From NCBI GenBank assembly GCA_004028765.1, contig SAIX01000056.1, positions 62,001 through 126,000 on the forward strand: a stretch of 64,000 nt of DNA. The letters run 5' to 3'. A model generated the notes under the pieces. The model saw only the letters and a list, made by a program, of their open reading frames with translations, searched no databases and was not told the DNA's origin. This document shows positions 1 to 64,000 of this stretch, in pieces. How positions within the stretch are numbered: position 1 is the first letter of the stretch; each line of letters starts with the position of its first letter. Origin of the DNA: Chitinophagaceae bacterium. GTDB taxonomy: Bacteria > Bacteroidota > Bacteroidia > Chitinophagales > Chitinophagaceae. Position numbers and translations under genes: made by a program.

Positions 1-58
1 TCACTGATTAACTTATTTGTGCTGGTTTATTCCGGTCAAAACCCATCCACATTCTTCC

Positions 59-102
59 ATGAACCATCTGCCATGAACCATGAGCGATTGGCTATGAACC
101 AT
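59..102. repeat. ATGAACCAT short repeat, three copies
   Basis: The nonamer ATGAACCAT occurs at 59-67, 73-81 and 94-102, in the leader of the sensor kinase gene. It is one of several short dispersed repeats in the non-coding DNA of this window; a loosely similar run of near-repeats lies at 27920-27945. Function is unknown. Confidence 0.6.
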
Positions 103-169
103 GGGCTATAAACACTAACTTGCAAACAACCGGTTCACCATTAATCTGCAATGTTCTCCCGGAAACACC

Positions 170-1225
170 ATGTTCAAAACCAAAAATCTTTCTCCGCAAC
201 AGTTATCAGCTTTTACAGCTGCGATCCTCTCTGTACCCATTTCGCTGGGTATCTGGATCATACGCCCTGACTGGGTAATTGCAGTTTCATCGCTTGTGGT
301 CACTTTTATCGGCAGCTATTTCCTGATACGCTTTGTACTGGAGTCATTTATTTACCGGAAGATCAAACTCATTTATAAATTTATTTACCAGACAAAAGCC
401 AGCAAACGCGAAGAAACCTATTATAAATATATCCTTCCGCAAAAAGGGATCGATGAAGTGCGGGCCGATGTGGAGCAGTGGGCCGAACAGAAAAGCGCAG
501 AGATCGAACAGTTAAAAACCAATGAAGCTTACCGGAAAGAATTCCTGCAAAACCTTTCCCACGAATTCAAAACTCCCATTTTCGCCATCCAGGGATATGT
601 TGATACGTTGAGGAGCGGCGCCATGGAAGATCCCGATCTTGCAAAAAGGTTTCTCGACAACACAGCGAGGAATGTTGACAGGATGGTAAACCTCGTGGAA
701 GACCTTGATGAAATATCCCGCCTCGAAAGCGGCAGGCAGCCTGTGTACAAAGAGAATTTTGTGATCCAGGATATGATCCGCGAAACCTATGAAAGCCTGT
801 CGATAAAAACCGCCGCGAAAAATATCCGCTGTTCCATTAAAAAAGGATGTGAAAACCCGCCCATCACTGTATTTGCAGACAAGGAAAAGATCAGGCAGGT
901 ATTGATCAACCTGCTCGAAAATGCCACCAAATATGGGAAACAGGATGGGAGCATTGTGGCGAGTGTCTATAAAACCGATGGGCAAAGAGTGTTGATTGAA
1001 CTGAGTGATGATGGTATTGGAATTGCAGAAGAACATCTGCCCCGCATTTTTGAACGCTTTTACCGTACCGACCGTGGGCGCAGCCGGGATGTGGGCGGTA
1101 CCGGTCTGGGGCTCGCCATCTGCAAACACATTATTGAAGCACATGGGCAAACCATGCACGTCAGAAGCAAACTGGATGTCGGAACCACGATCGGTTTTAC
1201 ACTGGAAGGGGCAAGAAAGGAATAA
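170..1225 (+). CDS. Two-component sensor histidine kinase (PhoR/BaeS-like)
   Basis: A membrane histidine kinase that would autophosphorylate and pass the phosphate to a response regulator. Two hydrophobic segments lie at about residues 13-31 and 36-57 with almost no periplasmic loop between them, so it probably senses within or next to the membrane. A basic linker leads to the dimerisation domain with the phospho-acceptor His131 in LSHEFKTP, then the ATPase domain with N251 (LLENATKYG), the D281-G-I-G motif and the GGTGLGLA lid at 309-316. There is no HAMP or PAS domain. No cognate regulator lies in the window; it may be just upstream. The two genes that follow are a phosphate regulator and transporter, so a phosphate-related role is possible, but a gap of about 300 bases separates them. 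Confidence 0.9.
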   Translation: MFKTKNLSPQQLSAFTAAILSVPISLGIWIIRPDWVIAVSSLVVTFIGSYFLIRFVLESFIYRKIKLIYKFIYQTKASKREETYYKYILPQKGIDEVRADVEQWAEQKSAEIEQLKTNEAYRKEFLQNLSHEFKTPIFAIQGYVDTLRSGAMEDPDLAKRFLDNTARNVDRMVNLVEDLDEISRLESGRQPVYKENFVIQDMIRETYESLSIKTAAKNIRCSIKKGCENPPITVFADKEKIRQVLINLLENATKYGKQDGSIVASVYKTDGQRVLIELSDDGIGIAEEHLPRIFERFYRTDRGRSRDVGGTGLGLAICKHIIEAHGQTMHVRSKLDVGTTIGFTLEGARKE

Positions 1226-1250
1226 GAATCATCATTGAATCATGAATAGG

Positions 1251-1275
1251 GAACAGGGAATATCGAATGATGAAG
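1251..1275. repeat. Dispersed repeat GAACAGGGAATATCGAATGA
   Basis: Short AT-rich module in the gap behind the kinase gene. Similar text recurs at 55894 (AATATCGAATGATGCAGGGA) and at 61778 (AATATCGAACAGGGAATACT), where it forms part of longer composite repeats. Confidence 0.55.
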
Positions 1276-1298
1276 CAGTAGCACTATTTCTTCAAAAA

Positions 1299-1320
1299 GG
1301 CCCCGGTAGATACCAGGGCC
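1299..1320. other. Hairpin in the gap between kinase and DUF47 genes
   Basis: GGCCCCGGTA (1299-1308) and TACCAGGGCC (1311-1320) pair with one mismatch around a 2-nt loop. On the minus strand the stem is followed by a short T run, so it resembles a minus-strand terminator, yet no minus-strand gene reads into it. The rest of the 307-base gap (1226-1532) holds one dispersed repeat and the promoter of the next gene. Confidence 0.5.
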
Positions 1321-1508
1321 GGAACATGAGAAAAATTGCTGTTATCCGGCAAAATTGATGGGGCAATATGAATAGAATATGAACGGTTTGCAATCATACC
1401 ATTACGAAACAAGGGTATGGAAAAAATATCTTTACGGAAAACCGGCAAAATCCTATATTATCTAATCATTAATTATTTGTTTTGGGGTGGGCTGCGGATG
1501 CAGAACCC

Positions 1509-1516
1509 TATTTTTG
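1509..1516 (+). promoter_or_regulatory. -7 element TATTTTTG of the DUF47 gene
   Basis: TATTTTTG matches the Bacteroidota -7 consensus TAnnTTTG and lies 17 bases before the ATG at 1533. TTTG at 1481-1484 is a poorly spaced -33 candidate. Its position rules out the in-frame upstream ATG at 1482 as the usual start. Confidence 0.55.
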
Positions 1517-1532
1517 CGTAAATTTTAAAGCT

Positions 1533-2180
1533 ATGGGTATCAACAATTTTGGAAAACTTTTTATGCCGAAGAACAAAGTGTTTTATGAACTCTTTGAAGA
1601 TGTGGCCGATAAAGTATACGAAATGGGGCTGAAGCTGAAAGAAATGGTAAGCATGGCAGAGCCTGATAAACGTGCGGCCATTCTTGCGCAGATCGAAGAC
1701 CTTGAGCACAAGAACGACGACAATACCCATCGCATTTTTACAGAACTGGGCCGGAATTTCATCACACCGTTTGACCGGGAGGATATCCACTATCTCGCCA
1801 CTTCACTGGATGATATTGCCGACTATATTTATTCTTCTGCCAAAAAGATCAATTTCTACAGTGTAAACCCGAACGACACCGGTATCCAGAAAATGGCCGA
1901 GTTGATATTACAGGGTTCGGGTGAAATCAAGAAAGCCGTATTCGGTTTACGCGATATGAAGAACCTCCGCGAGATGACAGAAGCCATGGTGAAAGTGAAC
2001 AGCATAGAAAACCAGGCGGATGATGTGTTTGATATGAGCATCGAAATGCTGTTTCAACAGGAGAATGATTTTAAAGAAATGATCAAGAAAAGAGAGATCT
2101 ACCAGGTAATGGAGATCGCCACCGATAAATGCGAAGATGCGGCGAATGTGATTGAGTCCATCATCATAAAATATGCATAA
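1533..2180 (+). CDS. DUF47 family PhoU-like phosphate transport regulator
   Basis: A soluble, mostly helical protein of 215 residues of the DUF47/PhoU-like family (Pit accessory proteins). It contains the family pattern of charged helices with EDLEHKNDD near residue 55 and FDREDIHYLATSLDDIADYI in the middle. In many bacteria this family is encoded directly before a PiT phosphate permease and modulates it; that is exactly the arrangement here, with the permease starting 71 bases downstream. I chose the ATG at 1533 because the in-frame ATG at 1482 lies upstream of a -7 promoter element and would add 17 residues with no family resemblance. Confidence 0.88.
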   Translation: MGINNFGKLFMPKNKVFYELFEDVADKVYEMGLKLKEMVSMAEPDKRAAILAQIEDLEHKNDDNTHRIFTELGRNFITPFDREDIHYLATSLDDIADYIYSSAKKINFYSVNPNDTGIQKMAELILQGSGEIKKAVFGLRDMKNLREMTEAMVKVNSIENQADDVFDMSIEMLFQQENDFKEMIKKREIYQVMEIATDKCEDAANVIESIIIKYA

Positions 2181-2251
2181 TATCAAAGTGAATGGCGGGT
2201 GAATAACCGGCAGGCATTTTCACATTCACCATTCCTTATAAACGAATCCTT

Positions 2252-3295
2252 ATGTTCACGATCCTGATCGTAATCATTGTTCTCGCTTTTATCTTCGATT
2301 ATATCAATGGCTTCCATGATGCGGCCAATTCCATTGCAACCATTGTTTCTACCAAAGTGCTTACCCCTTTCCAGGCCGTGGTTTGGGCAGCCCTCTTCAA
2401 TTTCGCCGCTTTTTTTATCTCGAAGTATATCTTTAAGGAATTCGGGATTGGCAATACCGTTGCCAAATGGGTTCATTCCGAATTCATCACGCTTGAAGTG
2501 ATCCTTGCGGGGATCATTGCCGCCATTATCTGGAACCTGATCACCTGGTGGTTTGGTATCCCTTCCAGTTCTTCCCATACATTGATGGGTGGGTTCGTTG
2601 GTGCTGCACTGGTGCATGCCGGTGGACTGAGCAAAGGCGGGGTGGATGTGATCAACTATGCCAAAGTGGTTCCTACATTTCTTTTTATTTTCTTCGCCCC
2701 GTTGATCGGTATGGTCATCGCATTTATCATTACTATCCTGATTGTGCATTTGTGCAAACGATCGAATCCTTATCGTGCAGAAAACTGGTTCAAACGTTTA
2801 CAGCTGCTTTCTTCAGCGGCATTCAGTATCGGTCACGGTGGTAACGATGCACAGAAAGTAATGGGTATTATCGGTGCGGCCATGATCTACTATGAAGGAA
2901 CTCTTGGGCATCATATGGATTTCAACCAGTTTGTATCCCAGTATGGCTGGGTGCCTTTTACCAGTTTTCTCGCCATCGGCCTCGGTACAATGAGCGGTGG
3001 CTGGAAGATCGTTAAAACCATGGGCACGCGCATCACCAAGGTAACCCCCCTGGAAGGCGTTGCCGCAGAGACAGCCGGCGCCATCACTTTATTTCTTACC
3101 GAACATTTTAAGATACCTGTTTCCACCACGCATACCATTACAGGCTCTATCATTGGTGTGGGTGCCACCAAACGTTTGAGCGCTGTACGCTGGGGCGTTA
3201 CTGTAAACCTTTTATGGGCATGGATCCTTACCATTCCTATTTCAGCCATCATTGCAGGGATCGTTTACTTTCTATTGAAATTATTTCTGCACTAA
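2252..3295 (+). CDS. PiT family inorganic phosphate transporter
   Basis: Low-affinity phosphate:cation symporter of the inner membrane. The two PiT repeat signatures are visible: GFHDAANSIAT at residues 20-30 in the first half and GHGGNDAQKVMG at 194-205 in the second, with the paired PSSSSHTLMGG (104-114) and PVSTTHTITGS motifs that form the substrate path. About ten hydrophobic segments span the 347 residues. It follows its DUF47 partner with 71 bases between them and is probably co-transcribed. The family alternative would be sulfate permease CysP, but the DUF47 neighbour favours phosphate. Confidence 0.93.
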   Translation: MFTILIVIIVLAFIFDYINGFHDAANSIATIVSTKVLTPFQAVVWAALFNFAAFFISKYIFKEFGIGNTVAKWVHSEFITLEVILAGIIAAIIWNLITWWFGIPSSSSHTLMGGFVGAALVHAGGLSKGGVDVINYAKVVPTFLFIFFAPLIGMVIAFIITILIVHLCKRSNPYRAENWFKRLQLLSSAAFSIGHGGNDAQKVMGIIGAAMIYYEGTLGHHMDFNQFVSQYGWVPFTSFLAIGLGTMSGGWKIVKTMGTRITKVTPLEGVAAETAGAITLFLTEHFKIPVSTTHTITGSIIGVGATKRLSAVRWGVTVNLLWAWILTIPISAIIAGIVYFLLKLFLH

Positions 3296-3358
3296 TCATT
3301 AAGCAAGCCGCCAATGCGGTTTGTACCCCATGTGCTATCTTGCGGTATAAAATTTTGT

Positions 3359-4402
3359 ATGGCTAAAATACTGGTAACAGGCGGATGCGGTTATATCGGG
3401 TCACACACGATCGTTGATCTGATCGAAAACGGATATGAGGTGATTTCGATCGATGACAATTCGCGTTCTTTTCCCAATTCGCTCAATGGTGTGGAAAAGA
3501 TCACCGGTAAAAAAGTAAAGAATTATAAGGTTGACCTGAAGAATTATGATGAAACCCGCGCCGTATTCCAGGAGAACCCCGATATCAGCGGCGTCATTCA
3601 TTTCGCGGCACTGAAAGCGGTGGGCGAATCGGTACAGGTGCCGATCCAGTATTATGAGAATAATATTTTCGGGTTGATCAATCTTTTGAAATGCGTGCAG
3701 GAATTCGGGCTGCCCGATTTTGTATTTTCTTCTTCCTGTACCGTTTACGGCAATCCGGATACCATCCCTGTAACGGAAACCTCTCCCACCAAAAAAGCAG
3801 AATCGCCTTATGGCGCTACCAAACAGATGGGGGAACAGATCATACAGGATTTTACAAATGCCAACAGTAACAGCGCGGCCATATTGCTGCGCTATTTTAA
3901 TCCTGTTGGGGCACATCCTTCGACATTGATCGGCGAACAGCCCATCGGGAAACCGCAGAACCTTGTTCCGGTGATCACGCAAACCGCTATCGGCAAACTG
4001 CCGAAAATGTTTGTGCATGGAACGGATTACCCAACAAGGGATGGCAGTTGTGTAAGGGATTATATCCATGTGTGTGATATCGCGCATGCGCATACGCTGG
4101 CCATCCGATATCTCGAAGCCAAAAAGAACAAAACCCGCTGCGATATTTTTAACCTTGGTACCGGCGATGGGGTTACTGTACTCGAAGCCATCGATACATT
4201 TGAAAAAGTGAGCGGGGTAAAACTGAATTATGAAACCGGGCCACGCAGGGCGGGTGATGTAGTGGCCATTTATGCAAATAATAACCTCGCGGTTTCTGAG
4301 CTTGGATGGGATATCCGTTACAACCTCGAAGATATGATGCGTACTGCCTGGCAATGGGAACAAAAAATCCACGCCGAGGAAGAAAAAGCGAAGAACAACT
4401 AA
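3359..4402 (+). CDS. galE: UDP-glucose 4-epimerase
   Basis: Interconverts UDP-glucose and UDP-galactose in the cytoplasm, feeding the Leloir pathway and surface polysaccharide synthesis. Extended short-chain dehydrogenase: the NAD-binding GGCGYIG is at residues 8-14, the SSSCTVYG motif carries the catalytic Ser/Thr near 124-128, and the YxxxK pair is Y151/K155. Length is 347 residues from the ATG at 3359, normal for GalE. An in-frame ATG at 3314 would add 15 residues before the Rossmann strand and is unlikely. TATCTTGC at 3336-3343 may be the -7 element. The gene ends 2 bases before the stop of the convergent gene at 4405. Confidence 0.95.
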   Translation: MAKILVTGGCGYIGSHTIVDLIENGYEVISIDDNSRSFPNSLNGVEKITGKKVKNYKVDLKNYDETRAVFQENPDISGVIHFAALKAVGESVQVPIQYYENNIFGLINLLKCVQEFGLPDFVFSSSCTVYGNPDTIPVTETSPTKKAESPYGATKQMGEQIIQDFTNANSNSAAILLRYFNPVGAHPSTLIGEQPIGKPQNLVPVITQTAIGKLPKMFVHGTDYPTRDGSCVRDYIHVCDIAHAHTLAIRYLEAKKNKTRCDIFNLGTGDGVTVLEAIDTFEKVSGVKLNYETGPRRAGDVVAIYANNNLAVSELGWDIRYNLEDMMRTAWQWEQKIHAEEEKAKNN

Positions 4403-4404
4403 GA

Positions 4405-5115
4405 TCAGTCCAGCGAATTATACCAGGCGAATACTTTTTTAAGGTCTTCCTCGCGCCTGCATTTGAGGTTATTACTGGTAATGTATCGTGCCACTTCGTT
4501 TTTCTTTGCAGGTAATGCCGCGATCACGGCATCATTGTCTTTCGTAAGTTTCTGCATCCCTTTACCCGGCACATATATATAATAAGATTCTTTCTGTTCG
4601 AATACCCGTGTGGTATTTGCCTTGCCGTAAAACTTTGTATCCCTGTACAGAACCTGTATATATTTCAGCAATGTGGCTTTCCCTGAATCAACCAGTACAT
4701 AATACTGTTCTTCATTCAGCTCATCCACCGGCGGGTAACCGCTCACCAGTATTTTATTTTTCGAAGCATCCGTGCAATGCATGAATTCAATACGGTCTAT
4801 CGGTGTGGTGGCTTCCATTTCTTTGCCATCATTGTCTTCATAAATCACGCGGTTCGTAAACAGGTTCAGCTTCACGCGGATATTGTGGTACGATTTTCCT
4901 TTCCTTAGTTTTATAGTTGCCAAACAATACTCATCCTGGTAAAAAGGCGTGCCCTCCACTTCGTATTCGGTATGCATATACAGCGGGCGGCCATTGGCAT
5001 CGCTCATAAATACCTGTGCATTGCTGAAATCGCCGGTGGCATTGCGGCCCTGGCCATAAAGGGAAAAACTGATCAGCGAAAAAAACAATATCCCTGTTTT
5101 TCTCAGTAGATGCAT
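4405..5115 (-). CDS. Secreted protein of unknown function, paralogue of 50626-51363
   Basis: 236 residues with a clear signal peptide (basic MHLLRK, hydrophobic core, cleavage probably after SLYGQG). I recognise no domain. The mature part is rich in beta-prone segments and contains KLNLFTNRVIYED and a C-terminal EEDLKKVFAWYNSLD. The same two landmarks (RLNLFTNEVHFIN, EAEVISFLNYYNS) and a similar order occur in the secreted protein at 50626-51363, so the two are divergent paralogues. It starts 20 bases after the prfA stop on the same strand and is probably transcribed with it, although no functional link is implied. Confidence 0.8.
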   Translation of the reverse strand: MHLLRKTGILFFSLISFSLYGQGRNATGDFSNAQVFMSDANGRPLYMHTEYEVEGTPFYQDEYCLATIKLRKGKSYHNIRVKLNLFTNRVIYEDNDGKEMEATTPIDRIEFMHCTDASKNKILVSGYPPVDELNEEQYYVLVDSGKATLLKYIQVLYRDTKFYGKANTTRVFEQKESYYIYVPGKGMQKLTKDNDAVIAALPAKKNEVARYITSNNLKCRREEDLKKVFAWYNSLD

Positions 5116-5135
5116 GCAGAAAGGTTTCCGGTAAG

Positions 5136-6200
5136 TTACGACTGATTGAGCATTTTTTCGGCATTCTCTGCCAGTTGCAATGATTCGATGAACTCATCAA
5201 TATCACCATTGATCACGGCATCCAGGTTATAGGAAGTAAGCCCGATGCGGTGATCGGTTACACGGCCCTGCGGCCAGTTATAGGTACGTATTTTTGCGCT
5301 GCGGTCGCCTGTGCTTACAAGCGTTTTACGCTGGCGTGCAATTTCTTCTTCCTGTTTCCGCACCTGTTCTTCATACAGTTTGGTACGCAGCATCGTCATC
5401 GCTTTTTCCCGGTTGCCCAACTGTGAGCGTTCCGTCTGGCAAACCACCGTAACACCTGTAGGAATGTGCGTCAAAAAAACTTTCGTTTCCACTTTGTTTA
5501 CGTTTTGTCCACCCGCACCACCGCTTCTGGCGGTTTCCATTTTCACATCGCTTTCTTTCAGTTCAAAATCCACTTCTTCTGCTTCCGGCATTACTGCAAC
5601 CGTGGCTGCAGATGTATGAACGCGGCCCTGTGTTTCCGTTGCCGGAACGCGCTGTACACGGTGCACACCGCTTTCAAATTTGAGCGTGCCATATACATCT
5701 TCGCCTTCCACTTCCACCACTACTTCTTTATAACCACCCACAGTACCTTCGCTTTCGCTGACCACCTGTGTTTTCCATCCTTTTTTTGAACAGTATTTGA
5801 GATACATACCCAGCAGGTCGCCCGCAAATAAACTGGCTTCATCGCCACCCGTACCGGCGCGGATCTCGAGGATGGCATTTTTATCATCCTGCGGATCTTT
5901 GGGGATCAGCAGTTTGGTGAGTTCTTTTTCGAGCTCTTCCTTTTTTTGTTCCAGTTCCGGCAATTCCATCCGGGCGAGCTCTTTCATATCCTCATCCGGG
6001 CCATTAAGTGATTCTTTGGCGAATGTGTAATCGTCGAGCACTTTGCGGTACTGATCATAAGGTTTTACGATCTTCTCAAGCGAGCGGTATTCTTTACTGT
6101 ATGCACCGAATTCTTTGGCGTTATTGATGATCTCAGGGTTGGTGAGTGCAACTTCCACCTGTTCAAATCGGGCTTTTATGGCTTCCAGCTTATCCAGCAT
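5136..6200 (-). CDS. prfA: Peptide chain release factor 1
   Basis: Recognises UAA and UAG in the ribosomal A site and triggers hydrolysis of peptidyl-tRNA. The codon-reading PxT tripeptide is PAT at residues 186-188 ([10 protein letters not shown]), which separates RF1 from RF2 (SPF). The catalytic GGQ is at 230-232 within [15 protein letters not shown], the site normally methylated by PrmC. The length of 354 is normal. A perfect -7 element (TACTTTTG, plus-strand 6220-6227) lies about 20 bases before the ATG. No programmed frameshift is present, as expected for RF1. Confidence 0.97.
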
Positions 6201-6219
6201 ATCCTCTTGTTTCTGGCTG

Positions 6220-6227
6220 CAAAAGTA
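6220..6227 (-). promoter_or_regulatory. -7 element TACTTTTG of prfA
   Basis: Read on the minus strand this is TACTTTTGC, a full match to the Bacteroidota TAnnTTTG element, about 20 bases before the prfA ATG. The predicted transcript start leaves a very short leader. Confidence 0.55.
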
Positions 6228-6320
6228 AAGGATTGAAGGGTTTCCCGCCTTATGAATCCAAAGCTGCCCAAAAACGGGTAATGATGTATCTTCCTGCCTG
6301 AATTCAACCGACTGACTGTT

Positions 6321-7892
6321 ATGAAGAAAATCCTTTTTGTTCTTTTGTTACAACCCATCGCTTTCCTTAATGCCCAGCAGGCCGATATCCTGATCAAAAA
6401 CGGGAAAATCCTTGACGGAACCGGGAACAGTTGGTTTTACGGAGACCTGGCCGTTCAGAATGGAAAAATCGTTGCGATTGGTAAACTGGCCAAATGGACC
6501 GCCACAAAAACAATTGATGCAACCGGTTTGATGGTAGCGCCGGGTTTTATTGATGTGCATACGCATATTGAAGGAGATGAGCGCAGGCAGCCAACGGCTG
6601 ATAATTTTATTTATGATGGGGTTACTACGGTCGTAACGGGAAATTGTGGTTTATCCCAAGTGAACCTCGGCGCGTATTTCCGGATGATCGACAGTTTACG
6701 CGTATCGATCAATGTGGCTTCGCTGATCGGTCATAATGATGTACGCAAAGCCGTGATGGGTTCTGCCAACCGCGACCCGAACGAAGAAGAAATGAAAAAA
6801 ATGGAAGCCATTGTTGCACAGGCGATGCGGGATGGAGCCGTGGGTATGTCTACCGGGCTGATCTATATCCCCGGCACGTATTCCAAAACAGAAGAAGTGG
6901 TTCGGCTCGCGAAAGTGGCATCCCAATACAATGGCGTTTATGCCAGTCACATGCGTGATGAAGCCGACAGTGTAACACAGGCCATTGAAGAAGCCTTACA
7001 TATCGGCCGCGAAGCGAAGATGCCGGTGGAAATATCGCATTTTAAATTAAGCGGGCAACAGAACTGGGGGCGCAGCAAAGAAACGATCCCGATGATCATG
7101 AAAGCAAGGCAGGAAGGTCTGGATGTAACCATTGATCAATATCCTTATACCGCCAGCAGTACATCGCTCAGTACACTTTTACCCGATTGGGTATTGGCAG
7201 ATGGACAGGATTCCATTAATGCAAGGCTTGCCAGGCCCGATGTGAGAAAAGAAGTAAAAGAGTTTATGCTGAAAAAACTGAAGAAAAGAAAACTCAAAAA
7301 TTTCAGCTATCCCGTTGTGGCTTCTTACCGGCCCGACAGTTCATTCAATGGAAAAAGCATTGAGGAAGTGAACCTTCAGCTCGGCCGCAAACACAAAGCA
7401 ATGGAAGAAGCCGAAACCATTATTGAGATGATGGAAAAAGGCGGTGCCGGTATGGTGTTTCATGGAATGGGTGATGAAGATGTAAAACGCATCATGCAGT
7501 ATCCCTTCAATATGTTCGCGAGTGATGCAAGTATCCGGGTTTGGGGTTCGGGCAACCCGCACCCGAGAGGATATGGTACCAATGCAAGGGTGCTGGGTAA
7601 ATATGTAAGAGAAGAAAAAGTGATCACACTGGAAGAAGCGATCAGAAGAATGACTTCCCTGCCTGCACAGAAATTTCAGCTGCATAACCGCGGACTATTG
7701 CGCGAAGGCTATGCTGCGGATATCGTGGTATTTGATGAACAGAAAGTGGCTGACCTTTCTACTTATAACAAACCGCACCAGTTCAGCACCGGGTTTCAGT
7801 ATGTATTGGTAAACGGTAAATTAACACTGGAGGAAGGAAAGCACAACGGCACCCGTGCTGGCGCTGTTTTAAAACTGAATCAAGCACCATGA
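6321..7892 (+). CDS. Secreted N-acyl-D-amino-acid deacylase (amidohydrolase)
   Basis: Hydrolyses N-acyl-D-amino acids (D-aminoacylase group of the amidohydrolase superfamily). A signal peptide ([19 protein letters not shown]) points to the periplasm or outside. The N-terminal beta-sandwich strand [15 protein letters not shown] is followed by the metal-binding HTH at 80-82 ([12 protein letters not shown]), Cys109 in VTGNCGLS, which corresponds to the zinc-ligating Cys of D-aminoacylases, and the SHMRDEAD and VEISHFK motifs carrying further ligands. 523 residues is normal for this group. It is first in a tightly packed run: the next gene overlaps it by 4 bases. Exact substrate cannot be read from sequence; a dihydroorotase/hydantoinase role is less likely. 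Confidence 0.88.
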
Positions 7893-8971
7893 AAAAAATC
7901 CTGTTATTCGCCTGTTTACTTGTTGCGGATACTTTATTCGCAAGTGATCGGTATGCTTCTCTTGATTCGTTCTTACAGGAGCAGGCCAACACCAAACGTT
8001 TCAGTGCCGTGGTGCTGGTTGCTGAAAAAGGGAAGATCCGTTATGAAAAAGCATTCGGCTACCGCAGCTTCGCCGATAAAACAGTTTTACAAAGCGATGA
8101 TGTTTTTGAACTGGCTTCTGTAAGCAAACAGTTCACCGCAATGGTGATCATGATGCTCAAAGAAAAAGGGTTGCTGCAATTCGATGACCCCGTTGAAAAA
8201 TATCTATCGATCCCATACAAAGGCATCACCATCCGCCATTTATTAACGCATACCAGCGGGCTCCCGGATTACCAGGCAGTGATGGATGCGCACTGGGATA
8301 AAACAAAAGTGGCAGGCAATGAAGATATCCTAGAATACCTGAACCGCTATGCGCCCCCAAAACTATTTGAGCCGGGAACAAAATACAGTTACAGCAACAC
8401 GGGGTATGTTTTACTGGCCAGTATTGCTGAAAAAGCCAGCGGCCGTGATTTCATTGAATTCTGCAACACAGAAATTTTTTACAAACTGCGGATGAAACAT
8501 ACTGCGATCCGTACACTCGCAGAAAAAGCAGCAGTTAAAAATTTTGCCGCAGGCCATATCTATGTGAAAGAAAAAGATGATTTCATCCGTGCCGATTCTT
8601 TTCCTTCTTCCAACTATACCATATGGCTTGGTAACCGCAAAGGGCCGGGGCGCATCAGTTCCACCGCAGAAGATCTTTTAAAATGGGATCGTGCATTGTA
8701 CACTGAGCAACTTGTGAAACAATCCACGCTTGCCGAAGCTTTCACTCCGATGAAACTGGCAGATGGCAGCCAGTCGAACTATGGTTTTGGCTGGGTAATC
8801 GCTGAAAATACGGAGGCCGGGAAAATGGTTTGGCACAACGGAGATAACCCCGGTTACAAAACACAGATCATGCGGTACCTTTCTCCGCAAAAAACGATTA
8901 TTGTTCTCTGCAACAATGCAGTAGATAATTTTGATACCATCCTGAAACAGATCCCATCAAAAATTTTATAA
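7889..8971 (+). CDS. Secreted serine hydrolase, beta-lactamase/PBP4* family
   Basis: A class-C-type beta-lactamase fold hydrolase with signal peptide ([18 protein letters not shown]). The nucleophile motif SVSK is at 77-80, the YSN triad motif at 168-170, and the third motif is HNG in MVWHNGDNPGY near residue 314. Members act as D,D-peptidases, D-aminopeptidases or esterases rather than as resistance beta-lactamases. The ATGA overlap with the upstream deacylase and the 1-base overlap with the downstream dipeptidase show a three-gene operon, so a role in cleaving D-amino-acid-containing peptides, for example from cell walls, is a reasonable inference. Confidence 0.88.
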   Translation: MKKILLFACLLVADTLFASDRYASLDSFLQEQANTKRFSAVVLVAEKGKIRYEKAFGYRSFADKTVLQSDDVFELASVSKQFTAMVIMMLKEKGLLQFDDPVEKYLSIPYKGITIRHLLTHTSGLPDYQAVMDAHWDKTKVAGNEDILEYLNRYAPPKLFEPGTKYSYSNTGYVLLASIAEKASGRDFIEFCNTEIFYKLRMKHTAIRTLAEKAAVKNFAAGHIYVKEKDDFIRADSFPSSNYTIWLGNRKGPGRISSTAEDLLKWDRALYTEQLVKQSTLAEAFTPMKLADGSQSNYGFGWVIAENTEAGKMVWHNGDNPGYKTQIMRYLSPQKTIIVLCNNAVDNFDTILKQIPSKIL

Positions 8972-10158
8972 TGAATTTATTACGCAAAACACTTCTGCCA
9001 ATCCTGTTCCTTTCACCTTTACTACAAATGGCACAGGATTACCGTGCGATCCATGAAAAAGCCATCGTGGCCGATTCGCACAACGATATCCTCACTGCCT
9101 GTATGGAAAAAAAAGTGCGTATGGACCAGTCATTAAAAGGCCGTACGCATTCTGACCTCGAACGTTTTAAACAGGGCGGTGTGGATGTACAGATATTTTC
9201 TGTGTGGTGCGATGGCAATAAGAAAAATCCGTTCGCCTGGGCCAACCAGGAAATGGATACACTCGATGCTGTGATTGCCCGCAACCCGGATAAGATCGCG
9301 CTGGTGCGGAACAGCCGCGAATTACAACGTGCCGTAAAAGAACATAAACTGGCCGCCATGTTTGGCGTGGAAGGTGGGCACATGATCGAAGACAAATTGG
9401 AAAACCTCGATAAATTATATGCCCGTGGTACCAGGTACCTGACGCTTACCTGGAACAATTCCACTTCCTGGGCCACATCGGCCATGCTGGAAACGACTAA
9501 GAAAGACAGTCTGGCCCATGCACAGAAAGGCCTTACGGAATTCGGGAAACAGGTCATCCGCCGGATGAATGAACTGGGGATGATGGTAGACCTTTCGCAT
9601 GTTGGTGAACAAACTTTCTGGGATGCCATCCATACCAGCACCAAGCCTATCATCGTATCTCACAGTAATGCCTATACCCTCTGCCCCATTTTCCGCAACC
9701 TGAAAGACGAACAGATACTGGCAGTTGGAAAAAATGGGGGGGTGATAGACCTTAATTTTTATGCGGGTTTTGTAGACAGTAGTTTTATGCGCAAGGAATC
9801 AAAGTTTGCAGCATCGCATGCCGGAGAACTGGATTCGCTGATCCGTGCAGGTGTGCAGAAGGATTATGCTTTAACGATGATCTCTGAAAAATATGCTGCG
9901 GAAGTAACCGCCAATAAACCCACATTGGATATGTTGCTGCAGCATCTTGAGTATATCGTAAAACTGATCGGGGTTGACCATGTTGGGCTTGGTTCTGATT
10001 TTGACGGTATCAGTGTGGCGCCGCAGCAATTAGACGATGTTACTTCCTACCCCATAATCACAAAAGCATTGCTTGAAAGAGGATACAGCAAAAAAGACAT
10101 CAGCAAGATCATGGGCGGCAATATCCTCCGGGTATTAAAAGCCAATGAAAGCCGGTAA
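8971..10158 (+). CDS. Secreted membrane-dipeptidase family (M19) dipeptidase
   Basis: Zinc dipeptidase of family M19 (renal dipeptidase), many of which accept dipeptides with a C-terminal D-residue. A signal peptide ends near LLQMAQ. Metal ligands are visible as H37 and D39 in ADSHNDIL, the bridging Glu in FGVEGGHMIED, and His in VDLSHVGEQTFWD and IIVSHSNA; the substrate Asp lies in VGLGSDFDG. 395 residues is normal. Its start codon overlaps the stop of the serine hydrolase (TAATG). With the acyl-D-amino-acid deacylase it forms a unit well suited to recycling D-amino-acid compounds. Confidence 0.92.
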   Translation: MNLLRKTLLPILFLSPLLQMAQDYRAIHEKAIVADSHNDILTACMEKKVRMDQSLKGRTHSDLERFKQGGVDVQIFSVWCDGNKKNPFAWANQEMDTLDAVIARNPDKIALVRNSRELQRAVKEHKLAAMFGVEGGHMIEDKLENLDKLYARGTRYLTLTWNNSTSWATSAMLETTKKDSLAHAQKGLTEFGKQVIRRMNELGMMVDLSHVGEQTFWDAIHTSTKPIIVSHSNAYTLCPIFRNLKDEQILAVGKNGGVIDLNFYAGFVDSSFMRKESKFAASHAGELDSLIRAGVQKDYALTMISEKYAAEVTANKPTLDMLLQHLEYIVKLIGVDHVGLGSDFDGISVAPQQLDDVTSYPIITKALLERGYSKKDISKIMGGNILRVLKANESR

Positions 10159-10174
10159 AACCTTTCCGGAATCG

Positions 10175-10232
10175 TTTGGATATTCCGTTTGCGTGACGTA
10201 AATTTTGAATCCGCAAACGGGACGTATCCAAA
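10175..10232. other. Two-tier perfect inverted repeat before the S9 peptidase gene
   Basis: Outer arms TTTGGATA (10175-10182) and TATCCAAA (10225-10232) and inner arms CCGTTTGCG (10185-10193) and CGCAAACGG (10212-10220) are all perfect, around an 18-base centre. There is no T run after it, so it is a weak terminator candidate. It ends 9 bases before the S9 peptidase ATG, so it could be an operator or a 5'-leader hairpin. Confidence 0.65.
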
Positions 10233-10241
10233 ACCAAACTC

Positions 10242-12347
10242 ATGAGAAAATTTTTTTTCCTGCTTGCCCTGCCTGTTCAGTTACTGGCGCAGGCTGGCAG
10301 CTTCGAATCTTTTAAATCCTATCCTTTCCCAACTGAACTTACTGCTTCTGCCAAAGGTTCGCGAATTGCCTGGGCCATGGACGAAAAAGGGGTACGAAAT
10401 ATTTACGCAGCAGAGGGCCCCTCGTTCCAGCCTGTAAAAATCACATCGTTTACAAAAAATGACGGTCAGGAATTAACCAGTGTAACCATTTCTGATGATG
10501 GAAACTGGGTGGTATTTGTAAGGGGCGGCGATCATGGTGCCAATTACGATGGCAGCTTACCCATCAATGCCGCCAATGAAACCAATCCCTTTAAAGTGCA
10601 GGTAGGCACCGTTCCATTCGCCGGCGGCCCAACAAAATTTCTCTCCGAAGGAGATGCACCCGTGATCTCTCCCGACAGTAAAACAGTGGCTTTTATCAAA
10701 GGCGGACAGGTATTCACCGCACAGATAGATGGCGCTTCTCCTGCAAAAAATATTTTTACAACAAGGGGTACCGCTGGTTCCCTTGAATGGAGCCCTGATG
10801 GGAAACGTCTTTTGTTCGTAGCCAACCGCGGCGATCATTCCATCATCGGTATCTATACAAATGCAGATATGCCTATTCAATGGGTGGCTGCATCTTTTTA
10901 CAGGGATAACAGCCCGCACTGGTCGCCCGATGGTAACAGGATCGTATTTATCCGTCGACCCGGAGCAGGCGGTGCACCCGATTCGGTTCTTGCAAAAAAA
11001 CACCAGCCCTGGTCAATCTATACTGCCGATATCAATACTGGAAAAGCGAGCCTTTTATGGAAAGCACCGGCCACCTTACGTGGATCGGTTCCGAATACAC
11101 ATGGTGGAACAAACCTGCACTGGGCAGCAGATAATAAAATTGTTTTTCTTTCTTACCAGGATGGATGGCCGCACCTCTATTCCATTGATGCCAATGGCGG
11201 AAAGGAATTACTGCTGACACCCGGAAGTTTTATGTGCGAACATATCAGTCTCAGCAGCGATAAACGAACACTTACATTCAGTGCGAATACCGGGCCCGAT
11301 GCAAAAGATATTGAAAGAAGACATGCAGCAAAAGTAAGTGCAGACAAAGCCGATATGCAGGTGCTTACACCCGGCAACGGTGTTGAATGGACACCTGTAA
11401 TTACAGGCGATGGAAAAACAATGGCGTTTATTGCCGGTGGTGCGCAAAAAAGTCCACTGCCAGCCGTCATGAATTTATCGGGTGATAAAACATTCAGAAA
11501 GATTGGTGAATCGCTGGTGCCTGCTATTTTCCCTGAACAGCAACTTGTGGTGCCTGCACAGGTAATTTTTAAGGCGGCTGATGGGGTAACCGTGCATGCA
11601 GATCTGTTTATGCCGAAAGATGGTGCCGCTAAAAAGCCGGCGATCGTATACGTGCATGGCGGGCCACCGAGGCAGATGTTACTTGGATGGCACTACTCCG
11701 ATTATTATTCCAATGCCTATGCTTCGAACCAATACCTTGCCAGTCTCGGCTTCGTGGTGTTATCTGTGAATTATCGTTTGGGCATCGGCTATGGATATGA
11801 ATTTCATCAGCCCAAAAATGGCGGCGCTGCCGGTGCTGCAGAATACCAGGATATTGTAGCCGCAGGAAAATGGCTGCAGCAGCAAAATTTTGTAGATGCA
11901 GCCAGGATCGGCATTTATGGCGGTTCGTATGGAGGTTATCTTACAGCAATGGCACTGGCGCATGATTCAAAAATATTTGCAGCAGGTGTAGACATACATG
12001 GTGTGCACGACTGGACGGCGCAGGCCAACCTCAGTGCGGGTGCAGATAAATTTGAGAAAGCTCCCGATCTCGATCTCGCACTGAAAACCGCATGGAATGC
12101 TTCCCCGGTATCCTCCATCAAAACCTGGCGGTCGCCGGTGCTGATTATTCATGCGGATGACGACAGGAATGTGCGGTTTAACCAAAGTGTGGATCTGATC
12201 AACCGCCTGGATAAACAGAAAGTGGATTATGAAACCATGATGATCGTGGATGATACACACCACTGGATGAACTGGCAGAATGCGGTGAAGGTATATGGGG
12301 CAGTGGCTGATTATTTTGTGAGGAAGCTTACAAAGACTGAACGCTGA
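10242..12347 (+). CDS. Secreted S9 family peptidase (DPP IV/acylaminoacyl-peptidase type)
   Basis: A serine peptidase that removes short N-terminal pieces from peptides. Order: signal peptide (MRKFFFLLALPVQLLAQ), a TolB/PD40-type beta-propeller over about residues 30-420 with repeated SPDG/SPDSK blades, then an alpha/beta-hydrolase domain. The catalytic Ser is about 562 in GGSYGGY, Asp near 641 in HADDDRNVRF, and His near 673 in DDTHHWMNW. YVHGGPPRQM forms the oxyanion region. It follows the D-amino-acid operon but is separated by 83 bases with a strong inverted repeat, so it may have its own control. 701 residues is normal for the family. Confidence 0.93.
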   Translation: MRKFFFLLALPVQLLAQAGSFESFKSYPFPTELTASAKGSRIAWAMDEKGVRNIYAAEGPSFQPVKITSFTKNDGQELTSVTISDDGNWVVFVRGGDHGANYDGSLPINAANETNPFKVQVGTVPFAGGPTKFLSEGDAPVISPDSKTVAFIKGGQVFTAQIDGASPAKNIFTTRGTAGSLEWSPDGKRLLFVANRGDHSIIGIYTNADMPIQWVAASFYRDNSPHWSPDGNRIVFIRRPGAGGAPDSVLAKKHQPWSIYTADINTGKASLLWKAPATLRGSVPNTHGGTNLHWAADNKIVFLSYQDGWPHLYSIDANGGKELLLTPGSFMCEHISLSSDKRTLTFSANTGPDAKDIERRHAAKVSADKADMQVLTPGNGVEWTPVITGDGKTMAFIAGGAQKSPLPAVMNLSGDKTFRKIGESLVPAIFPEQQLVVPAQVIFKAADGVTVHADLFMPKDGAAKKPAIVYVHGGPPRQMLLGWHYSDYYSNAYASNQYLASLGFVVLSVNYRLGIGYGYEFHQPKNGGAAGAAEYQDIVAAGKWLQQQNFVDAARIGIYGGSYGGYLTAMALAHDSKIFAAGVDIHGVHDWTAQANLSAGADKFEKAPDLDLALKTAWNASPVSSIKTWRSPVLIIHADDDRNVRFNQSVDLINRLDKQKVDYETMMIVDDTHHWMNWQNAVKVYGAVADYFVRKLTKTER

Positions 12348-12376
12348 ATGCAGAATGCAAAGCCCGAAATAAAAAA

Positions 12377-12411
12377 TCAACTCCTCACTTTTAACTCCTA
12401 ACTCCCGACTA
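12377..12411. repeat. Dispersed ACTTTTAACTCCTAACTCC-type repeat
   Basis: A T/C-rich module in front of the first MEVHHHPH gene. The same motif family occurs at 34546-34572, 43082-43163 and 56087-56122. Related AATTCTTAATTCC modules fill several spacers between the paralogues that follow. Confidence 0.5.
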
Positions 12412-12415
12412 TCAT

Positions 12416-13156
12416 ATGGAAGTGCACCACCACCCGCATGTAGAGAAAAAATCCTTTAAAGAATATGTGCTTGAAGGGCTGATGATATTTATTGCTGTTT
12501 CTATGGGATTTATTGCAGAGAATATCCGGGAGAAAATACAGGATCATGAAATTGTGCAACGGAATATTGAGATCATTATTGAAAACCTGAAAACGGATAC
12601 TGCAGCGATTTCCAGAGTAAACAAAGCCTCCGAAGAGCGTATCCTTGCGCTGGATTCAATCCTCACTTTCCAGAACAAACGATTTGGCGATCCTGTTTAT
12701 TTCCAAACATTTATCCGCCTTTTCAGAAAAAATACCTGGAACCCCACGTATATCGCAACCAATGAGGCTTACGAGCAAATGAAAAGTTCAGGTAACCTTC
12801 GGCTGATCCACAATAAAGAGGTTTTGGATAGCCTTTTTAACTATAACGCAAAGGGTTTGGTTATAAAATGGAATGGTGAGGTGGTATTTACGAATTCAAC
12901 GCAATGTGTTGAAGATATCAGTTGCTTTATTTCCATGCAGGATAACAACAAACCATCTCAAGCTGTTAATTACGTGGGGAACTCAAATGATATTCTGCGT
13001 TTTTTTAATCATTGCTTCGTATTAAAAGTAAGAATCAGCGGTGGCTATATAAGATATCTTGCTGATCAAAAGAAAAGAGCTGAAAACCTTATCAAATTAT
13101 TACAGGAAGAATACAATATTAAAGACAACCCTTCAACAGAAACGCATACAAATTAA
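12416..13156 (+). CDS. MEVHHHPH-family membrane protein 1 (class I)
   Basis: First of eight tandem paralogues. I do not recognise a named domain. The N-terminus is MEVHHHPHVEKKSFKEY followed by one short hydrophobic segment at about residues 18-34 and the invariant AENIRE; this block is nearly identical in all eight. The remaining 200 residues are predicted helical and soluble, with the class I landmark YEQMKSSGNLRLIHNKEV (the NKEVLDSL part corresponds to KEIADSL in member 7). Charge distribution suggests N-terminus inside and the large domain outside the cytoplasm, but this is inference. It is the most diverged class I copy: it lacks the terminal YHLEKE and ends in a polar tail. It begins 68 bases after the S9 peptidase. 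Confidence 0.85.
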   Translation: MEVHHHPHVEKKSFKEYVLEGLMIFIAVSMGFIAENIREKIQDHEIVQRNIEIIIENLKTDTAAISRVNKASEERILALDSILTFQNKRFGDPVYFQTFIRLFRKNTWNPTYIATNEAYEQMKSSGNLRLIHNKEVLDSLFNYNAKGLVIKWNGEVVFTNSTQCVEDISCFISMQDNNKPSQAVNYVGNSNDILRFFNHCFVLKVRISGGYIRYLADQKKRAENLIKLLQEEYNIKDNPSTETHTN

Positions 13157-13201
13157 CAGTATCATTTTTTCACTTTATACTTTTAACTTTTAATTCATTC
13201 C

Positions 13202-13984
13202 ATGGAAGTTCACCACCACCCGCATATTGAAAAAAAATCCTTTAAAGAATATTTACTCGAAGGGTTAATGATATTTTTTGCGGTATCGATGGGTTTTATA
13301 GCAGAAAATATCCGGGAAAATATTTCTGAAAACCACAAAGCACAGGAACTTGCAGAAAGTTTGTACAAAGAAGTCAAATCCGACTCGGTACAGATCCAGG
13401 ATAAGATCCGGTTCCGCAGCCGGAAAATTGACAATATGATCCAGTTCCGGAATACGCTGCGCGACAGCAGTCTTGAACACCTTGGCTCCGGTTTTGGAAT
13501 GGGCATGTACTGGACCACGCAGATCATAACACTCATTTTATTTGAACCGCAGGATGGGATTCTTTCACAACTGAAAAATTCGGATAACCTGAAATTTTAT
13601 AAGACAAATGAATTACAAAGCGCCATAGGGAATTATTCTGTGATCATCAACCGGACAAGGACCCGGAACCAGCAGGAGTATAATGTGGTAGACAATTTTA
13701 TACGGAAGATGAGCATGCAGTATTTTGATTTCAGGTGGCTCGAAAAAGTATCTGCCAACGGAGGGTTACTCGTAACAACATCCGGGAACGTTGGTTCCTG
13801 CCCCGAATACCCGTTTGAAATACAGAACAGGAATACATTCAACAGGCAGGAACTAACAGGTATCGTATCGCAATATATATTGGTAGTAAAAGGAACCAGT
13901 GAACTCACCTACCAGGAATTCATCAACAGAAACCACGAATTGTTACAGGCCCTCAGAAACAATTATCATTTCGAAAAAGAATAA
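13202..13984 (+). CDS. MEVHHHPH-family membrane protein 2 (class II)
   Basis: 260 residues with the shared N-terminal block, then a class II domain: ENHKAQELAESLYKEVKSD, the landmark EPQDGILSQLKNSDNLKFY, RTRNQQEYN, and YFDFRWLEKV. It ends in LRNNYHFEKE, the same kind of C-terminal cap as class I (YHLEKE). It aligns without gaps to member 4, about 70% identical by direct count, the closest pair in the cluster. The QLKNSDNLKFY motif lines up with QMKNSGNFRVI of class I, so both classes descend from one ancestor. A 45-base spacer separates it from member 1. Confidence 0.87.
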   Translation: MEVHHHPHIEKKSFKEYLLEGLMIFFAVSMGFIAENIRENISENHKAQELAESLYKEVKSDSVQIQDKIRFRSRKIDNMIQFRNTLRDSSLEHLGSGFGMGMYWTTQIITLILFEPQDGILSQLKNSDNLKFYKTNELQSAIGNYSVIINRTRTRNQQEYNVVDNFIRKMSMQYFDFRWLEKVSANGGLLVTTSGNVGSCPEYPFEIQNRNTFNRQELTGIVSQYILVVKGTSELTYQEFINRNHELLQALRNNYHFEKE

Positions 13985-13997
13985 ACCCAGACAACGC

Positions 13998-14027
13998 AAT
14001 TCTTCATTCTTCATTCCTAATTCGTAC
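13998..14027. repeat. Spacer repeat ATTCTTCATTCCTAATTCG
   Basis: T-rich module in the spacer between members 2 and 3. Near-copies lie at 15619-15650, 16419-16455 and 18832-18864, that is, in the spacers after members 4, 5 and 8. The short gap after member 6 (7 bases) has none. Confidence 0.6.
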
Positions 14028-14033
14028 TTACGC

Positions 14034-14771
14034 ATGGAAGTTCACCACCACCCGCATATTGAAAAAAAATCTTTCAAAGAATATATACTGGAAGGGCTGA
14101 TGATATTCATTGCCGTTTCGATGGGTTTTATTGCGGAGAACATACGCGAAAAAATAAGCGACAGGGAGAGGCTACACGATTATATGTTATCGCTCACCGG
14201 TGACTTGAAGAGCGACCTTGCCCTGTACGATTCAACGATCGCTTCCAATACAAAGTATTCACTAATGATTGATACGATTGTTGAATCACTCAGCAGTGGA
14301 AAAGGGGATATGGTCAAAGTATACTATTTAGCAAGAAAATTAACCATGGGCGGCAGTTCACCATCGCCTGATTCCAAAACATTTGAGCAGATGAAGAGCA
14401 CCGGCAGCTTACGGCTGATCCATAAGCAAATGATTGCTGACAGTATTGCAGCTTATTATTTATGGACAAAGAAATTTGAATATTGGTCTGATATGCAGAA
14501 AGAAAGGATCAATGAAATGATCATGGCAAATCCCAGGATATTCAATGCAAAGGTTTTCTATGACATTATAAAAAATAACAACAATGAAAGCCTTTCTCCA
14601 GATCTTAGATTGACGAGTTCGGATCCGAAAGACATCAATGAAGTGATTATGAGAAATCAATATTATTATGGCATTTTGAAATTGATTAATCAACGGGCAT
14701 TACTGGCTGCTGCTCAGGCAAGACAGTTGATAGATTTATTACAAAAAGAATATCATTTAGATAAAGAATAG
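14034..14771 (+). CDS. MEVHHHPH-family membrane protein 3 (class I)
   Basis: 245 residues from the ATG at 14034. The frame is open upstream to 13899, but that extension overlaps the previous gene and the spacer repeat, and the conserved MEVHHHPHIEKKSFKEY block fixes the start. Class I landmarks: YMLSLTGDLKSD after the anchor, LARKL, the motif FEQMKSTGSLRLIHKQM, AYY, NAKVFYDII, and terminal LLQKEYHLDKE. It lies 49 bases after member 2 and 49 before member 4. Function unknown; single-pass membrane anchor with a helical outer domain is the visible architecture. Confidence 0.87.
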   Translation: MEVHHHPHIEKKSFKEYILEGLMIFIAVSMGFIAENIREKISDRERLHDYMLSLTGDLKSDLALYDSTIASNTKYSLMIDTIVESLSSGKGDMVKVYYLARKLTMGGSSPSPDSKTFEQMKSTGSLRLIHKQMIADSIAAYYLWTKKFEYWSDMQKERINEMIMANPRIFNAKVFYDIIKNNNNESLSPDLRLTSSDPKDINEVIMRNQYYYGILKLINQRALLAAAQARQLIDLLQKEYHLDKE

Positions 14772-14820
14772 ACTTACCCATTATCCTCAAATTCCGAACC
14801 TTACACTCCAAACTGTTCTC

Positions 14821-15603
14821 ATGGAAGTACATCACCACCCGCACCCCGAAAAAAAATCCTTCAAAGAATACCTTCTGGAAGGATTGATGATTTTTCTCGC
14901 CGTAACAATGGGATTTATTGCGGAAAATATCCGCGAAAGCATTTCTGAAAACCATAAATCGCAGGAGCTCGCTGAAAGCCTTTACAAAGAAGTAAAGGCC
15001 GACTCGGTTCTGATACAGCAGAAAATTCAACTGCGGAACAGGAAAGTGTTACAAATGACCTACCTGCGCAACTGTTTACGCGATAGCAGTCTCGAACACC
15101 TGGATTCCCGTTTCGGAATGGCGATGTATTGGACCAATTTCGTGGTAAGCCTTATCCTGTTTGAACCGCAGGATGGCATATTATCCCAGTTAAAAAATTC
15201 AACCAACTTTAAATTTTATAAAACCAGCGAGCTTCAGAATGCAACCGGCAAATACTCTGTTTCTGTGAGCCGTATCAGGATCCGTAACCAGCAGGAATAT
15301 AATATTGTTGATAATTTTATCCGCAACGTCAATATCCGTCATTTTGATTTCAGGTGGCTTGAAAAAGTTTCGGATGATGGTGCGCTCAACGGTTCTCAAA
15401 TGATAGAACTGGATCCCTGCCCTGCGTTTCCGTTTGAACTGCGAAATAAAAGTACACTGAATAAAGACGATTTAGCAGCCATCGTATCACAATACTTATA
15501 TGTGGTGAGAGGAACCAGTCAATTACATTATAAGGAATTCATCAACAGCAACCATGAATTATTACAGGCGCTCAGAAACAATTATCACTTTGAAAAAGAA
15601 TAA
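14821..15603 (+). CDS. MEVHHHPH-family membrane protein 4 (class II)
   Basis: 260 residues, gapless and about 70% identical to member 2, including LYKEVKADSV, LRDSSLEHL, EPQDGILSQLKNSTNFKFY, RIRNQQEYN, HFDFRWLEKV and terminal LLQALRNNYHFEKE. Position 9 is Pro (HHHPHPEKK) where the others have Val or Ile. The region just before the C-terminal third (about residues 188-210) is where the pair differs most, with one conserved Cys-Pro. The close resemblance of members 2 and 4, with a class I gene between them, points to duplication of a two-gene block. Confidence 0.87.
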   Translation: MEVHHHPHPEKKSFKEYLLEGLMIFLAVTMGFIAENIRESISENHKSQELAESLYKEVKADSVLIQQKIQLRNRKVLQMTYLRNCLRDSSLEHLDSRFGMAMYWTNFVVSLILFEPQDGILSQLKNSTNFKFYKTSELQNATGKYSVSVSRIRIRNQQEYNIVDNFIRNVNIRHFDFRWLEKVSDDGALNGSQMIELDPCPAFPFELRNKSTLNKDDLAAIVSQYLYVVRGTSQLHYKEFINSNHELLQALRNNYHFEKE

Positions 15604-15618
15604 ACGCATGGAGTACAC

Positions 15619-15650
15619 AATTCTTCATTCTTAATTCCTAATTCTTAATT
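15619..15650. repeat. Spacer repeat CTTAATTCCTAATTCTTAAT
   Basis: AT-rich module between members 4 and 5, close to those at 13998, 16419 and 18832. It could be a leftover of the segmental duplications that built the cluster or one of the general dispersed repeats of this genome. Confidence 0.6.
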
Positions 15651-15654
15651 ACGT

Positions 15655-16407
15655 ATGGAAGTACACCACCACCCACATGTAGAAAAAAAGTCCTTCAAAG
15701 AATACTTACTCGAAGGGCTCATGATCTTTCTGGCCGTTTCAATGGGATTTATCGCGGAAAATGTAAGAGAGCGTATATCTGACAGCGCAAAAGAAAATGA
15801 ATATATGGCTTCCCTGAAGGAAGATCTGAAAAATGATATCATTTCCATCAAAGCCACTATGGAGTTTAAACAGACAGGTTTAAAAAGGTCCGACACTCTT
15901 ATGTCTATTTTACGTGCAGGTAACACCAATACACAAACTGCTGAACTTTACTATCTGGCCAGATCGCTAAGCATCAGAAACTACTTCTACACAAATGATG
16001 GCACCATACAACAGCTGAAAAATGCCGGTGGCTTCCGGATGATCAGAAAAAGAAATGTGATAGACAGTTTACAGAAGTATATCAGCAGTATTGGTAGTCT
16101 TTATTCTTTGCAGGATATGGAAGAAGCGGTAATTACCGATTACCGGAAACCGTTGGGTAAAATTTTTGATGCCCAGGTATTTAACAGTATGTATGATAGT
16201 ACGAGGCCAGGGTTGGTGATTAAAAAGCCTGGCTACAATCCCACCTTGTTATCAGCTGATAAATTTGACCTCAATGAGTTTGCTATGAAAGTTGTTTATA
16301 TCAAAGGGGTACGCCTGGCTGAAATGGGCAATTACGAATCGATTGCGAAAAGAGCCGCCAGGATTATTGCGCTGATTGAGAAAGAGTACCATCTCGAAAA
16401 AGAATAA
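15655..16407 (+). CDS. MEVHHHPH-family membrane protein 5 (class I)
   Basis: 250 residues: conserved N-terminal block (with NVRE in place of NIRE), YMASLKEDLKND, RSDTLMSIL, LYYLARSL, the class I motif IQQLKNAGGFRMIRKRNV, FDAQVFNSMYDS, and terminal LIEKEYHLEKE. Here the motif reads QLK rather than QMK, intermediate between the classes. Spacers of 51 and 55 bases flank it. No catalytic motif is recognisable; the conserved residues are mostly in the anchor, the QxKN(A/S)G motif and the last ten residues. Confidence 0.87.
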   Translation: MEVHHHPHVEKKSFKEYLLEGLMIFLAVSMGFIAENVRERISDSAKENEYMASLKEDLKNDIISIKATMEFKQTGLKRSDTLMSILRAGNTNTQTAELYYLARSLSIRNYFYTNDGTIQQLKNAGGFRMIRKRNVIDSLQKYISSIGSLYSLQDMEEAVITDYRKPLGKIFDAQVFNSMYDSTRPGLVIKKPGYNPTLLSADKFDLNEFAMKVVYIKGVRLAEMGNYESIAKRAARIIALIEKEYHLEKE

Positions 16408-16418
16408 ACACAAAACCA

Positions 16419-16455
16419 AATTCTTAATTCTTAATTCCTAATTCTTAATTCTTAA
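16419..16455. repeat. Spacer repeat TTCTTAATTCCTAATTCTTA
   Basis: Spacer module between members 5 and 6, made of tandem TTCTTAATTC units; see also 13998, 15619 and 18832. Confidence 0.6.
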
Positions 16456-16462
16456 CTATTCC

Positions 16463-17266
16463 ATGGAAGTTCACCACCACCCGCATGTAGAAAAAAAGTC
16501 TTTCAAAGAATATCTCCTGGAAGGTTTGATGATTTTTCTGGCTGTTAGCATGGGTTTTATCGCAGAAAATATAAGGGAGCGCATCACTGAAAAAGCCATT
16601 GCACACGAGATGGCAGAAAATTTTTACCAGGAACTGGTTTCTGATTCGAGCAAACTCTCGAAAATCCAGTCGTTCCGGAAGAAAAAAGAATATGCCTGCC
16701 GGTATGTGATGCGGTATATCCGTGACAGCAGCCTGACCAACCCAACAGATTCCTTTTACCGGTATTTTACACTTGCCCTTTTGCAGGTTGGGTCTAATTC
16801 TACTTTTGATCCCACAGATGGTATCCTCACACAGTTGCAGAATTCAGGGACCAGGAGGTTTTTTAAAAACCCGGAACTGCAGAAACAGGTCAGTGAACTC
16901 GGGGTCACGATTAATTTCGTCAGGATACGGAATGAGCGCGAACTTGCTTTTCTTCCCCAAGTGATCCGGCCGCTTCTGCAAAAACACTATGACTTTGATT
17001 GGCTTGAGGAATTTATGCAGCATGGGAAAAGAACCATTTCCTCCGCCATTCTTGATTCTTCATTTGTTATGACATATAAACCAAAACTGCTGAAACAAAA
17101 CCAACTGGACCGCGAAGAATTGTACAATGCCGCTGCAGGTTACCTGCTTATGATCCGCGGGAGCAGTCTTACGGTATACAATGAGTATGCAGATGCCTGT
17201 TATAAGTTATTGGCGCAGCTAAGACAAGAATACCAATTAGAATCAAAATCAGAAAACAAAGAATAA
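16463..17266 (+). CDS. MEVHHHPH-family membrane protein 6 (class II)
   Basis: 267 residues, the longest member. After the shared anchor comes a diverged class II domain: MAENFYQELVSDS, YIRDSSL, DPTDGILTQLQNSGTRRFF, VRIRNEREL, HYDFDWLEEF, YLLMIRGSSLTVYNEY and terminal LRQEYQLESKSENKE. The EYQLESK end is a variant of the cap seen as NYHFEKE in members 2 and 4. It is separated from member 7 by only 7 bases, unlike the 45-55 bases seen elsewhere, so members 6 and 7 are the most tightly coupled pair. Confidence 0.86.
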   Translation: MEVHHHPHVEKKSFKEYLLEGLMIFLAVSMGFIAENIRERITEKAIAHEMAENFYQELVSDSSKLSKIQSFRKKKEYACRYVMRYIRDSSLTNPTDSFYRYFTLALLQVGSNSTFDPTDGILTQLQNSGTRRFFKNPELQKQVSELGVTINFVRIRNERELAFLPQVIRPLLQKHYDFDWLEEFMQHGKRTISSAILDSSFVMTYKPKLLKQNQLDREELYNAAAGYLLMIRGSSLTVYNEYADACYKLLAQLRQEYQLESKSENKE

Positions 17267-17273
17267 TTTTCTT

Positions 17274-18026
17274 ATGGAAGTGCATCACCATCCTCACGTT
17301 GAGAAAAAAAATCTGAAGGAATATATCCTGGAAGGCCTGATGATCTTTATTGCCGTTAGTCTTGGATTTGCCGCAGAAAGCCTCCGCGAACACCTGGTAA
17401 ATAAAGAGCGGGAACAAATCTATATGGAATCATTTTATTCAGATTTGCAAAATGACCAGAAAGACCTTCCCAGGCTCATCGGCAATATTACAGATCAACA
17501 ACTCGAAACGGCCAGTTCCTTAGAAAGGCTGTTACCGAATGTTCAAACCAATACGGTAGCTGATTCCATTTATTATTGTCTCAGGAAAATAATACGCCAG
17601 CAGGGTATTCGTGGATATATTACAGATCGTACCATCGAGCAGATCAAAAACGCAGGAGAAATGCGCCTGATCTCCAAAAAAGAAATCGCCGACAGCCTTA
17701 TCGACTATTACAAAGGCATTGTATATACAGAGTACCTGCAACAAACACTGTTAGGCTATAAGGCCAAACTTTTAGATAACCTGCCCCTGATCCTGAAAGG
17801 CGCCGATTACAGTACCGTTATTAATGACCTGAATATGGTAATCATCCCCGACCACCATCTTTATCTTTTCAACACTGACCCGGTTCACATGAACAGAATT
17901 TTACTGCAGGCGGTGGAAATCAGTGCGCTCAGCAAAACAGTCAGAAGAAATATCCTTCAGCTCCTTGAAAAAAATCAAAAAATTACCAGGCTTATCGCAG
18001 AAAAATATCACCTCGAAAAAGATTAG
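17274..18026 (+). CDS. MEVHHHPH-family membrane protein 7 (class I)
   Basis: 250 residues and the most diverged anchor block: EKKNLKEY, SLGFAAESLRE. The HHHPH tail, Glu20 in LEGLM and the hydrophobic stretch are kept. Class I landmarks follow: YMESFYSDLQND, YYCLRKI, TIEQIKNAGEMRLISKKEI, DYYKG and terminal IAEKYHLEKD. Starts 7 bases after member 6. No enzyme motif recognised. Confidence 0.86.
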   Translation: MEVHHHPHVEKKNLKEYILEGLMIFIAVSLGFAAESLREHLVNKEREQIYMESFYSDLQNDQKDLPRLIGNITDQQLETASSLERLLPNVQTNTVADSIYYCLRKIIRQQGIRGYITDRTIEQIKNAGEMRLISKKEIADSLIDYYKGIVYTEYLQQTLLGYKAKLLDNLPLILKGADYSTVINDLNMVIIPDHHLYLFNTDPVHMNRILLQAVEISALSKTVRRNILQLLEKNQKITRLIAEKYHLEKD

Positions 18027-18075
18027 CCATTGAAGTATTGCAAACAATCATCCAAAAACATCAATACAGAAATTT

Positions 18076-18816
18076 ATGGAAGTTCACCATCATCCACATA
18101 TTGAAAAAAAACCATTCCGGGAATATTTACTTGAAGGACTGATGATTTTCATCGCTGTTTGCATGGGTTTTATTGCTGAAAATATCCGGGAAAACATCTC
18201 CGATCATGAAAAAGCGGAAGTATATATGAAATCGCTGCTGGCAGATATTAAAGATGATCGCAGTTTTATTGACAAACATCACCAAACCTATGCGATAAGG
18301 CTGCCTTTATTAGACAGCCTTATTGATCAACTCACTGAAACCCCGGCTCCAGGCAATACCAGTAACCTGTATTATTATGGCAGGCTGGCCAGCAAATCAG
18401 ATAAATTCCCGGTAAATACCAGAACGATCGATCAGATGAAGAATTCAGGGAATTTCAGGGTGATTAAAAACGAAAAAGTTGCTGCGGAAATTGTTGCTTA
18501 TTATTTATTGACTGAACAGATCAACGAATATGAAAAAATAGAAGACCAGGAAGAAAATGAATACAGAAAAAATGCAGTCCAGGTTTTTAATGCAGCAGTT
18601 TTCAATAAAATCAATTCAACGATGGAAGTAAAAAGGCCTGCTGGAAACCCCGCTTTGCGAACCACCGACAGAAAAATAGCAGGCGACCTGGCCGGTTGGG
18701 TACACTATATTAAAAATACAAGAATCAGTATTGATTATTACAAATCGGAGCTGAGAAAAAAGGGGGATATAGTAACTGCGTTAATTGAAAAAGAATACCA
18801 CCTCAAAAAAGAATAA
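18076..18816 (+). CDS. MEVHHHPH-family membrane protein 8 (class I)
   Basis: 246 residues: EKKPFREY and VCMGFIAENIRE in the anchor block, YMKSLLADIKDD, LLDSLIDQL, YYYGRLASK, the class I motif TIDQMKNSGNFRVIKNEKV, VFNAAVFNKI and terminal ALIEKEYHLKKE. It breaks the class alternation, since a class II gene would be expected here; either one was lost or this copy arose by a single-gene duplication. The penicillin acylase gene starts 106 bases later on the same strand. Confidence 0.87.
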   Translation: MEVHHHPHIEKKPFREYLLEGLMIFIAVCMGFIAENIRENISDHEKAEVYMKSLLADIKDDRSFIDKHHQTYAIRLPLLDSLIDQLTETPAPGNTSNLYYYGRLASKSDKFPVNTRTIDQMKNSGNFRVIKNEKVAAEIVAYYLLTEQINEYEKIEDQEENEYRKNAVQVFNAAVFNKINSTMEVKRPAGNPALRTTDRKIAGDLAGWVHYIKNTRISIDYYKSELRKKGDIVTALIEKEYHLKKE

Positions 18817-18831
18817 TAACGGGTCATATCC

Positions 18832-18864
18832 AATTCTTAATTCTTAGTTCTTAATTTTTAATTA
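18832..18864. repeat. Spacer repeat AATTCTTAATTCTTAGTTCT
   Basis: The last copy of the cluster spacer module, between member 8 and the acylase gene. Confidence 0.55.
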
Positions 18865-18922
18865 CCCCCCCTGTTTACCGATAAAATTTCCGATACTGGT
18901 TTTGCTGTAATAATTTAAGCGC

Positions 18923-21109
18923 ATGAAAAAAATATCTTTCCTCATTTTCCTGCTGCCCCTGCAGCTGATTGCACAGCCATTCAGTAAATCAGATATCCAG
19001 AAATGGGAACAACAGGCAAAACGTGTTACCATTATCCGCGATAACTGGGGCATCCCGCATGTATATGGCAAAACCGATGCAGATGCTGTTTTCGGCATGT
19101 TATATGCCCAATGCGAAGATGATTTTAAACGGGTAGAGATGAATTATGTAGAAAAACTCGGCCGGCTTTCTGAAGTAAATGGGGAAAGGGATATTTATAA
19201 CGACCTGCAGATAAGGATGCTGATCGATACAGCAGAAGCCAAAAAAGACTACGAAAATGCCAGCATCTGGATGCATGCTTTACTGCATGCATTTGCAGAT
19301 GGCATCAATTATTATCTCTACAAACATCCTGAAGTAAAACCTGCGCTGTTAAACCGTTTTGAGCCATGGTTCCCTTTGTTGTGGACAGACGGAAGCATCG
19401 GCGCAATTGATGTGGCAGATATTACACTGAATGACCTGCGCAATCTATATCCCGTAAACAAAGAGCTTGCCGTGGTAACAGAAAAAATAACACTGTACGA
19501 CCAGTTCCCCGATGGCTCCAATGGTTTTGCCATCTCTCCCTTCAAAACAGCTTCAGGTAATGCAATGCTCTACATCAACCCGCATGTAACCTATTATTTC
19601 CGGCCAGAGATACAGGTACATAGTGAGGAAGGTTTGAATGCATACGGTGCGGTAACCTGGGGGCAGTTTTTTGTGTACCAGGGATTCAATGAACACCTTG
19701 GTTGGATGCATACCAGCAGTTATAGCGATGTGGCCGATACCTATATAGAAAAAGTGTTGATGAAAGACGGGCAACTGGTATATGAATACGATGGGAAAAT
19801 AAAACCCGTAACACAGAAAGAGATCGACATATATTATACCTACAACGGTACAAAACTTAAAAAACATTTTACCACGTATTACACACACCATGGCCCGCTG
19901 ATGGCCAAAAGGGATGGTAACTGGATCTCCGTTCGTGCGAACAACCGGGATGCAAAAGGGTTGATACAATCTTTTACAAGAACCAAATCACGCAATTTTA
20001 CCGAGTTCCGGAAATCGATGGAACTCCTTGCCAATACTTCGAACAATACAGTATATGCCGATGACAAAGGAAATATCGCTTACTGGCATGGGAATTTTAT
20101 GCCGAAGCGGGATCCCAAATTCAACTGGCGCAAACCGGTGGATGGCAGTACAAGCGCAACAGAATGGAAAGGGCTGCATACACTCGAAGAACTGATCCAG
20201 GTAAAAAACCCGGCAACAGGATGGATACAGAATTGTAATTCCACCCCCTTTACAGTTTCCGGAAGCAGCAGTCCGAAAAAAGAAAATTTTCCCGCATACA
20301 TGGCACCCATGGGTGAGAACTTCCGCGGGGTGAATGCCGTAAGATTATTGAGTGAAAGCAATGGATATACGATCGATAAACTGACCCGTACCGGTTATGA
20401 TACACATCTTCCGGCTTTCGATCTTTTGATACCCGCACTCAATAAAGTTTGGGAAGAAAACAAAAGCAATGAAAAATATACCTCATTAACAGAGCCCATG
20501 AAAATATTGGCTGCCTGGGACCATAACTGCGGTGAAAATTCTATTGCCACAACTCTTGCTGTGGAATGGGGCGAAAAAATATGGCGCAATATCCAGCGTA
20601 CCAATGGGGAAGATGATAACAGCGACCAGGTGGTGAAAACACAGAAGTTTGTTCAGAACCCGCCTGCTGATATTTTATTACAGGCATTGCTGAATACAGT
20701 GAATGATCTCACCAAACGTTTTGGTACCTGGCAAAAACCCTGGGGGGAGATTAACCGTTACCAGCGACTCACCGGTAATCTTACCGAGAAGTATGACGAC
20801 AATGCGCCGAGTATCCCCTCGGGTTATACTGCTTCTACCTGGGGTTGCCTTGCTTCTTTTGTGAGCAGACCCATGAATGGAAGCAATAAGCGCTATGGCA
20901 ACAGCGGCAACAGTTTTATTGCGGCAGTTGAATTCGGCAAGAAAGTAAAAGCAAAATCATTGCTTGCGGGCGGCGAAAGCAGCAACCCCGCTTCCCCGCA
21001 TTTTGGCGACCAGGCAGAAATGTACACAAAAGGAAAATTCAAAGAAGTTTTGTTTTATAAAGAAGATGTGTTGAAACATGCAGAAAAAACTTATCACCCG
21101 GGGGAGTAG
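18923..21109 (+). CDS. Secreted penicillin acylase family amidohydrolase
   Basis: Ntn-hydrolase made as a precursor and split autocatalytically into alpha and beta chains; family members cleave acyl groups from beta-lactams, acyl-homoserine lactones or acyl-amino acids. The signal peptide (MKKISFLIFLLPLQLIAQ) is followed by the alpha-chain start RDNWGIPHVYGKTDADA. The predicted N-terminal nucleophile of the beta chain is Ser199 in PDGSNGFAISP, with INPHV shortly after. 728 residues is typical. It comes directly after the octet on the same strand. Substrate is not readable; given the deacylase operon upstream, acyl-amino acids or acyl-homoserine lactones are candidates. Confidence 0.92.
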   Translation: MKKISFLIFLLPLQLIAQPFSKSDIQKWEQQAKRVTIIRDNWGIPHVYGKTDADAVFGMLYAQCEDDFKRVEMNYVEKLGRLSEVNGERDIYNDLQIRMLIDTAEAKKDYENASIWMHALLHAFADGINYYLYKHPEVKPALLNRFEPWFPLLWTDGSIGAIDVADITLNDLRNLYPVNKELAVVTEKITLYDQFPDGSNGFAISPFKTASGNAMLYINPHVTYYFRPEIQVHSEEGLNAYGAVTWGQFFVYQGFNEHLGWMHTSSYSDVADTYIEKVLMKDGQLVYEYDGKIKPVTQKEIDIYYTYNGTKLKKHFTTYYTHHGPLMAKRDGNWISVRANNRDAKGLIQSFTRTKSRNFTEFRKSMELLANTSNNTVYADDKGNIAYWHGNFMPKRDPKFNWRKPVDGSTSATEWKGLHTLEELIQVKNPATGWIQNCNSTPFTVSGSSSPKKENFPAYMAPMGENFRGVNAVRLLSESNGYTIDKLTRTGYDTHLPAFDLLIPALNKVWEENKSNEKYTSLTEPMKILAAWDHNCGENSIATTLAVEWGEKIWRNIQRTNGEDDNSDQVVKTQKFVQNPPADILLQALLNTVNDLTKRFGTWQKPWGEINRYQRLTGNLTEKYDDNAPSIPSGYTASTWGCLASFVSRPMNGSNKRYGNSGNSFIAAVEFGKKVKAKSLLAGGESSNPASPHFGDQAEMYTKGKFKEVLFYKEDVLKHAEKTYHPGE

Positions 21110-21162
21110 CAGTGTTACAGGTTGGCGGATTACAAATTCGTGGATTATGTATTGATTGATTG

Positions 21163-21217
21163 ATTCCCGTAAAGCCGCAAAGTATTCTCGACTCAATGCG
21201 GTTTTCTTTGCGGGAAT
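21163..21217. other. Imperfect inverted repeat after the acylase gene
   Basis: ATTCCCGTAAAGCCGCA (21163-21179) pairs with TGCGG and CTTTGCGGGAAT (21197-21217) with one mismatch and a small bulge. It sits 54 bases after the acylase stop and could act in termination or mRNA stability. The wording resembles the genome's dispersed 'CCGCAAAG' repeats. Confidence 0.5.
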
Positions 21218-21305
21218 AAATCGTTTGATTACACATCGTTACTCCTTGCCTGACGTGCAATCAACATATAAAACGCATCAGTACATAACAGTTAAATGAA
21301 AACAG

Positions 21306-21818
21306 ATGAATACAAATCTTTGTTTCCGTTGGGTGAAAGTGCTCTGCGTAAAAGCCATCGCTATTATGGCTTTACTGATCACGTTCAACAACTGCACCGA
21401 TTATTTTTCCAATTATCTGTTCGTGCAGCATGTACTGCAGATGGATACGATTTTCCCGGGCAGTTCCCTTCATTACCGTTCCATACAACAGCCCTGGTTA
21501 TGGCATACGGGTTATATACTGATCATTGTACTCGAAGGCATCATGGGTATTACCTGTATGATGGGCGCCTGGCAAATGTGGGTAAGCCGTAACCAGTCAG
21601 CGGCAATATTTCATGCAGCCAAAAAATGGGCGATCGCAGGTATCGGTATCGGCATTTTTATCTGGTTCCTGTTTTTTGAAGTACTGGGCGGAGAATGGTT
21701 TGTAATGTGGCAAAGCAGCACCTGGAATGGGCTTTCGGCTGCAGAACGCATTACAGGTTTCCTGATGCTGAGTTTGATTTTATTGTATTTGAAGGAAGAA
21801 GATTTGCCTGCGATGTAA
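21306..21818 (+). CDS. DUF2165 family small integral membrane protein
   Basis: 170 residues with four hydrophobic segments at about 10-30, 67-90, 107-126 and 148-163. The pattern TFNNCTDYFSN near the end of the first segment, the long second loop and the GGEWFVMWQS segment match the DUF2165 family of predicted membrane proteins. No function is established. It stands alone between two noisy intergenic stretches. The ATG at 21306 is preferred; another frame opens a few bases upstream but has no family resemblance. Confidence 0.8.
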   Translation: MNTNLCFRWVKVLCVKAIAIMALLITFNNCTDYFSNYLFVQHVLQMDTIFPGSSLHYRSIQQPWLWHTGYILIIVLEGIMGITCMMGAWQMWVSRNQSAAIFHAAKKWAIAGIGIGIFIWFLFFEVLGGEWFVMWQSSTWNGLSAAERITGFLMLSLILLYLKEEDLPAM

Positions 21819-22040
21819 ATTTTATTTCAGGTAGTATTCCTTTTCCGTTTCCATCGGATCTCTCGATAGAGGGTTCAGCAGTTTTGTATTCGTTCATTGC
21901 AATGTATACAGTACTCTTTTTTGTTTTGCTCTCCGATTCCGCAAGGTTTCCGCTTTAGGCGGAAGGCCCGGCGAGGATATTCCGTACAAAGAAATTACTG
22001 CTTTTGCTACAGTTGTAACTTAGTGTTATAAAAGCATAAT

Positions 22041-22595
22041 ATGAAACGAATATGTGCGCTGTTAGTTTTTATGTTATTGAATCGGGGTATGTCTTCAGCC
22101 CAGGATGATTGTGTTCAAACCGAGAAGAGTTATAAAAGCCTGATTCATTACTTTCTGGACGACAATGACTTTATCGCTTCGGGATGTATTCTTCCTTATC
22201 CTGGTCAGAAAAAAAATGATAAGAAGCCGATAATGATACATGTGTCAGTTAAGATAAATAACAGGCCAGAGATCAGAAATTTTATTGAAAATTATACCCA
22301 TAAAAAAGTCAAGTTTTTATCCTGTGATGTTAGCGAAATACTAAAGCAAATAACTGCGAATGGTCAAACAGACACAAGTAAACTGGTGTATCAACTACCT
22401 GATAGGCACGTGTCTGGCACATTAACTATTCAAGGCATTTACTACTTTAAAAGTGGGTCGGAGAAAAAAGTGTTTTTCGATATTATAAGACGAGCGTCAT
22501 TATTTAGCAAGTCTCAGTTTAATGATATTATTGAGTTCAAGTATATAAAAGGACGCTGGGATTATGCGAGGCTATTCAATTACGAAAAAAGCTAA
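22041..22595 (+). CDS. Secreted protein of unknown function
   Basis: 184 residues with signal peptide (MKRICALLVFMLLNRGMSSAQ). I recognise no domain. The mature protein has two cysteines near the N-terminus (DDCVQTEK, IASGCIL) and one in the middle (FLSCDVSE), beta-prone segments and a closing FKYIKGRWDYARLF. It is visibly richer in A and T than its neighbours and is flanked by hairpin-bearing non-coding DNA: TTCCGC/GCGGAA at 21948-21964 upstream and a GTTGGTC hairpin at 22648 downstream. This suggests a locally acquired or fast-evolving orphan gene. Confidence 0.72.
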   Translation: MKRICALLVFMLLNRGMSSAQDDCVQTEKSYKSLIHYFLDDNDFIASGCILPYPGQKKNDKKPIMIHVSVKINNRPEIRNFIENYTHKKVKFLSCDVSEILKQITANGQTDTSKLVYQLPDRHVSGTLTIQGIYYFKSGSEKKVFFDIIRRASLFSKSQFNDIIEFKYIKGRWDYARLFNYEKS

Positions 22596-22647
22596 ACTGA
22601 TTCCGGTTTCGTATTCGCTGACCGCTATTATATAATACCCACCACCA

Positions 22648-22668
22648 TTGTTGGTCGCTGACCAACAA
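22648..22668. repeat. GTTGGTC hairpin, isolated copy
   Basis: TTGTTGGTC (22648-22656), loop GCT, GACCAACAA (22660-22668): perfect 9-bp arms. The same hairpin core forms the array at 51663-51890, where the loop is AGC or GGC, so this copy is in the opposite orientation. Confidence 0.7.
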
Positions 22669-22788
22669 CCCCTTTATCGTCCGTAATCATCAGTATGTTC
22701 TTTTGCCAGTAATGATTTGATTGCAGGTCAGTCGAACGGCAATGGCTGAGCAGGCAACTTTATTCTTTCCTACATTTTATATACCTCA

Positions 22789-24321
22789 TCACTTCTCCAC
22801 CAAACGCAAATGGTATTCCTGTATCAATGCCGGATTCTCGGGTGTTAGGGTAAAGCTTACCCAGATATTGGCTTTCTCTCCTTCCATCACAAAATAACCA
22901 CGCAACTGGTTCTCGGGTACCAGTTCATTTACTTTTATAATTTTACCTGCTTTTGCAAAAGCCTCCCCGGCTTCTTTGCGCAATACATCGGTAAAATAAT
23001 CGGCAAAAAAATTCTCCGCAAAAATGCCTGATTTCTCTGCATCCATAAAACCAGGTAATAACTTTACCAGATCATCCCTCCGTTGCGTCAGTATTTTGGA
23101 TGCGGGTAATTGCCTCGGCTGCAGTTTGGATAAACGCAGGAGTGTATCCAGTACCATCGTATTGGCAAGTGCTGTAGGTGCATACGTTACATTGCCGAAG
23201 AACATCACACCCAATCCATATTCGGGGGCTATCACCCAGTTACTGCCAAAACCCGGTAAGCCGCCGGTATGCCCTACCGTTTCCCGGCCTTCGCAATCTT
23301 TTGACCATCTTAATCCATAAGCATACGCAGTTGCTATGGCACAGGCACGCCCACTCGGATATTTATAGGCAGCATTCAGTGCGGCAAAGCGCCAGGGCTG
23401 GTGCATTTCGCGCAGCGAACTTCTTTTCACAGGTCCGGTTTCTGCATCATTTCTTACAGGCCATGCCTGCATGTGCAAAGCCATATACCTGCTGAATGAT
23501 TCGATGGAAGTGATCATCCCACCCATTGCCCCGTAAATACCATCGTGCAGCAAGGCTTCTTCCTTCCAATGGTCGTTGATCCAGCGGTATCCATGCGCCA
23601 GTTTTGCAGCAGGTACTTGGGTATATTCCCATTCGGCTTCCGTCATACCCAGCGGTTTCCAGATATTTTTGGCGATGTACTCGCTGTAGGGCATGCCGGT
23701 TATTTTTTTGATGATATAACCCTGCATTGCGAAACCCAGGTTACTGTATTCATAGGCAAGCCCGGGTGCATTGGAAAAACTGATGCCTTTTTTGATCAGT
23801 GCAACCAGGTCTGCATCTGTATCAGCGAGCTGGCGGTCGCCCCAGGGATTGTCTTCGGGAAACCCCGCAGAATGCGTCAGCAGGTTGCGTATCGTGATCT
23901 CCGGCGCATCGGCTGTAAGTTTCTGTCCTTTCATTTCAGGGATATAGAGGTACACGGGATCATCCAGTTTCAGTTTCCCTTCATCGCGCAGTTTCAGGAT
24001 CGCCATCGATGTAAAACTTTTACTCATCGACGCGATGCGGAACAAAGAATTGGGTGTGGCCATTGTTTTCTGATCGATATCTGTAAAACCGCCCGCTCCT
24101 TTGTACACCAGTTGCCCATCGAGTACAATTCCGAATGCATAGCCGGGGAAATGATTTTTCTCCGCATACTCCTTATAAATTTTTTCTGCCAGCGGAAACA
24201 AGGTTTTTATTTTTTCCAGGCGATTGGCATCTGCGAAAGCAGGTGGCTGATAGGGCTGTTGTGCGTGCAAAAGGATCGCGCAAAAAAATGCGCTGCAACT
24301 GAGGAGGAAATATTTTTTCAT
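22789..24321 (-). CDS. Secreted serine hydrolase with beta-lactamase fold and C-terminal extension
   Basis: Beta-lactamase/D,D-peptidase family protein of 510 residues from the ATG at 24321, which begins the signal peptide MKKYFLLSCSAFFCAILLHA; an in-frame ATG at 24366 would put 15 extra residues before it and is unlikely. Motifs: SMSK in RIASMSKSFTSM, YSN in YEYSNLGFAMQGY, and HTG in VGHTGGLPGFGSN. After the roughly 360-residue catalytic domain there is a further domain of about 130 residues ending in a beta-rich stretch, as in esterase EstB/PBP4*-like proteins with a C-terminal lipocalin-like part. It is divergent from the tricorn-like gene, 111 bases apart. Only loosely similar to the serine hydrolase at 7889. 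Confidence 0.88.
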   Translation of the reverse strand: MKKYFLLSCSAFFCAILLHAQQPYQPPAFADANRLEKIKTLFPLAEKIYKEYAEKNHFPGYAFGIVLDGQLVYKGAGGFTDIDQKTMATPNSLFRIASMSKSFTSMAILKLRDEGKLKLDDPVYLYIPEMKGQKLTADAPEITIRNLLTHSAGFPEDNPWGDRQLADTDADLVALIKKGISFSNAPGLAYEYSNLGFAMQGYIIKKITGMPYSEYIAKNIWKPLGMTEAEWEYTQVPAAKLAHGYRWINDHWKEEALLHDGIYGAMGGMITSIESFSRYMALHMQAWPVRNDAETGPVKRSSLREMHQPWRFAALNAAYKYPSGRACAIATAYAYGLRWSKDCEGRETVGHTGGLPGFGSNWVIAPEYGLGVMFFGNVTYAPTALANTMVLDTLLRLSKLQPRQLPASKILTQRRDDLVKLLPGFMDAEKSGIFAENFFADYFTDVLRKEAGEAFAKAGKIIKVNELVPENQLRGYFVMEGEKANIWVSFTLTPENPALIQEYHLRLVEK

Positions 24322-24412
24322 ATACTTATCAAAAGAGTAAGTTACTCTTTCCGGCGCTCCGCTCAAACCTTTATAAAAAATAATCTTCCTGCCGCTGAAT
24401 ATTTTTTATATT

Positions 24413-24427
24413 AAGATTCTAAATCTT
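24413..24427. promoter_or_regulatory. Short palindrome AAGATTCTAAATCTT in a divergent promoter region
   Basis: AAGATT and AATCTT flank CTA, ending 5 bases before the tricorn-like ATG in the 111-base divergent intergenic region. It may be an operator or chance in AT-rich DNA. Confidence 0.3.
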
Positions 24428-24432
24428 CTTAT

Positions 24433-27400
24433 ATGCAAACACTGACTGCTTTTGGCCGCGGTATCACTGCTGCTTTTTTTTGCTGCCTGCTGGCCGGCAT
24501 GGCTGCTGCACAAGGAACCATGCTGTTGCGCCAGCCATCTGCTTCCAAAACACATATTGCCTTTGTGCATGCAGATGATATCTGGGTGGTAGACCGGCAG
24601 GGTGGCGATGCACGCCGCCTTACCACCGCAACAGGTTCTGAAAGCAACCCGCGGATCAGCCCCGACGGAAAATGGGTCGCATTCACCGGTCAGTACGATG
24701 GCAATACAGATGTATATGTTGTTTCGATCAATGGCGGGGACCCGAAGCGGTTGACCTGGCACCCGGGCAATGATATCGTGCAATGCTGGACGCCTGATGG
24801 CAAATATGTAGTGTTTGTATCAGGACGGGAAGCACACCCCACTGCCACCGCACGTTTTTATAAAGTGGCTGCAGATGGCGGTATGCCCGAAGCCCTGCCG
24901 CTGGCCTTTGGTGCAACAGGTTCTGTTTCTGATGATGGGCAAAGCATCGCCTTCCAGCCTTATCCTTTATCGGATATCGAATGGCGGAACTATCGTGGCG
25001 GGCAGGCACAGCCTATATGGATATACAATTTCAAAACAAAAGAAACACAGAAAACCGTACAGGGAGATAAGGAACGGCACATGGGGCCTGTATGGAGCAA
25101 TGGAATCGTTTATTTTATTTCGGAGCAGGATAATGCAGCGAATATCTGGTCGTACGATCCGAAAACCAAACAGCAGAAACAGGTTACGTTCCACAAAGAT
25201 TTTGATGTAAAAAATATTGCTGCCGGCGATAAAAGCCTCGTGTACGAGCAGGGCGGAAGATTACACAGTCTTGATCTTGCTTCCGGTAAAACCACACCAC
25301 TCGTGATCAATGCCAATGGAGACGAGAACTGGGGCCGTGCAAGATGGAACAATGTAACAGCAGGTGCATTGACCAATGCAAGTCTTTCGCCCACAGGAAA
25401 ACGTGCTTTATTTGAAACGCGCGGAGAAATTTTTACTGTGCCGAAAGAAAACGGCGACTGGCGCAATATCACACGGAGCCCGGGAGTGGCGGATCGTTTT
25501 CCTACATGGTCGCCCGACGGACAAAAGATCGCATGGTTTTCTGATGAGAGCGGCGAATACCAGTTGATGATCGCGGATCAGTCGGGCATTACTCCTGCAA
25601 AATCATTCCCGATCCCCAATAAAAAATTTTATTTCCGTCCGGAATGGTCGCCCGACAGCAAATACATTGCATTTACGGATACCGATTATAACCTATGGTA
25701 TATCGATGTTGCGAGCGGAACACTGAAACTGGTTGATACCGATAAACTCGCACATCCCAACCGCACATTAAACCCGAGCTGGTCGCCCGACAGTAAATGG
25801 ATCGCCTATGCACAGATACAGGACAACCAGTTCAAAGCGATCAAAGTGTACAATCTCGAAACAGCAAAGAGTACAATGATTACAGATGCATTGGCGGATG
25901 CCATCGATCCGCAATGGGATGAGAGCGGAAAATACCTGTATTTCCTGGCAAGCACCGATTATGCATTGGGAACAGGCTGGCTGGATATGAGCAGTTATAA
26001 TTACCCCGTGAACCGGAACTTATATATTGTTGTATTGAGCAAAGACAGCCCTTCCCCTTTTGAACCCAGATCGGATGAAGAACCCACAAAGCCTGCTGAA
26101 GAAAAAAAACCGGATACTGCAAAAGCGGCTGCAAAACCTGCAGCACCCGCAGTTGCGGCAGGCACTGTAAAAGTGAAGATCGATTTTGATGGTATCCAGC
26201 AAAGAATTTTAGCAGCTTCTGTTCCAGCGAGGAATTATGACGGATTGGTAGCAGGCCCCGACGGAACTGTATTTTATTCTGAGGTTGTTCCCAATGAAAA
26301 CGGAACTGTGTTATTCAAATACAATCTCAAAGACAGAAAAGCAACCGAATTCACACGCGGTGTTTTTGCCGCCACAACCAGCTTCGACAGGAAGAGTATT
26401 CTTTTCCGCTCTGCAGCGGGATGGTTCGTTACAAGCACTGCAGCGGCACCGAGGCCAGGTGAAGGAAGGCTTGCAACCGACAATATCAAAGTGTATGTAG
26501 ATCCTTCCAAAGAAGCACAGCAGATCTTCCGCGAAGGCTGGCGCTTCCAGCGTGATTTTCTCTATGTTGAAAATGTACACGGCGCTCCCTGGGATAAAAT
26601 TTACGACTGGTACAAACCCTGGGTATCGCATGTAAAACACAGGACCGATCTGAACTATATCATCGATATTCTTGGCGGTGAGGTTTCCATTGGCCACTCG
26701 TTTACTTCCGGTGGCGATTTCCCGGATGTGCCTTCGATACCGGTAGGATTGCTTGGCGCCGATTATGAAACGGAGAATGGTTATTTTAAAATCAAAAAAA
26801 TATACAATGGCGAAAGCTGGAACCCCGAGCTGCGTGCACCGTTAAGCGGTCCTGGTATGGATGTAAAAGAAGGGGATTATCTTCTTGAAGTGGATGGGCG
26901 CCCCCTCACAGCATCCATGAACCTGTACAGTTTGTTTGAAGGAACGGCTGGCCGACAGGTAAAGATCAGGATCAACAGCAAACCATCTGTTGAAGGGTCA
27001 AAACTGATCACGGTTGTTCCGGTTGCCAGTGAAAATGGTTTACGTTCGCGCAGCTGGGTGGAAGGTAACCGCCGCAAAGTGGATGAATTATCAGGAGGCA
27101 AACTTGCTTATGTATATGTACCGAATACAAGTAATGCAGGTTATACTTATTTCAACCGTTACTATTTTTCGCAGCAGGATAAAAAGGGGGCCATTATCGA
27201 TGAAAGAAACAATGGTGGCGGATCGGCTGCGGATTATATGATCGATATCCTGAACAGGAACCTGATGGGGTATTTTAATAACCGCGTTGCCGGGCATAAG
27301 CCTTCCACCACACCGATGGCTGGCATCTGGGGGCCCAAAGTGATGATCGCAAATGAAAGCGCCGGTTCGGGTGGTGACCTGTTCCCTTATATGTTTAAGA

Positions 27401-27723
27401 AAATGAAAATTGGTCCGTTGGTTGGCACACGCACCTGGGGCGGATTGGTGGGCATCTGGGATACCCCATTGTTTATTGATGGTGGCAGGATGACTGCACC
27501 ACGGGGTGGTTTCTATGATACGAATGGTGAATGGGCTGTGGAAGCTACCGGTGTGGCGCCAGATATTGAAGTGGTACAGGATCCAAAAGCAGTACTCGAA
27601 GGAAGAGACCCTCAATTGGAAAGGGCCGTACAGGAAGCACTCAAATTATTACCGACGCAGGGTATTGAATTAAAGAAAGAACCTGCTGCGCCGATACGGT
27701 ATCACCGCCCATCGGGGAAATAA
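24433..27723 (+). CDS. Secreted tricorn-like S41 protease
   Basis: Large protease of 1096 residues with the tricorn layout. Signal peptide (to about residue 27, AAAQG); a PD40/WD40-like propeller with repeated ISPDGKWVAF and WSPDSKYIAF blades through about residue 540; an Ala/Pro/Lys-rich linker (EEKKPDTAKAAAKPAAP); a second beta-rich region; a PDZ-like part (GPGMDVKEGDYLLEVDGRPL); and the C-terminal S41 domain with nucleophile Ser979 in NESAGSGGD, followed by GTRTWGG and EATGVAPDIEV. Family members break peptides from upstream proteases into small pieces. A strong terminator follows at 27733, so it is probably a single-gene transcript. Confidence 0.93.
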   Translation: MQTLTAFGRGITAAFFCCLLAGMAAAQGTMLLRQPSASKTHIAFVHADDIWVVDRQGGDARRLTTATGSESNPRISPDGKWVAFTGQYDGNTDVYVVSINGGDPKRLTWHPGNDIVQCWTPDGKYVVFVSGREAHPTATARFYKVAADGGMPEALPLAFGATGSVSDDGQSIAFQPYPLSDIEWRNYRGGQAQPIWIYNFKTKETQKTVQGDKERHMGPVWSNGIVYFISEQDNAANIWSYDPKTKQQKQVTFHKDFDVKNIAAGDKSLVYEQGGRLHSLDLASGKTTPLVINANGDENWGRARWNNVTAGALTNASLSPTGKRALFETRGEIFTVPKENGDWRNITRSPGVADRFPTWSPDGQKIAWFSDESGEYQLMIADQSGITPAKSFPIPNKKFYFRPEWSPDSKYIAFTDTDYNLWYIDVASGTLKLVDTDKLAHPNRTLNPSWSPDSKWIAYAQIQDNQFKAIKVYNLETAKSTMITDALADAIDPQWDESGKYLYFLASTDYALGTGWLDMSSYNYPVNRNLYIVVLSKDSPSPFEPRSDEEPTKPAEEKKPDTAKAAAKPAAPAVAAGTVKVKIDFDGIQQRILAASVPARNYDGLVAGPDGTVFYSEVVPNENGTVLFKYNLKDRKATEFTRGVFAATTSFDRKSILFRSAAGWFVTSTAAAPRPGEGRLATDNIKVYVDPSKEAQQIFREGWRFQRDFLYVENVHGAPWDKIYDWYKPWVSHVKHRTDLNYIIDILGGEVSIGHSFTSGGDFPDVPSIPVGLLGADYETENGYFKIKKIYNGESWNPELRAPLSGPGMDVKEGDYLLEVDGRPLTASMNLYSLFEGTAGRQVKIRINSKPSVEGSKLITVVPVASENGLRSRSWVEGNRRKVDELSGGKLAYVYVPNTSNAGYTYFNRYYFSQQDKKGAIIDERNNGGGSAADYMIDILNRNLMGYFNNRVAGHKPSTTPMAGIWGPKVMIANESAGSGGDLFPYMFKKMKIGPLVGTRTWGGLVGIWDTPLFIDGGRMTAPRGGFYDTNGEWAVEATGVAPDIEVVQDPKAVLEGRDPQLERAVQEALKLLPTQGIELKKEPAAPIRYHRPSGK

Positions 27724-27732
27724 AACAAAATA

Positions 27733-27766
27733 AAAAATTGCCGGCCGATGAGCCGGCAATTTTTTT
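27733..27766 (+). terminator. Rho-independent terminator of the tricorn-like gene
   Basis: AAAAATTGCCGGC (27733-27745), loop CGATGA, GCCGGCAATTTTT (27752-27764) and further T. Perfect 13-bp stem, starting 9 bases after the stop codon. Confidence 0.9.
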
Positions 27767-27860
27767 AGAAAATATGGGTAACATTTTTTCAGACTTCAAG
27801 CTGTGAAGCACTTGCCTTCCTCGCGAAAAATACTGTGAGAAAATTGATTATATTTTTTTT

Positions 27861-27980
27861 CACCGCAGAGGCACAGAGAGGCAGGGTTTTCGCAGAGAGT
27901 TTTACTGATCGATGCCCGCCCATAGACCAATAGCCAAAGACCAACCCCTGAACCGCAGAGATTTCGCTGAGGGTTTTGGG
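27861..27980. repeat. CACCGCAGAGGCACAGAG-type dispersed repeats
   Basis: Two modules (27861-27899 and 27951-27980) of the form CACCGCAGAGGCACAGAGAG, with a run of CCAATAGCCAAAGACCAA between. Related modules, in either orientation, occur at 34453, 56019, 56166 and 63144. The 274-base gap holds only these and the terminator at 27733. Confidence 0.6.
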
Positions 27981-27997
27981 ATTGTAAAATGGCTGTA

Positions 27998-29977
27998 TTA
28001 ATAATGATATAGCTTTTGTATTACCTGTGCCAGTCTTTTCTTACCCATAAAATTTTTCTCGAGTTCGATATTGAAAGGTACCGGAGTATCCAATGAAGCG
28101 CAACGCATCACGGGTGCATCGAGCAATTCAAAACAATGTTCGCTGATCCATGCACTGATCTCTCCGCCGATACCCCCGGTTAATGTGTCTTCATGTAAAA
28201 TCAGTACTTTACCGGTTGCAGCTACTGCATTTTTTATGGCAGTATGGTCCAGGGGCAGGAGTGTTCTCAGATCAAGTATATGCAGCGAGATATCCGGATT
28301 CTGTTCCTGGTATTCCTGCACCCAATGCACAGCTGCGCCATAAGCGATCACAGTTATATCCGTTCCCTCTTTCACCAGCTGGGCCTTACCGATTTCTATC
28401 GCATAGTATTCATCCGCTACAGTTCCACTGATGCTCCGGTACAAAGCTTTGTGCTCAAAAAATAAAACAGGGTTAGGGTCATTGATGGAAGCAATCAGCA
28501 AGCCTTTTGCATCATATGGATTGGAGGGATATACTACTTTTAAACCCGGCACATGTGTAAACCAGGCTTCATTGCTCTGCGAATGAAAAGGCCCGGCACC
28601 CACGCCTCCGCCGGTAGGCATCCGTATCACCACATCGGCATGCTGCCCCCAGCGGTAATGTATTTTGGCAAGGTTATTTACGATCTGGTTAAAGCCAACG
28701 CTTACGAAATCGGCGAACTGCATTTCCATCACCGATTTAAAACCTTCAAGACTTAACCCCAGCGCAGCTCCCACGATGGCACTTTCGCACAGAGGCGTAT
28801 TGCGGACCCTTGCTTTTCCATATTTTTCAACAAACCCTTCCGTTACTTTAAAAGCGCCGCCGTATTCTGCAATATCCTGGCCCATCAGAATGAGATTGGG
28901 GTGCTGCTGCATACCCTGGTCAAGCGCTTCAGTGATGGCATCCACCATGCGGCACTCGTGAGTGGTGAGTGGTGAGTGGTGACTGCTTTGCACAGATAAC
29001 GGTGCATATACATCTGCGGTTTCTTCGGCAGCATCAGGCAACAATGCTTCAGCCTGCATGGCCAATGCCAGTTCCTGTTCAATATATTCCTTCCATCCAT
29101 TCCGGATATCGGCAACCTGCATTTCGGTTAATACATTTTCAGAAACCAGGAACTGCTCATAATTTTTGATCGGGTCTTTCTGCGACCACTCCTCAAATAG
29201 TTCTTTAGGAACATATTTAGTACCGCTTGCTTCTTCATGTCCGCGCATACGGAAGGTCATGCATTCGATGAGATACGGTTTCTGTTTATCAATGCAGTAT
29301 TCCCGCACACCTTTGATTGTGTCATACACTGTAAGAATATTATTGCCGTCGATACGAACCCCTTCCATGCCATAGCCCTTTGCCTTATCCACGAGGCTTT
29401 CGCAACGGTATTGTTCGTTCACAGGTGTACTTAATCCATAACCGTTATTCTCGATCACAAAAATGACGGGCAGGTCCCAAACGGCTGCCACATTCAATGC
29501 TTCATGAAAATCGCCTTCGCTTGTTCCGCCATCACCGCTAAAGGCCAGTGATACTTTGTTTTCAGAACGGAGTTTATAGGCAAGCGCCACCCCATCTGCA
29601 ATGGCCAGTTGCGGGCCGAGGTGCGAGATCATCCCGCAGATATGATGTTCTTTGCTCCCGAAATGAAAGCTGCGTTCCCTGCCCTTACTATATCCCTCTT
29701 TGTTACCCTGCCACTGCATAAAAAGTTTTCGCAAAAGCATATTCCGGCTGGTGAATACACCGAGGTTGCGGTGCAGGGGCATGATCCATTCATCGCTCTG
29801 CAATGCTATCGTTGCGCCAACCGAGATCGCTTCCTGGCCAATTCCGCTGAACCATTTGCTGATCTTTCCTTGTCGCAACAGCACCAGCATTTTCTCCTCG
29901 ATCATCCTTGGCAGCAGCAGTTGCTTATACAGATGGATCAATTCTTCGTTGCTGTATTTTTCCCCGTTAAAATGCAT
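27998..29977 (-). CDS. 2-oxoacid dehydrogenase E1, fused alpha and beta subunits
   Basis: Thiamine-diphosphate enzyme that decarboxylates a 2-oxoacid (branched-chain 2-oxoacid or pyruvate) and hands the acyl group to a lipoyl E2. E1-alpha spans about residues 1-320, with the ThDP motif starting GDG at 148-150 and ending NN at 177-178. E1-beta spans about 344-659 (EYGGAFKVTEGF, PLCESAIVGAALGLS, MPTGGGVGAGPFHSQS). The linker at 331-341 (SSHHSPLTTHE) is encoded by an in-frame copy of a dispersed DNA repeat, just before a Met that could once have been the E1-beta start. The fused layout is common in Bacteroidota. No E2 or E3 gene is nearby. Substrate choice cannot be settled. Confidence 0.92.
   Translation of the reverse strand: MHFNGEKYSNEELIHLYKQLLLPRMIEEKMLVLLRQGKISKWFSGIGQEAISVGATIALQSDEWIMPLHRNLGVFTSRNMLLRKLFMQWQGNKEGYSKGRERSFHFGSKEHHICGMISHLGPQLAIADGVALAYKLRSENKVSLAFSGDGGTSEGDFHEALNVAAVWDLPVIFVIENNGYGLSTPVNEQYRCESLVDKAKGYGMEGVRIDGNNILTVYDTIKGVREYCIDKQKPYLIECMTFRMRGHEEASGTKYVPKELFEEWSQKDPIKNYEQFLVSENVLTEMQVADIRNGWKEYIEQELALAMQAEALLPDAAEETADVYAPLSVQSSHHSPLTTHECRMVDAITEALDQGMQQHPNLILMGQDIAEYGGAFKVTEGFVEKYGKARVRNTPLCESAIVGAALGLSLEGFKSVMEMQFADFVSVGFNQIVNNLAKIHYRWGQHADVVIRMPTGGGVGAGPFHSQSNEAWFTHVPGLKVVYPSNPYDAKGLLIASINDPNPVLFFEHKALYRSISGTVADEYYAIEIGKAQLVKEGTDITVIAYGAAVHWVQEYQEQNPDISLHILDLRTLLPLDHTAIKNAVAATGKVLILHEDTLTGGIGGEISAWISEHCFELLDAPVMRCASLDTPVPFNIELEKNFMGKKRLAQVIQKLYHY
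28953..28986. repeat. GAGTGGTGAGTGGTGA repeat inside the E1 fusion gene
   Basis: Three and a half units of GTGAGTG/GTGAGTGGT on the plus strand, in frame with the minus-strand E1 gene. The same text occurs outside genes at 29994-30020, 53924-54002, 56053-56077, 56200-56225 and 61835-61845. Confidence 0.75.
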
Positions 29978-29993
29978 GAGCCATGGTTTGCAC

Positions 29994-30020
29994 GTGTGAA
30001 TGGTGAATGGTGAGTAGTGA
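29994..30020. repeat. GTGAATGGTGAATGGTGAGT dispersed repeat upstream of the E1 gene
   Basis: The same repeat family as in the E1 linker, here 17 bases before the E1 start codon. Confidence 0.65.
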
Positions 30021-30060
30021 ATAAACTGTAAACTACATTATTCACCATACACGGTTAAAG

Positions 30061-30075
30061 TTCCTAAGTTAGGAA
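30061..30075. promoter_or_regulatory. Perfect palindrome TTCCTAAGTTAGGAA
   Basis: Seven-base arms around a single G, about 85 bases upstream of the E1 gene and just beyond the terminator of the Bax-inhibitor gene. Its form suits a dimeric repressor site for the E1 gene; no second copy was noticed in the window. Confidence 0.4.
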
Positions 30076-30077
30076 AC

Positions 30078-30105
30078 AAAAAAGCCATCCTGTAAAAGAT
30101 GGCTT
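30078..30105 (-). terminator. Rho-independent terminator of the Bax-inhibitor-1 gene
   Basis: On the minus strand AAGCCATC, an 8-base loop, GATGGCTT and then a T run (plus-strand A at 30078-30083). It starts 20 bases after the stop at 30125. Confidence 0.85.
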
Positions 30106-30124
30106 CCTTTTATTGGAATAAATT

Positions 30125-30883
30125 TTAGTCGCGACTGCTCAGTTTGCTCAGCAGTTTCAGTATTTCGAAATAAAGCCAAACCAGTGTCACCATCAGGCCG
30201 AAAGCACAATACCATTCCATGAATTTTGGTGCGCCTCTTTCTGCACCCTGTTCAATCATATCAAAATCGAGAACCAGGTTCAATGCAGCGATGGCAACCA
30301 CAAACAAACTGATACCGATGCTTAGCATACTGCTGTCGTACACAAACGAAACATTCACCCCAAACAGGTTCAGCAGCATCGTAAGCAGGTAAAACAACCC
30401 GATACCCAGTGTGGAAGCGATGATGATGGATTTAAATTTTTCAGTTGCTTTTACGATCCGGAAATTATACAACAGAAAAACCGCGAAAGCTACACCAAAT
30501 GTGAGCCCAACAGCCTGCATTACCAGCCCTGGTACAAAAGCTTTATTGAAGATGGCCGAAACCCCGCCGATAAACAACCCCTCGAGCAAACCGTATAACG
30601 GGGCGATATAAGGAGCCCAGTTGGGTTTGAATGTGATGGCTATCGCAGAGATCAATCCGCCAACGATTCCCACGATCATCCAAACCTGCATCTGCCCGAA
30701 CTGTTGTTCCTGGAACAGGTGCCAGTTATAAGCGGCCCCCGCAATGATCATCAGCAATAAAAAACCAAATTTGTTCAGTGTTCCGCGTACACTCATCGTA
30801 CCCTGCATAGTTGCTTCCAGTTGCAGGCTCCTGTCGAACATCTTTTCCGTTAATGTAGGGTTCCCTGATTTAAAAATTGCCAT
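30125..30883 (-). CDS. Bax inhibitor-1/YccA family membrane protein
   Basis: 252 residues with seven hydrophobic segments, close to the length of the YbhL/YetJ-type bacterial BI-1 proteins, which form pH-sensitive calcium leak channels in studied cases. The soluble N-terminus (FKSGNPTLTEKMFDRS) precedes the first membrane segment; later NPNWAPYIAPLYGLLEGLFIGG-like text (here beginning KPNWAPYIAP) and the VLDFDMIEQGAE stretch with conserved acidic residues are characteristic. A -7 element TATATTTG lies about 20 bases before the ATG at 30883, so the in-frame ATG at 30907 is rejected. It ends with its own terminator. Confidence 0.92.
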   Translation of the reverse strand: MAIFKSGNPTLTEKMFDRSLQLEATMQGTMSVRGTLNKFGFLLLMIIAGAAYNWHLFQEQQFGQMQVWMIVGIVGGLISAIAITFKPNWAPYIAPLYGLLEGLFIGGVSAIFNKAFVPGLVMQAVGLTFGVAFAVFLLYNFRIVKATEKFKSIIIASTLGIGLFYLLTMLLNLFGVNVSFVYDSSMLSIGISLFVVAIAALNLVLDFDMIEQGAERGAPKFMEWYCAFGLMVTLVWLYFEILKLLSKLSSRD

Positions 30884-30904
30884 AGTAACTATTTTTTGTA
30901 AAGA

Positions 30905-30912
30905 CAAATATA
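30905..30912 (-). promoter_or_regulatory. -7 element TATATTTG of the Bax-inhibitor gene
   Basis: Minus-strand TATATTTG is a full match to TAnnTTTG, 21 bases before the chosen ATG. It overlaps the alternative upstream ATG at 30907, which argues against that start. Confidence 0.55.
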
Positions 30913-31093
30913 CACAATCCCCTAAGCGGGTAAGACGATTGTTTGGTAAGAAAATTTTAAAATATTACGCCTTACCCGGAACAGGTACCAAGAAAATCTA
31001 TTTACCACTGCCTACACATTACTCACTTTTTAGAAGGGGAAAGACAGGTGTAAATGAAACAAAGAGGTTACACAACCATGATAAGGATTCGCT

Positions 31094-31948
31094 TTATTTC
31101 ATTGCCCCTTTTTTCAGGCCCGGGTAATGGTCCATCGTTTCAAAAATATAAGCGGGGTTCCGTTTCAACAGGCGGATAAACCTGTCGAGTGCTTCCGCAT
31201 CTTCCGGCCTTTGAAACATTCGGTCGTGTGTGAGGATCACAAGGTGGTTTTTTACATGCGTTTCGTTTCGGGCAAAAGCACTGTCTACCTGGATAACCAG
31301 TAATTCCGGACTTTGCACAGGCCTTGCTGTTTTTTTACGGAAACCCCATTCAAGGTCCCATCCGGTAATATTAAAACCTGCGCTGTCGAGTCTTTCTGCC
31401 ACAGGCCTTACCAACGGCGTTGCTTTGATCTCTCCTTCCCTTACCCAGGAAGGGTTACCTGGCAGGCGGATAATTTTCCAGGGCATTCCCAATACCTGCT
31501 GGGCATGTAAAAAATCATTCAATGCCGAATCGGGATGGTGGTAAAAATCGAGATACCTGTTGTAAGCATGCGAATAACTGTGGTTGGCGAGCAGGCTTTG
31601 CGGATAACCGTCGCGGATCATTTTTACGATCTTTCTTCCATCACTTTTTTGCTCGCTATGTTGCCCCACCATAAAAAAACTGGCTTTTACCCCAAGACTC
31701 CGGCAAATATCATAGCAGGTTACTGTGCCATGCTGCGGGCCGTCATCGAATGTGAGATAAATGTATTTTCGGGTAGTGTCGTAAACCAGGGGGTTCCACT
31801 GTGAACTATCGACCGGGGGCGCTGTTTTAGCAACCGCAACTGCGGTTTTCCCGGGCTCTTTAGGGTCTCCGCCTGCACAGCCCGAAAGAAGGGTGAGGGT
31901 CCATATCAAAAGCGTTTGTATCATCTCCTTTTTTACAAAGCGTTTCAT
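31094..31948 (-). CDS. Polysaccharide deacetylase family lipoprotein
   Basis: 284 residues with a lipoprotein signal ending LTLLSGC, so anchored in a membrane. The NodB-type domain begins KYIYLTFDDGPQ, with the catalytic and metal Asp pair in TFDDGP, then LANHSYSHAYN (the HxxSH metal histidines), RLPGNPSW in the motif 3 position and LTHDRM near the end. Members remove N-acetyl groups from peptidoglycan or exopolysaccharide. An in-frame ATG at 32035 would add 29 residues before the signal peptide; the ATG at 31948 is preferred. Stands alone between the BI-1 gene and the divergent korA. Confidence 0.9.
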   Translation of the reverse strand: MKRFVKKEMIQTLLIWTLTLLSGCAGGDPKEPGKTAVAVAKTAPPVDSSQWNPLVYDTTRKYIYLTFDDGPQHGTVTCYDICRSLGVKASFFMVGQHSEQKSDGRKIVKMIRDGYPQSLLANHSYSHAYNRYLDFYHHPDSALNDFLHAQQVLGMPWKIIRLPGNPSWVREGEIKATPLVRPVAERLDSAGFNITGWDLEWGFRKKTARPVQSPELLVIQVDSAFARNETHVKNHLVILTHDRMFQRPEDAEALDRFIRLLKRNPAYIFETMDHYPGLKKGAMK

Positions 31949-32096
31949 TACCGCCTTACTGTTTAGAAAGCGAAGATATATCTTGACCGAAAACCGGCTT
32001 GCTATGTCAGAAAAAAAGCCGACATTACAGGCCATTTACCAAGTTCTGTATCAGCCCGGTTCCAGGTAACCAAAGGGCAATAATTTTTTTAGTTAG

Positions 32097-33944
32097 ATGG
32101 CGAATAAAGAAGAATTACTGCAGGATGTAGTGATCAAATTTGCAGGCGACAGCGGTGACGGTATGCAGCTCACCGGCCAACAGTTTACCAACAACACCGC
32201 ATTGCTGGGTATTGACCTGGCCACTTTCCCGGATTTTCCGGCCGAAATACGTGCCCCGATCGGTACACTGCCGGGTGTGAGTGGTTTTCAGCTGCATTTT
32301 TCTTCCAACCGGGTATTTACACCGGGAGACATTGCCGATGTACTTGTAGCGATGAATGCGGCAGCTTTGAAAGTGAACCTGAAATCACTGAAACCCGGCG
32401 GGAAAATCATCGTGAATACAGAAGGCTTTGATGCAAAAAACCTGCGCCTTGCCAATTACCCGGATGGTGTAAACCCGCTGGAAGACGGCAGCCTCGACAG
32501 TTATGAAGTGATCAGGATCGATGTTACCAAACTCACACGCGAAGCGCTGAAAGATTTTTCAGAACTTGGTGTGAAAGAACGCGACCGTGCCAAGAACATG
32601 TTCGTTCTTGGTTTTATTTACTGGATGTACAGCCGCGGACTCGAAAGCACCATCGATTTCCTGAAAGAAAAATTCGGCAAAAAACCTGTTATCCTCGAGA
32701 GTAACCTGAAAGTGTTACAGGCCGGCTATAATTATGGTGATACCACTGAAACATTCACGAGCCGATACAAAGTAGAGAAAGCCAAAATGGCTCCCGGTTT
32801 ATACCGCAGCATCATGGGTAACCAGGCGCTGGCTTTAGGGTTAATTGCTGCAAGTGAAAAAAGCGGCCTTCCGGTTTTTCTCGGCACCTATCCGATCACA
32901 CCTGCTTCAGATATCCTGCACGAGCTTAGTAAATACAAAAACTTTGGTATCCGCACTTTCCAGGCGGAAGATGAAATTGCCGGTATTGCTGCAGCTATTG
33001 GCGCAAGCTATGGCGGTTCTCTCGGTGTTACTTCCACTTCGGGCCCGGGTATGGCTTTAAAAACCGAAGCCATGGGTTTAGCGGTTATGCTGGAGATCCC
33101 GCTCGTGATTGTTAACATACAGCGTGGCGGCCCATCAACCGGCTTGCCAACCAAAACAGAACAGAGCGATCTGTTACAGGCTTATTACGGACGCAATGGC
33201 GAATGCCCCATGCCCGTGATTGCTTCTGCCACACCCAGCGATTGTTTTGATGTGGCATATGAAGCAGTAAAAATTGCTGTGCAGCACATGACACCTGTGA
33301 TACTGCTGAGCGATGGCTATATCGCCAACGGCGCAGAACCCTGGCGTTTCCCTTCATCGGCAGATCTTTCGCCCATCACTGTGAATTTCAAAAAAGAACT
33401 CGCACCTGATGAACCAAAGTTCCAGCCATACAGGAGAGACGAGAAACTGGCGCGCCCCTGGGCAGTTCCGGGTACACCGGGACTGGAACACCGCATCGGC
33501 GGCCTGGAAAAACAGGATGTTACCGGTAATATCAACTATGAGCCTGAGAACCACCAGCACATGGTGAATACACGCCAGGCCAAAGTAGATAAGATCGCCG
33601 ATTATATTCCCTTGCAGAAGCTTGATAGCGGTCCCGAAAAAGGAAAAGTGCTGGTATTAGGCTGGGGCTCCACTTATGGTGCCATTAAAAGTGCTGTCCT
33701 CGAATTGCAGGCACAGGGACATGCCGTTAGTCACGCCCACCTTCGTTATGTACGGCCTTTCCCGAAAAACCTGGGAGAGATCATCGGCAATTTTGAAAAA
33801 GTATTGATACCGGAGATCAATAACGGGCAACTGGTGAAGATCATCCGCGACCAGTATATGGTTGATGCAAAACCCTATAACAAAGTAATGGGTATTCCTA
33901 TTACAAGGGGAGAGCTGGTGGATGTGATCAAAAAAATGTTATAG
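32097..33944 (+). CDS. korA: 2-oxoacid:ferredoxin oxidoreductase, fused gamma-alpha subunit
   Basis: Part of a CoA- and ferredoxin-dependent 2-oxoacid oxidoreductase, most likely 2-oxoglutarate synthase. The N-terminal 190 residues are the gamma domain (KFAGDSGDGMQLTGQQF, FPAEIRAPIGTLPGVSGFQ). From about residue 240 comes the alpha (pyrimidine-binding) domain with GTYPITPASDILHEL, TSGPGMALKTEAMGLA and QRGGPSTGLPTKTEQSDL, and a C-terminal domain (VLGWGSTYGAIKSAV). 615 residues is the usual length of the fused subunit. The beta subunit, which carries the thiamine diphosphate and usually lies next to it, is absent: a YjbR-family gene follows instead. Confidence 0.9.
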   Translation: MANKEELLQDVVIKFAGDSGDGMQLTGQQFTNNTALLGIDLATFPDFPAEIRAPIGTLPGVSGFQLHFSSNRVFTPGDIADVLVAMNAAALKVNLKSLKPGGKIIVNTEGFDAKNLRLANYPDGVNPLEDGSLDSYEVIRIDVTKLTREALKDFSELGVKERDRAKNMFVLGFIYWMYSRGLESTIDFLKEKFGKKPVILESNLKVLQAGYNYGDTTETFTSRYKVEKAKMAPGLYRSIMGNQALALGLIAASEKSGLPVFLGTYPITPASDILHELSKYKNFGIRTFQAEDEIAGIAAAIGASYGGSLGVTSTSGPGMALKTEAMGLAVMLEIPLVIVNIQRGGPSTGLPTKTEQSDLLQAYYGRNGECPMPVIASATPSDCFDVAYEAVKIAVQHMTPVILLSDGYIANGAEPWRFPSSADLSPITVNFKKELAPDEPKFQPYRRDEKLARPWAVPGTPGLEHRIGGLEKQDVTGNINYEPENHQHMVNTRQAKVDKIADYIPLQKLDSGPEKGKVLVLGWGSTYGAIKSAVLELQAQGHAVSHAHLRYVRPFPKNLGEIIGNFEKVLIPEINNGQLVKIIRDQYMVDAKPYNKVMGIPITRGELVDVIKKML

Positions 33945-34017
33945 ATCATTTTCGCAATAAGCTGTGGGTTACAGGCCATGTGTTGAAACACCCATTGCCT
34001 GCTAACCCATATTTTTT

Positions 34018-34344
34018 ATGGATATTGAACAACTGCGTGATTATTGTCTTGCCAAAGCGGATACGGAAGAAACCCTGCCCTTTGGCCCGGATACACTTGT
34101 GTTTAAAGTGAAGGGTAAGGTTTTTTTACTGACCGGCCTCGACCGGCACCCGCTTCAATTCAATGCCAAATGCGATCCCGACAGGGCTATAGAGCTGCGC
34201 GAAGTATACCCACAGCATGTTTTGCCCGGATACCACATGAACAAAAAACACTGGAATACCATTGTAGTAGATGGCGCGATTACAAACGCATTATTAAAAG
34301 AGTTGATCGATCATTCGTATGAATTGGTGAGAAAGAAAGCCTGA
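34018..34344 (+). CDS. MmcQ/YjbR family protein
   Basis: 108 residues covering the whole small YjbR fold: MDIEQLRDYCLAKADTEET, the TLPFGPDTLVFKVKGKVFLL strand pair (in two adjoining segments), CDPDRAIELREVY and PGYHMNKKHWNTI. The family is called DNA-binding from its CyaY-like structure, but no established cellular role exists. It lies 73 bases after korA on the same strand and may be transcribed with it by read-through. Confidence 0.9.
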   Translation: MDIEQLRDYCLAKADTEETLPFGPDTLVFKVKGKVFLLTGLDRHPLQFNAKCDPDRAIELREVYPQHVLPGYHMNKKHWNTIVVDGAITNALLKELIDHSYELVRKKA

Positions 34345-34429
34345 GTCGGTGATTGAATGGTAGTTTTTTTCACAGGAGAAAGAGAAGAGAAAATGAGACA
34401 AAGAGATTTTTGATTTACCATTCTCAACG

Positions 34430-34572
34430 CACCACTATCCATTCGCCACTCACTTTTCGCCACAGAGACACAGGGCACACAGAGGATAGTTAAAAGGGTT
34501 AAAGAAGTTAAGAAGCTAAGATGGTTTGACTTTCATTAAACACTTTTAACTCCAAACTCTAAACTCCTAACT
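34430..34572 (-). repeat. Composite intergenic repeat A, copy 1 (inverted relative to copy 2)
   Basis: Read on the minus strand the modules run: AGTTAGGAGTTTAGAG, then TTAATGAAAGTCAAAC, then TTTAAC-rich text, then CCTCTGTGTGCCCTGTGTCT, then GTGAGTGGCGAATGG. The same modules in the same order, with near-identical text, lie at 56087-56225 on the plus strand. The end at 34567-34572 overlaps the stop codon of the metallo-hydrolase gene. Confidence 0.8.
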
Positions 34573-35337
34573 TAAAATCCCTCGCCACTCACCATCCCGG
34601 TAAACCGGGCTCTTGATATCATGGTAAAAAAGAAACTGCCAGTTCTGCTCCCTTCCTTCCTGCCACCACTGCTGCCTTAAATCCATTGCCTTTTTCCCAT
34701 CGTAATCGTATTTGGCGACGAAACGGCTTTTCATCTGTTGTAACTGCGGTGCCACATCTCCCCCGAAAAAAATGGTTTTATTATTTTCTTCTATCCAGAA
34801 TACCTGGTGAAATTTACTGTGTGCACCGGTGATTTTATAGTGGATATACCCGTCGATCCATCCTTCTTCTTCTGTTAACCATACCACTTTACTGAATTCT
34901 TTCAGGAGTTCAAAATCGTCAACGATATAAGAAGCACTGCCGGCGCAGGCTGCGTAGTCGTATTCGCTTTGCTGCACATACCAGGTTGCATAAGGGAAAC
35001 TGATAAAACGTTCACCTGTTTCCGGTTGCGTAATGGTTACACCGCCTGCATGATCTTTGTGCAGGTGGCTCATCAATACCTTTGTTACCTGTGATGGTTG
35101 TATCCCGGCTTTCTCCAGGTTATGATGCAACTGGAAAGATCCATCCGGCAGGTTATAACCAAGGCCGGTATCGAGCAGTATCACATCTTTTTCTGTAATG
35201 ATTACAAAGGGCTGTATCTCCACCAGTAAACTGCCAATGGGCCTGCTGTTGAGTTCTTCGGTTTCGGTGTTGAACGGAACAAACATTTTTGTTTTATCGA
35301 TCGTAAAACTACCTTCTGATAATGGAATGATCTGCAT
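34567..35337 (-). CDS. MBL-fold metallo-hydrolase
   Basis: A metallo-beta-lactamase-fold hydrolase of 256 residues. The signature SHLHKDHAGG supplies the HxHxDH zinc motif; VILLDTGLGYNLPDG precedes it; GAHSKFHQVFWIEE, IFFGGDVAP and the C-terminal LFYHDIKSP give the further ligands. The family includes lactonases and various hydrolases; the substrate is not predictable here. A perfect -7 element overlaps the in-frame ATG at 35376, so I start at 35337 (MQIIPLSEG). The last Ser codon and the TAG stop are formed by the edge of a dispersed repeat (AGTTAG). Confidence 0.87.
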   Translation of the reverse strand: MQIIPLSEGSFTIDKTKMFVPFNTETEELNSRPIGSLLVEIQPFVIITEKDVILLDTGLGYNLPDGSFQLHHNLEKAGIQPSQVTKVLMSHLHKDHAGGVTITQPETGERFISFPYATWYVQQSEYDYAACAGSASYIVDDFELLKEFSKVVWLTEEEGWIDGYIHYKITGAHSKFHQVFWIEENNKTIFFGGDVAPQLQQMKSRFVAKYDYDGKKAMDLRQQWWQEGREQNWQFLFYHDIKSPVYRDGEWRGILS

Positions 35338-35373
35338 ATCCTGCTTAACCGCAAAGCGGGTTTTGATTACAGG

Positions 35374-35381
35374 CAAAGTTA
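35374..35381 (-). promoter_or_regulatory. -7 element TAACTTTG of the MBL-fold gene
   Basis: Minus-strand TAACTTTGC, a full TAnnTTTG match, 36 bases before the chosen ATG. It excludes the ATG at 35376 as a start for this promoter. Confidence 0.55.
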
Positions 35382-35433
35382 ACTACGAATGAGTAAGTGC
35401 GCCTCATAACTATTTTGCATCCCCAGGAAGATA

Positions 35434-36774
35434 TTAACGCAATACCATCTGCCTGTCTGCATCCAGCCGGAGCAGGATAAAAATAAGGATCGTAAAAGTG
35501 AGCATCGATGAACCTCCATAGCTGATTAACGGAAGCGGAATACCCACAATGGGGAACAAACCGATTGTCATGCTCACATTCACTGCGATATGAAAGAAAA
35601 TAATACTCGCCACGCTATAAGCATACACACGGCTGAATGTACTTCGCTGCCGTTCCGCAATTTTTACGATCCGGAAAAGCAGGAAGAGATAAATACAGAG
35701 AAAAGCAAAACAGCCCGCAAAACCAAAAGCTTCCCCAAGAGATGTAAAGATAAAATCGGTATGTTGTTCGGGAACATACTTGCCACGTGTTTGTGTGCCT
35801 TTCAAAAATCCTCTCCCGGTTAATCCGCCTGATCCTATGGCGATCTTGCTTTGTCTTACATTGTAATCATCCGGTTTACGTGCTGCTTTTTCTCCTGCTT
35901 TTCTTTCTGACTTTTTATTTTTACTGCAATCATACTCTTTACCCACCATGCTGTAGATACGGGTGCTCTGGTAACACTCGAGTACGTTGTTAAAAATATA
36001 AGGAACCACGAACCGTTGTGTGCCTACACAGAACAGCCAGATACCTATGATCAATACCAGCAACCCCTTACTTTTTTTGATCTGTTTGCGCAATACAAAA
36101 AGGATGAGCGCGGCAATGGCTGTTAAGGCAATAGCGAGTGTGTTCGGATCAACTACAAGCGTTGCAATTACAAGCACTGCAAAGCTGGAACCGAAAATGA
36201 GTATCTGTGCTGGCAACCCTTCCCGGTACATGGCGATGAGGAAAGAAGAATACACCAGTGCCAGCCCCAATTCGTGCTGCGCTATGGATAACACTGCCGG
36301 TGTAAGCGCAATCACAGCGGCGATCAGTTGCGAGCGGAGTTTGGTAAAATCGGTTTCCTGCCTTGATAAAAATTTTGCAAGGGCCAGAGCGGTAAATATT
36401 TTACAGAGTTCAGCCGGTTGTAAATTAAACCCGCCAACCAGCGGTATCCAGCTTTTGGAGCCGTTGATATTTTTTCCCAAAACAAAAGTGGCGAGCATCA
36501 GCAGTATGCCGAATGCATACATCAGGTTGGCAAAGGCGGTAAACAGTTTACTATCCGTCAGTAAAATAAAAGTGGCCACCATCGCACATACACCGGCGAA
36601 GATCAGTTGCTTGCTGTAATTGGTTTTACCACTCAGGAAAGTCTGCAGCCAGTTGGTATCGGTGCGGTACTCCACCATAAAAATGCAGAGGATACCGATG
36701 GATACGAGAATCGCATACAGCCAGATAATGGTCCAGTCAACCCCCTGTGATATTGTATTGTTCCGGTTATTCAT
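35434..36774 (-). CDS. rodA: Rod-shape SEDS peptidoglycan glycosyltransferase RodA
   Basis: Polymerises glycan strands during cell elongation, with its partner PBP2. Multi-pass membrane protein of 446 residues (about ten segments), with FVLGKNINGSKSWIPLVGGFNLQPAELCK (in parts) as the family signature around the essential region, a large loop about residues 260-330 with SKIAIGSGGLTGRGFLKGTQ, and the C-terminal GIPLPLISYGGSSM. Its ATG overlaps the last base of the PBP2 stop, so the two are translationally coupled. The loop is longer and more charged (DCSKNKKSERKAGEKAARKP) than in proteobacterial RodA. Confidence 0.95.
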   Translation of the reverse strand: MNNRNNTISQGVDWTIIWLYAILVSIGILCIFMVEYRTDTNWLQTFLSGKTNYSKQLIFAGVCAMVATFILLTDSKLFTAFANLMYAFGILLMLATFVLGKNINGSKSWIPLVGGFNLQPAELCKIFTALALAKFLSRQETDFTKLRSQLIAAVIALTPAVLSIAQHELGLALVYSSFLIAMYREGLPAQILIFGSSFAVLVIATLVVDPNTLAIALTAIAALILFVLRKQIKKSKGLLVLIIGIWLFCVGTQRFVVPYIFNNVLECYQSTRIYSMVGKEYDCSKNKKSERKAGEKAARKPDDYNVRQSKIAIGSGGLTGRGFLKGTQTRGKYVPEQHTDFIFTSLGEAFGFAGCFAFLCIYLFLLFRIVKIAERQRSTFSRVYAYSVASIIFFHIAVNVSMTIGLFPIVGIPLPLISYGGSSMLTFTILIFILLRLDADRQMVLR

Positions 36775-38900
36775 TATCTCGCGCTTCGTTTGTATTTTTT
36801 GTCGTCGTTATTGGGCAATGTGGCAACGGTTCCCCCGGGTTTCTTTTTCTGCGGGGCTGCGGGCACAACAGGTTTTTTTGTGGGTGTTTGAGCGGGTACA
36901 ATACCGTCCTGTTCAACCGGTTCTTCTTTCAGGTTGTCTTCTTCGGTATCACCCTCGGTTTCTTTTTTATTCAGTTTCTGTTCCATCAGCTGCTGGTTTT
37001 CTTTCAGCCGCTTCAGTGAATCCTGTTTGGCGATGGCCTGCCGCATCAATGGCGGGATATATACTTTGTTCGTGAACTCCTCTTCCATTGCTTTTCTTTC
37101 CGGTCCGCGGATGGAATCTTTCAAATATTTCTCGATCATCAAACTGGCGATGGGTGCGGCCACACGCGCACCCTGGTCAGAATTTTCACAGATCACGGCG
37201 ATGGCGATCTTTGGGTTATCTCTCGGTGCAAATGCACCAAAGAAAGAGTGGTCGGGCTGTTTTTTGCCACGGTAATAATTTTCAACCGTTCCGGTTTTAC
37301 CACAGATAACAATATCGGGTATGCGCGATCTTACAGCTGTACCATATTCCACCACAGCCTGCATCCCGTCCTGCACAGAGTTAAAAACATTTTCAGGTAT
37401 TCGGCTGTCGGTATAGTGTTTTACTTTATACGCTTCCAGCATACCGTATTCATCACCTCCCTCTATCGAATCAACAAGGTGCGGCGTATAGTACCATCCT
37501 TTATTTGCGATAATGGACATTACATTCGCCAACTGCACCAGGGTGGTATTGATCTTGCCTTGCCCGATGGCATTCGAGATCAGGTTACAGGGATAAATTT
37601 TACGGCCGAATTCTTTGTAATAATTTTGGGCAGTAGGTATCAGCCCGTTTTTTTCGAACGGAAGATCCACGCCCAGTTTATGCCCCAGCCCGAATGAATT
37701 TGCATATACATTGAATCCAACCAATGCACTGTCGGTGGATGGATATTTCGATTCTTCAAGTAACCGCTTATATACAGTAGAAAAATAACTGTTATCGCTG
37801 TGCGCAACGGCATCTTTAAAATCAAACACGCCTTTGTCCAAACACTTGGGTTTACCGGTTCCACAACCGGTAAAATAACCCGGGCAGGAAACCGTCGTGC
37901 GCAGATCGATCACGCCTTCGGTAAGACCAATAATACCTACCACTGTTTTAAAAGTGGAGCCGGGTGAATAATAAGTGGTAAGGCCCCGGTTGTTCAGCGG
38001 AAGCCGCGGGTCGAGCAGCAGATCGGCGAAATGTTTTTTCTGCTGGCTGCCGGTAAGATAATTGGGATTGTAAGTGGGCGCACTTACCATGCAAAGGATG
38101 CCACCCGTTTTCGGATCGATGGCAACAATACTGCCCACTTTATTACTCATCAGTTTTTCGCCGAGCTTCTGTAATTCCACATCGAGGCTCGTGTGGATAT
38201 TTTTTCCCGCAACAGCCGCTGTATCATAGATGCCGTTTTCGTAGGCACCCTGTATACGGTTCTTGTTATCGCGTATATAGTTCTTCACACCACGGGTTCC
38301 CATCAGCACTTTTTCATAATAGCGCTCAAGGCCCGTCATCCCTGCATAATCACCCATCTGGTAGCCTTCATCTTTGTGGGTTTTGAGATAAGTGGGATCC
38401 ACTTCGCGTATATAACCAAGTACATTGCCTGCTGCATTATACGGGTATGTGCGTACGGAGCGTTCTGTTAAAGAGAACCCGGGGAACTTGTAAATATTTT
38501 CATTCAGCCTTGCATACATTTCAACAGTAAGCAATGGTTCAAAGATGCCGGGTTTAACATACCCGTTTTTAAAGATCAGTTCGCGGATTCTTTTACGGTA
38601 TTCAGCTGTATCAATATTAAGCAGGTTGCAAAGTGCCGCAGTATCTACGCCCCTTGCTTCGGATGGTATTACCTGCAGGTCGTAGCTGATGGCATTTTCC
38701 AGAATGGCTTTTCTTTTCCTGTCGAAGATGATGCCCCTGTCGGGATAAACGATCTTACGCAGGATGGCATTATTTTCCGCCGCCAGTTTGTATTTCACAG
38801 AAAACAGCTGGAGGTTGATCAACTGTCCCACAATTACCAGGAATACCACTGCAAAAATGATCTGAACGATACGCGCCCTGCTCTGATTAAATACCGGCAT
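36774..38900 (-). CDS. mrdA: Penicillin-binding protein 2 (elongation transpeptidase)
   Basis: Class B D,D-transpeptidase that crosslinks peptidoglycan in the elongasome. N-terminal membrane anchor at about 10-32, dimerisation/pedestal domain with YPDRGIIFDR, then the transpeptidase domain: active-site STFK at 315-318, SDN at 368-370 and KTGT at 535-538. After about residue 600 there is a 110-residue tail rich in Glu, Lys, Gln and Pro (KLNKKETEGDTEEDN, PVVPAAPQKKKPGG), which most PBP2 proteins lack. It overlaps rodA by one base. The 270 bases upstream, before mreD, hold only weak repeats. Confidence 0.95.
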   Translation of the reverse strand: MPVFNQSRARIVQIIFAVVFLVIVGQLINLQLFSVKYKLAAENNAILRKIVYPDRGIIFDRKRKAILENAISYDLQVIPSEARGVDTAALCNLLNIDTAEYRKRIRELIFKNGYVKPGIFEPLLTVEMYARLNENIYKFPGFSLTERSVRTYPYNAAGNVLGYIREVDPTYLKTHKDEGYQMGDYAGMTGLERYYEKVLMGTRGVKNYIRDNKNRIQGAYENGIYDTAAVAGKNIHTSLDVELQKLGEKLMSNKVGSIVAIDPKTGGILCMVSAPTYNPNYLTGSQQKKHFADLLLDPRLPLNNRGLTTYYSPGSTFKTVVGIIGLTEGVIDLRTTVSCPGYFTGCGTGKPKCLDKGVFDFKDAVAHSDNSYFSTVYKRLLEESKYPSTDSALVGFNVYANSFGLGHKLGVDLPFEKNGLIPTAQNYYKEFGRKIYPCNLISNAIGQGKINTTLVQLANVMSIIANKGWYYTPHLVDSIEGGDEYGMLEAYKVKHYTDSRIPENVFNSVQDGMQAVVEYGTAVRSRIPDIVICGKTGTVENYYRGKKQPDHSFFGAFAPRDNPKIAIAVICENSDQGARVAAPIASLMIEKYLKDSIRGPERKAMEEEFTNKVYIPPLMRQAIAKQDSLKRLKENQQLMEQKLNKKETEGDTEEDNLKEEPVEQDGIVPAQTPTKKPVVPAAPQKKKPGGTVATLPNNDDKKYKRSAR

Positions 38901-39170
38901 ACTTTGTTACTGCGAAAATGAAAGGATAAAATACCTGTACAAAATTGCTGAAATGCAGCTATGCTTGTATCATAAAAAATTAAAAAAGTTATGCATCTAT
39001 GTTAGTTACCGGGAGTGGTTGGTTAGAGGGTTTATTTGTTTACTGGTTTTGGGTTTGTCAGGCTGGCGGGAACCATTAGCCTTTCGCGTATAAAACTTTA
39101 AGGGAACTGATTCAAAAGATAAATCCAACAGATGAACGAATAAACCAGTAAACCATAAACGATAAAACCC
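38901..39170. other. Gap inside the rod locus between mreD and PBP2
   Basis: 270 bases with no credible gene. It contains facing near-repeats GTTTATTTGTTTACTGGTTT (from about 39030) and AACCAGTAAACCATAAACG (from about 39144) that could form a long imperfect hairpin. Transcription may read through from mreD or restart here. Confidence 0.4.
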
Positions 39171-39701
39171 TTACCCCTTTGCCCTGGCCCTTCCGGTACG
39201 GTGAAAAAGCATTTCGGCAAGTAAGATCATCAGCAGGCTGATGGCAGTGGTACCGGCCACTTTGCCGATAAAATAAACAAAATTGCCGAACTGCAGCCAT
39301 TCGATCAGTACCAGATAAAAATGGTGCGCAAAACTGAGCAGGGCAGCATACAATGCATAAGGTGCCCAGCCCATACTTTTACTGCCGGGTTCCAGGTAAC
39401 TCTGTTCAGTGGTGTCCTGTGGTATCAGCAGGTTCAGAAGAAAGGGGCGGATAAAAGCGATCAGCACACAGGGTGCGGCATGTAAACCATACGTGCCGGT
39501 AAAATAATCGAGCGTTAAGCCAAAAACAAAGGAAACCAGCAATAGCCAGAAACGGTTCATACTGAAAGGCAGCCAGAGAATATACAGGAAATAGAGATAA
39601 GGCACAATAAACTGGTGCAGGGGCGGCACCTGGTTCAGGATATAAACCTGGAACAGGATGAACAGGATGAAACGGATAATATTTTTAAGAAGGCTGCTCA
39701 T
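39171..39701 (-). CDS. mreD: Rod shape-determining protein MreD
   Basis: 176 residues, nearly all hydrophobic, with about five to six membrane segments, the expected profile of MreD. Sequence conservation in this family is low; the call rests on size, hydrophobicity and its place between mreC and PBP2. Its ATG overlaps the mreC stop by one base (TAATG). It ends in a basic tail (HRTGRARAKG). Confidence 0.88.
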   Translation of the reverse strand: MSSLLKNIIRFILFILFQVYILNQVPPLHQFIVPYLYFLYILWLPFSMNRFWLLLVSFVFGLTLDYFTGTYGLHAAPCVLIAFIRPFLLNLLIPQDTTEQSYLEPGSKSMGWAPYALYAALLSFAHHFYLVLIEWLQFGNFVYFIGKVAGTTAISLLMILLAEMLFHRTGRARAKG

Positions 39702-40549
39702 TAATTTTTCGGGACACTATTTTCTAACTGTACCTGCTCACTGTACCGTACATTTTCGATCAGGTAAACATATTGCAGGCTAAAGAAATTGGTTGCGGTT
39801 TTGATTTTAAGTGTATAAAAATTACTGGACGATTCTGAACTGATACCCGCCACTGTGCCGATCATCAGCCGCGAAGGAAAATTGGCGGAGTAATTGCTTG
39901 TAACCACCGAATCACCCACAGCTACTTTGGCGCCCTTGGTAACATTCCGGAGAATAAGATAGGTTGGATCGGCGCCATCCCATTCAAGGCTCCCTGCACT
40001 GTTGTCTTTTTTCAGCATGGCGCTCACTTTACTGTTGCGGTGTATCAGGCTCATGATCTTGCTGAAATTGGGGCTGGTTTCCACCACCACACCCACAATA
40101 CCCTGTGAGCTGATGGCCGCCATTCCCTTGGTAACGCCCTGGTTGCTGCCTCTCTCAATAGTGACATAATTGTTCTGCAGCGTATAACTGTTACCCACCA
40201 CTTTGGCCGGCAGCCAGGTATATTTCCGCGCCCTGCCAAGTGTGTCTCTTAGTAAAGTGTCTATAAATTTTTCTTTGCGGATATCGGGCGATTCAAAATT
40301 GCCGGCAAGCTGGTTGCGCAGGCGGTTATTCTCTTCCACCAGTAAGCGGTTGGTTTCTTTCAGCGTAAAATAATCCCTGAACCCGCTGTACCGTTTATTG
40401 ATGTTACCGGTAACTTCATTAACTGCAGATGCAAAAAAAGACTGGTGTGTTTTACTGGCATTACTCAACATTACAATCGAGATCACCTGCAGCACAAGAA
40501 AGCTGAGAAAGCTAAGGTAACGGCGTATAAAAAAAAGAATGTTCTTCAC
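39701..40549 (-). CDS. mreC: Rod shape-determining protein MreC
   Basis: Periplasmic scaffold of the elongasome, activating PBP2-RodA. 282 residues: basic cytoplasmic start, one membrane segment at about 11-30, a coiled-coil (RLLVEENNRLRNQLAG), then the paired beta-barrel domains with NYVTIERGSNQGVTKGMAAIS and VGVVVETSPNFSKIMSL, both family hallmarks. It follows mreB by 70 bases and overlaps mreD. Confidence 0.94.
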   Translation of the reverse strand: MKNILFFIRRYLSFLSFLVLQVISIVMLSNASKTHQSFFASAVNEVTGNINKRYSGFRDYFTLKETNRLLVEENNRLRNQLAGNFESPDIRKEKFIDTLLRDTLGRARKYTWLPAKVVGNSYTLQNNYVTIERGSNQGVTKGMAAISSQGIVGVVVETSPNFSKIMSLIHRNSKVSAMLKKDNSAGSLEWDGADPTYLILRNVTKGAKVAVGDSVVTSNYSANFPSRLMIGTVAGISSESSSNFYTLKIKTATNFFSLQYVYLIENVRYSEQVQLENSVPKN

Positions 40550-40619
40550 GTGGAAAGCTTCAAACGGTAGACCTGAAATTTTACTGACGCGGCACCGCGT
40601 AATAAAACGCCCGGCCGGT

Positions 40620-41645
40620 TTATCTCATAATGAACGGAAAACGCTGGTAATTCTTTAAAGCAAGGCCCGTACCGCGCACCACACTTTTCAGCGGGTCATC
40701 GGCCACATGCACCGGGAGTTTGATCTTGGCGCTTAACCTTTTATCGAGGCCGCGCAACAGGGCACCACCACCGGTAAGGTATAACCCGCGACGGTAGATA
40801 TCAGCTGCCAGTTCAGGGGGAGTGGTTTCGAGTGCTTTGAGGATCGCCTCTTCGATCTTGAAAATACTTTTATCCAGGGCCTCTGCAATTTCCTGGTAGC
40901 TCACCATGATCTGTTTGGGGATACCCGTCACCAGGTCACGTCCATTCACAGGCATATCATCGGGCGGGTTGTCAAGGTCTTTCATTGCAGCGCCTACATT
41001 GATCTTGATTTGTTCAGCCGTACGTTCACCAATCAGCAAACTATGGTATCGGCGGAGGGCTTCCATAATATCTGCTGTAAACTCATCACCTGCAATACGG
41101 ATACTCTGGTCGCATACGATACCTGCCAGGGCAATCACCGTGATACCTGTGGTACCACCACCAATATCGATGATCATATTGCCCACCGGTTCTTCCACAT
41201 CGATGCCGATACCCAGGGCTGCCGCCATCGGCTCATGGATCATATACACTTCTTTGGCACCGGCCTGCTCGGCACTGTCGCGTACCGCACGTTTTTCCAC
41301 TTCGGTAATGGAAGAAGGAATGCAGATCACCATCCGCCAGCTTGGCGGGAACAGCGGTTTTTTGGGATAGATCATTTTGATCAGCTCCCGTATCATCAGT
41401 TCCGCTGCGTTAAAGTCGGCGATCACACCATCTTTTAAAGGCCTGACCGTTCGGATACTTTCATGGGTTTTCTCGTGCATCATCAGGGCCTTTTTGCCCA
41501 CGGCCAGCACTTCTTTCATATTGTTCCTGTTAAGGGCAATGATCGAAGGCTCGTTTACCACAACTTCATCATTATGGATGATCAGGGTATTGGCCGTACC
41601 GAGATCCATCGCAATCTCCTGTGTAAAAAAGTTAAATAATCCCAT
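40620..41645 (-). CDS. mreB: Actin-like rod shape-determining protein MreB
   Basis: Forms membrane-associated filaments that guide lateral wall synthesis. 341 residues with the actin-fold nucleotide motifs: MDLGTANTLI (phosphate 1), IDIGGGTTGITVIA (phosphate 2) and LTGGGALLRGLDKRL (adenosine). The N-terminal MGLFNFFTQEI could serve as the membrane-contacting end. First gene of the five-gene rod locus, 131 bases after purD, so it probably has its own promoter. Confidence 0.97.
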   Translation of the reverse strand: MGLFNFFTQEIAMDLGTANTLIIHNDEVVVNEPSIIALNRNNMKEVLAVGKKALMMHEKTHESIRTVRPLKDGVIADFNAAELMIRELIKMIYPKKPLFPPSWRMVICIPSSITEVEKRAVRDSAEQAGAKEVYMIHEPMAAALGIGIDVEEPVGNMIIDIGGGTTGITVIALAGIVCDQSIRIAGDEFTADIMEALRRYHSLLIGERTAEQIKINVGAAMKDLDNPPDDMPVNGRDLVTGIPKQIMVSYQEIAEALDKSIFKIEEAILKALETTPPELAADIYRRGLYLTGGGALLRGLDKRLSAKIKLPVHVADDPLKSVVRGTGLALKNYQRFPFIMR

Positions 41646-41776
41646 TGTATCTGAATAGTTCGGATGTTATATTGATGTTGGCAAAGGTGACTGAATTTAC
41701 TGGTTCCGCAAAGCCAAAATATTGATTTTTCAGGGGCCCGGACTGATCATTCTCCGGAAACCAAATCCGTTTCCGA

Positions 41777-43057
41777 TCAGAGAAACTCGTACCCGATATC
41801 TTTCCTGAAATACATTCCTTCAAACGAAATTTTTCCGAGAATATTTTTCGACTTCGCAACTGCTTCGCCAATATTATTTCCATAAGAAGTAACTGTAAGA
41901 ACACGGCCCCCGCTGGTAAGCACCTGACCGTTATCGCTCCGCGTACCGGCATGGAAAATAATTGAGTCGTTACCAACCGGCTGCTCAAGCCCGCTGATGG
42001 GGAGGTTTTTCCGGTAATCCCCGGGATACCCGCCACTTACGGCCATCACTGTTGCTACAGACTGCGGGTAGAATTCAACATTTGCGTCAATCAATGTACC
42101 ATTGTCCATCGCAGCAAAAAGGCCTACAATATCGGTTTGGAGCCTTGGCATCACCACTTCTGTTTCGGGGTCGCCCATACGGCAATTGTATTCGATCACA
42201 TAAGGCTCACCCCCCACATTCATCAGGCCAAAAAATACAAAGCCATGGTAATTCAGTTTCTCTTTCGACAACCCTTCTATGGTTGGTCGAATAATCCGTT
42301 CCTCCACTTTCTGCATAAACAACTCATCCATAAACGGAACCGGGCTCACACACCCCATACCTCCCGTATTCAGGCCGGTGTCTCCTTCACCGATGCGCTT
42401 ATAATCTTTGGCGTGGCCGATCACCTGGTATACTTCTCCATCCGTAAGGGCAAATACGCTTACTTCTATCCCCTGCAAAAACTCCTCGATCACCACTTTG
42501 CTGCTGGCATCGCCGAATTGTTTGTGGAGGATCATTTCTTCAAAAACCCGTAACGCCTCTTCTGTTGTGGCCGCAATCACCACCCCTTTGCCTGCCGCAA
42601 GCCCGTCTGCTTTTAATACAACCGGGAGACTATGCTGCGCGATATAGGTTTTTCCCTCCCCGTAGGTATCCGCGGTAAATTCTGCATAACCAGCCGTAGG
42701 TATCCCATGCCGCTGCATAAATTTTTTGCTGAAAGCCTTGCTGCCCTCCAGTTGCGCCGCTTCTGCCGAAGGCCCCACCACAGTGATATGCTGTAAAGAA
42801 GGGTCGGTACTGAAAAAATCATAGATCCCTTTTACCAGCGGTTCTTCGGGGCCCACCACCAGCATCCGGATAGCGTGTTCGAGACAGGCCTGTTTAATAG
42901 CGGAAAAATCCGTTACGGATATAGCAAGATTGGTGCCATACTGCGAAGTGCCCGCATTGCCCGGGGCAATAAAAAGCTGGTCGCAGTGATGGCTTTTCAC
43001 CATTTTCCAGGCCAGTGCATTTTCGCGCCCGCCCGAGCCGAGAAGAAGGATATTCAT
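41777..43057 (-). CDS. purD: Phosphoribosylamine-glycine ligase
   Basis: Second step of purine synthesis: joins glycine to 5-phosphoribosylamine with ATP. ATP-grasp protein of 426 residues, starting MNILLLGSGGRENALAWK, with GPEEPLVKGIYD, the ATP-binding LKADGLAAGKGVVIA, GLNTGGMGCVSPVPF and EYNCRMGDPETEVVMP, all diagnostic of PurD. No other purine gene is adjacent, consistent with scattered pur genes in Bacteroidota. Confidence 0.97.
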   Translation of the reverse strand: MNILLLGSGGRENALAWKMVKSHHCDQLFIAPGNAGTSQYGTNLAISVTDFSAIKQACLEHAIRMLVVGPEEPLVKGIYDFFSTDPSLQHITVVGPSAEAAQLEGSKAFSKKFMQRHGIPTAGYAEFTADTYGEGKTYIAQHSLPVVLKADGLAAGKGVVIAATTEEALRVFEEMILHKQFGDASSKVVIEEFLQGIEVSVFALTDGEVYQVIGHAKDYKRIGEGDTGLNTGGMGCVSPVPFMDELFMQKVEERIIRPTIEGLSKEKLNYHGFVFFGLMNVGGEPYVIEYNCRMGDPETEVVMPRLQTDIVGLFAAMDNGTLIDANVEFYPQSVATVMAVSGGYPGDYRKNLPISGLEQPVGNDSIIFHAGTRSDNGQVLTSGGRVLTVTSYGNNIGEAVAKSKNILGKISFEGMYFRKDIGYEFL

Positions 43058-43081
43058 GCCGCGAAGGTAGCGCGGGAGAAT

Positions 43082-43163
43082 GAGTTAGAAGTTAAAAGTT
43101 AGGAGTTAACAGTTCCTCCAAAAAAACTAACTCCAGACTCCAAACTTTTAACTCCTAACTCTC
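43082..43163. repeat. Facing dispersed repeats between purD and the POT transporter
   Basis: GAAGTTAAAAGTTAGGAGTT (about 43088-43107) faces AACTTTTAACTCCTAACTC (about 43144-43162), giving an imperfect long hairpin. Same repeat family as at 12377, 34546 and 56087. It could end transcription from the POT gene. Confidence 0.6.
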
Positions 43164-44594
43164 CTCTGCTCCAACATAGCTTTTCTCCGGCAACCGTTTT
43201 GCAATAAAAAGATACAGCACAAAGAAAACAGAGATGATGCCGATAAATAACCAGAAATACCTGGCCCCGGTATATTGAGAAAAAAAGCCGCCGTTGGCAA
43301 TGCTTTTGTTCACGAGGCTATCGAAATAATTGCCCACCGAGATACCCAGCAGGTACAGGGCACTCATAGTGCTTTTCATCGATTTGGGTGAATGCGTATA
43401 GGCATATTCCAGACAGGTTACGGATACCAGGATCTCTGCAACAGCGAGTATCAGGTAAGCAAGAATCTGCCACCATACACTCGGTTTCCCGCCTGCATCG
43501 AGGCTTTGCTGCAACAGGGCAATGATCACAAATGTGAGGGCGGTAAGAAATAAACCGGCACCGATTTTTTTGAGCGGGGTTACTTTCAATCCCATTTTCT
43601 CCAGCAGCGGGAATACGCCATAGGTCATAACAGGGATCATACTTACGAGGAACAACGGGTTAAATGTTTGCACCTGTTCGGCATACAGTGTGTAACCGAA
43701 AATGGTGAGGTCCAGTTTTTTGGCCTGCAATACCCATTCGGCAAGATTTTGGTCCCACAGGGCCCAGAAAATCGGGGTGAATGCGAAGATCATCAGGATG
43801 CGGTAAACAGCCTGTACCCCATCGATGGATTTGGCAGAGAAGTTTTTTTCCGCCTGCAAACGGTCCCATAAAGACTGCCCGTTTTTCTTTTTGAAGAGAT
43901 ACACAATGGCCCAGAAACTGATCACCATAAAATTCTCTTTCTTGATCCCCGAAGGGGCCACCCGTACATATTTTCGTCTGCCGAGCCAGAAGATCAGGGT
44001 AGCAAGGCACATGAGGATACCGGGAATGCCGAATGCGAGTTCGGGACCGTATTTGTTATAGATAATGGGAGTAAAAATAGTAGCAACAATGGAGCCGGTA
44101 TTAATAGTGAAATAAAACCAGCCATACATTTTCGACATGAGGTGTTCATTGGATTTGTCGAACTGGTCACCCACATTGGCGGATACACAGGATTTGATAC
44201 CGCCTGCCGCTGCTGCAATTATGATCAACCCGATGGAAAAAAAACTGAGGTTATGTGTATTGAGCGCCAGCACCAGGTTACCGATGGCATAAACAATGGA
44301 GATGTAGAGGATCACTTTGTATTTCCCAAAGAACCAGTCGGCCAAAATACCACCCACGAGCGGCATAAAATAGGCGAGGGTCACAAACATGTGAGAGAGT
44401 TCATTCGATTTTGCCTCGGCCATATTCTGCAGGGCCGGGTTCATGGACGGATTAAAGAATTGCGCCACAAGAAAAGTACTCATGATCGAACGGATCGAAT
44501 AAAAACTGAACCGTTCAGCTGCTTCATTACCGATGATATACGGCACCGACTTCGGCATCCCGCTTTTGGGCACATTACTTTGAATATCACTCAT
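43155..44594 (-). CDS. POT family proton-dependent oligopeptide transporter
   Basis: Major-facilitator peptide importer of the PTR2/POT family, 479 residues, about 12-14 membrane segments. Motifs: GNEAAERFSFYSIRSIM, the POT form of the E-x-x-E-R proton-coupling motif in helix 1; VGGILADWFFGKYKVI in the helix 2-3 loop; and GGIKSCVSANVGDQF at the PTR2 signature. It is divergent from the OPT gene at 44784, 189 bases apart, and so probably shares control with it. Substrate would be di- and tripeptides. Confidence 0.92.
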   Translation of the reverse strand: MSDIQSNVPKSGMPKSVPYIIGNEAAERFSFYSIRSIMSTFLVAQFFNPSMNPALQNMAEAKSNELSHMFVTLAYFMPLVGGILADWFFGKYKVILYISIVYAIGNLVLALNTHNLSFFSIGLIIIAAAAGGIKSCVSANVGDQFDKSNEHLMSKMYGWFYFTINTGSIVATIFTPIIYNKYGPELAFGIPGILMCLATLIFWLGRRKYVRVAPSGIKKENFMVISFWAIVYLFKKKNGQSLWDRLQAEKNFSAKSIDGVQAVYRILMIFAFTPIFWALWDQNLAEWVLQAKKLDLTIFGYTLYAEQVQTFNPLFLVSMIPVMTYGVFPLLEKMGLKVTPLKKIGAGLFLTALTFVIIALLQQSLDAGGKPSVWWQILAYLILAVAEILVSVTCLEYAYTHSPKSMKSTMSALYLLGISVGNYFDSLVNKSIANGGFFSQYTGARYFWLFIGIISVFFVLYLFIAKRLPEKSYVGAEES

Positions 44595-44783
44595 AAGTTG
44601 TATTTTGGTTTTTAAAGATAATGGGAATTGGGTAGAGCAACGAAAGAGGTTGGGAAGTTAAAAAGCGAATGCGTTTGAAAGGATGGGATTGTACCATCAC
44701 CTGGCTTTACGCAAATACTTTTAAAACCATTTTTACTTTTTAACCTCTCTACCCGTTTTACCCGCCAAACTAAAACGCTAACT

Positions 44784-46838
44784 ATGTCTGATGAGAAAAA
44801 AGTTTTCCGCCCCTTTGTATCCCCTGAAACCAATATGAAGGAGCTGACGCTGAAATCGATCCTGCTGGGTTCTTTATTCGGTGTCATCTTCGGCGCATCC
44901 ACGGTATACCTTGCATTAAAAGCGGGGCTTACCGTTTCTGCCTCCATCCCCATTGCGGTGATCGCTATCACGCTCGGGAGAAGGTTTTTAAAAACCACCA
45001 TCCTTGAAAACAATATCATTCAAACCACGGGATCTGCCGGGGAAAGTATCGCAGGGGGCGTGGCTTTTACATTGCCGGGATTTCTTTTTCTGTCTTCCCC
45101 AAGCAGCGCAGAATATTTTAATTACCTCACTGTTCTGATCCTCGCGATTGTTGGCGGTTTGCTGGGAACGCTTTTGATGATCCCGCTCCGCAAAGCACTG
45201 ATCGTAAATGAACATGATACACTTCCTTATCCCGAGGGCACGGCCTGTGGCGATGTATTGAAAGCCGGCGAAAAAGGGGGTGATTTTGCCAAAACTGCTT
45301 TCTGGGGATTGGGTGTTGCATTTGTGTATGCCCTGTTCCAGAAAGTGCTGCATGTAATTGCGGAAGTACCTTTTTATGCTACCAAACAGGTCAACAAATT
45401 TTTCCCCTCTGCAAAGGTGAGTGGTGAGATCACACCGGAGTATATGGGTGTGGGATATATCATTGGTCCGCGTATTGCCGGAGTACTTGTTGCAGGCAGT
45501 GTATTGAGCTGGCTCGTATTTATTCCCTGGTTATCCTCGCTGGTACCGGCAGATGTGATCGCAAGGCAGCTGAATAAACTCGGTTATCTCGCCGATCTTA
45601 CCAAACCTGGCGGCAAAGGCGGATGGGACCCGGTTACACATACTTTTAATGATTATGCTGCTGCCGTGTATTATGCATTTGTGCGGCAGGTAGGTGCGGG
45701 AGCGGTGGCTGCGGGCGGAATTATCACACTGATCAAAACCATTCCCACCATTATTAAATCTGTGAAGGGCAGCCTGGGTTCAATCAATAAGTCTGGCGAT
45801 GCCGATGCACCAAAAGTGCTGCGCACCGAGAGAGACCTGAGTTTGAAAGTGGTAGGCTTTGGCAGCCTCGCACTGGTGGTACTGATCGCATTACTGCCAC
45901 AGGTTCCGGGCGATACCATTATGCAGAAAATTTTGATCGGCATCCTCGTTCTTTTCTTTGGCGCATTGTTCGTAACAGTTGCTTCGCGTATCGTTGGGTT
46001 GATCGGCACTTCCAACAGCCCCATCAGCGGTATGACCATTGCCACGGTAATGGGAACGAGTTTGATATTTTTAAGTGTAGGATGGAGCGGACAGTTATAC
46101 GAACCGCTGGTATTGGTGGTGGGTGGTATGATCTGTATCGCCGCGGCCAATGCAGGCGGTACTTCGCAGGACCTGAAGAGTGGTTATATCGTTGGCGCCA
46201 CGCCGCGGAACCAGCAGATCGCTTTGTTTATCGGGGCCATCGTATCATCGGTGGTGATCGGCATCACCGTGAAATTCCTCGACAAACCTTCCAGCGAAAT
46301 GTTACAGCAGGGAATCCATCATGCCATCGGTTCAGAAAAATACCCTGCACCGCAGGCTACATTAATGGCTACACTGATCAAAGGGATCCTTTCCCAAAAC
46401 CTCGACTGGCAATATGTAGTAGCAGGGATCTTTCTGGCTATTACCATGGAGCTATGCGGTATCAAAGCGCTGAGTTTTGCGATTGGTGTGTACCTGCCTT
46501 TATCTACCACACTGCCGATTTTTATCGGTGGTGCTATCCGGGGCATTGTAGAGAATAAACAGAAAAAAGCCAATATCGCATTGAATCCTGAAGAAGAAGA
46601 ACTGAGCAAGGGCAGTTTGTTTGCAACAGGTTTGGTGGCAGGTGGTGCGGTGGCAGGTGTGATCATTGCATTTTTTGCGGGATCGGACAGTGGAGAAAAA
46701 TTACTCAACTCCATCAGTATGGAAGAAAACATCAAGCATGCTTTGTCGCAGAACGGGTATTTCCTGCTGGGAGCGATATTCTTCGCAGTGATGGGCTTCC
46801 TCTTATATAAAGTAGCATTGAAACGAAAAGAAGCCTGA
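44784..46838 (+). CDS. OPT family oligopeptide transporter
   Basis: A 684-residue multi-spanning carrier of the oligopeptide transporter family. The N-terminal ELTLKSILLGSLFGVIFGASTVYLALKAGL (in adjoining parts), TTGSAGESIAGGVAFTLPG, LPYPEGTACGDVLKAGEKGG and ANAGGTSQDLKSGYIVGATP are signature segments of the bacterial OPT branch. It probably imports peptides, possibly with metals; sequence does not decide. It ends in a basic RKEA tail, followed by a good terminator. Confidence 0.93.
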   Translation: MSDEKKVFRPFVSPETNMKELTLKSILLGSLFGVIFGASTVYLALKAGLTVSASIPIAVIAITLGRRFLKTTILENNIIQTTGSAGESIAGGVAFTLPGFLFLSSPSSAEYFNYLTVLILAIVGGLLGTLLMIPLRKALIVNEHDTLPYPEGTACGDVLKAGEKGGDFAKTAFWGLGVAFVYALFQKVLHVIAEVPFYATKQVNKFFPSAKVSGEITPEYMGVGYIIGPRIAGVLVAGSVLSWLVFIPWLSSLVPADVIARQLNKLGYLADLTKPGGKGGWDPVTHTFNDYAAAVYYAFVRQVGAGAVAAGGIITLIKTIPTIIKSVKGSLGSINKSGDADAPKVLRTERDLSLKVVGFGSLALVVLIALLPQVPGDTIMQKILIGILVLFFGALFVTVASRIVGLIGTSNSPISGMTIATVMGTSLIFLSVGWSGQLYEPLVLVVGGMICIAAANAGGTSQDLKSGYIVGATPRNQQIALFIGAIVSSVVIGITVKFLDKPSSEMLQQGIHHAIGSEKYPAPQATLMATLIKGILSQNLDWQYVVAGIFLAITMELCGIKALSFAIGVYLPLSTTLPIFIGGAIRGIVENKQKKANIALNPEEEELSKGSLFATGLVAGGAVAGVIIAFFAGSDSGEKLLNSISMEENIKHALSQNGYFLLGAIFFAVMGFLLYKVALKRKEA

Positions 46839-46872
46839 TATTATTATTTGTTTCGATTTGGTAAAACAGATC

Positions 46873-46904
46873 ATCCCGGTGTTTTAAAACGCCGGGATTT
46901 TTTT
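46873..46904 (+). terminator. Rho-independent terminator of the OPT gene
   Basis: ATCCCGG (46873-46879) and CCGGGAT (46892-46898) extend inwards through a T-G pair and GTTTT/AAAAC, followed by a run of T. It starts 34 bases after the stop. Confidence 0.88.
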
Positions 46905-46965
46905 ATCTTACCCCTGTCGGTTAAACCATCGATACCGGATTTTGTCAAACTAAAAATTTTACCGG

Positions 46966-48972
46966 ATGATCCGTTTCAGCCGCATGTATAAAACCTTTAC
47001 CGTGGGAGCCGCATTTACACTGCTCTCCGCTTTTTCGCAAAACAGCAGCAGCCCCAGGGTGAATATGCCTTATAAAAAAATGGGGCTTACCCAGGAACAG
47101 GCTGCTGCACACCTCCTTAGTCGTTTCACGTTTGGTGCAAAACCCGGACAGGTAAAAGAAGTGGTGGATATGGGTTTGGAAAAATGGTTTCATCAGCAAC
47201 TCGAAGCAAACCTTCCCGATGAAGAAGTGGCAAAGCGTTTGCCGGCCGATAACTATGAAGCGCTTACGATGAAGAATGAAGAGATCGTGAACACGTATCT
47301 CAATGCAGGGCAGATCATCCGCGTAGCGGCAAAAAACAACCTCTTTGATAAAGACTCCGTTAAAAATCTCGATAAACCCGAATACCGTGCACAACTGAAA
47401 AAAATCATGGATGCGCAGGGTTTTAAAGCGCCGGCAGAATTACAACGCCAGCTCATTAACCAGAAAATTGTAAAAGCTGCATACGGTCAAAATCAATTAC
47501 AGGAAGTACTGACGGATTTCTGGTTCAATCATTTCAATGTATCACTTACCAAGGGCCAGTGCCAGCAGTTTGTAATGAGTTATGAACGGGATGCCATCCG
47601 GCCCAATGTATTCGGCAATTTTGAAACACTGCTCGAATCAACAGCAAAACATCCTGCCATGCTCGAATACCTCGACAATGCATCGAGTGTGAGTATGGAT
47701 AATGAAATGGCAAGACAGCAGGAAAAAAGTGCCGCAGCGCGCGCATTGAAACAGCGCCTTGAACAATCTGCCATGGACACCAGTAAACCCGGCGCTAGAT
47801 TACTGGCGCAAACACTGGTGGCGAGAAAAACGCAGGGACTGAATGAAAACTACGCGCGCGAGATCATGGAACTGCATACCATGGGCGTGGATGGCGGCTA
47901 TACACAACAGGATGTAACCACCGTTGCAAGGGCCTTAACCGGCTGGAGCATCATGCCGATGTATAAAGACGGCCCGGGCATGAAACTGATCGAAGCCGCA
48001 GGTCCGGCTTTCCTGAAAAGAAAAGGGTTTGTGGTGGAAGGGGACTTTCTGTTCCGTGCAGACAAACACGATGAAAGCCCTAAAACCATTCTTGGAAAAA
48101 ACTTCCCTGCCAATGGCGGATATGAAGAAGGCAAACAGGTGTTGGAGATGCTGGCCATGCATCCATCCACTGCAAAATTCATCAGCACCAAACTTGCAAC
48201 ACGCTTTGTATCTGATACACCTTCTGCAGAACTGGTAAGCCGTCTTACAGATGAGTACCTCAAAACAAACGGGAATATCAAAGCTTTACTGATCACGATA
48301 GTAAACAGCCGTGAGTTCTGGGATAAAACTTCATTGCGCGAGAAAGTGAAATCCCCGTTTGAATATGCCATCAGCGCCATACGCGCCACCAATGCGGATG
48401 TGCAGCAGCCTTTCCAGATCTATAACTGGTGCACCCGGATGGGCCAACGTTTTTATTATTACCAGGCACCCACCGGCTTCCCCGACAGGGCCAGTTACTG
48501 GATCAATACAGGGTCTTTACTGAACAGGATGAATTTTGGTCTGGCTTTTGCCACTGAAAAAATTCCGGGAGTAAAACTCAACCTTGCCGCACTCAATGAT
48601 AACCACGAACCCGAAAGTGCGGAAGCCGCACTCGCGATCTACAGTAAAATATTGTTACCCGAACGCGACCTTGATGAAAATATCCGCCGGCTTACTGCAA
48701 TGGTAAAAGACAATACCCTTGAACAAAAGATCAGCAGTGCTGCCGAAAAAACAGCTCCTCCGCAACAGGATATGAATACAATGCAGCAGGATGAAATGGC
48801 GATGAACAATGATAACCGAAAACTGAGCCGCCGCCAGCAACTGGCCAATGAGAAAAAAGCATTGAGCAAAAAGAACCTGCCTGTTACCACTTTATATGTG
48901 GCAGGCAATACAAGTACGGTGGCACAGGTAACAGGGATCATTATCGGATCGCCGGAGTTTCAGAGAAAATAA
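46966..48972 (+). CDS. DUF1800 domain protein
   Basis: 668 residues, secreted by a signal-like N-terminus (TVGAAFTLLSAFSQ). The DUF1800 body starts QAAAHLLSRFTFGAKPGQV and includes VLTDFWFNHFNVSL, NENYAREIMELHTMGVDGGYTQQDV (in parts) and ARALTGWSI, all conserved in the family. Function is not established; it is almost always paired with a DUF1501 gene, as here. There is a Met- and Gln-rich stretch (QQDMNTMQQDEMAMNND) near the C-terminus. The ATG at 46984 is an alternative start. Confidence 0.9.
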   Translation: MIRFSRMYKTFTVGAAFTLLSAFSQNSSSPRVNMPYKKMGLTQEQAAAHLLSRFTFGAKPGQVKEVVDMGLEKWFHQQLEANLPDEEVAKRLPADNYEALTMKNEEIVNTYLNAGQIIRVAAKNNLFDKDSVKNLDKPEYRAQLKKIMDAQGFKAPAELQRQLINQKIVKAAYGQNQLQEVLTDFWFNHFNVSLTKGQCQQFVMSYERDAIRPNVFGNFETLLESTAKHPAMLEYLDNASSVSMDNEMARQQEKSAAARALKQRLEQSAMDTSKPGARLLAQTLVARKTQGLNENYAREIMELHTMGVDGGYTQQDVTTVARALTGWSIMPMYKDGPGMKLIEAAGPAFLKRKGFVVEGDFLFRADKHDESPKTILGKNFPANGGYEEGKQVLEMLAMHPSTAKFISTKLATRFVSDTPSAELVSRLTDEYLKTNGNIKALLITIVNSREFWDKTSLREKVKSPFEYAISAIRATNADVQQPFQIYNWCTRMGQRFYYYQAPTGFPDRASYWINTGSLLNRMNFGLAFATEKIPGVKLNLAALNDNHEPESAEAALAIYSKILLPERDLDENIRRLTAMVKDNTLEQKISSAAEKTAPPQQDMNTMQQDEMAMNNDNRKLSRRQQLANEKKALSKKNLPVTTLYVAGNTSTVAQVTGIIIGSPEFQRK

Positions 48973-49081
48973 ATATTCTCCTCTCTGCATCCCTGTTACG
49001 CCGGGTTGCTGTGGTAAATCCTTCGTTAAAATTTTACCACGGTCTGAAAAACAGTGTTGCACAAAAACTAAAATAAGAAGC

Positions 49082-50341
49082 ATGGTTAATCGCAGGGCAT
49101 TTATGAAATCGGGCGCGATGGCGCTGTTTGCCGCAGGTTTTGGTGGCGTGCCTTCTTTTATTGCAAGGGCCACAGACGGAAGAAAAATTTTATCGCCCTA
49201 TAAAAAGAATAAAGTGCTTGTCTGCATTTTTCAGCGCGGTGCCATGGATGGATTGATGGCAGTGAGCCCGTACAGCGATCCCAACCTCAAAGCACTGAGG
49301 CCAACACTGTATATGAGTCCGGCAGAAACCGAAGGCAAGATGATCGACCTTGATGGCCGTTTTGGATTGCATCCTTCACTGGCTGCATTTGCTCCTTTTT
49401 TTACAGAAGGGAGAATGGCCATTGTACACGGTGTAGGGAGCCCGAACAATACCCGCAGCCATTTTGATGCGCAGGATTATATGGAGAGCGGAACACCTTT
49501 CAGCAAAAGCACCAATAGCGGCTGGCTGAACAGGGCTGTAGGTTTACTGGGGCATGAAGGCACGCCGTTCCGTGCGGTAAGTTTAACGAGTTCATTACCG
49601 CGCAGTTTGTATGGCGACAACGAATCGCTCGCCATCAGCAACCTCCAGGAATTCGCGATACAGATGCGCGGAAACCCATTGGCTACCAACCTCGCTGCAA
49701 AATCTTTCGAGTCATTGTACGATCAAACCAGCAGCCAGGTACTGAGCCGCGCGGGCAAAGAAAGTTTTGATGCGATAAAAATGCTGAATGCAAACAATAT
49801 TAAAAATTATCAGCCCGCCAATGGCGTGGTATATCCCAATTCTCCCCTGGGCAATTCACTGAAACAGATTGCCACGCTGATAAAAATGGATGTAGGTATG
49901 GAAGTGGCTTTTGCCGAAAGCGGTGGATGGGATACGCATTTTAACCAGGGAACCGCGAACGGTGCGCTCGCAAGGAACCTGAAGGATTTCAGTGATAGCA
50001 TTGCGGCTTTCTGGAAAGATATGGATGCTTACCAGGATGAAGTGACCGTGATGACGATGACCGAATTTGGCCGCACCGCACACCAGAACGGCACCGGCGG
50101 CACCGATCATGGAAGGGCCAGTTGTTTGTTTGTGCTTGGCAATGATGTGAGCGGCGGCAAAGTATACAACAATATCAAAACACTCGCGAAAGAAGACCTG
50201 GAAGACGGAAGGGACCTGCCCGTAAGTACCGATTTCCGTTCGGTGTTCAGTTCTGTTGCAGGTTCTCATTTAAAGATCGGCAACAATAAAATATTGTTCC
50301 CGGGCTGGGACGGAACGGGGCTTGGGTTGATGAAAGCATAG
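49082..50341 (+). CDS. DUF1501 domain protein with Tat signal
   Basis: 419 residues. The N-terminus NRRAFMKSGAMALFAAGFGG is a twin-arginine export signal, implying that the protein folds, perhaps with a cofactor, before export. The sulfatase-like DUF1501 body has KVLVCIFQRGAMDGL, GLHPSLAAFAPFF, SHFDAQDYMESG, GGWDTHFNQGT and MTEFGRTAHQNGTGGTDHG, where the Asp/His residues resemble alkaline-phosphatase-fold metal sites. It follows the DUF1800 gene by 109 bases. Biochemical role unknown. Confidence 0.92.
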   Translation: MVNRRAFMKSGAMALFAAGFGGVPSFIARATDGRKILSPYKKNKVLVCIFQRGAMDGLMAVSPYSDPNLKALRPTLYMSPAETEGKMIDLDGRFGLHPSLAAFAPFFTEGRMAIVHGVGSPNNTRSHFDAQDYMESGTPFSKSTNSGWLNRAVGLLGHEGTPFRAVSLTSSLPRSLYGDNESLAISNLQEFAIQMRGNPLATNLAAKSFESLYDQTSSQVLSRAGKESFDAIKMLNANNIKNYQPANGVVYPNSPLGNSLKQIATLIKMDVGMEVAFAESGGWDTHFNQGTANGALARNLKDFSDSIAAFWKDMDAYQDEVTVMTMTEFGRTAHQNGTGGTDHGRASCLFVLGNDVSGGKVYNNIKTLAKEDLEDGRDLPVSTDFRSVFSSVAGSHLKIGNNKILFPGWDGTGLGLMKA

Positions 50342-50625
50342 CGGGTGAAATGAAAGAATTGCTGTTCCGTATTTCGTGTTTACTGTTCGCCACGGAAATC
50401 CCTGGTAAGGGTCTGTGATGTAGAATTACGATGTTGTCTTTTATAAGTGCCTTTTATTCCCGGGTCATCATTATTACAATTCGAAAACAACATCATTGAC
50501 TTTTTTAACCGATGTTCCGGCAAAACTGCAGAGTAATTTTTGCTGCGCAGCCCTTTCCCAAGAACAGCCAAATACGTTATGTTTTTGCCTGTAAAAAGTT
50601 TATATTTATACACAAACGTTTTACA

Positions 50626-51363
50626 ATGCGGATCATACTGCTTTTTGTTTTCGCCTTTGTATCCGGACCGGTTTTCTGCCAGGTGGAAATCCCTGCAAAA
50701 GATTATACTTCACCGGGTGACCTTGATGTGGCTTTTTCAAAGATTCGCACTTTTCATTTTGAACCGGAAGGCCAGAAAAAAGCGGAAAACCTGTCGTACG
50801 CAGATGTGCAGGGATCTCCCTTCTGGGATATCAACTGGAATACCGCCCTATTTGTTTTAGCGAATGGTAACCTGGCAAAAACGGAAAAAGCAAGACTCAA
50901 TCTTTTTACAAACGAAGTTCATTTCATAAACGCAGAGAATATTGAAATGGCCTGCGAAAATAAATTAATCAAAAAAATCCTTTTTTTTAAAGGAACCGAT
51001 ACCACAAAGCCATTTGCTTTATTTGAATCTTTCCCGGATGCTTCGGGTGCCAATAACAGTTACTGCCGGGTTTTAAACAAGGGCAGGATTCGTTTGCTGG
51101 AAATGAAAAAAATCCTGGTGCAGGAAAAAGAATATAACCCGTTATTGGGGAAGAAAGAATATACGTTTTATTCGAAAAGGAATTACCTGATCGCGGTTGA
51201 AGAAAAAACCACTCCTTTGCCTTCTTTAAACCAATCCGGTTTGCTGAAAGCGCTTCCTGAATTGTCGGATTATAAAGAATGGCTGACGCGGAATAACAAT
51301 AAACTAAAAACCGAGGCAGAAGTAATTTCGTTCCTGAATTATTATAACAGCAAAAGACAATAA
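50626..51363 (+). CDS. Secreted protein of unknown function, paralogue of 4405-5115
   Basis: 245 residues from the ATG at 50626, which starts the signal peptide MRIILLFVFAFVSGPVFCQ; the open frame extends upstream to 50512 but without signal-like sequence. Mature part: GSPFWDINWNTALFVL, ARLNLFTNEVHFINAENIEM, KKILFFKG and a C-terminal EAEVISFLNYYNSKRQ. The order GxPF, LNLFTNxV, KEYxxxKxxxY and terminal xxYNS matches the protein at 4405-5115. No known domain. The long repeat-filled gap begins right after the stop. Confidence 0.78.
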   Translation: MRIILLFVFAFVSGPVFCQVEIPAKDYTSPGDLDVAFSKIRTFHFEPEGQKKAENLSYADVQGSPFWDINWNTALFVLANGNLAKTEKARLNLFTNEVHFINAENIEMACENKLIKKILFFKGTDTTKPFALFESFPDASGANNSYCRVLNKGRIRLLEMKKILVQEKEYNPLLGKKEYTFYSKRNYLIAVEEKTTPLPSLNQSGLLKALPELSDYKEWLTRNNNKLKTEAEVISFLNYYNSKRQ

Positions 51364-51610
51364 ACAGTTTTCCAACATATTTCTGGTTCTACGTTTTGCG
51401 CATAGTTCCCAGGCGGAATGTTCGAAACTGATTTTAGGAATGAACCTTGTCTTTGTCAGCAAAAACAACACACAAAATTTTTCCAACCTGTCTTATTTTA
51501 TAATCCGATTCAGAAAAGTCGGCTATGCGAAATCCTGCGGAGAATAAAAAGCTGATCTACATCCTGCAGTACAAGTGTGCGACGCAAGGATGCCGATAAA
51601 TTAATCAACA
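51364..51610. other. Gene-free stretch after the secreted orphan
   Basis: No convincing gene in about 250 bases. It leads into the hairpin array at 51611. A 24-codon open frame at 51525-51599 has no supporting signal. Confidence 0.5.
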
Positions 51611-51890
51611 GCCGGGGAAATAAAAAATATATACAGCTCGTTCCCAATTATGCAGGGGGGGGGTTGGTCAGCGACCAACAACGGCAAAAATAAAAAATAT
51701 ATACTGCCCGTTCCCAATTATGCAGGGGGGGGTGTTGGTCAGCGACCAACAATGGCGAAGTTTCCCATTATGCGCCGTTGATAGTCAGCGACCAACAATA
51801 GCGGAACGAATGAATCAACAATGGGGAAATAAAAATACATACAGTCCCTTTTCAATTATGCGCCGTTGTTGGTCGGCGACCAACAACGGC
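51611..51890. repeat. Tandem array of GTTGGTC hairpins with a period near 70 bp
   Basis: Four hairpins: 51663-51679 (GTTGGTC-AGC-GACCAAC), 51733-51751, a degenerate one at 51777-51796, and 51862-51890 with perfect 13-bp arms (GCCGTTGTTGGTC around GGC). Between them lies AT-rich text TAAAAAATATATAC, at 51621 and 51691 exactly 70 bases apart and in altered form near 51830, plus TTCCCAATTATGC. The array lies between the ends of two convergent genes. A single further hairpin occurs at 22648. Confidence 0.8.
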
Positions 51891-51933
51891 AAACAGAGCG
51901 ATACAGCTGCCAGAACAACCGTTCAGATAATCC

Positions 51934-53871
51934 TTATAGTTTTCCATTCTTGATTTCTTCCACCACCGCCGGATCCAACAGGGTGCTGGTATCGCCGAGG
52001 TTCTGTGTCTCACCTTCTGCAATTTTACGGAGGATGCGGCGCATGATTTTTCCGCTTCTTGTTTTGGGCAGGCCGCTTACAAACTGGATCTTATCGGGCT
52101 TTGCAATGGCGCCGATGATGCGTGTAACCGTTTGCAATATGTCTTTGCGGATCATTTCGGCCGTGCCATGTGTATCCTGCCCGTGCGAGCCCTGGTAAAT
52201 CACGTACGCATAAATGCCCTGCCCTTTGATATCGTGCGGGTAACCCACCACGGCACTTTCCACAACCCCTGCGTGCATATTGATGGCATTTTCCACTTCG
52301 GCAGTGCCGATGCGGTGGCCGCTTACATTCAGCACATCATCCACACGGCCGGTGATGCGGTAAAAACCATTCCTGTCGCGCAACGCACCGTCGCCTGTAA
52401 AATACATGCCCGGGTAAGTAGCGAAATAATTGGTGCGGCAACGTTCATGATCGCCATAAGTGGTACGCAGGATGCCCGGCCAGGGGGCTTTGATGCAAAG
52501 ATTGCCCGATACGGTTTCATCGCCTTCTGCAATGATTTCTTTCCCGTTTTCATCTACCAATACCATTTGCAAACCGGGCATGGGCAATGTGGCCCAGCTG
52601 GGAACGGATGGCGTGATGCCTGCCATATTACTGATCAAACAACCACCGGTTTCGGTTTGCCACCAGGTATCCACGATGGGGCATTTTTTCTTTCCTACGT
52701 GTTCATCATACCAATGCCAGGCTTCTTCGTTGATGGGTTCACCAACGGTGCCGAGAACCTGCAGCGAAGAAAGATCTTTCCCCTGCAAAGGCCCGGTTCC
52801 GAAACCCATCAGGCTGCGGATAGCGGTAGGTGCAGTGTAAAAAATATTGACTTTGAATTTGTCGATGATATTCCAGAAACGGCTGGCATCCGGAAATGTG
52901 GGAACCCCTTCAAACATCAGCGAAGTGGCACCTGCGCTCAGCGGACCGTAAATGATATAGGTATGGCCCGTGATCCAGCCTACATCGGCCGTACAAAAAT
53001 GCAACTGCCCTGATTTGTACTGGAACACATTTACAAAAGTATAATTGGCCCAGATCATGTAGCCGCCGCAGGTATGCACCACACCTTTGGGTTTGCCGGT
53101 TGATCCGGATGTGTACAGAATAAACAGGGGATCTTCTGCATCCATTGCTTCGGGTTCAATATAATTAAGGCCCTGCTCCTCTACGTGTTTCATTTCTTCT
53201 TCCCACCAAACATCTCTTCCCTTCAGCATGGATACGGGTGTTCGTGTGCGTGTACAAACGATCACGCGTTTCACGGTGCGGTTGCCGATGAGTGCATCAT
53301 CGATCACGCTTTTCAACGGGATATCTTTTGCACCGCGATATGCGCCATCGCAGGTTACGATAAATTCGGCCTGTGCATCATAGAGCCTGTCGGCAATACT
53401 TTGCGCAGAAAAACCACCGAACACCACGCTGTGTATCGCGCCGATACGCGCACAGGCAAGTACGGCAATCGCGAGTTCGGGGATCATTCCCATATAGATA
53501 CAAACCCTGTCGCCTTTTTGTACCCCATTGTTTTTTAATACATGCGCAAACTGGCAAACTTTTTCCAACAGTTTTTTATAGCTGAGTGTGCGGTGCTGTT
53601 CATCAACAGCATTGGGTTCCCAGATCAATGCAGGTTCATGGCCACGCGTGGCGATGTGCCGGTCGAGACAGTTCTCCGTAATATTCAGTTTCCCTCCTTT
53701 AAACCATTCCACTTTGGGTTCCGTAAAATTCCATTCGAGTACCGTATCCCATTTTTTGCGCCAGGTAAAATGTTCTGCAACAGATGCCCAGAATGCGGCA
53801 GGATCTTCAATGCTTTTCTTGTAAACTTCTTTGTACTCTTCGAATGATTTGATCTGGTAAGGATAGGACAT
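51934..53871 (-). CDS. acs: Acetyl-CoA synthetase
   Basis: Activates acetate to acetyl-CoA through acetyl-AMP. ANL-superfamily enzyme of 645 residues from the ATG at 53871 (MSYPYQIKSFEEYKE); the in-frame ATG at 53922 lies upstream of a -7 element. Motifs: LYTSGSTGKPKGVVHT (P-loop), VDTWWQTETGG (acetate pocket), YFTGDGALRDRNGFYRITGR with the hinge Asp, and C-terminal PKTRSGKIMRR with the catalytic Lys that is commonly acetylated. Divergent from an MHS-type carboxylate transporter gene. Confidence 0.96.
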   Translation of the reverse strand: MSYPYQIKSFEEYKEVYKKSIEDPAAFWASVAEHFTWRKKWDTVLEWNFTEPKVEWFKGGKLNITENCLDRHIATRGHEPALIWEPNAVDEQHRTLSYKKLLEKVCQFAHVLKNNGVQKGDRVCIYMGMIPELAIAVLACARIGAIHSVVFGGFSAQSIADRLYDAQAEFIVTCDGAYRGAKDIPLKSVIDDALIGNRTVKRVIVCTRTRTPVSMLKGRDVWWEEEMKHVEEQGLNYIEPEAMDAEDPLFILYTSGSTGKPKGVVHTCGGYMIWANYTFVNVFQYKSGQLHFCTADVGWITGHTYIIYGPLSAGATSLMFEGVPTFPDASRFWNIIDKFKVNIFYTAPTAIRSLMGFGTGPLQGKDLSSLQVLGTVGEPINEEAWHWYDEHVGKKKCPIVDTWWQTETGGCLISNMAGITPSVPSWATLPMPGLQMVLVDENGKEIIAEGDETVSGNLCIKAPWPGILRTTYGDHERCRTNYFATYPGMYFTGDGALRDRNGFYRITGRVDDVLNVSGHRIGTAEVENAINMHAGVVESAVVGYPHDIKGQGIYAYVIYQGSHGQDTHGTAEMIRKDILQTVTRIIGAIAKPDKIQFVSGLPKTRSGKIMRRILRKIAEGETQNLGDTSTLLDPAVVEEIKNGKL

Positions 53872-53894
53872 GGCGCACAATATTTGAAAGGGGT

Positions 53895-53902
53895 TAAAGA
53901 TA
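53895..53902 (-). promoter_or_regulatory. Probable -7 element TATCTTTA of acs
   Basis: Minus-strand TATCTTTA matches TAnnTTTG in all but the last base, 23 bases before the acs ATG. Confidence 0.4.
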
Positions 53903-53923
53903 CGAATTGAAGAACTAATCAAT

Positions 53924-54002
53924 GTGAGTGGTCAGTGGTGAGTGGTCAGTTGAAGTTTAACACATCAGTTTTTACTCACCATTGCCCACTCACCATTCAC
54001 CT
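53924..54002. repeat. Inverted pair of GTGAGTGGTCAGTGGTGAGT repeats
   Basis: GTGAGTGG units at 53924-53950 face ACTCACCATTGCCCACTCAC at 53974-54002, so they can form a hairpin between the divergent acs and transporter genes. Same family as the repeat in the E1 linker. Confidence 0.65.
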
Positions 54003-54071
54003 CTCAGCCCCGCACCCCTTTCTTGGATAAATCGCCGTAAAGCCGTAAGTTGAATCGATTTACCTGTTTTT

Positions 54072-55604
54072 ATGAAAAACAACAGCATCTGGAAGGTGAT
54101 TGGCGCCTCCTCACTGGGTACACTGATCGAGTGGTATGATTTCTATATTTTCGGCAGTCTCGCTACGGTACTCGCAAGCCAGTTTTTTCCGAAAGCCAAT
54201 CCGACTGCCGCATTGTTATCCACGCTTGCCACTTTTGCAGCGGGATTTATTGTTCGTCCTTTCGGGGCATTGGTGTTTGGCCGTTTGGGAGATATGATCG
54301 GGCGGAAATATACATTCCTGCTCACATTGATCATTATGGGCGGCTCTACGTTCGCCATTGGTTTGATACCCTCCTATGATACGATCGGTTTTGCCGCACC
54401 GGTGCTGGTATTGGTTCTGCGTTTATTGCAGGGCCTTGCTCTTGGCGGCGAATATGGCGGCGCCGCAACTTATGTTGCCGAGCATGCACCGCATAACAAA
54501 CGGGGCTATTTCACTTCGTGGATACAAACCACGGCAACACTTGGTTTATTTGTTTCTCTTGGTGTGATATTACTTACCCGCCATGCATTAGACAGTGATC
54601 AAACCAAATCGATCGCAAAGTTTAACGACTGGGGCTGGCGCATCCCATTCCTGGTTTCGATCGTACTGGTGATCGTATCCATTTATATCCGTTTAAAAAT
54701 GCAGGAATCGCCCCTGTTCGAAAAACTGAAATCGGAAGGCACCACATCTGTAAATCCGCTGAAAGAAAGTTTTGGCCATAAGTCGAACCTGAAAATGGTT
54801 TTACTCGCTTTGTTCGGTGCAACAATGGGACAGGGTGTTGTATGGTATACAGGGCAATTTTATGCGCAGTCGTTCATTGAAAATGTTTGTAAGGTTGATT
54901 TTGACCAGTCGCGTACCATCCTTATCTGGGCCATCGTATTTGCCACACCCTTTTTTGTGGTCTTCGGAAGCTGGAGTGATAAGGTAGGGCGAAAATGGAT
55001 CATGGTTGCGGGGATGATACTGGCTATTGCAACATACCGGCCTTTGTTTGGAGAACTGCTCCGCATCAGCGACCCCAAACAGAAAATTGAGATCCCTGAC
55101 CTGAAGCAGATCAAATCATCCCGAACAGCCATTAAAGGCAGCAACGATACATTGCATACGGTTACCAACCAGTTTTTTTATGATGACGGGATGATTGTTT
55201 CAGAAACCACAAAAGATACCGTGTATGCCGCCGCGGGAAAAACAACGGTAAGCCCCGATTTCAAGGTTTCCAAAAAACTAGGCACCGGCGATTACTGGAA
55301 AATGGTGCTCATTGTATTTGCGATGATCCTGTATGTAACCATGGTATACGGCCCCATCGCTGCCTTCCTGGTGGAATTGTTCCCTACCAAAATACGGTAC
55401 ACTTCGATGTCGTTACCCTATCATATCGGGAACGGTGTGTTCGGCGGACTAACACCTTTTATTGCCACATTGCTTACAACAATCTATACAAACGATAAAC
55501 TGGTAGGGTTGCAATACCCCATACTCGTGGCCGCAGTTTGTGTGGTGATCGGCACATTGTATATCAATAACCGCATTGACCCGGATATTGAAATAAAAGA
55601 GTAA
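54072..55604 (+). CDS. MHS-type major facilitator transporter with a large loop insert
   Basis: 510 residues, about 12 membrane segments, of the metabolite:proton symporter branch (ProP/KgtP/ShiA-like): GTLIEWYDFYIFG, RPFGALVFGRLGDMIGRK and RLLQGLALGGEYGGAATYVAEHAP. A soluble stretch of roughly 85 residues at about 320-405 (from SDPKQKIEIPDLKQ to SKKLGTGDYWK) interrupts the second half and is not part of the standard fold. Divergent from acs, which hints at acetate or another carboxylate as substrate. A small membrane-protein gene follows 34 bases later. Confidence 0.9.
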   Translation: MKNNSIWKVIGASSLGTLIEWYDFYIFGSLATVLASQFFPKANPTAALLSTLATFAAGFIVRPFGALVFGRLGDMIGRKYTFLLTLIIMGGSTFAIGLIPSYDTIGFAAPVLVLVLRLLQGLALGGEYGGAATYVAEHAPHNKRGYFTSWIQTTATLGLFVSLGVILLTRHALDSDQTKSIAKFNDWGWRIPFLVSIVLVIVSIYIRLKMQESPLFEKLKSEGTTSVNPLKESFGHKSNLKMVLLALFGATMGQGVVWYTGQFYAQSFIENVCKVDFDQSRTILIWAIVFATPFFVVFGSWSDKVGRKWIMVAGMILAIATYRPLFGELLRISDPKQKIEIPDLKQIKSSRTAIKGSNDTLHTVTNQFFYDDGMIVSETTKDTVYAAAGKTTVSPDFKVSKKLGTGDYWKMVLIVFAMILYVTMVYGPIAAFLVELFPTKIRYTSMSLPYHIGNGVFGGLTPFIATLLTTIYTNDKLVGLQYPILVAAVCVVIGTLYINNRIDPDIEIKE

Positions 55605-55638
55605 AATGATTCCAGGCGAATGATAAACTGATTATGTT

Positions 55639-55884
55639 ATGAACCAACTCAAACGTTTTGCAGGTGTCCTCTGGCTGGTACTTGGCCCGGTTGCGGCTTA
55701 TTACCTGGTACAAACCGCCGCATCTGAAATTGCGAAGAAACCCAATATTGATACAAAAATACAATGGGGTGTATTCGTCGTTATTTTTCTGCCGATTGCA
55801 CTGGGCATGGTGATATTTGGCTGGTATGCTTTACAAGGCGAGTATGATCATTTACCCGAACGCTCGGAGGAACTGATCGACTGA
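55639..55884 (+). CDS. Small two-span membrane protein, transporter partner
   Basis: 81 residues with two hydrophobic segments at about 7-27 and 43-63 and an acidic tail (EYDHLPERSEELID). I do not recognise a characterised family. It follows the MHS transporter by 34 bases on the same strand, so it is probably co-transcribed and may be an accessory subunit. Confidence 0.75.
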   Translation: MNQLKRFAGVLWLVLGPVAAYYLVQTAASEIAKKPNIDTKIQWGVFVVIFLPIALGMVIFGWYALQGEYDHLPERSEELID

Positions 55885-55893
55885 TAACAACAG

Positions 55894-56046
55894 AATATCG
55901 AATGATGCAGGGAATACATGAACAGAGGAAGTGATATGTTCAGTGTTCTTCCGTGTATTCAGTGACAACCGCAATAATTCAAAAAACAAAAGTAAAAAGT
56001 CAGAAATTACTCCGCGAATCTTTGCGCCCTCCGCGGCTTTACGGTG
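55894..56046. repeat. Composite intergenic repeat B, copy 1
   Basis: Modules in order: AATATCGAATGATGCAGGGA, GAACAGAGGAAGTGA, TTCAGTG, AATTCAAAAAACAAAAGTAA, then CTCCGCGAATCTTTGCGCCC and the CCGCGGCTTTACGGTGG end. The same order occurs at 63041-63180. With composite A just behind it, this accounts for most of the 514-base gap before gldA (55885-56398). Confidence 0.75.
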
Positions 56047-56086
56047 GTTTTTGTGAATGGTGAATGGGCAGTGGTGAGGGATTTTC

Positions 56087-56225
56087 AGTTAGGAGTTTGG
56101 AGTTTGGAGCTAAAAGTTTTTAATGAAAGTCAAACTATTTTAACCCCCTTTGACCTTTTTAACCCCCTCTGTGTGCCCTGTGTCTCTGTGGTGAAAAAGT
56201 GGGTGGTGAATGGGCAGTGGTGAGT
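56087..56225 (+). repeat. Composite intergenic repeat A, copy 2
   Basis: AGTTAGGAGTTTGGAG, TTAATGAAAGTCAAAC, TTTAACCCCC-type runs, CCTCTGTGTGCCCTGTGTCT, then GTGGGTGGTGAATGGGCAGT. It aligns along its whole length with the minus strand of 34430-34572. CCTCTGTGTGCCCTGTGTCT is identical in both copies. Confidence 0.8.
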
Positions 56226-56376
56226 AACTAATCCGCGAATCCGCAATTCGTCAATCGTAAATACTGGATAAAACATCTTTACTGCCTTTAACTTTTTACA
56301 GTGCAGTTCCAAAGTTGAAAAAAGTAAATCATCCCAATCTTACGATTCCCTTAACGGCAGTTCCCTTTGATTCAGT

Positions 56377-56384
56377 TAATTTTG
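56377..56384 (+). promoter_or_regulatory. -7 element TAATTTTG of gldA
   Basis: A full TAnnTTTG match, 14 bases before the ATG at 56399. It lies inside the longer open frame that starts at 56315, which argues for the shorter protein. Confidence 0.55.
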
Positions 56385-56398
56385 GGCAAAGCGGTTTT

Positions 56399-57313
56399 AT
56401 GTCGATAGAAGTAAGGGATTTGCTGAAACAATACGGCGAACAGAAAGCAGTGAACCTGGTAAGTTTTACCGTTGGCAAGGGTGAGATCGTTGGTTTTCTC
56501 GGCCCGAATGGTGCAGGAAAAAGCACCACGATGAAAATGATCACCGGTTATCTGTTACCCGATAAAGGGAATGTACGGGTTTGTGGCATCGATGTTAGTA
56601 CCGATCCTTTATCTGCTAAAAGAAAAATCGGTTACCTCCCCGAAACCAATCCGCACTATCCCGATATGTATGTTCGCGAATACCTTTCTTTTGTCGCCGG
56701 TGTACATAAGGTTAGCGACAGTAAAAATGCCGTGGAAAAAGTGATCGCGTTAACGGGTCTTACACCTGAATCTAAAAAGAAAGTAGGCCAGTTATCAAAA
56801 GGATATAAACAAAGGGTGGGACTTGCCGCTGCCCTGATTCACGATCCGGAAGTATTGATACTGGATGAACCCACCAGCGGACTTGATCCCAACCAGATCA
56901 TCGAGATCCGGAATGTGATCAAAGAACAGGGACTTAGCAAAACCGTTTTATTTTCCTCGCATATCCTCCAGGAAGTGGAAGCCGTTTGCGACCGTGTGAT
57001 CATCATCCATAAAGGCAATCTGGTTGCAGATGATACACTCGCCAATCTCCGCAATACGAAACAAGGTGAGCAAGTGGTTACCATCCGCTTCAGCGAAACC
57101 ATTGACGCTTCTTTACTAAATAACATTCACCCGGTTCAATCCATCAGTTGTCAGGACGAAAACACCTGGCGGCTCTCCACCACTGATCCGGATGCAGTAA
57201 GGAAACAAGTATTGTCGATCGCAGTACAGCATCAATTCAATATCCTTTCGCTGCAAACCGGTCAAAACAGCCTCGAGGAAGTATTCAGGGAACTTACCAC
57301 GGCGAAACGATAA
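56399..57313 (+). CDS. gldA: Gliding-associated ABC transporter ATP-binding subunit GldA
   Basis: ATPase of the GldAFG ABC transporter, linked to gliding in flavobacteria but kept in many non-gliding Bacteroidota. 304 residues from the ATG at 56399. Walker A GPNGAGKST, signature LSKGYKQRVGLAAAL, Walker B VLILDEPTSGLDPNQ and the switch His in LFSSHILQEVEAVCD are intact, and the C-terminal 80 residues form the regulatory part. The start is set by a -7 element within the longer frame. No gldF or gldG lies nearby. A plain ABC-2 export ATPase is the alternative. Confidence 0.85.
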   Translation: MSIEVRDLLKQYGEQKAVNLVSFTVGKGEIVGFLGPNGAGKSTTMKMITGYLLPDKGNVRVCGIDVSTDPLSAKRKIGYLPETNPHYPDMYVREYLSFVAGVHKVSDSKNAVEKVIALTGLTPESKKKVGQLSKGYKQRVGLAAALIHDPEVLILDEPTSGLDPNQIIEIRNVIKEQGLSKTVLFSSHILQEVEAVCDRVIIIHKGNLVADDTLANLRNTKQGEQVVTIRFSETIDASLLNNIHPVQSISCQDENTWRLSTTDPDAVRKQVLSIAVQHQFNILSLQTGQNSLEEVFRELTTAKR

Positions 57314-57369
57314 AGAGTTTGCTCCGCAGCCATCCCTTGTATCTCAATAAAAATAGGGAACTTGGCAGC

Positions 57370-57885
57370 ATGGATATCCTTAGCGAGATTGATCCCATCG
57401 TAACAGTTCAGGTAACAAAAGATACCGCCGATCTGCAGTGGTGCGCAGCATTGATGGCTTCCAATGAACCCTGGCTTACACTAAAGCGCAACTACGATCA
57501 CTCCCTTCAACTGCTGAGTGATGCACTGAATGAAGTATATCTTTTCAGCCAGTCGGGAGAACGGATCGGTTTTATCATGATCAAAACCAAAGGCGCTTTT
57601 ACCGGATACATACAAACGATTGTTTTTTCTGAACCAGTCAGAGGTCGTGGTATCGGCGAAGCAGCGATCCGCTATATCGAGAAAAAAATACAGGAAGTGA
57701 GCCCCAATGTATTCATCTGTGTATCTTCTTTTAACAAAGGTGCCCACCGCCTGTACCTGCGGCTGGGATTTGAAGAAGTGGGCGTGCTGAAAGATTATGT
57801 ACGCAAAGGATATGACGAGATTTTATTGCGCAAAACCCTTGGCCCGCTGGATGAATTCAAAAAACAAACGGATCGAAATGCTTAA
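57370..57885 (+). CDS. GNAT family N-acetyltransferase
   Basis: 171 residues from the ATG at 57370 (MDILSEIDP); a TTG at 57319 could extend it by 17 residues but has no conserved text. The acetyl-CoA motif A is VFSEPVRGRGIGEAAIRYIE (R/Q-x-x-G-x-G/A form), followed by NVFICVSSFNKGAHRLYLRLGFEEVG (in parts), the C-terminal GNAT signature. Substrate unknown. It sits 56 bases after gldA and 53 before eno, all on the plus strand. Confidence 0.88.
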   Translation: MDILSEIDPIVTVQVTKDTADLQWCAALMASNEPWLTLKRNYDHSLQLLSDALNEVYLFSQSGERIGFIMIKTKGAFTGYIQTIVFSEPVRGRGIGEAAIRYIEKKIQEVSPNVFICVSSFNKGAHRLYLRLGFEEVGVLKDYVRKGYDEILLRKTLGPLDEFKKQTDRNA

Positions 57886-57920
57886 ATTGCGCCACGAAAA
57901 GCCCTATCCAAACAACCTAA

Positions 57921-59231
<1,311 letters not shown>

Positions 59232-59248
59232 AACAGGACTGATGGATA

Positions 59249-59285
59249 AAACGTGAGACGGGACAGGGTTTCGTCTCACGTTTTT
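59249..59285 (+). terminator. Rho-independent terminator of eno
   Basis: AAACGTGAGACG (59249-59260), an 11-base loop, CGTCTCACGTTT (59272-59283) and more T. Perfect 12-bp stem, 17 bases after the eno stop. Confidence 0.9.
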
Positions 59286-59389
59286 GTTTTACCGCGGGGT
59301 TTCCACAGTTGTTGATTAGTTTATCAGTTTCACGAAATACTAATTTTCTAATTTTACAGTTTGTAATTTGATTGTATCTGGTCATCAGA

Positions 59390-59692
59390 ATGAAAAAGAT
59401 CATCCGCTTCCTTACCAATAAATACTTTGTTGCCACTGCATTTTTTGTGGTGTGGATGTTATTTTTTGACCAGCGTGATTTTTTTCAGCAGCGCGAACGA
59501 CAGGCCGAACTGGATAAACTGGAAGCCAAAAAGCGGTATTACCAGGAAGAGATCGCCAAAACCAAAAAAGAGCTGGAAGACCTGCAGAATAGTCCGGCCG
59601 CCCTCGAAAAATTTGCCCGGGAGCATTACCTGATGAAAAAAGACGGCGAGGATATTTATATCATCGAAGATTCTTCGGCCGCCAAAAAATAA
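59390..59692 (+). CDS. FtsB/DivIC family septum formation initiator
   Basis: 100 residues: short basic start, one membrane segment at about 10-25 (FVATAFFVVWMLFFD), a strongly charged coiled coil (QRERQAELDKLEAKKRYYQ, EEIAKTKKELEDLQ) and the typical end NSPAALEKFAREHYLMKKDGE of the FtsB/DivIC family. Such proteins bridge FtsL and FtsQ in the division complex. The ATG at 59390 is chosen over a TTG six codons upstream. Placement after eno is the common bacterial order for ftsB. Confidence 0.9.
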   Translation: MKKIIRFLTNKYFVATAFFVVWMLFFDQRDFFQQRERQAELDKLEAKKRYYQEEIAKTKKELEDLQNSPAALEKFAREHYLMKKDGEDIYIIEDSSAAKK

Positions 59693-59750
59693 AATTCCTG
59701 CAAAATCGTTGGGCCAATGCCTACAATATTTAAGCCCGCTTCCCGTTTTT

Positions 59751-59794
59751 ATAACACGCCGTATCCTCTCATTAGAAGATGTGTAACGTGTTAT
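59751..59794. promoter_or_regulatory. Inverted repeat overlapping a start codon
   Basis: ATAACACG (59751-59758) and CGTGTTAT (59787-59794) are perfect 8-bp arms around 28 bases. The right arm covers the first two bases of the ATG at 59793, so the mRNA hairpin could hide the start. Confidence 0.45.
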
Positions 59795-60023
59795 GAAAAA
59801 AATAAAGGAAGAGGATCTGATCCTGTATCTCTGCAAAGAATGTTCTCCCAAACAAAGCACGTTTATTGAAGCGGCGCTGGAAGAAGACCTGGAACTGCAA
59901 AACCGTCTCAGTGTGCTGAAACGCACCCTGAAACAGATGGAAAAGCTGAAACTGGCTTCCCCCTCCAAACAATCCATTAAAGCCATCCTGCAATATGCTG
60001 CGGCTTCAGTCCGTAAAAAATAG
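59793..60023 (+). CDS. Small charged protein of unknown function
   Basis: 76 residues, entirely helical in appearance, no membrane segment: ILYLCKECSPKQSTFIEAAL, ELQNRLSVLKRTLKQMEKLKLASPSKQSI (in parts) and AAASVRKK. It looks like the soluble N-terminal part of anti-sigma-factor-like proteins, but with no clear zinc motif (only C-x-x-C in CKEC). I do not assign a function. It follows the FtsB-like gene by 100 bases. Confidence 0.7.
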   Translation: MKKIKEEDLILYLCKECSPKQSTFIEAALEEDLELQNRLSVLKRTLKQMEKLKLASPSKQSIKAILQYAAASVRKK

Positions 60024-60129
60024 TATTTCGCAAACTGTTTCAATTCTGTAAAAAGAAACCCATTCTCTGCCAGCAAACTGTTGGGATACATCCCGCTTTA
60101 CAGTACATTTATTTCCCTAAACCAGTAAC

Positions 60130-61023
60130 ATGAAAAAAATCTGCACCCACATCAGTATGGTATGCATCTTACTGCTCAGTTCTTATGCCCTCATGGCACA
60201 AACACAGGGAAAAGTATATGAAACCAAAACGGTAAAAAGCACGATCCTTGGCAGGGATGTACGCTATACGGTTTACCTCCCGGCAGATTATGAAATATCC
60301 AGCAGAACCTACCCGGTGGTTTACCTGTTACATGGATATACAGACGATAATACCGGATGGCTGCAGTTTGGCGAGATCAACCGCTACGCGGATAAGGCGA
60401 TTGCCGAGGGAACCATACCGCCTATGGTCATTGTGATGCCAAACGGCGATTCAAGCTGGTACATCAATGCTTATGATGGAAAAGAGAGTTATGAAGATTT
60501 TTTTATCAAAGAATTCATGCCCGCGATTGAAAAAACCTATCACATCAAATCTGAAAAAAGATACAGGGGCATCGCAGGTTTATCGATGGGTGGTTTTGGC
60601 ACATTGAACTATGCATTAAAATACCCGCAGCTTTTTGCCGCCTGTGCACCATTAAGTGCAGCGGTTATTGATGATGATGCCATAGCCGGAATGCCCGATA
60701 TGAATTATGAAAACACATTCGGGCAATTATATGGAAGGGGATTGAAAGGAAAAGATAGGCTGAATGCAAACTGGTATAAAAATTCGACCCTGAAGATCAT
60801 TGAACAGAAAACGGGAGATGAACTCAAAAAAGTACGCTACTGGATCGATTGCGGGGATGATGATTTTCTTACCAAGGGCAATTGCCTGCTGCATATTGCA
60901 CTTACTGAAAAAAGGGTTCCGCACGAATACCGGGTAAGGGATGGGGCGCATACCTGGACTTATTGGCGCACCGGCATCACCGATGCATTAAAATTTATCG
61001 GGGATAGTTTTCACCAACAGTAA
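60130..61023 (+). CDS. Secreted esterase D/feruloyl-esterase-like alpha/beta hydrolase
   Basis: 297 residues with a signal peptide (MKKICTHISMVCILLLSSYALMAQ). The esterase (family 1 carbohydrate esterase-like) fold shows VVYLLHGYTDDNTGWLQFG, the nucleophile elbow GLSMGGFGTLNYALKYPQ, an Asp in WIDCGDDDFL and the catalytic His in VRDGAHTWTYW. Relatives cleave acetyl or feruloyl groups from plant polysaccharides or act on small esters. No carbohydrate-binding part or glycoside hydrolase is near, so the substrate remains open. Confidence 0.9.
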   Translation: MKKICTHISMVCILLLSSYALMAQTQGKVYETKTVKSTILGRDVRYTVYLPADYEISSRTYPVVYLLHGYTDDNTGWLQFGEINRYADKAIAEGTIPPMVIVMPNGDSSWYINAYDGKESYEDFFIKEFMPAIEKTYHIKSEKRYRGIAGLSMGGFGTLNYALKYPQLFAACAPLSAAVIDDDAIAGMPDMNYENTFGQLYGRGLKGKDRLNANWYKNSTLKIIEQKTGDELKKVRYWIDCGDDDFLTKGNCLLHIALTEKRVPHEYRVRDGAHTWTYWRTGITDALKFIGDSFHQQ

Positions 61024-61121
61024 ATTCCCTCTCTCGTGAATCTTTGTGTTTTAGCACCTGGACGGTTCCGCGTTTTTAAATAACCAGGACGCGGGAAATT
61101 CGTAAGGATAGATGAATTTGT

Positions 61122-61766
61122 ATGACAAAGAAACAGCGATACGAAACAGTGCTTGGTTATTTTAAAGAGAATGTGCCTGATGCAGAAACTGAATTGCTGT
61201 ACGATAATCCCTTTCAGTTACTCGTAGCCGTGATCCTTTCGGCGCAGTGTACGGATAAGCGCGTGAATATGACCACCCCGGCCATTTTTGCAAAATACCC
61301 CGGCCCGGAAGAAATGGCCAGGGCAACATTCGATGAAATGTTCCCGCTCATCAAAAGCATTTCTTATCCCAATAACAAAACCAAACACCTCATCGGCATG
61401 GCCGGTATGCTGCTGGAAAAATTCAACGGCAAAGTGCCGATGACGGTTGATGACCTGGTGAAACTTCCGGGTGTCGGCAGAAAAACGGCTAATGTGATCA
61501 CCAGCGTGGTCGATCAGCAGCCGAATATGGCAGTAGATACGCATGTATTTCGTGTAAGTAAGCGGCTTGGCCTCGTTTCACAAAAAGCCACAACACCATT
61601 AGCTGTTGAAAAGGAACTCATCAAATACATTCCCGAAGAAATGGTGCACAAAGCCCATCACTGGCTCATTCTGCATGGGCGTTATGTTTGTCTCGCACGT
61701 AACCCGAAATGCGAACAATGTCCATTTACTGAAATCTGTACTTATTACCGGAAGAACGGCGTATGA
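61122..61766 (+). CDS. nth: Endonuclease III
   Basis: DNA N-glycosylase/AP lyase that removes oxidised pyrimidines. 214 residues: helix-hairpin-helix VDDLVKLPGVGRKTANVI with the catalytic Lys in GRKTANV, the catalytic Asp in AVDTHVFRVSKRLGL, and the C-terminal [4Fe-4S] loop C-x6-C-x2-C-x5-C in CLARNPKCEQCPFTEIC. Convergent with the transketolase half gene. Confidence 0.97.
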   Translation: MTKKQRYETVLGYFKENVPDAETELLYDNPFQLLVAVILSAQCTDKRVNMTTPAIFAKYPGPEEMARATFDEMFPLIKSISYPNNKTKHLIGMAGMLLEKFNGKVPMTVDDLVKLPGVGRKTANVITSVVDQQPNMAVDTHVFRVSKRLGLVSQKATTPLAVEKELIKYIPEEMVHKAHHWLILHGRYVCLARNPKCEQCPFTEICTYYRKNGV

Positions 61767-61777
61767 TTGAGCAATTA

Positions 61778-61901
61778 AATATCGAACAGGGAATACTGAA
61801 TGGTGAAAAGAACTGAGGAAGTGAATTGTAACCGGGCAGTGGTGAGCATACCATTCGCTAATCCATAATTCGTTAACCCTGAATGGTGAATGGGCAATCG
61901 T
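61778..61901. repeat. Mixed dispersed repeats between nth and transketolase genes
   Basis: AATATCGAACAGGGAATACT, GGGCAGTGGTGAGC, ATTCGCTAATCCATAATTCG and GAATGGTGAATGGGCAATCG follow one another. Each has relatives at 1251, 55894, 56053-56077, 56200-56260 and 21125. Confidence 0.6.
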
Positions 61902-61973
61902 GCGTATTATGGATCACGAATAATCCGTTTCCATTCGTCAAACTGTATAAAAATCAAACTACGATTTGCCGTA

Positions 61974-62007
61974 TAAAAAAACGGTTACTGTTGTTTCAGT
62001 AACCGTT
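61974..62007 (-). terminator. Rho-independent terminator of the transketolase half gene
   Basis: On the minus strand AACGGTTACTG, a 6-base loop, CAGTAACCGTT and a run of T (plus-strand A from 61974). Perfect 11-bp stem, 22 bases after the stop at 62030. Confidence 0.9.
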
Positions 62008-62029
62008 ATACTTAATGTGTGCGATGATT

Positions 62030-62995
62030 TTATTTTTTTCTGCCGATCACTTTTTCGGCAGCGGCTACAATAAAGGGTGTATCAAGCCCATACTTGGTAA
62101 GCAGTTCAACCGGTTTTCCGCTTTCCCCGAATGTATCATTGGTACCAATGTATTCAATCGGAACAGGGAAATTACGTGCTGCCACCTGCGCGATACTGTC
62201 GCCCAGGCCTCCAAGCACATTATGTTCTTCGCAGGTTACCGCACATTTGGTTTTTTTAATGGAAGAGATCACGGCTTCTTCGTCCAGCGGTTTAATGGTA
62301 TGGATGTTGATGAGTTCCACACTGATCCCTTTTTCTTCCAGGATACGGCCCGCTTCGATGGCTTTCCATACAAGGTGGCCGCAGGCGAATATGGTTACAT
62401 CCGCGCCTTCGCTGAGTTGCTGTGCTTTACCGATCACAAAATCGCTGCCATCTTCTTTGGTGAAATTGGGCCATTTTGGGCGGCCGAAACGAAGATAAAC
62501 CGGCCCCTCGTGTGAAGCGATGGCTTTGGTAGCAGCCTTGGTCTGGTTAAAATCGCAGGGAACCACCACCGTCATACCGGGTAACATTTTCATCAGCCCG
62601 ATATCTTCAAGTATCTGGTGCGTGGCACCATCTTCACCCAGTGTGAGCCCGGCATGCGAAGCGCAGATCTTTACATTTTTGCCGCTGTAGGCAACACTCT
62701 GGCGTATCTGGTCGTAAACACGCCCGGTACTGAAATTCGCAAACGTGGTGGTATAAGGGATTTTTCCACCAATGGTCATACCCGCAGCAATACCGATCAT
62801 ATTTGCTTCAGCAATACCAACCTGTACAAAACGGTCGGGAAAATCTTTGATAAAAGGACCGAGTTTCAGGGAACCAGCAAGGTCCGCAGTAAGTACAACC
62901 ACATTTTCATTTTCCTTGCCGATTTCATAAATGCCTTCTCCAAAACCGCCACGGGTCTCTTTTTCGTTCAGTACCTGGATATCTTTCAGTTTCAT
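62030..62995 (-). CDS. Transketolase, C-terminal subunit
   Basis: The pyrimidine-binding and C-terminal half of a split transketolase (pentose phosphate pathway). 321 residues from the ATG at 62995: FGEGIYEIGKENENVVVLTADLAGS (in parts), the catalytic Glu in VQVGIAEANMIGIAAGM, TTFANFSTGRVYDQIRQSV, SHAGLTLGEDGATHQ and CEEHNVLGGLGDSIAQ. An in-frame ATG at 63061 lies upstream of a probable -7 element (TACCTTGC, plus-strand 63024-63031) and would add 22 hydrophobic, unrelated residues. The N-terminal half, which often lies next to it, is not adjacent. Confidence 0.92.
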   Translation of the reverse strand: MKLKDIQVLNEKETRGGFGEGIYEIGKENENVVVLTADLAGSLKLGPFIKDFPDRFVQVGIAEANMIGIAAGMTIGGKIPYTTTFANFSTGRVYDQIRQSVAYSGKNVKICASHAGLTLGEDGATHQILEDIGLMKMLPGMTVVVPCDFNQTKAATKAIASHEGPVYLRFGRPKWPNFTKEDGSDFVIGKAQQLSEGADVTIFACGHLVWKAIEAGRILEEKGISVELINIHTIKPLDEEAVISSIKKTKCAVTCEEHNVLGGLGDSIAQVAARNFPVPIEYIGTNDTFGESGKPVELLTKYGLDTPFIVAAAEKVIGRKK

Positions 62996-63040
62996 GCGAT
63001 GAATGGGGTATTTGTTTGGTGCTGCAAGGTAGGGAAAAAT

Positions 63041-63180
63041 GAACAGAAGAATGTAGAACAAGGAGCAGGGGAAGTGAAATCTTTCGGTGCCTTCAGTGAG
63101 ATTACACTAATTCAAAAATCAAAAGTAAAAAGTCAAAAAAAGCTCCGCGAAACTTCGCGCCCTCTGCGGCTCTGCGGTGA
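63041..63180. repeat. Composite intergenic repeat B, copy 2
   Basis: GAACAGAAGAATG, GGAAGTGAAAT, CTTCAGTGAG, AATTCAAAAATCAAAAGTAA, then CTCCGCGAAACTTCGCGCCC and CTGCGGCTCTGCGGTG. Same order and orientation as 55894-56046. Confidence 0.75.
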
Positions 63181-63244
63181 AAATATAAGCGTTAGGTATA
63201 TAATACGTTAATCAGCTCATCCGCATATTCATGAATAGTCACAA

Positions 63245-64000
63245 TCAGGCAGCAGCCACATCTTTTACATTCCCGGTCCGCTTCAATACACCCCAGTGCT
63301 GCAATTCGCCTTTGATGGCGCGGCGGTATGAACGGAACAATACAACAATCATCAGCCAGCGGTAAATCAGTCGCTGTGGTATCAGCCAAACCAGTTTCCA
63401 GGGTTTTTCTTTTTCAAATGCAAATGCCAGTGCAGCGATCAATGCATCGAATAAAAGGAACAGGAGATAGTAATTGGCAATGCGCCCCCGGTTTTCTGTA
63501 AACAGGCCCAATACCATGATCAGGTCCCCGATAGGACTGAAGAAAGGGATGATATATTTAAACAAAAGAATATCCGGCAAAGCGATCCATGCAAGTGAGC
63601 GGTAATGCTTATTGAACAGTGCGTCTTTGTGTTTCCAGAAAGTCTGCATAACGCCAAATGTCCAGCGCTGCCTTTGTTTAAAAAACATTTTCAGCGTTTC
63701 CGGAGATTCTGTCATGGCAATTGCATTGGGCTCATTGGCGATGGTATAACCTGCCCGCAGCATCCGGATCGTGATATCGCAATCCTCCGCTAGTGTGTCG
63801 CTGGTAAAACCGCCGGCCTCGGCTAATGCAGTTTTTTTGAAAGCGCCGATGGCACCCGGTACAACAGTGATACAATTGGTATAAGCAAACCCTTTCCGGT
63901 CAAAATTCTGGCTCACGGTATATTCAATGCTTTGCCATTTCGTGAGCAGGTTCACTTCATTGCCCACTTTTACGATTCCGGCAACTGCACCTACTTTGGG
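63245..64000 (-). CDS. Family 2 glycosyltransferase, N-terminus beyond the window
   Basis: Membrane processive glycosyltransferase of the poly-N-acetylglucosamine/cellulose synthase type; only the C-terminal 251 codons are in the window. The open frame continues to the last base (KVGAVAGIVKVGNEVNLL), so the 5' end is cut. Visible: the donor-site region YTNCITVVPGAIGAFKKTAL, the catalytic base motif TLAEDCDITIRML, QRQRWTFG (QxxRW) and three membrane segments after it. Many relatives in this group are fused to a polysaccharide deacetylase domain; that cannot be tested here. Confidence 0.9.
   Translation of the reverse strand, partial: PKVGAVAGIVKVGNEVNLLTKWQSIEYTVSQNFDRKGFAYTNCITVVPGAIGAFKKTALAEAGGFTSDTLAEDCDITIRMLRAGYTIANEPNAIAMTESPETLKMFFKQRQRWTFGVMQTFWKHKDALFNKHYRSLAWIALPDILLFKYIIPFFSPIGDLIMVLGLFTENRGRIANYYLLFLLFDALIAALAFAFEKEKPWKLVWLIPQRLIYRWLMIVVLFRSYRRAIKGELQHWGVLKRTGNVKDVAAA

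Follow-up and report, generated by a model that had tools for sequence, protein, structure and literature searches.

The eight consecutive genes at 12416–18816 of the window, the 64,000-nucleotide stretch of Chitinophagaceae DNA analysed here, belong, judged by profile comparison, to an extensive DUF6090-superfamily branch that lies outside Pfam's model and occurs in Chitinophagaceae and Mucilaginibacter. Between the arrays of related genomes we found nearly identical blocks that mostly hold single genes and are edged by conserved anchors, which is a new finding. The array quite possibly represents a non-redundant panel of interchangeable receptors or adaptors, with a repertoire built more by single-gene exchange than by local duplication. 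Seen as exchangeable heads on a constant anchor, these anonymous proteins become a recognition repertoire that can be tested.

The eight-gene array and its relationship to DUF6090

Eight complete ORFs were verified on the forward strand of the window, with intergenic gaps of 7 to 55 nt. Members 1 (12416..13156, 246 aa), 3 (14034..14771, 245 aa), 5 (15655..16407, 250 aa), 7 (17274..18026, 250 aa) and 8 (18076..18816, 246 aa) belong to class I, and members 2 (13202..13984, 260 aa), 4 (14821..15603, 260 aa) and 6 (16463..17266, 267 aa, diverged) to class II, in the order I-II-I-II-I-II-I-I given in the preliminary description. A longer ORF opening with GTG at 13899 is an upstream extension of member 3. 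Each of the eight genes starts with the same conserved anchor, exemplified by codons 1–39 of member 5 (15655..15771, forward strand) with a His-rich tail, a membrane helix and AENxRE. The near-fixed N-terminus and the divergent bodies noted earlier were both confirmed, with 28 of the first 39 residues invariant across all eight members and an overall identity to member 1 of 24–36%. The class II motifs DGIL(S/T)QL and DF(R/D)WLE are correct for members 2, 4 and 6. The class I signature QMK holds for three of five members, with QLK in member 5, which also has DG ahead of its motif, and QIK in member 7. The C-terminal YH(L/F)-type cap, previously ascribed to the whole array, is present in six members and absent from members 1 and 6, which end in YNIKDNPSTETHTN and EYQLESKSENKE, respectively. 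The array is only part of the family in this genome, where 15 copies were found: eight in the window array, four on contig C107, and three singles.

The proteins had been called undescribed; this stands for their function, with no match to a characterised family, but they are distant relatives of DUF6090. Comparison of the family with DUF6090 by hhalign gave 99.0% (E 2.1e-18) over the full length and 98.7% (E 2.4e-16) for the body without the anchor. The family profile retrieves DUF6090 proteins directly, including one from genome G100 at 8.2e-18, and one paralogue in the window's own genome (C69) passes the DUF6090 Pfam cut-off (25.7 versus 23.5 bits). None of the eight proteins of the array was matched by the Pfam model itself (PF19578), even at an E cut-off of 1, and in the family alignment 2 of 110 rows reached E 0.01 or better, the lowest value being 0.001. 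Membership in the wider superfamily is indicated by whole-length profile homology, also without the membrane helix, and by a common architecture of a tail, one membrane helix and an all-helical domain of about 200 aa, taken from AF2 models on the window side and from sequence length and alignment on the DUF6090 side. Scans of the eight proteins against Pfam, NCBIfam, PHROGs and PADLOC returned sub-threshold matches only, and three matches of window proteins in a PDB sequence search, at E 0.08 or worse, were disregarded. A literature search found no paper naming DUF6090 or printing the MEVHHHP motif, and none that was recognisably about this family.

Composition of the arrays and the two classes

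Each array is, in our reading, a non-redundant and exchangeable repertoire with a constant tail, membrane helix and bundle base and a variable head. Grouping of 289 bodies at a threshold of 42% identity gave 109 groups, in a count in which array L012 came out empty because its four members were entered under overlapping copies, and same-locus pairs share a group in 10 of 555 cases (1.8%) versus 1.4% expected from random draws. Of 300 proteins, 11 in which no anchor could be recognised were omitted from the anchor and body tests, and one comparison was limited to the 141 of 220 members that have both an orthologue of at least 45% body identity and a same-locus mate.

In the window array, the bodies of six of the eight members are closer to proteins in other genomes than to any array mate, a comparison from which 11 fragment copies of the array were left out. 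The bodies of members 3 and 5 match L074_2357 (74%) and L074_3143 (63%), those of members 7 and 8 match L091_4105 (57%) and L136_9801 (58%), and the best body match of member 1 outside the array is L064_8001 (38%). The nearest relative of member 2 is member 4, and only this pair, at 13202 and 14821, resembles a local duplicate. The members represent old lineages that are separate from one another. That the array arose mainly by tandem duplication was considered and dropped, with body matches, grouping and clade tests contrary to it.

These results bear on the proposal, made in the preliminary description, that the two classes form heteromeric pairs that multiplied as a two-gene unit. Three results speak for the proposal: class II has support as a clade (9 rows, SH-aLRT 100), the window's three class II members are compatible with a single clade (p 0.184), and no class II gene occurs among 35 one-gene loci. 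Against it stand the separate lineages of the array members and the rejection of class I as a single clade (p 1.5e-72). The alternation in the window is not improbable, because three class II genes among eight places never adjoin by chance with P = 0.36. With classes assigned to 213 of 233 proteins, class II is missing from 16 of the 27 other arrays that have at least three genes, so that obligatory pairing is not supported; the remaining 11 have one class II gene per array except L071, where three lie in a row, and alternation was seen in none of the 27. Lone genes flanked on both sides by 2.5 kb or more make up 20 of 75 named loci, none of these genes being class II, an outcome that the preliminary description itself had named as refuting its proposal. 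The model of a duplicated two-class pair is largely refuted, and we consider it highly improbable.

Single-gene blocks, silent sites and selection

Nineteen blocks of at least 600 bp and at least 84% identity were found between genomes, and 17 of them hold exactly one whole family gene. Six of these 17 belong to a single orthogroup (OG7), and one (L100/L105, 3.1 kb) extends over a neighbouring kinase. In none of the 19 rows are the two neighbours both known to fall into matching groups. Identity profiles of six pairs show 33–70% in the leader, 73–100% in the anchor and mostly 80–100% in the body; beyond the block, identity is 80–100% in the next anchor, in the five pairs reaching it, and then mostly 43–66% in the next body. 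In five comparisons the identity of the block lies above that of core genes by 10–17 points: L073/L110 (93.1% versus 77.2% for groEL), L107/L110 (92.8% versus 76.1% for groEL), L107/L073 (91.8% versus 78.8% for rpoB and 81.3% for groEL), L067/L089 (90.9% versus 77.3% for groEL) and L073/L079 (93.4% versus 83.0% for rpoB and 77.8% for groEL). Other blocks fit vertical descent, namely L070/L127 (91.2% versus 89.1% for groEL) and L065/L064 (87.7% versus 85.4%). Single genes appear to have been swapped between species in these related bacteria. In 8 of 14 pairs the two anchors resemble each other more than unrelated anchors from these loci do, so anchor replacement is not evident in every block; and since all anchors align mutually, block ends inside them leave the crossover unfixed.

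The 19 blocks do not include the window array, whose members 3, 5 and 6 stand in the same order as their relatives in L074. It has undergone no evident recent swap and displays weak anchor homogenisation. Two-fold codon differences between anchors are 0.251 within loci versus 0.338 between loci, and those between bodies 0.388 versus 0.397. The window anchors differ at 0.290 of two-fold codons, against a background of 0.338, so that constraint alone nearly explains them; strong gene conversion of the anchor in the window was dropped on these values. A paired silent-site test in orthologues gave a weak result (26 of 39 close pairs, p 0.044), and in 30 close pairs the anchor (pS 0.586) exceeds the body (0.40) in synonymous divergence.

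The earlier suggestion of a constrained membrane anchor is borne out, with dN/dS of 0.041 for the anchor in the 30 close pairs, and so is that of a faster outer domain (0.106 in the base and 0.154 in the head), which is still under purifying selection. Positive selection on the heads was dropped at the latter value.

Predicted fold, genomic surroundings and putative function

AlphaFold models with a pLDDT of 95.8 (member 5) and 90.8 (member 2) predict a membrane helix continuing into a four-helix bundle. Conservation drops with the estimated distance from the membrane (rho -0.43 over 148 positions, and negative in helices 1, 3 and 4 each), heights and topology both being putative, and conservation peaks in the cytoplasmic tail (3.64 bits). 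Foldseek gave no match in the PDB at E 0.001 or less. Matches by VIA-align are helical bundles and long helices only, from which no function was read, and the best fold matches are designed bundles with Z of 13.5 or less, about chance level for bundles.

The array lies within a same-strand run of enzyme genes. Upstream (6321..12347, forward strand) are Amidohydro_3 (6321), a beta-lactamase-fold hydrolase (7889), Peptidase_M19 (8971) and Peptidase_S9 (10242), and a penicillin amidase family gene follows directly downstream (18923..21109, forward strand). Families of the upstream run recur as neighbours of other loci. The array proteins could thus be accessory binding proteins of an operon for periplasmic degradation of peptides or N-acyl-peptides, holding or regulating the surrounding M19, S9, beta-lactamase-fold, amidohydrolase and penicillin-amidase enzymes. 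A Pfam scan of 112 flank genes (110 of 132 flank genes plus the window's two) found Peptidase_M19 in seven, whereas the window's genome has just two M19 genes, and an M19-like cluster lies at most four genes away in 15 of 98 loci with neighbours, the window included. However, this neighbourhood may be common by descent in some of the 15 loci, and the position of the array varies, from the S9/amidase interval in the window to the M19/S9 interval in L074. The largest arrays (L077, L079, L107 and L110) are without these enzymes in the available flank, though L107 and L110 are almost flankless. We regard this accessory role as rather improbable.

Quite improbable, too, is that the bundles sense ligands as input modules of neighbouring TPR-histidine kinases and signal via the membrane kinase. 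HATPase_c was found in 9 of the 112 flank genes, but some kinase adjacency is expected because the window's genome has 46 HATPase matches, and a kinase is the immediate neighbour in few arrays. In Ginsengibacter hankyongi the anchor is fused in frame to a kinase end (L073:9706-10938); this is one of 334 anchor-bearing ORFs in the loci covered, duplicates included, and may be a deletion product. The bundle also resembles chemoreceptor ligand domains, with Z of about 7–10, values in the range expected by chance for helical bundles. A partner gene common to the loci did not emerge, and immediate neighbours are varied.

A further explanation is an immunity panel, in which every protein would block a single toxin or bacteriocin at the inner membrane and the arrays would grow as orphan immunity genes are acquired horizontally, as in polyimmunity or rAID loci. 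The small stand-alone proteins, the non-redundant arrays and the single-gene blocks common to genomes agree with it, as do precedents in the available text of PMC5361080 and PMC12247911. However, the eight members have no Pfam or NCBIfam immunity domain above chance, and neither a toxin gene nor a recombinase was recognised next to the arrays among the 25 commonest of 115 neighbour families in the 112 flank genes. Moreover, the low dN/dS is at odds with this explanation, and simple neutralisation would not need the cytoplasmic tail to be so highly conserved. We judge an immunity panel unlikely.

Under the receptor or adaptor panel that we prefer, each member would be a single-pass inner-membrane protein with a short His-rich cytoplasmic tail, whose single membrane helix is predicted to pass directly into helix 1 of a four-helix bundle in the periplasm. 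The base near the membrane, with D61, the QLKNSG..R.I loop and the end of the last helix, would be the conserved part and the distal head the variable one. Through the constant tail, membrane helix and base, the members are most likely coupled to a single common partner, and each head may bind a different extracellular ligand. The coding anchor of about 117 nt at every gene start could double as a homology pad, and recombination from anchor to anchor would supply a new body that is at once tethered to the membrane and competent for the partner. Such a route suggests domain trading by homologous recombination inside the coding anchor, without a recombinase. It is possible, though doubtful, that the whole forms a recombinase-free cassette system, in which the anchor serves both to couple the proteins to a common partner, intracellular or in the inner membrane, and as the homology pad by which single heads are traded between genera, giving each bacterium a personal, non-redundant periplasmic recognition panel.

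Several known systems resemble parts of this arrangement. The ligand domains of chemoreceptors (Tar, Tsr, PcaY and MCP2201) likewise form a four-helix bundle continuous with a membrane helix, whereas the window proteins lack a second membrane helix and a cytoplasmic signalling domain; no Pfam match to a 4HB_MCP-type ligand domain was found in the eight members, and the chain of the member 5 model stops after the fourth helix. Orphan immunity arrays (polyimmunity, rAID and Vibrio T6SS) are alike in their small stand-alone genes, non-redundant arrays and horizontal exchange; as far as the available text of the two sources goes, homologous recombination in immunity arrays has a precedent in PMC5361080 and orphan immunity arrays have one in Bacteroidales in PMC12247911. 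The window family differs from them in being one homologous family with a constant anchor.

The leaders recall another system. A heptad (TTCYTAA)n leader precedes member 5 (15621..15650, forward strand), and similar stretches lie at 14007-14022, 16421-16457 and 18834-18863. In the available part of PMC4679880, TAACTGA heptamer repeats are described from Beggiatoaceae, Cyanobacteria and some Bacteroidetes; they share the period of seven, direct repetition and a position immediately before start codons, whereas here the heptamer varies from genome to genome and is enriched upstream of a single gene family. An Rfam scan of window positions 10000-22000 gave no match. Between 6000 and 22000, neither sigma-70 promoters (29 versus 34.6 in shuffles) nor terminators (12 versus 16.7) were in excess, and we claim no internal promoters because the promoter scan was not above shuffles.

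The closest comparison is with DUF6090 itself. The tail of the window family reads MEVHHHPxxEKK and its membrane helix ends in GF.AEN.RE, in contrast to M(I/L)KFFR.IR.K and ALQINNWNE in DUF6090, and the window members fall short of the Pfam model. Both have a length of about 250 aa, a charged tail, a single N-terminal membrane helix opening with Glu (in the DUF6090 sequences inspected), and a core of the type SSG.L..I.N..L...I..YY. Both also occur in tandem arrays; for DUF6090, 40 matched ORFs lie at about 77–130 kb of one G100 contig, and arrays of DUF6090-like proteins in Bacteroidota reach 40 genes.

The tandem array and its two classes

Eight complete ORFs occupy the plus strand of the window at 12416-18816, with spacers of 7-55 nt. 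The near-fixed N-terminus of 39 residues noted in the preliminary description was confirmed, with 28 columns invariant across the eight members, and the remainder diverges. The class motifs and the order of classes I and II were likewise borne out, but the C-terminal cap is present in only six of eight members and the QMK element in only three of five class I members. Three class II genes in eight places are all non-adjacent by chance with P 0.36, so the alternation by itself carries little weight. No match above chance was found for the eight members in Pfam, NCBIfam, PHROGs or PADLOC.

A total of 15 copies were found in the window's genome, comprising the window array, a four-gene array on another contig (C107) and three singles. 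The search for relatives recovered copies in 26 of 60 genomes, distributed as 24 of 37 same-genus genomes, counting the window's own, and 2 of the 23 remaining ones. Relatives are encoded on 255 stretches of named genomes, from which 75 loci were kept, including Chitinophagaceae, Mucilaginibacter, Ginsengibacter, Parafilimonas and Ferruginibacter. Two or more members were found in 40 of these loci, up to 14 pieces, some incomplete, in one of them (L110); a lone gene flanked on either side by at least 2.5 kb was found in 20, and 15 were not assignable. Consecutive family pairs in the 75 loci are co-oriented in 156 of 158 cases.

When only the bodies were compared, that is the sequence following the 39-residue anchor, six of the eight members were closer to a protein of another genome than to any array mate; the exception is members 2 and 4 (genes at 13202 and 14821), with 67% mutual identity versus 61-62% elsewhere. 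The proposed origin by repeated duplication of a two-gene unit is not supported by the body tree of 110 proteins, in which the window's class I as one clade was rejected (p-AU 1.5e-72). Its three class II proteins as a single clade were not rejected (p 0.184), and class II lies inside a nine-row clade spanning genera (SH-aLRT 100). By strict motif, class II makes up 13 of 233 proteins of the named loci, spread over 13 loci; by best body match it makes up 15 of 213, one per locus except for three in a row in L071. By the same match it is present in 11 of 27 arrays of at least three genes, never alternating, which does not support an obligatory class I/II pairing; it was also never found alone. 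Class II is thus one lineage among many. The 289 bodies form 109 groups at 42% body identity, and because 10 of 555 same-locus pairs (1.8%) share a group, close to the 1.4% expected by random draw, the arrays resemble samples taken from a shared pool rather than local expansions.

Apparent exchange of single genes between genomes

Panels seem to trade single genes. Nineteen DNA blocks that touch family genes, each 600 bp or longer and 84% or more identical, were found between different genomes; 17 of them enclose a single complete family gene, and none of the block rows has both neighbours known to share groups. Along six block pairs, the leader just before the gene is 33-70% identical, the anchor 73-100% and the body mostly 80-100%; the alignments of five pairs extend into the next gene, whose anchor is 80-100% identical and whose body mostly drops to 43-66%. 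Anchor identity in six of 14 pairs, four of them from one orthogroup (OG7), is no higher than that between unrelated anchors drawn from the two loci concerned, with bodies 88-97% identical; in the other eight it is above that of unrelated anchors.

Core-gene controls (rpoB located in 8 of 13 genomes, groEL in 12 of 13) were far more diverged than the blocks in five comparisons of loci: L073/L110 (block 93.1% versus groEL 77.2%), L107/L110 (92.8 versus groEL 76.1), L107/L073 (91.8 versus rpoB 78.8 and groEL 81.3), L067/L089 (90.9 versus groEL 77.3) and L073/L079 (93.4 versus rpoB 83.0 and groEL 77.8). L110/L079 shows a moderate rise only (96.1 versus groEL 88.5), L070/L127 (91.2 versus groEL 89.1) and L065/L064 (87.7 versus 85.4) fit vertical descent, and L069/L100 is without a core-gene control. 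OG7 alone accounts for six of the 17 one-gene rows, and the L100/L105 block spans a kinase as well. The block genomes are mostly metagenome bins, L073 being from a named strain; misbinning does not easily explain one gene amid different neighbours.

Differences at two-fold codons are 0.251 for same-locus and 0.338 for different-locus anchors, and 0.388 and 0.397 for bodies. Anchors are more different than bodies in 26 of 39 orthologous pairs (two-fold codons, p 0.044), and pS in 30 close pairs is 0.586 for anchors and about 0.40 for bodies. Compared as proteins, anchors from one locus are no closer to each other on average than the anchors of orthologues are (0.816 versus 0.832). The window array is a weak case, its anchors differing at 0.290 of two-fold codons, and no block links it with another genome among the 19. 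Our literature search found no published description of such an exchange pattern.

Structure, surroundings and possible role

AlphaFold models of member 5 (class I, gene at 15655; pLDDT 95.8, 110 sequences) and member 2 (pLDDT 90.8, 50 sequences) both have a single helix spanning residues 14-88, membrane segment included, followed by further helices, which judging from structural matches probably pack as a four-helix bundle. Designed bundles are the nearest solved structures (Z 13.5 or less); among natural proteins the nearest are focal-adhesion, vinculin and chemoreceptor ligand domains (Z about 7-12). The arrangement is a common one, and kinship is not claimed. The basic tail suggests a periplasmic bundle. 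Conservation falls with height over the membrane, as assigned from helix order without model coordinates (rho -0.43 over 148 positions, with negative values within helices 1, 3 and 4), from 3.64 bits in the cytoplasmic tail and 3.40 in the membrane helix to 1.3-2.2 in the membrane-near base and 0.5-0.9 in the distal head. All three parts are under purifying selection, with dN/dS in 30 close pairs of 0.041 (anchor), 0.106 (base) and 0.154 (head).

Because a constant tail, membrane helix and base are joined to a variable head in non-redundant panels, the best explanation, which we favour at somewhat less than even confidence, is a set of receptors or adaptors that are interchangeable and share one partner; the constant parts would couple to that partner and the variable heads would be interchangeable. 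The strongest rival, in which the arrays are immunity panels, seems unlikely; what chiefly speaks against it is that the cytoplasmic tail is so extremely conserved.

The flank survey of the loci turned up no constant partner gene. The window array lies inside a same-strand run of Amidohydro_3, beta-lactamase fold, Peptidase_M19 and Peptidase_S9 genes, the array itself, and penicillin amidase. An M19-like cluster is at most four genes away in 15 of 98 loci, window counted; M19 was found in 7 of 112 flank genes (two M19 genes in the window's genome) and HATPase_c in 9 of 112 (46 matches in that genome). In Ginsengibacter hankyongi (L073:9706-10938), the array's last anchor (29 residues) and the C-terminal part of a histidine kinase form an in-frame fusion; this kinase resembles the one adjoining the array in L079. 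The fusion accounts for one of the 334 ORFs with an anchor in the loci examined. Shortened members and a degenerate anchor within arrays (L079:2797-3168, L073 about 9551, L111:2180-2425) are possible signs of turnover. Some arrays are interrupted at single positions by amino-acid-permease-like genes (L086, L110, L111), by TPR-type genes (L070, L122) and, in L070, by a small gene which we take to be cupin-like.

Heptad repeats and relationship to DUF6090

Directly before start codons, (TTCYTAA)n heptad repeats are located at 14007-14022, 15621-15650, 16421-16457 and 18834-18863 of the window. Period-7 identity above 0.55 was found in 30 of 159 family leaders versus 2 of 493 other genes (window and named loci), and the heptamer sequence varies by genome. 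Another period-7 repeat lies distant from the array at 28953-28961. The family's repeats are similar to the TAACTGA repeats that PMC4679880 describes in Beggiatoaceae, Cyanobacteria and some Bacteroidetes.

One paralogue in the window's genome (contig C69) exceeds the Pfam DUF6090 cut-off (25.7 versus 23.5 bits) and also matches the window's family at 7e-11. DUF6090 proteins were gathered from phylum genomes at E 1e-6 or less (10 of 99 genomes; 171 ORFs, duplicates included), and 287 family rows, bridging sequences removed, were compared with 101 DUF6090 rows. The full-length profiles match with a probability of 99.0% (E 2.1e-18), and with 98.7% (E 2.4e-16) after removal of tail and membrane helix. 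Run against 296 phylum genomes, the family profile had hits in 31 of them, including a DUF6090 array member of one genome (G100) at 8.2e-18. DUF6090 arrays exist too, 40 matched ORFs being found on one G100 contig at about 77-130 kb. Unrelated genes are interspersed among these ORFs (contig C2, L169-L172). No paper naming DUF6090 was found in our literature search. On this evidence the window proteins are distant relatives of DUF6090, without membership by the Pfam test. The family forms a new branch within a superfamily that is known but uncharacterised.
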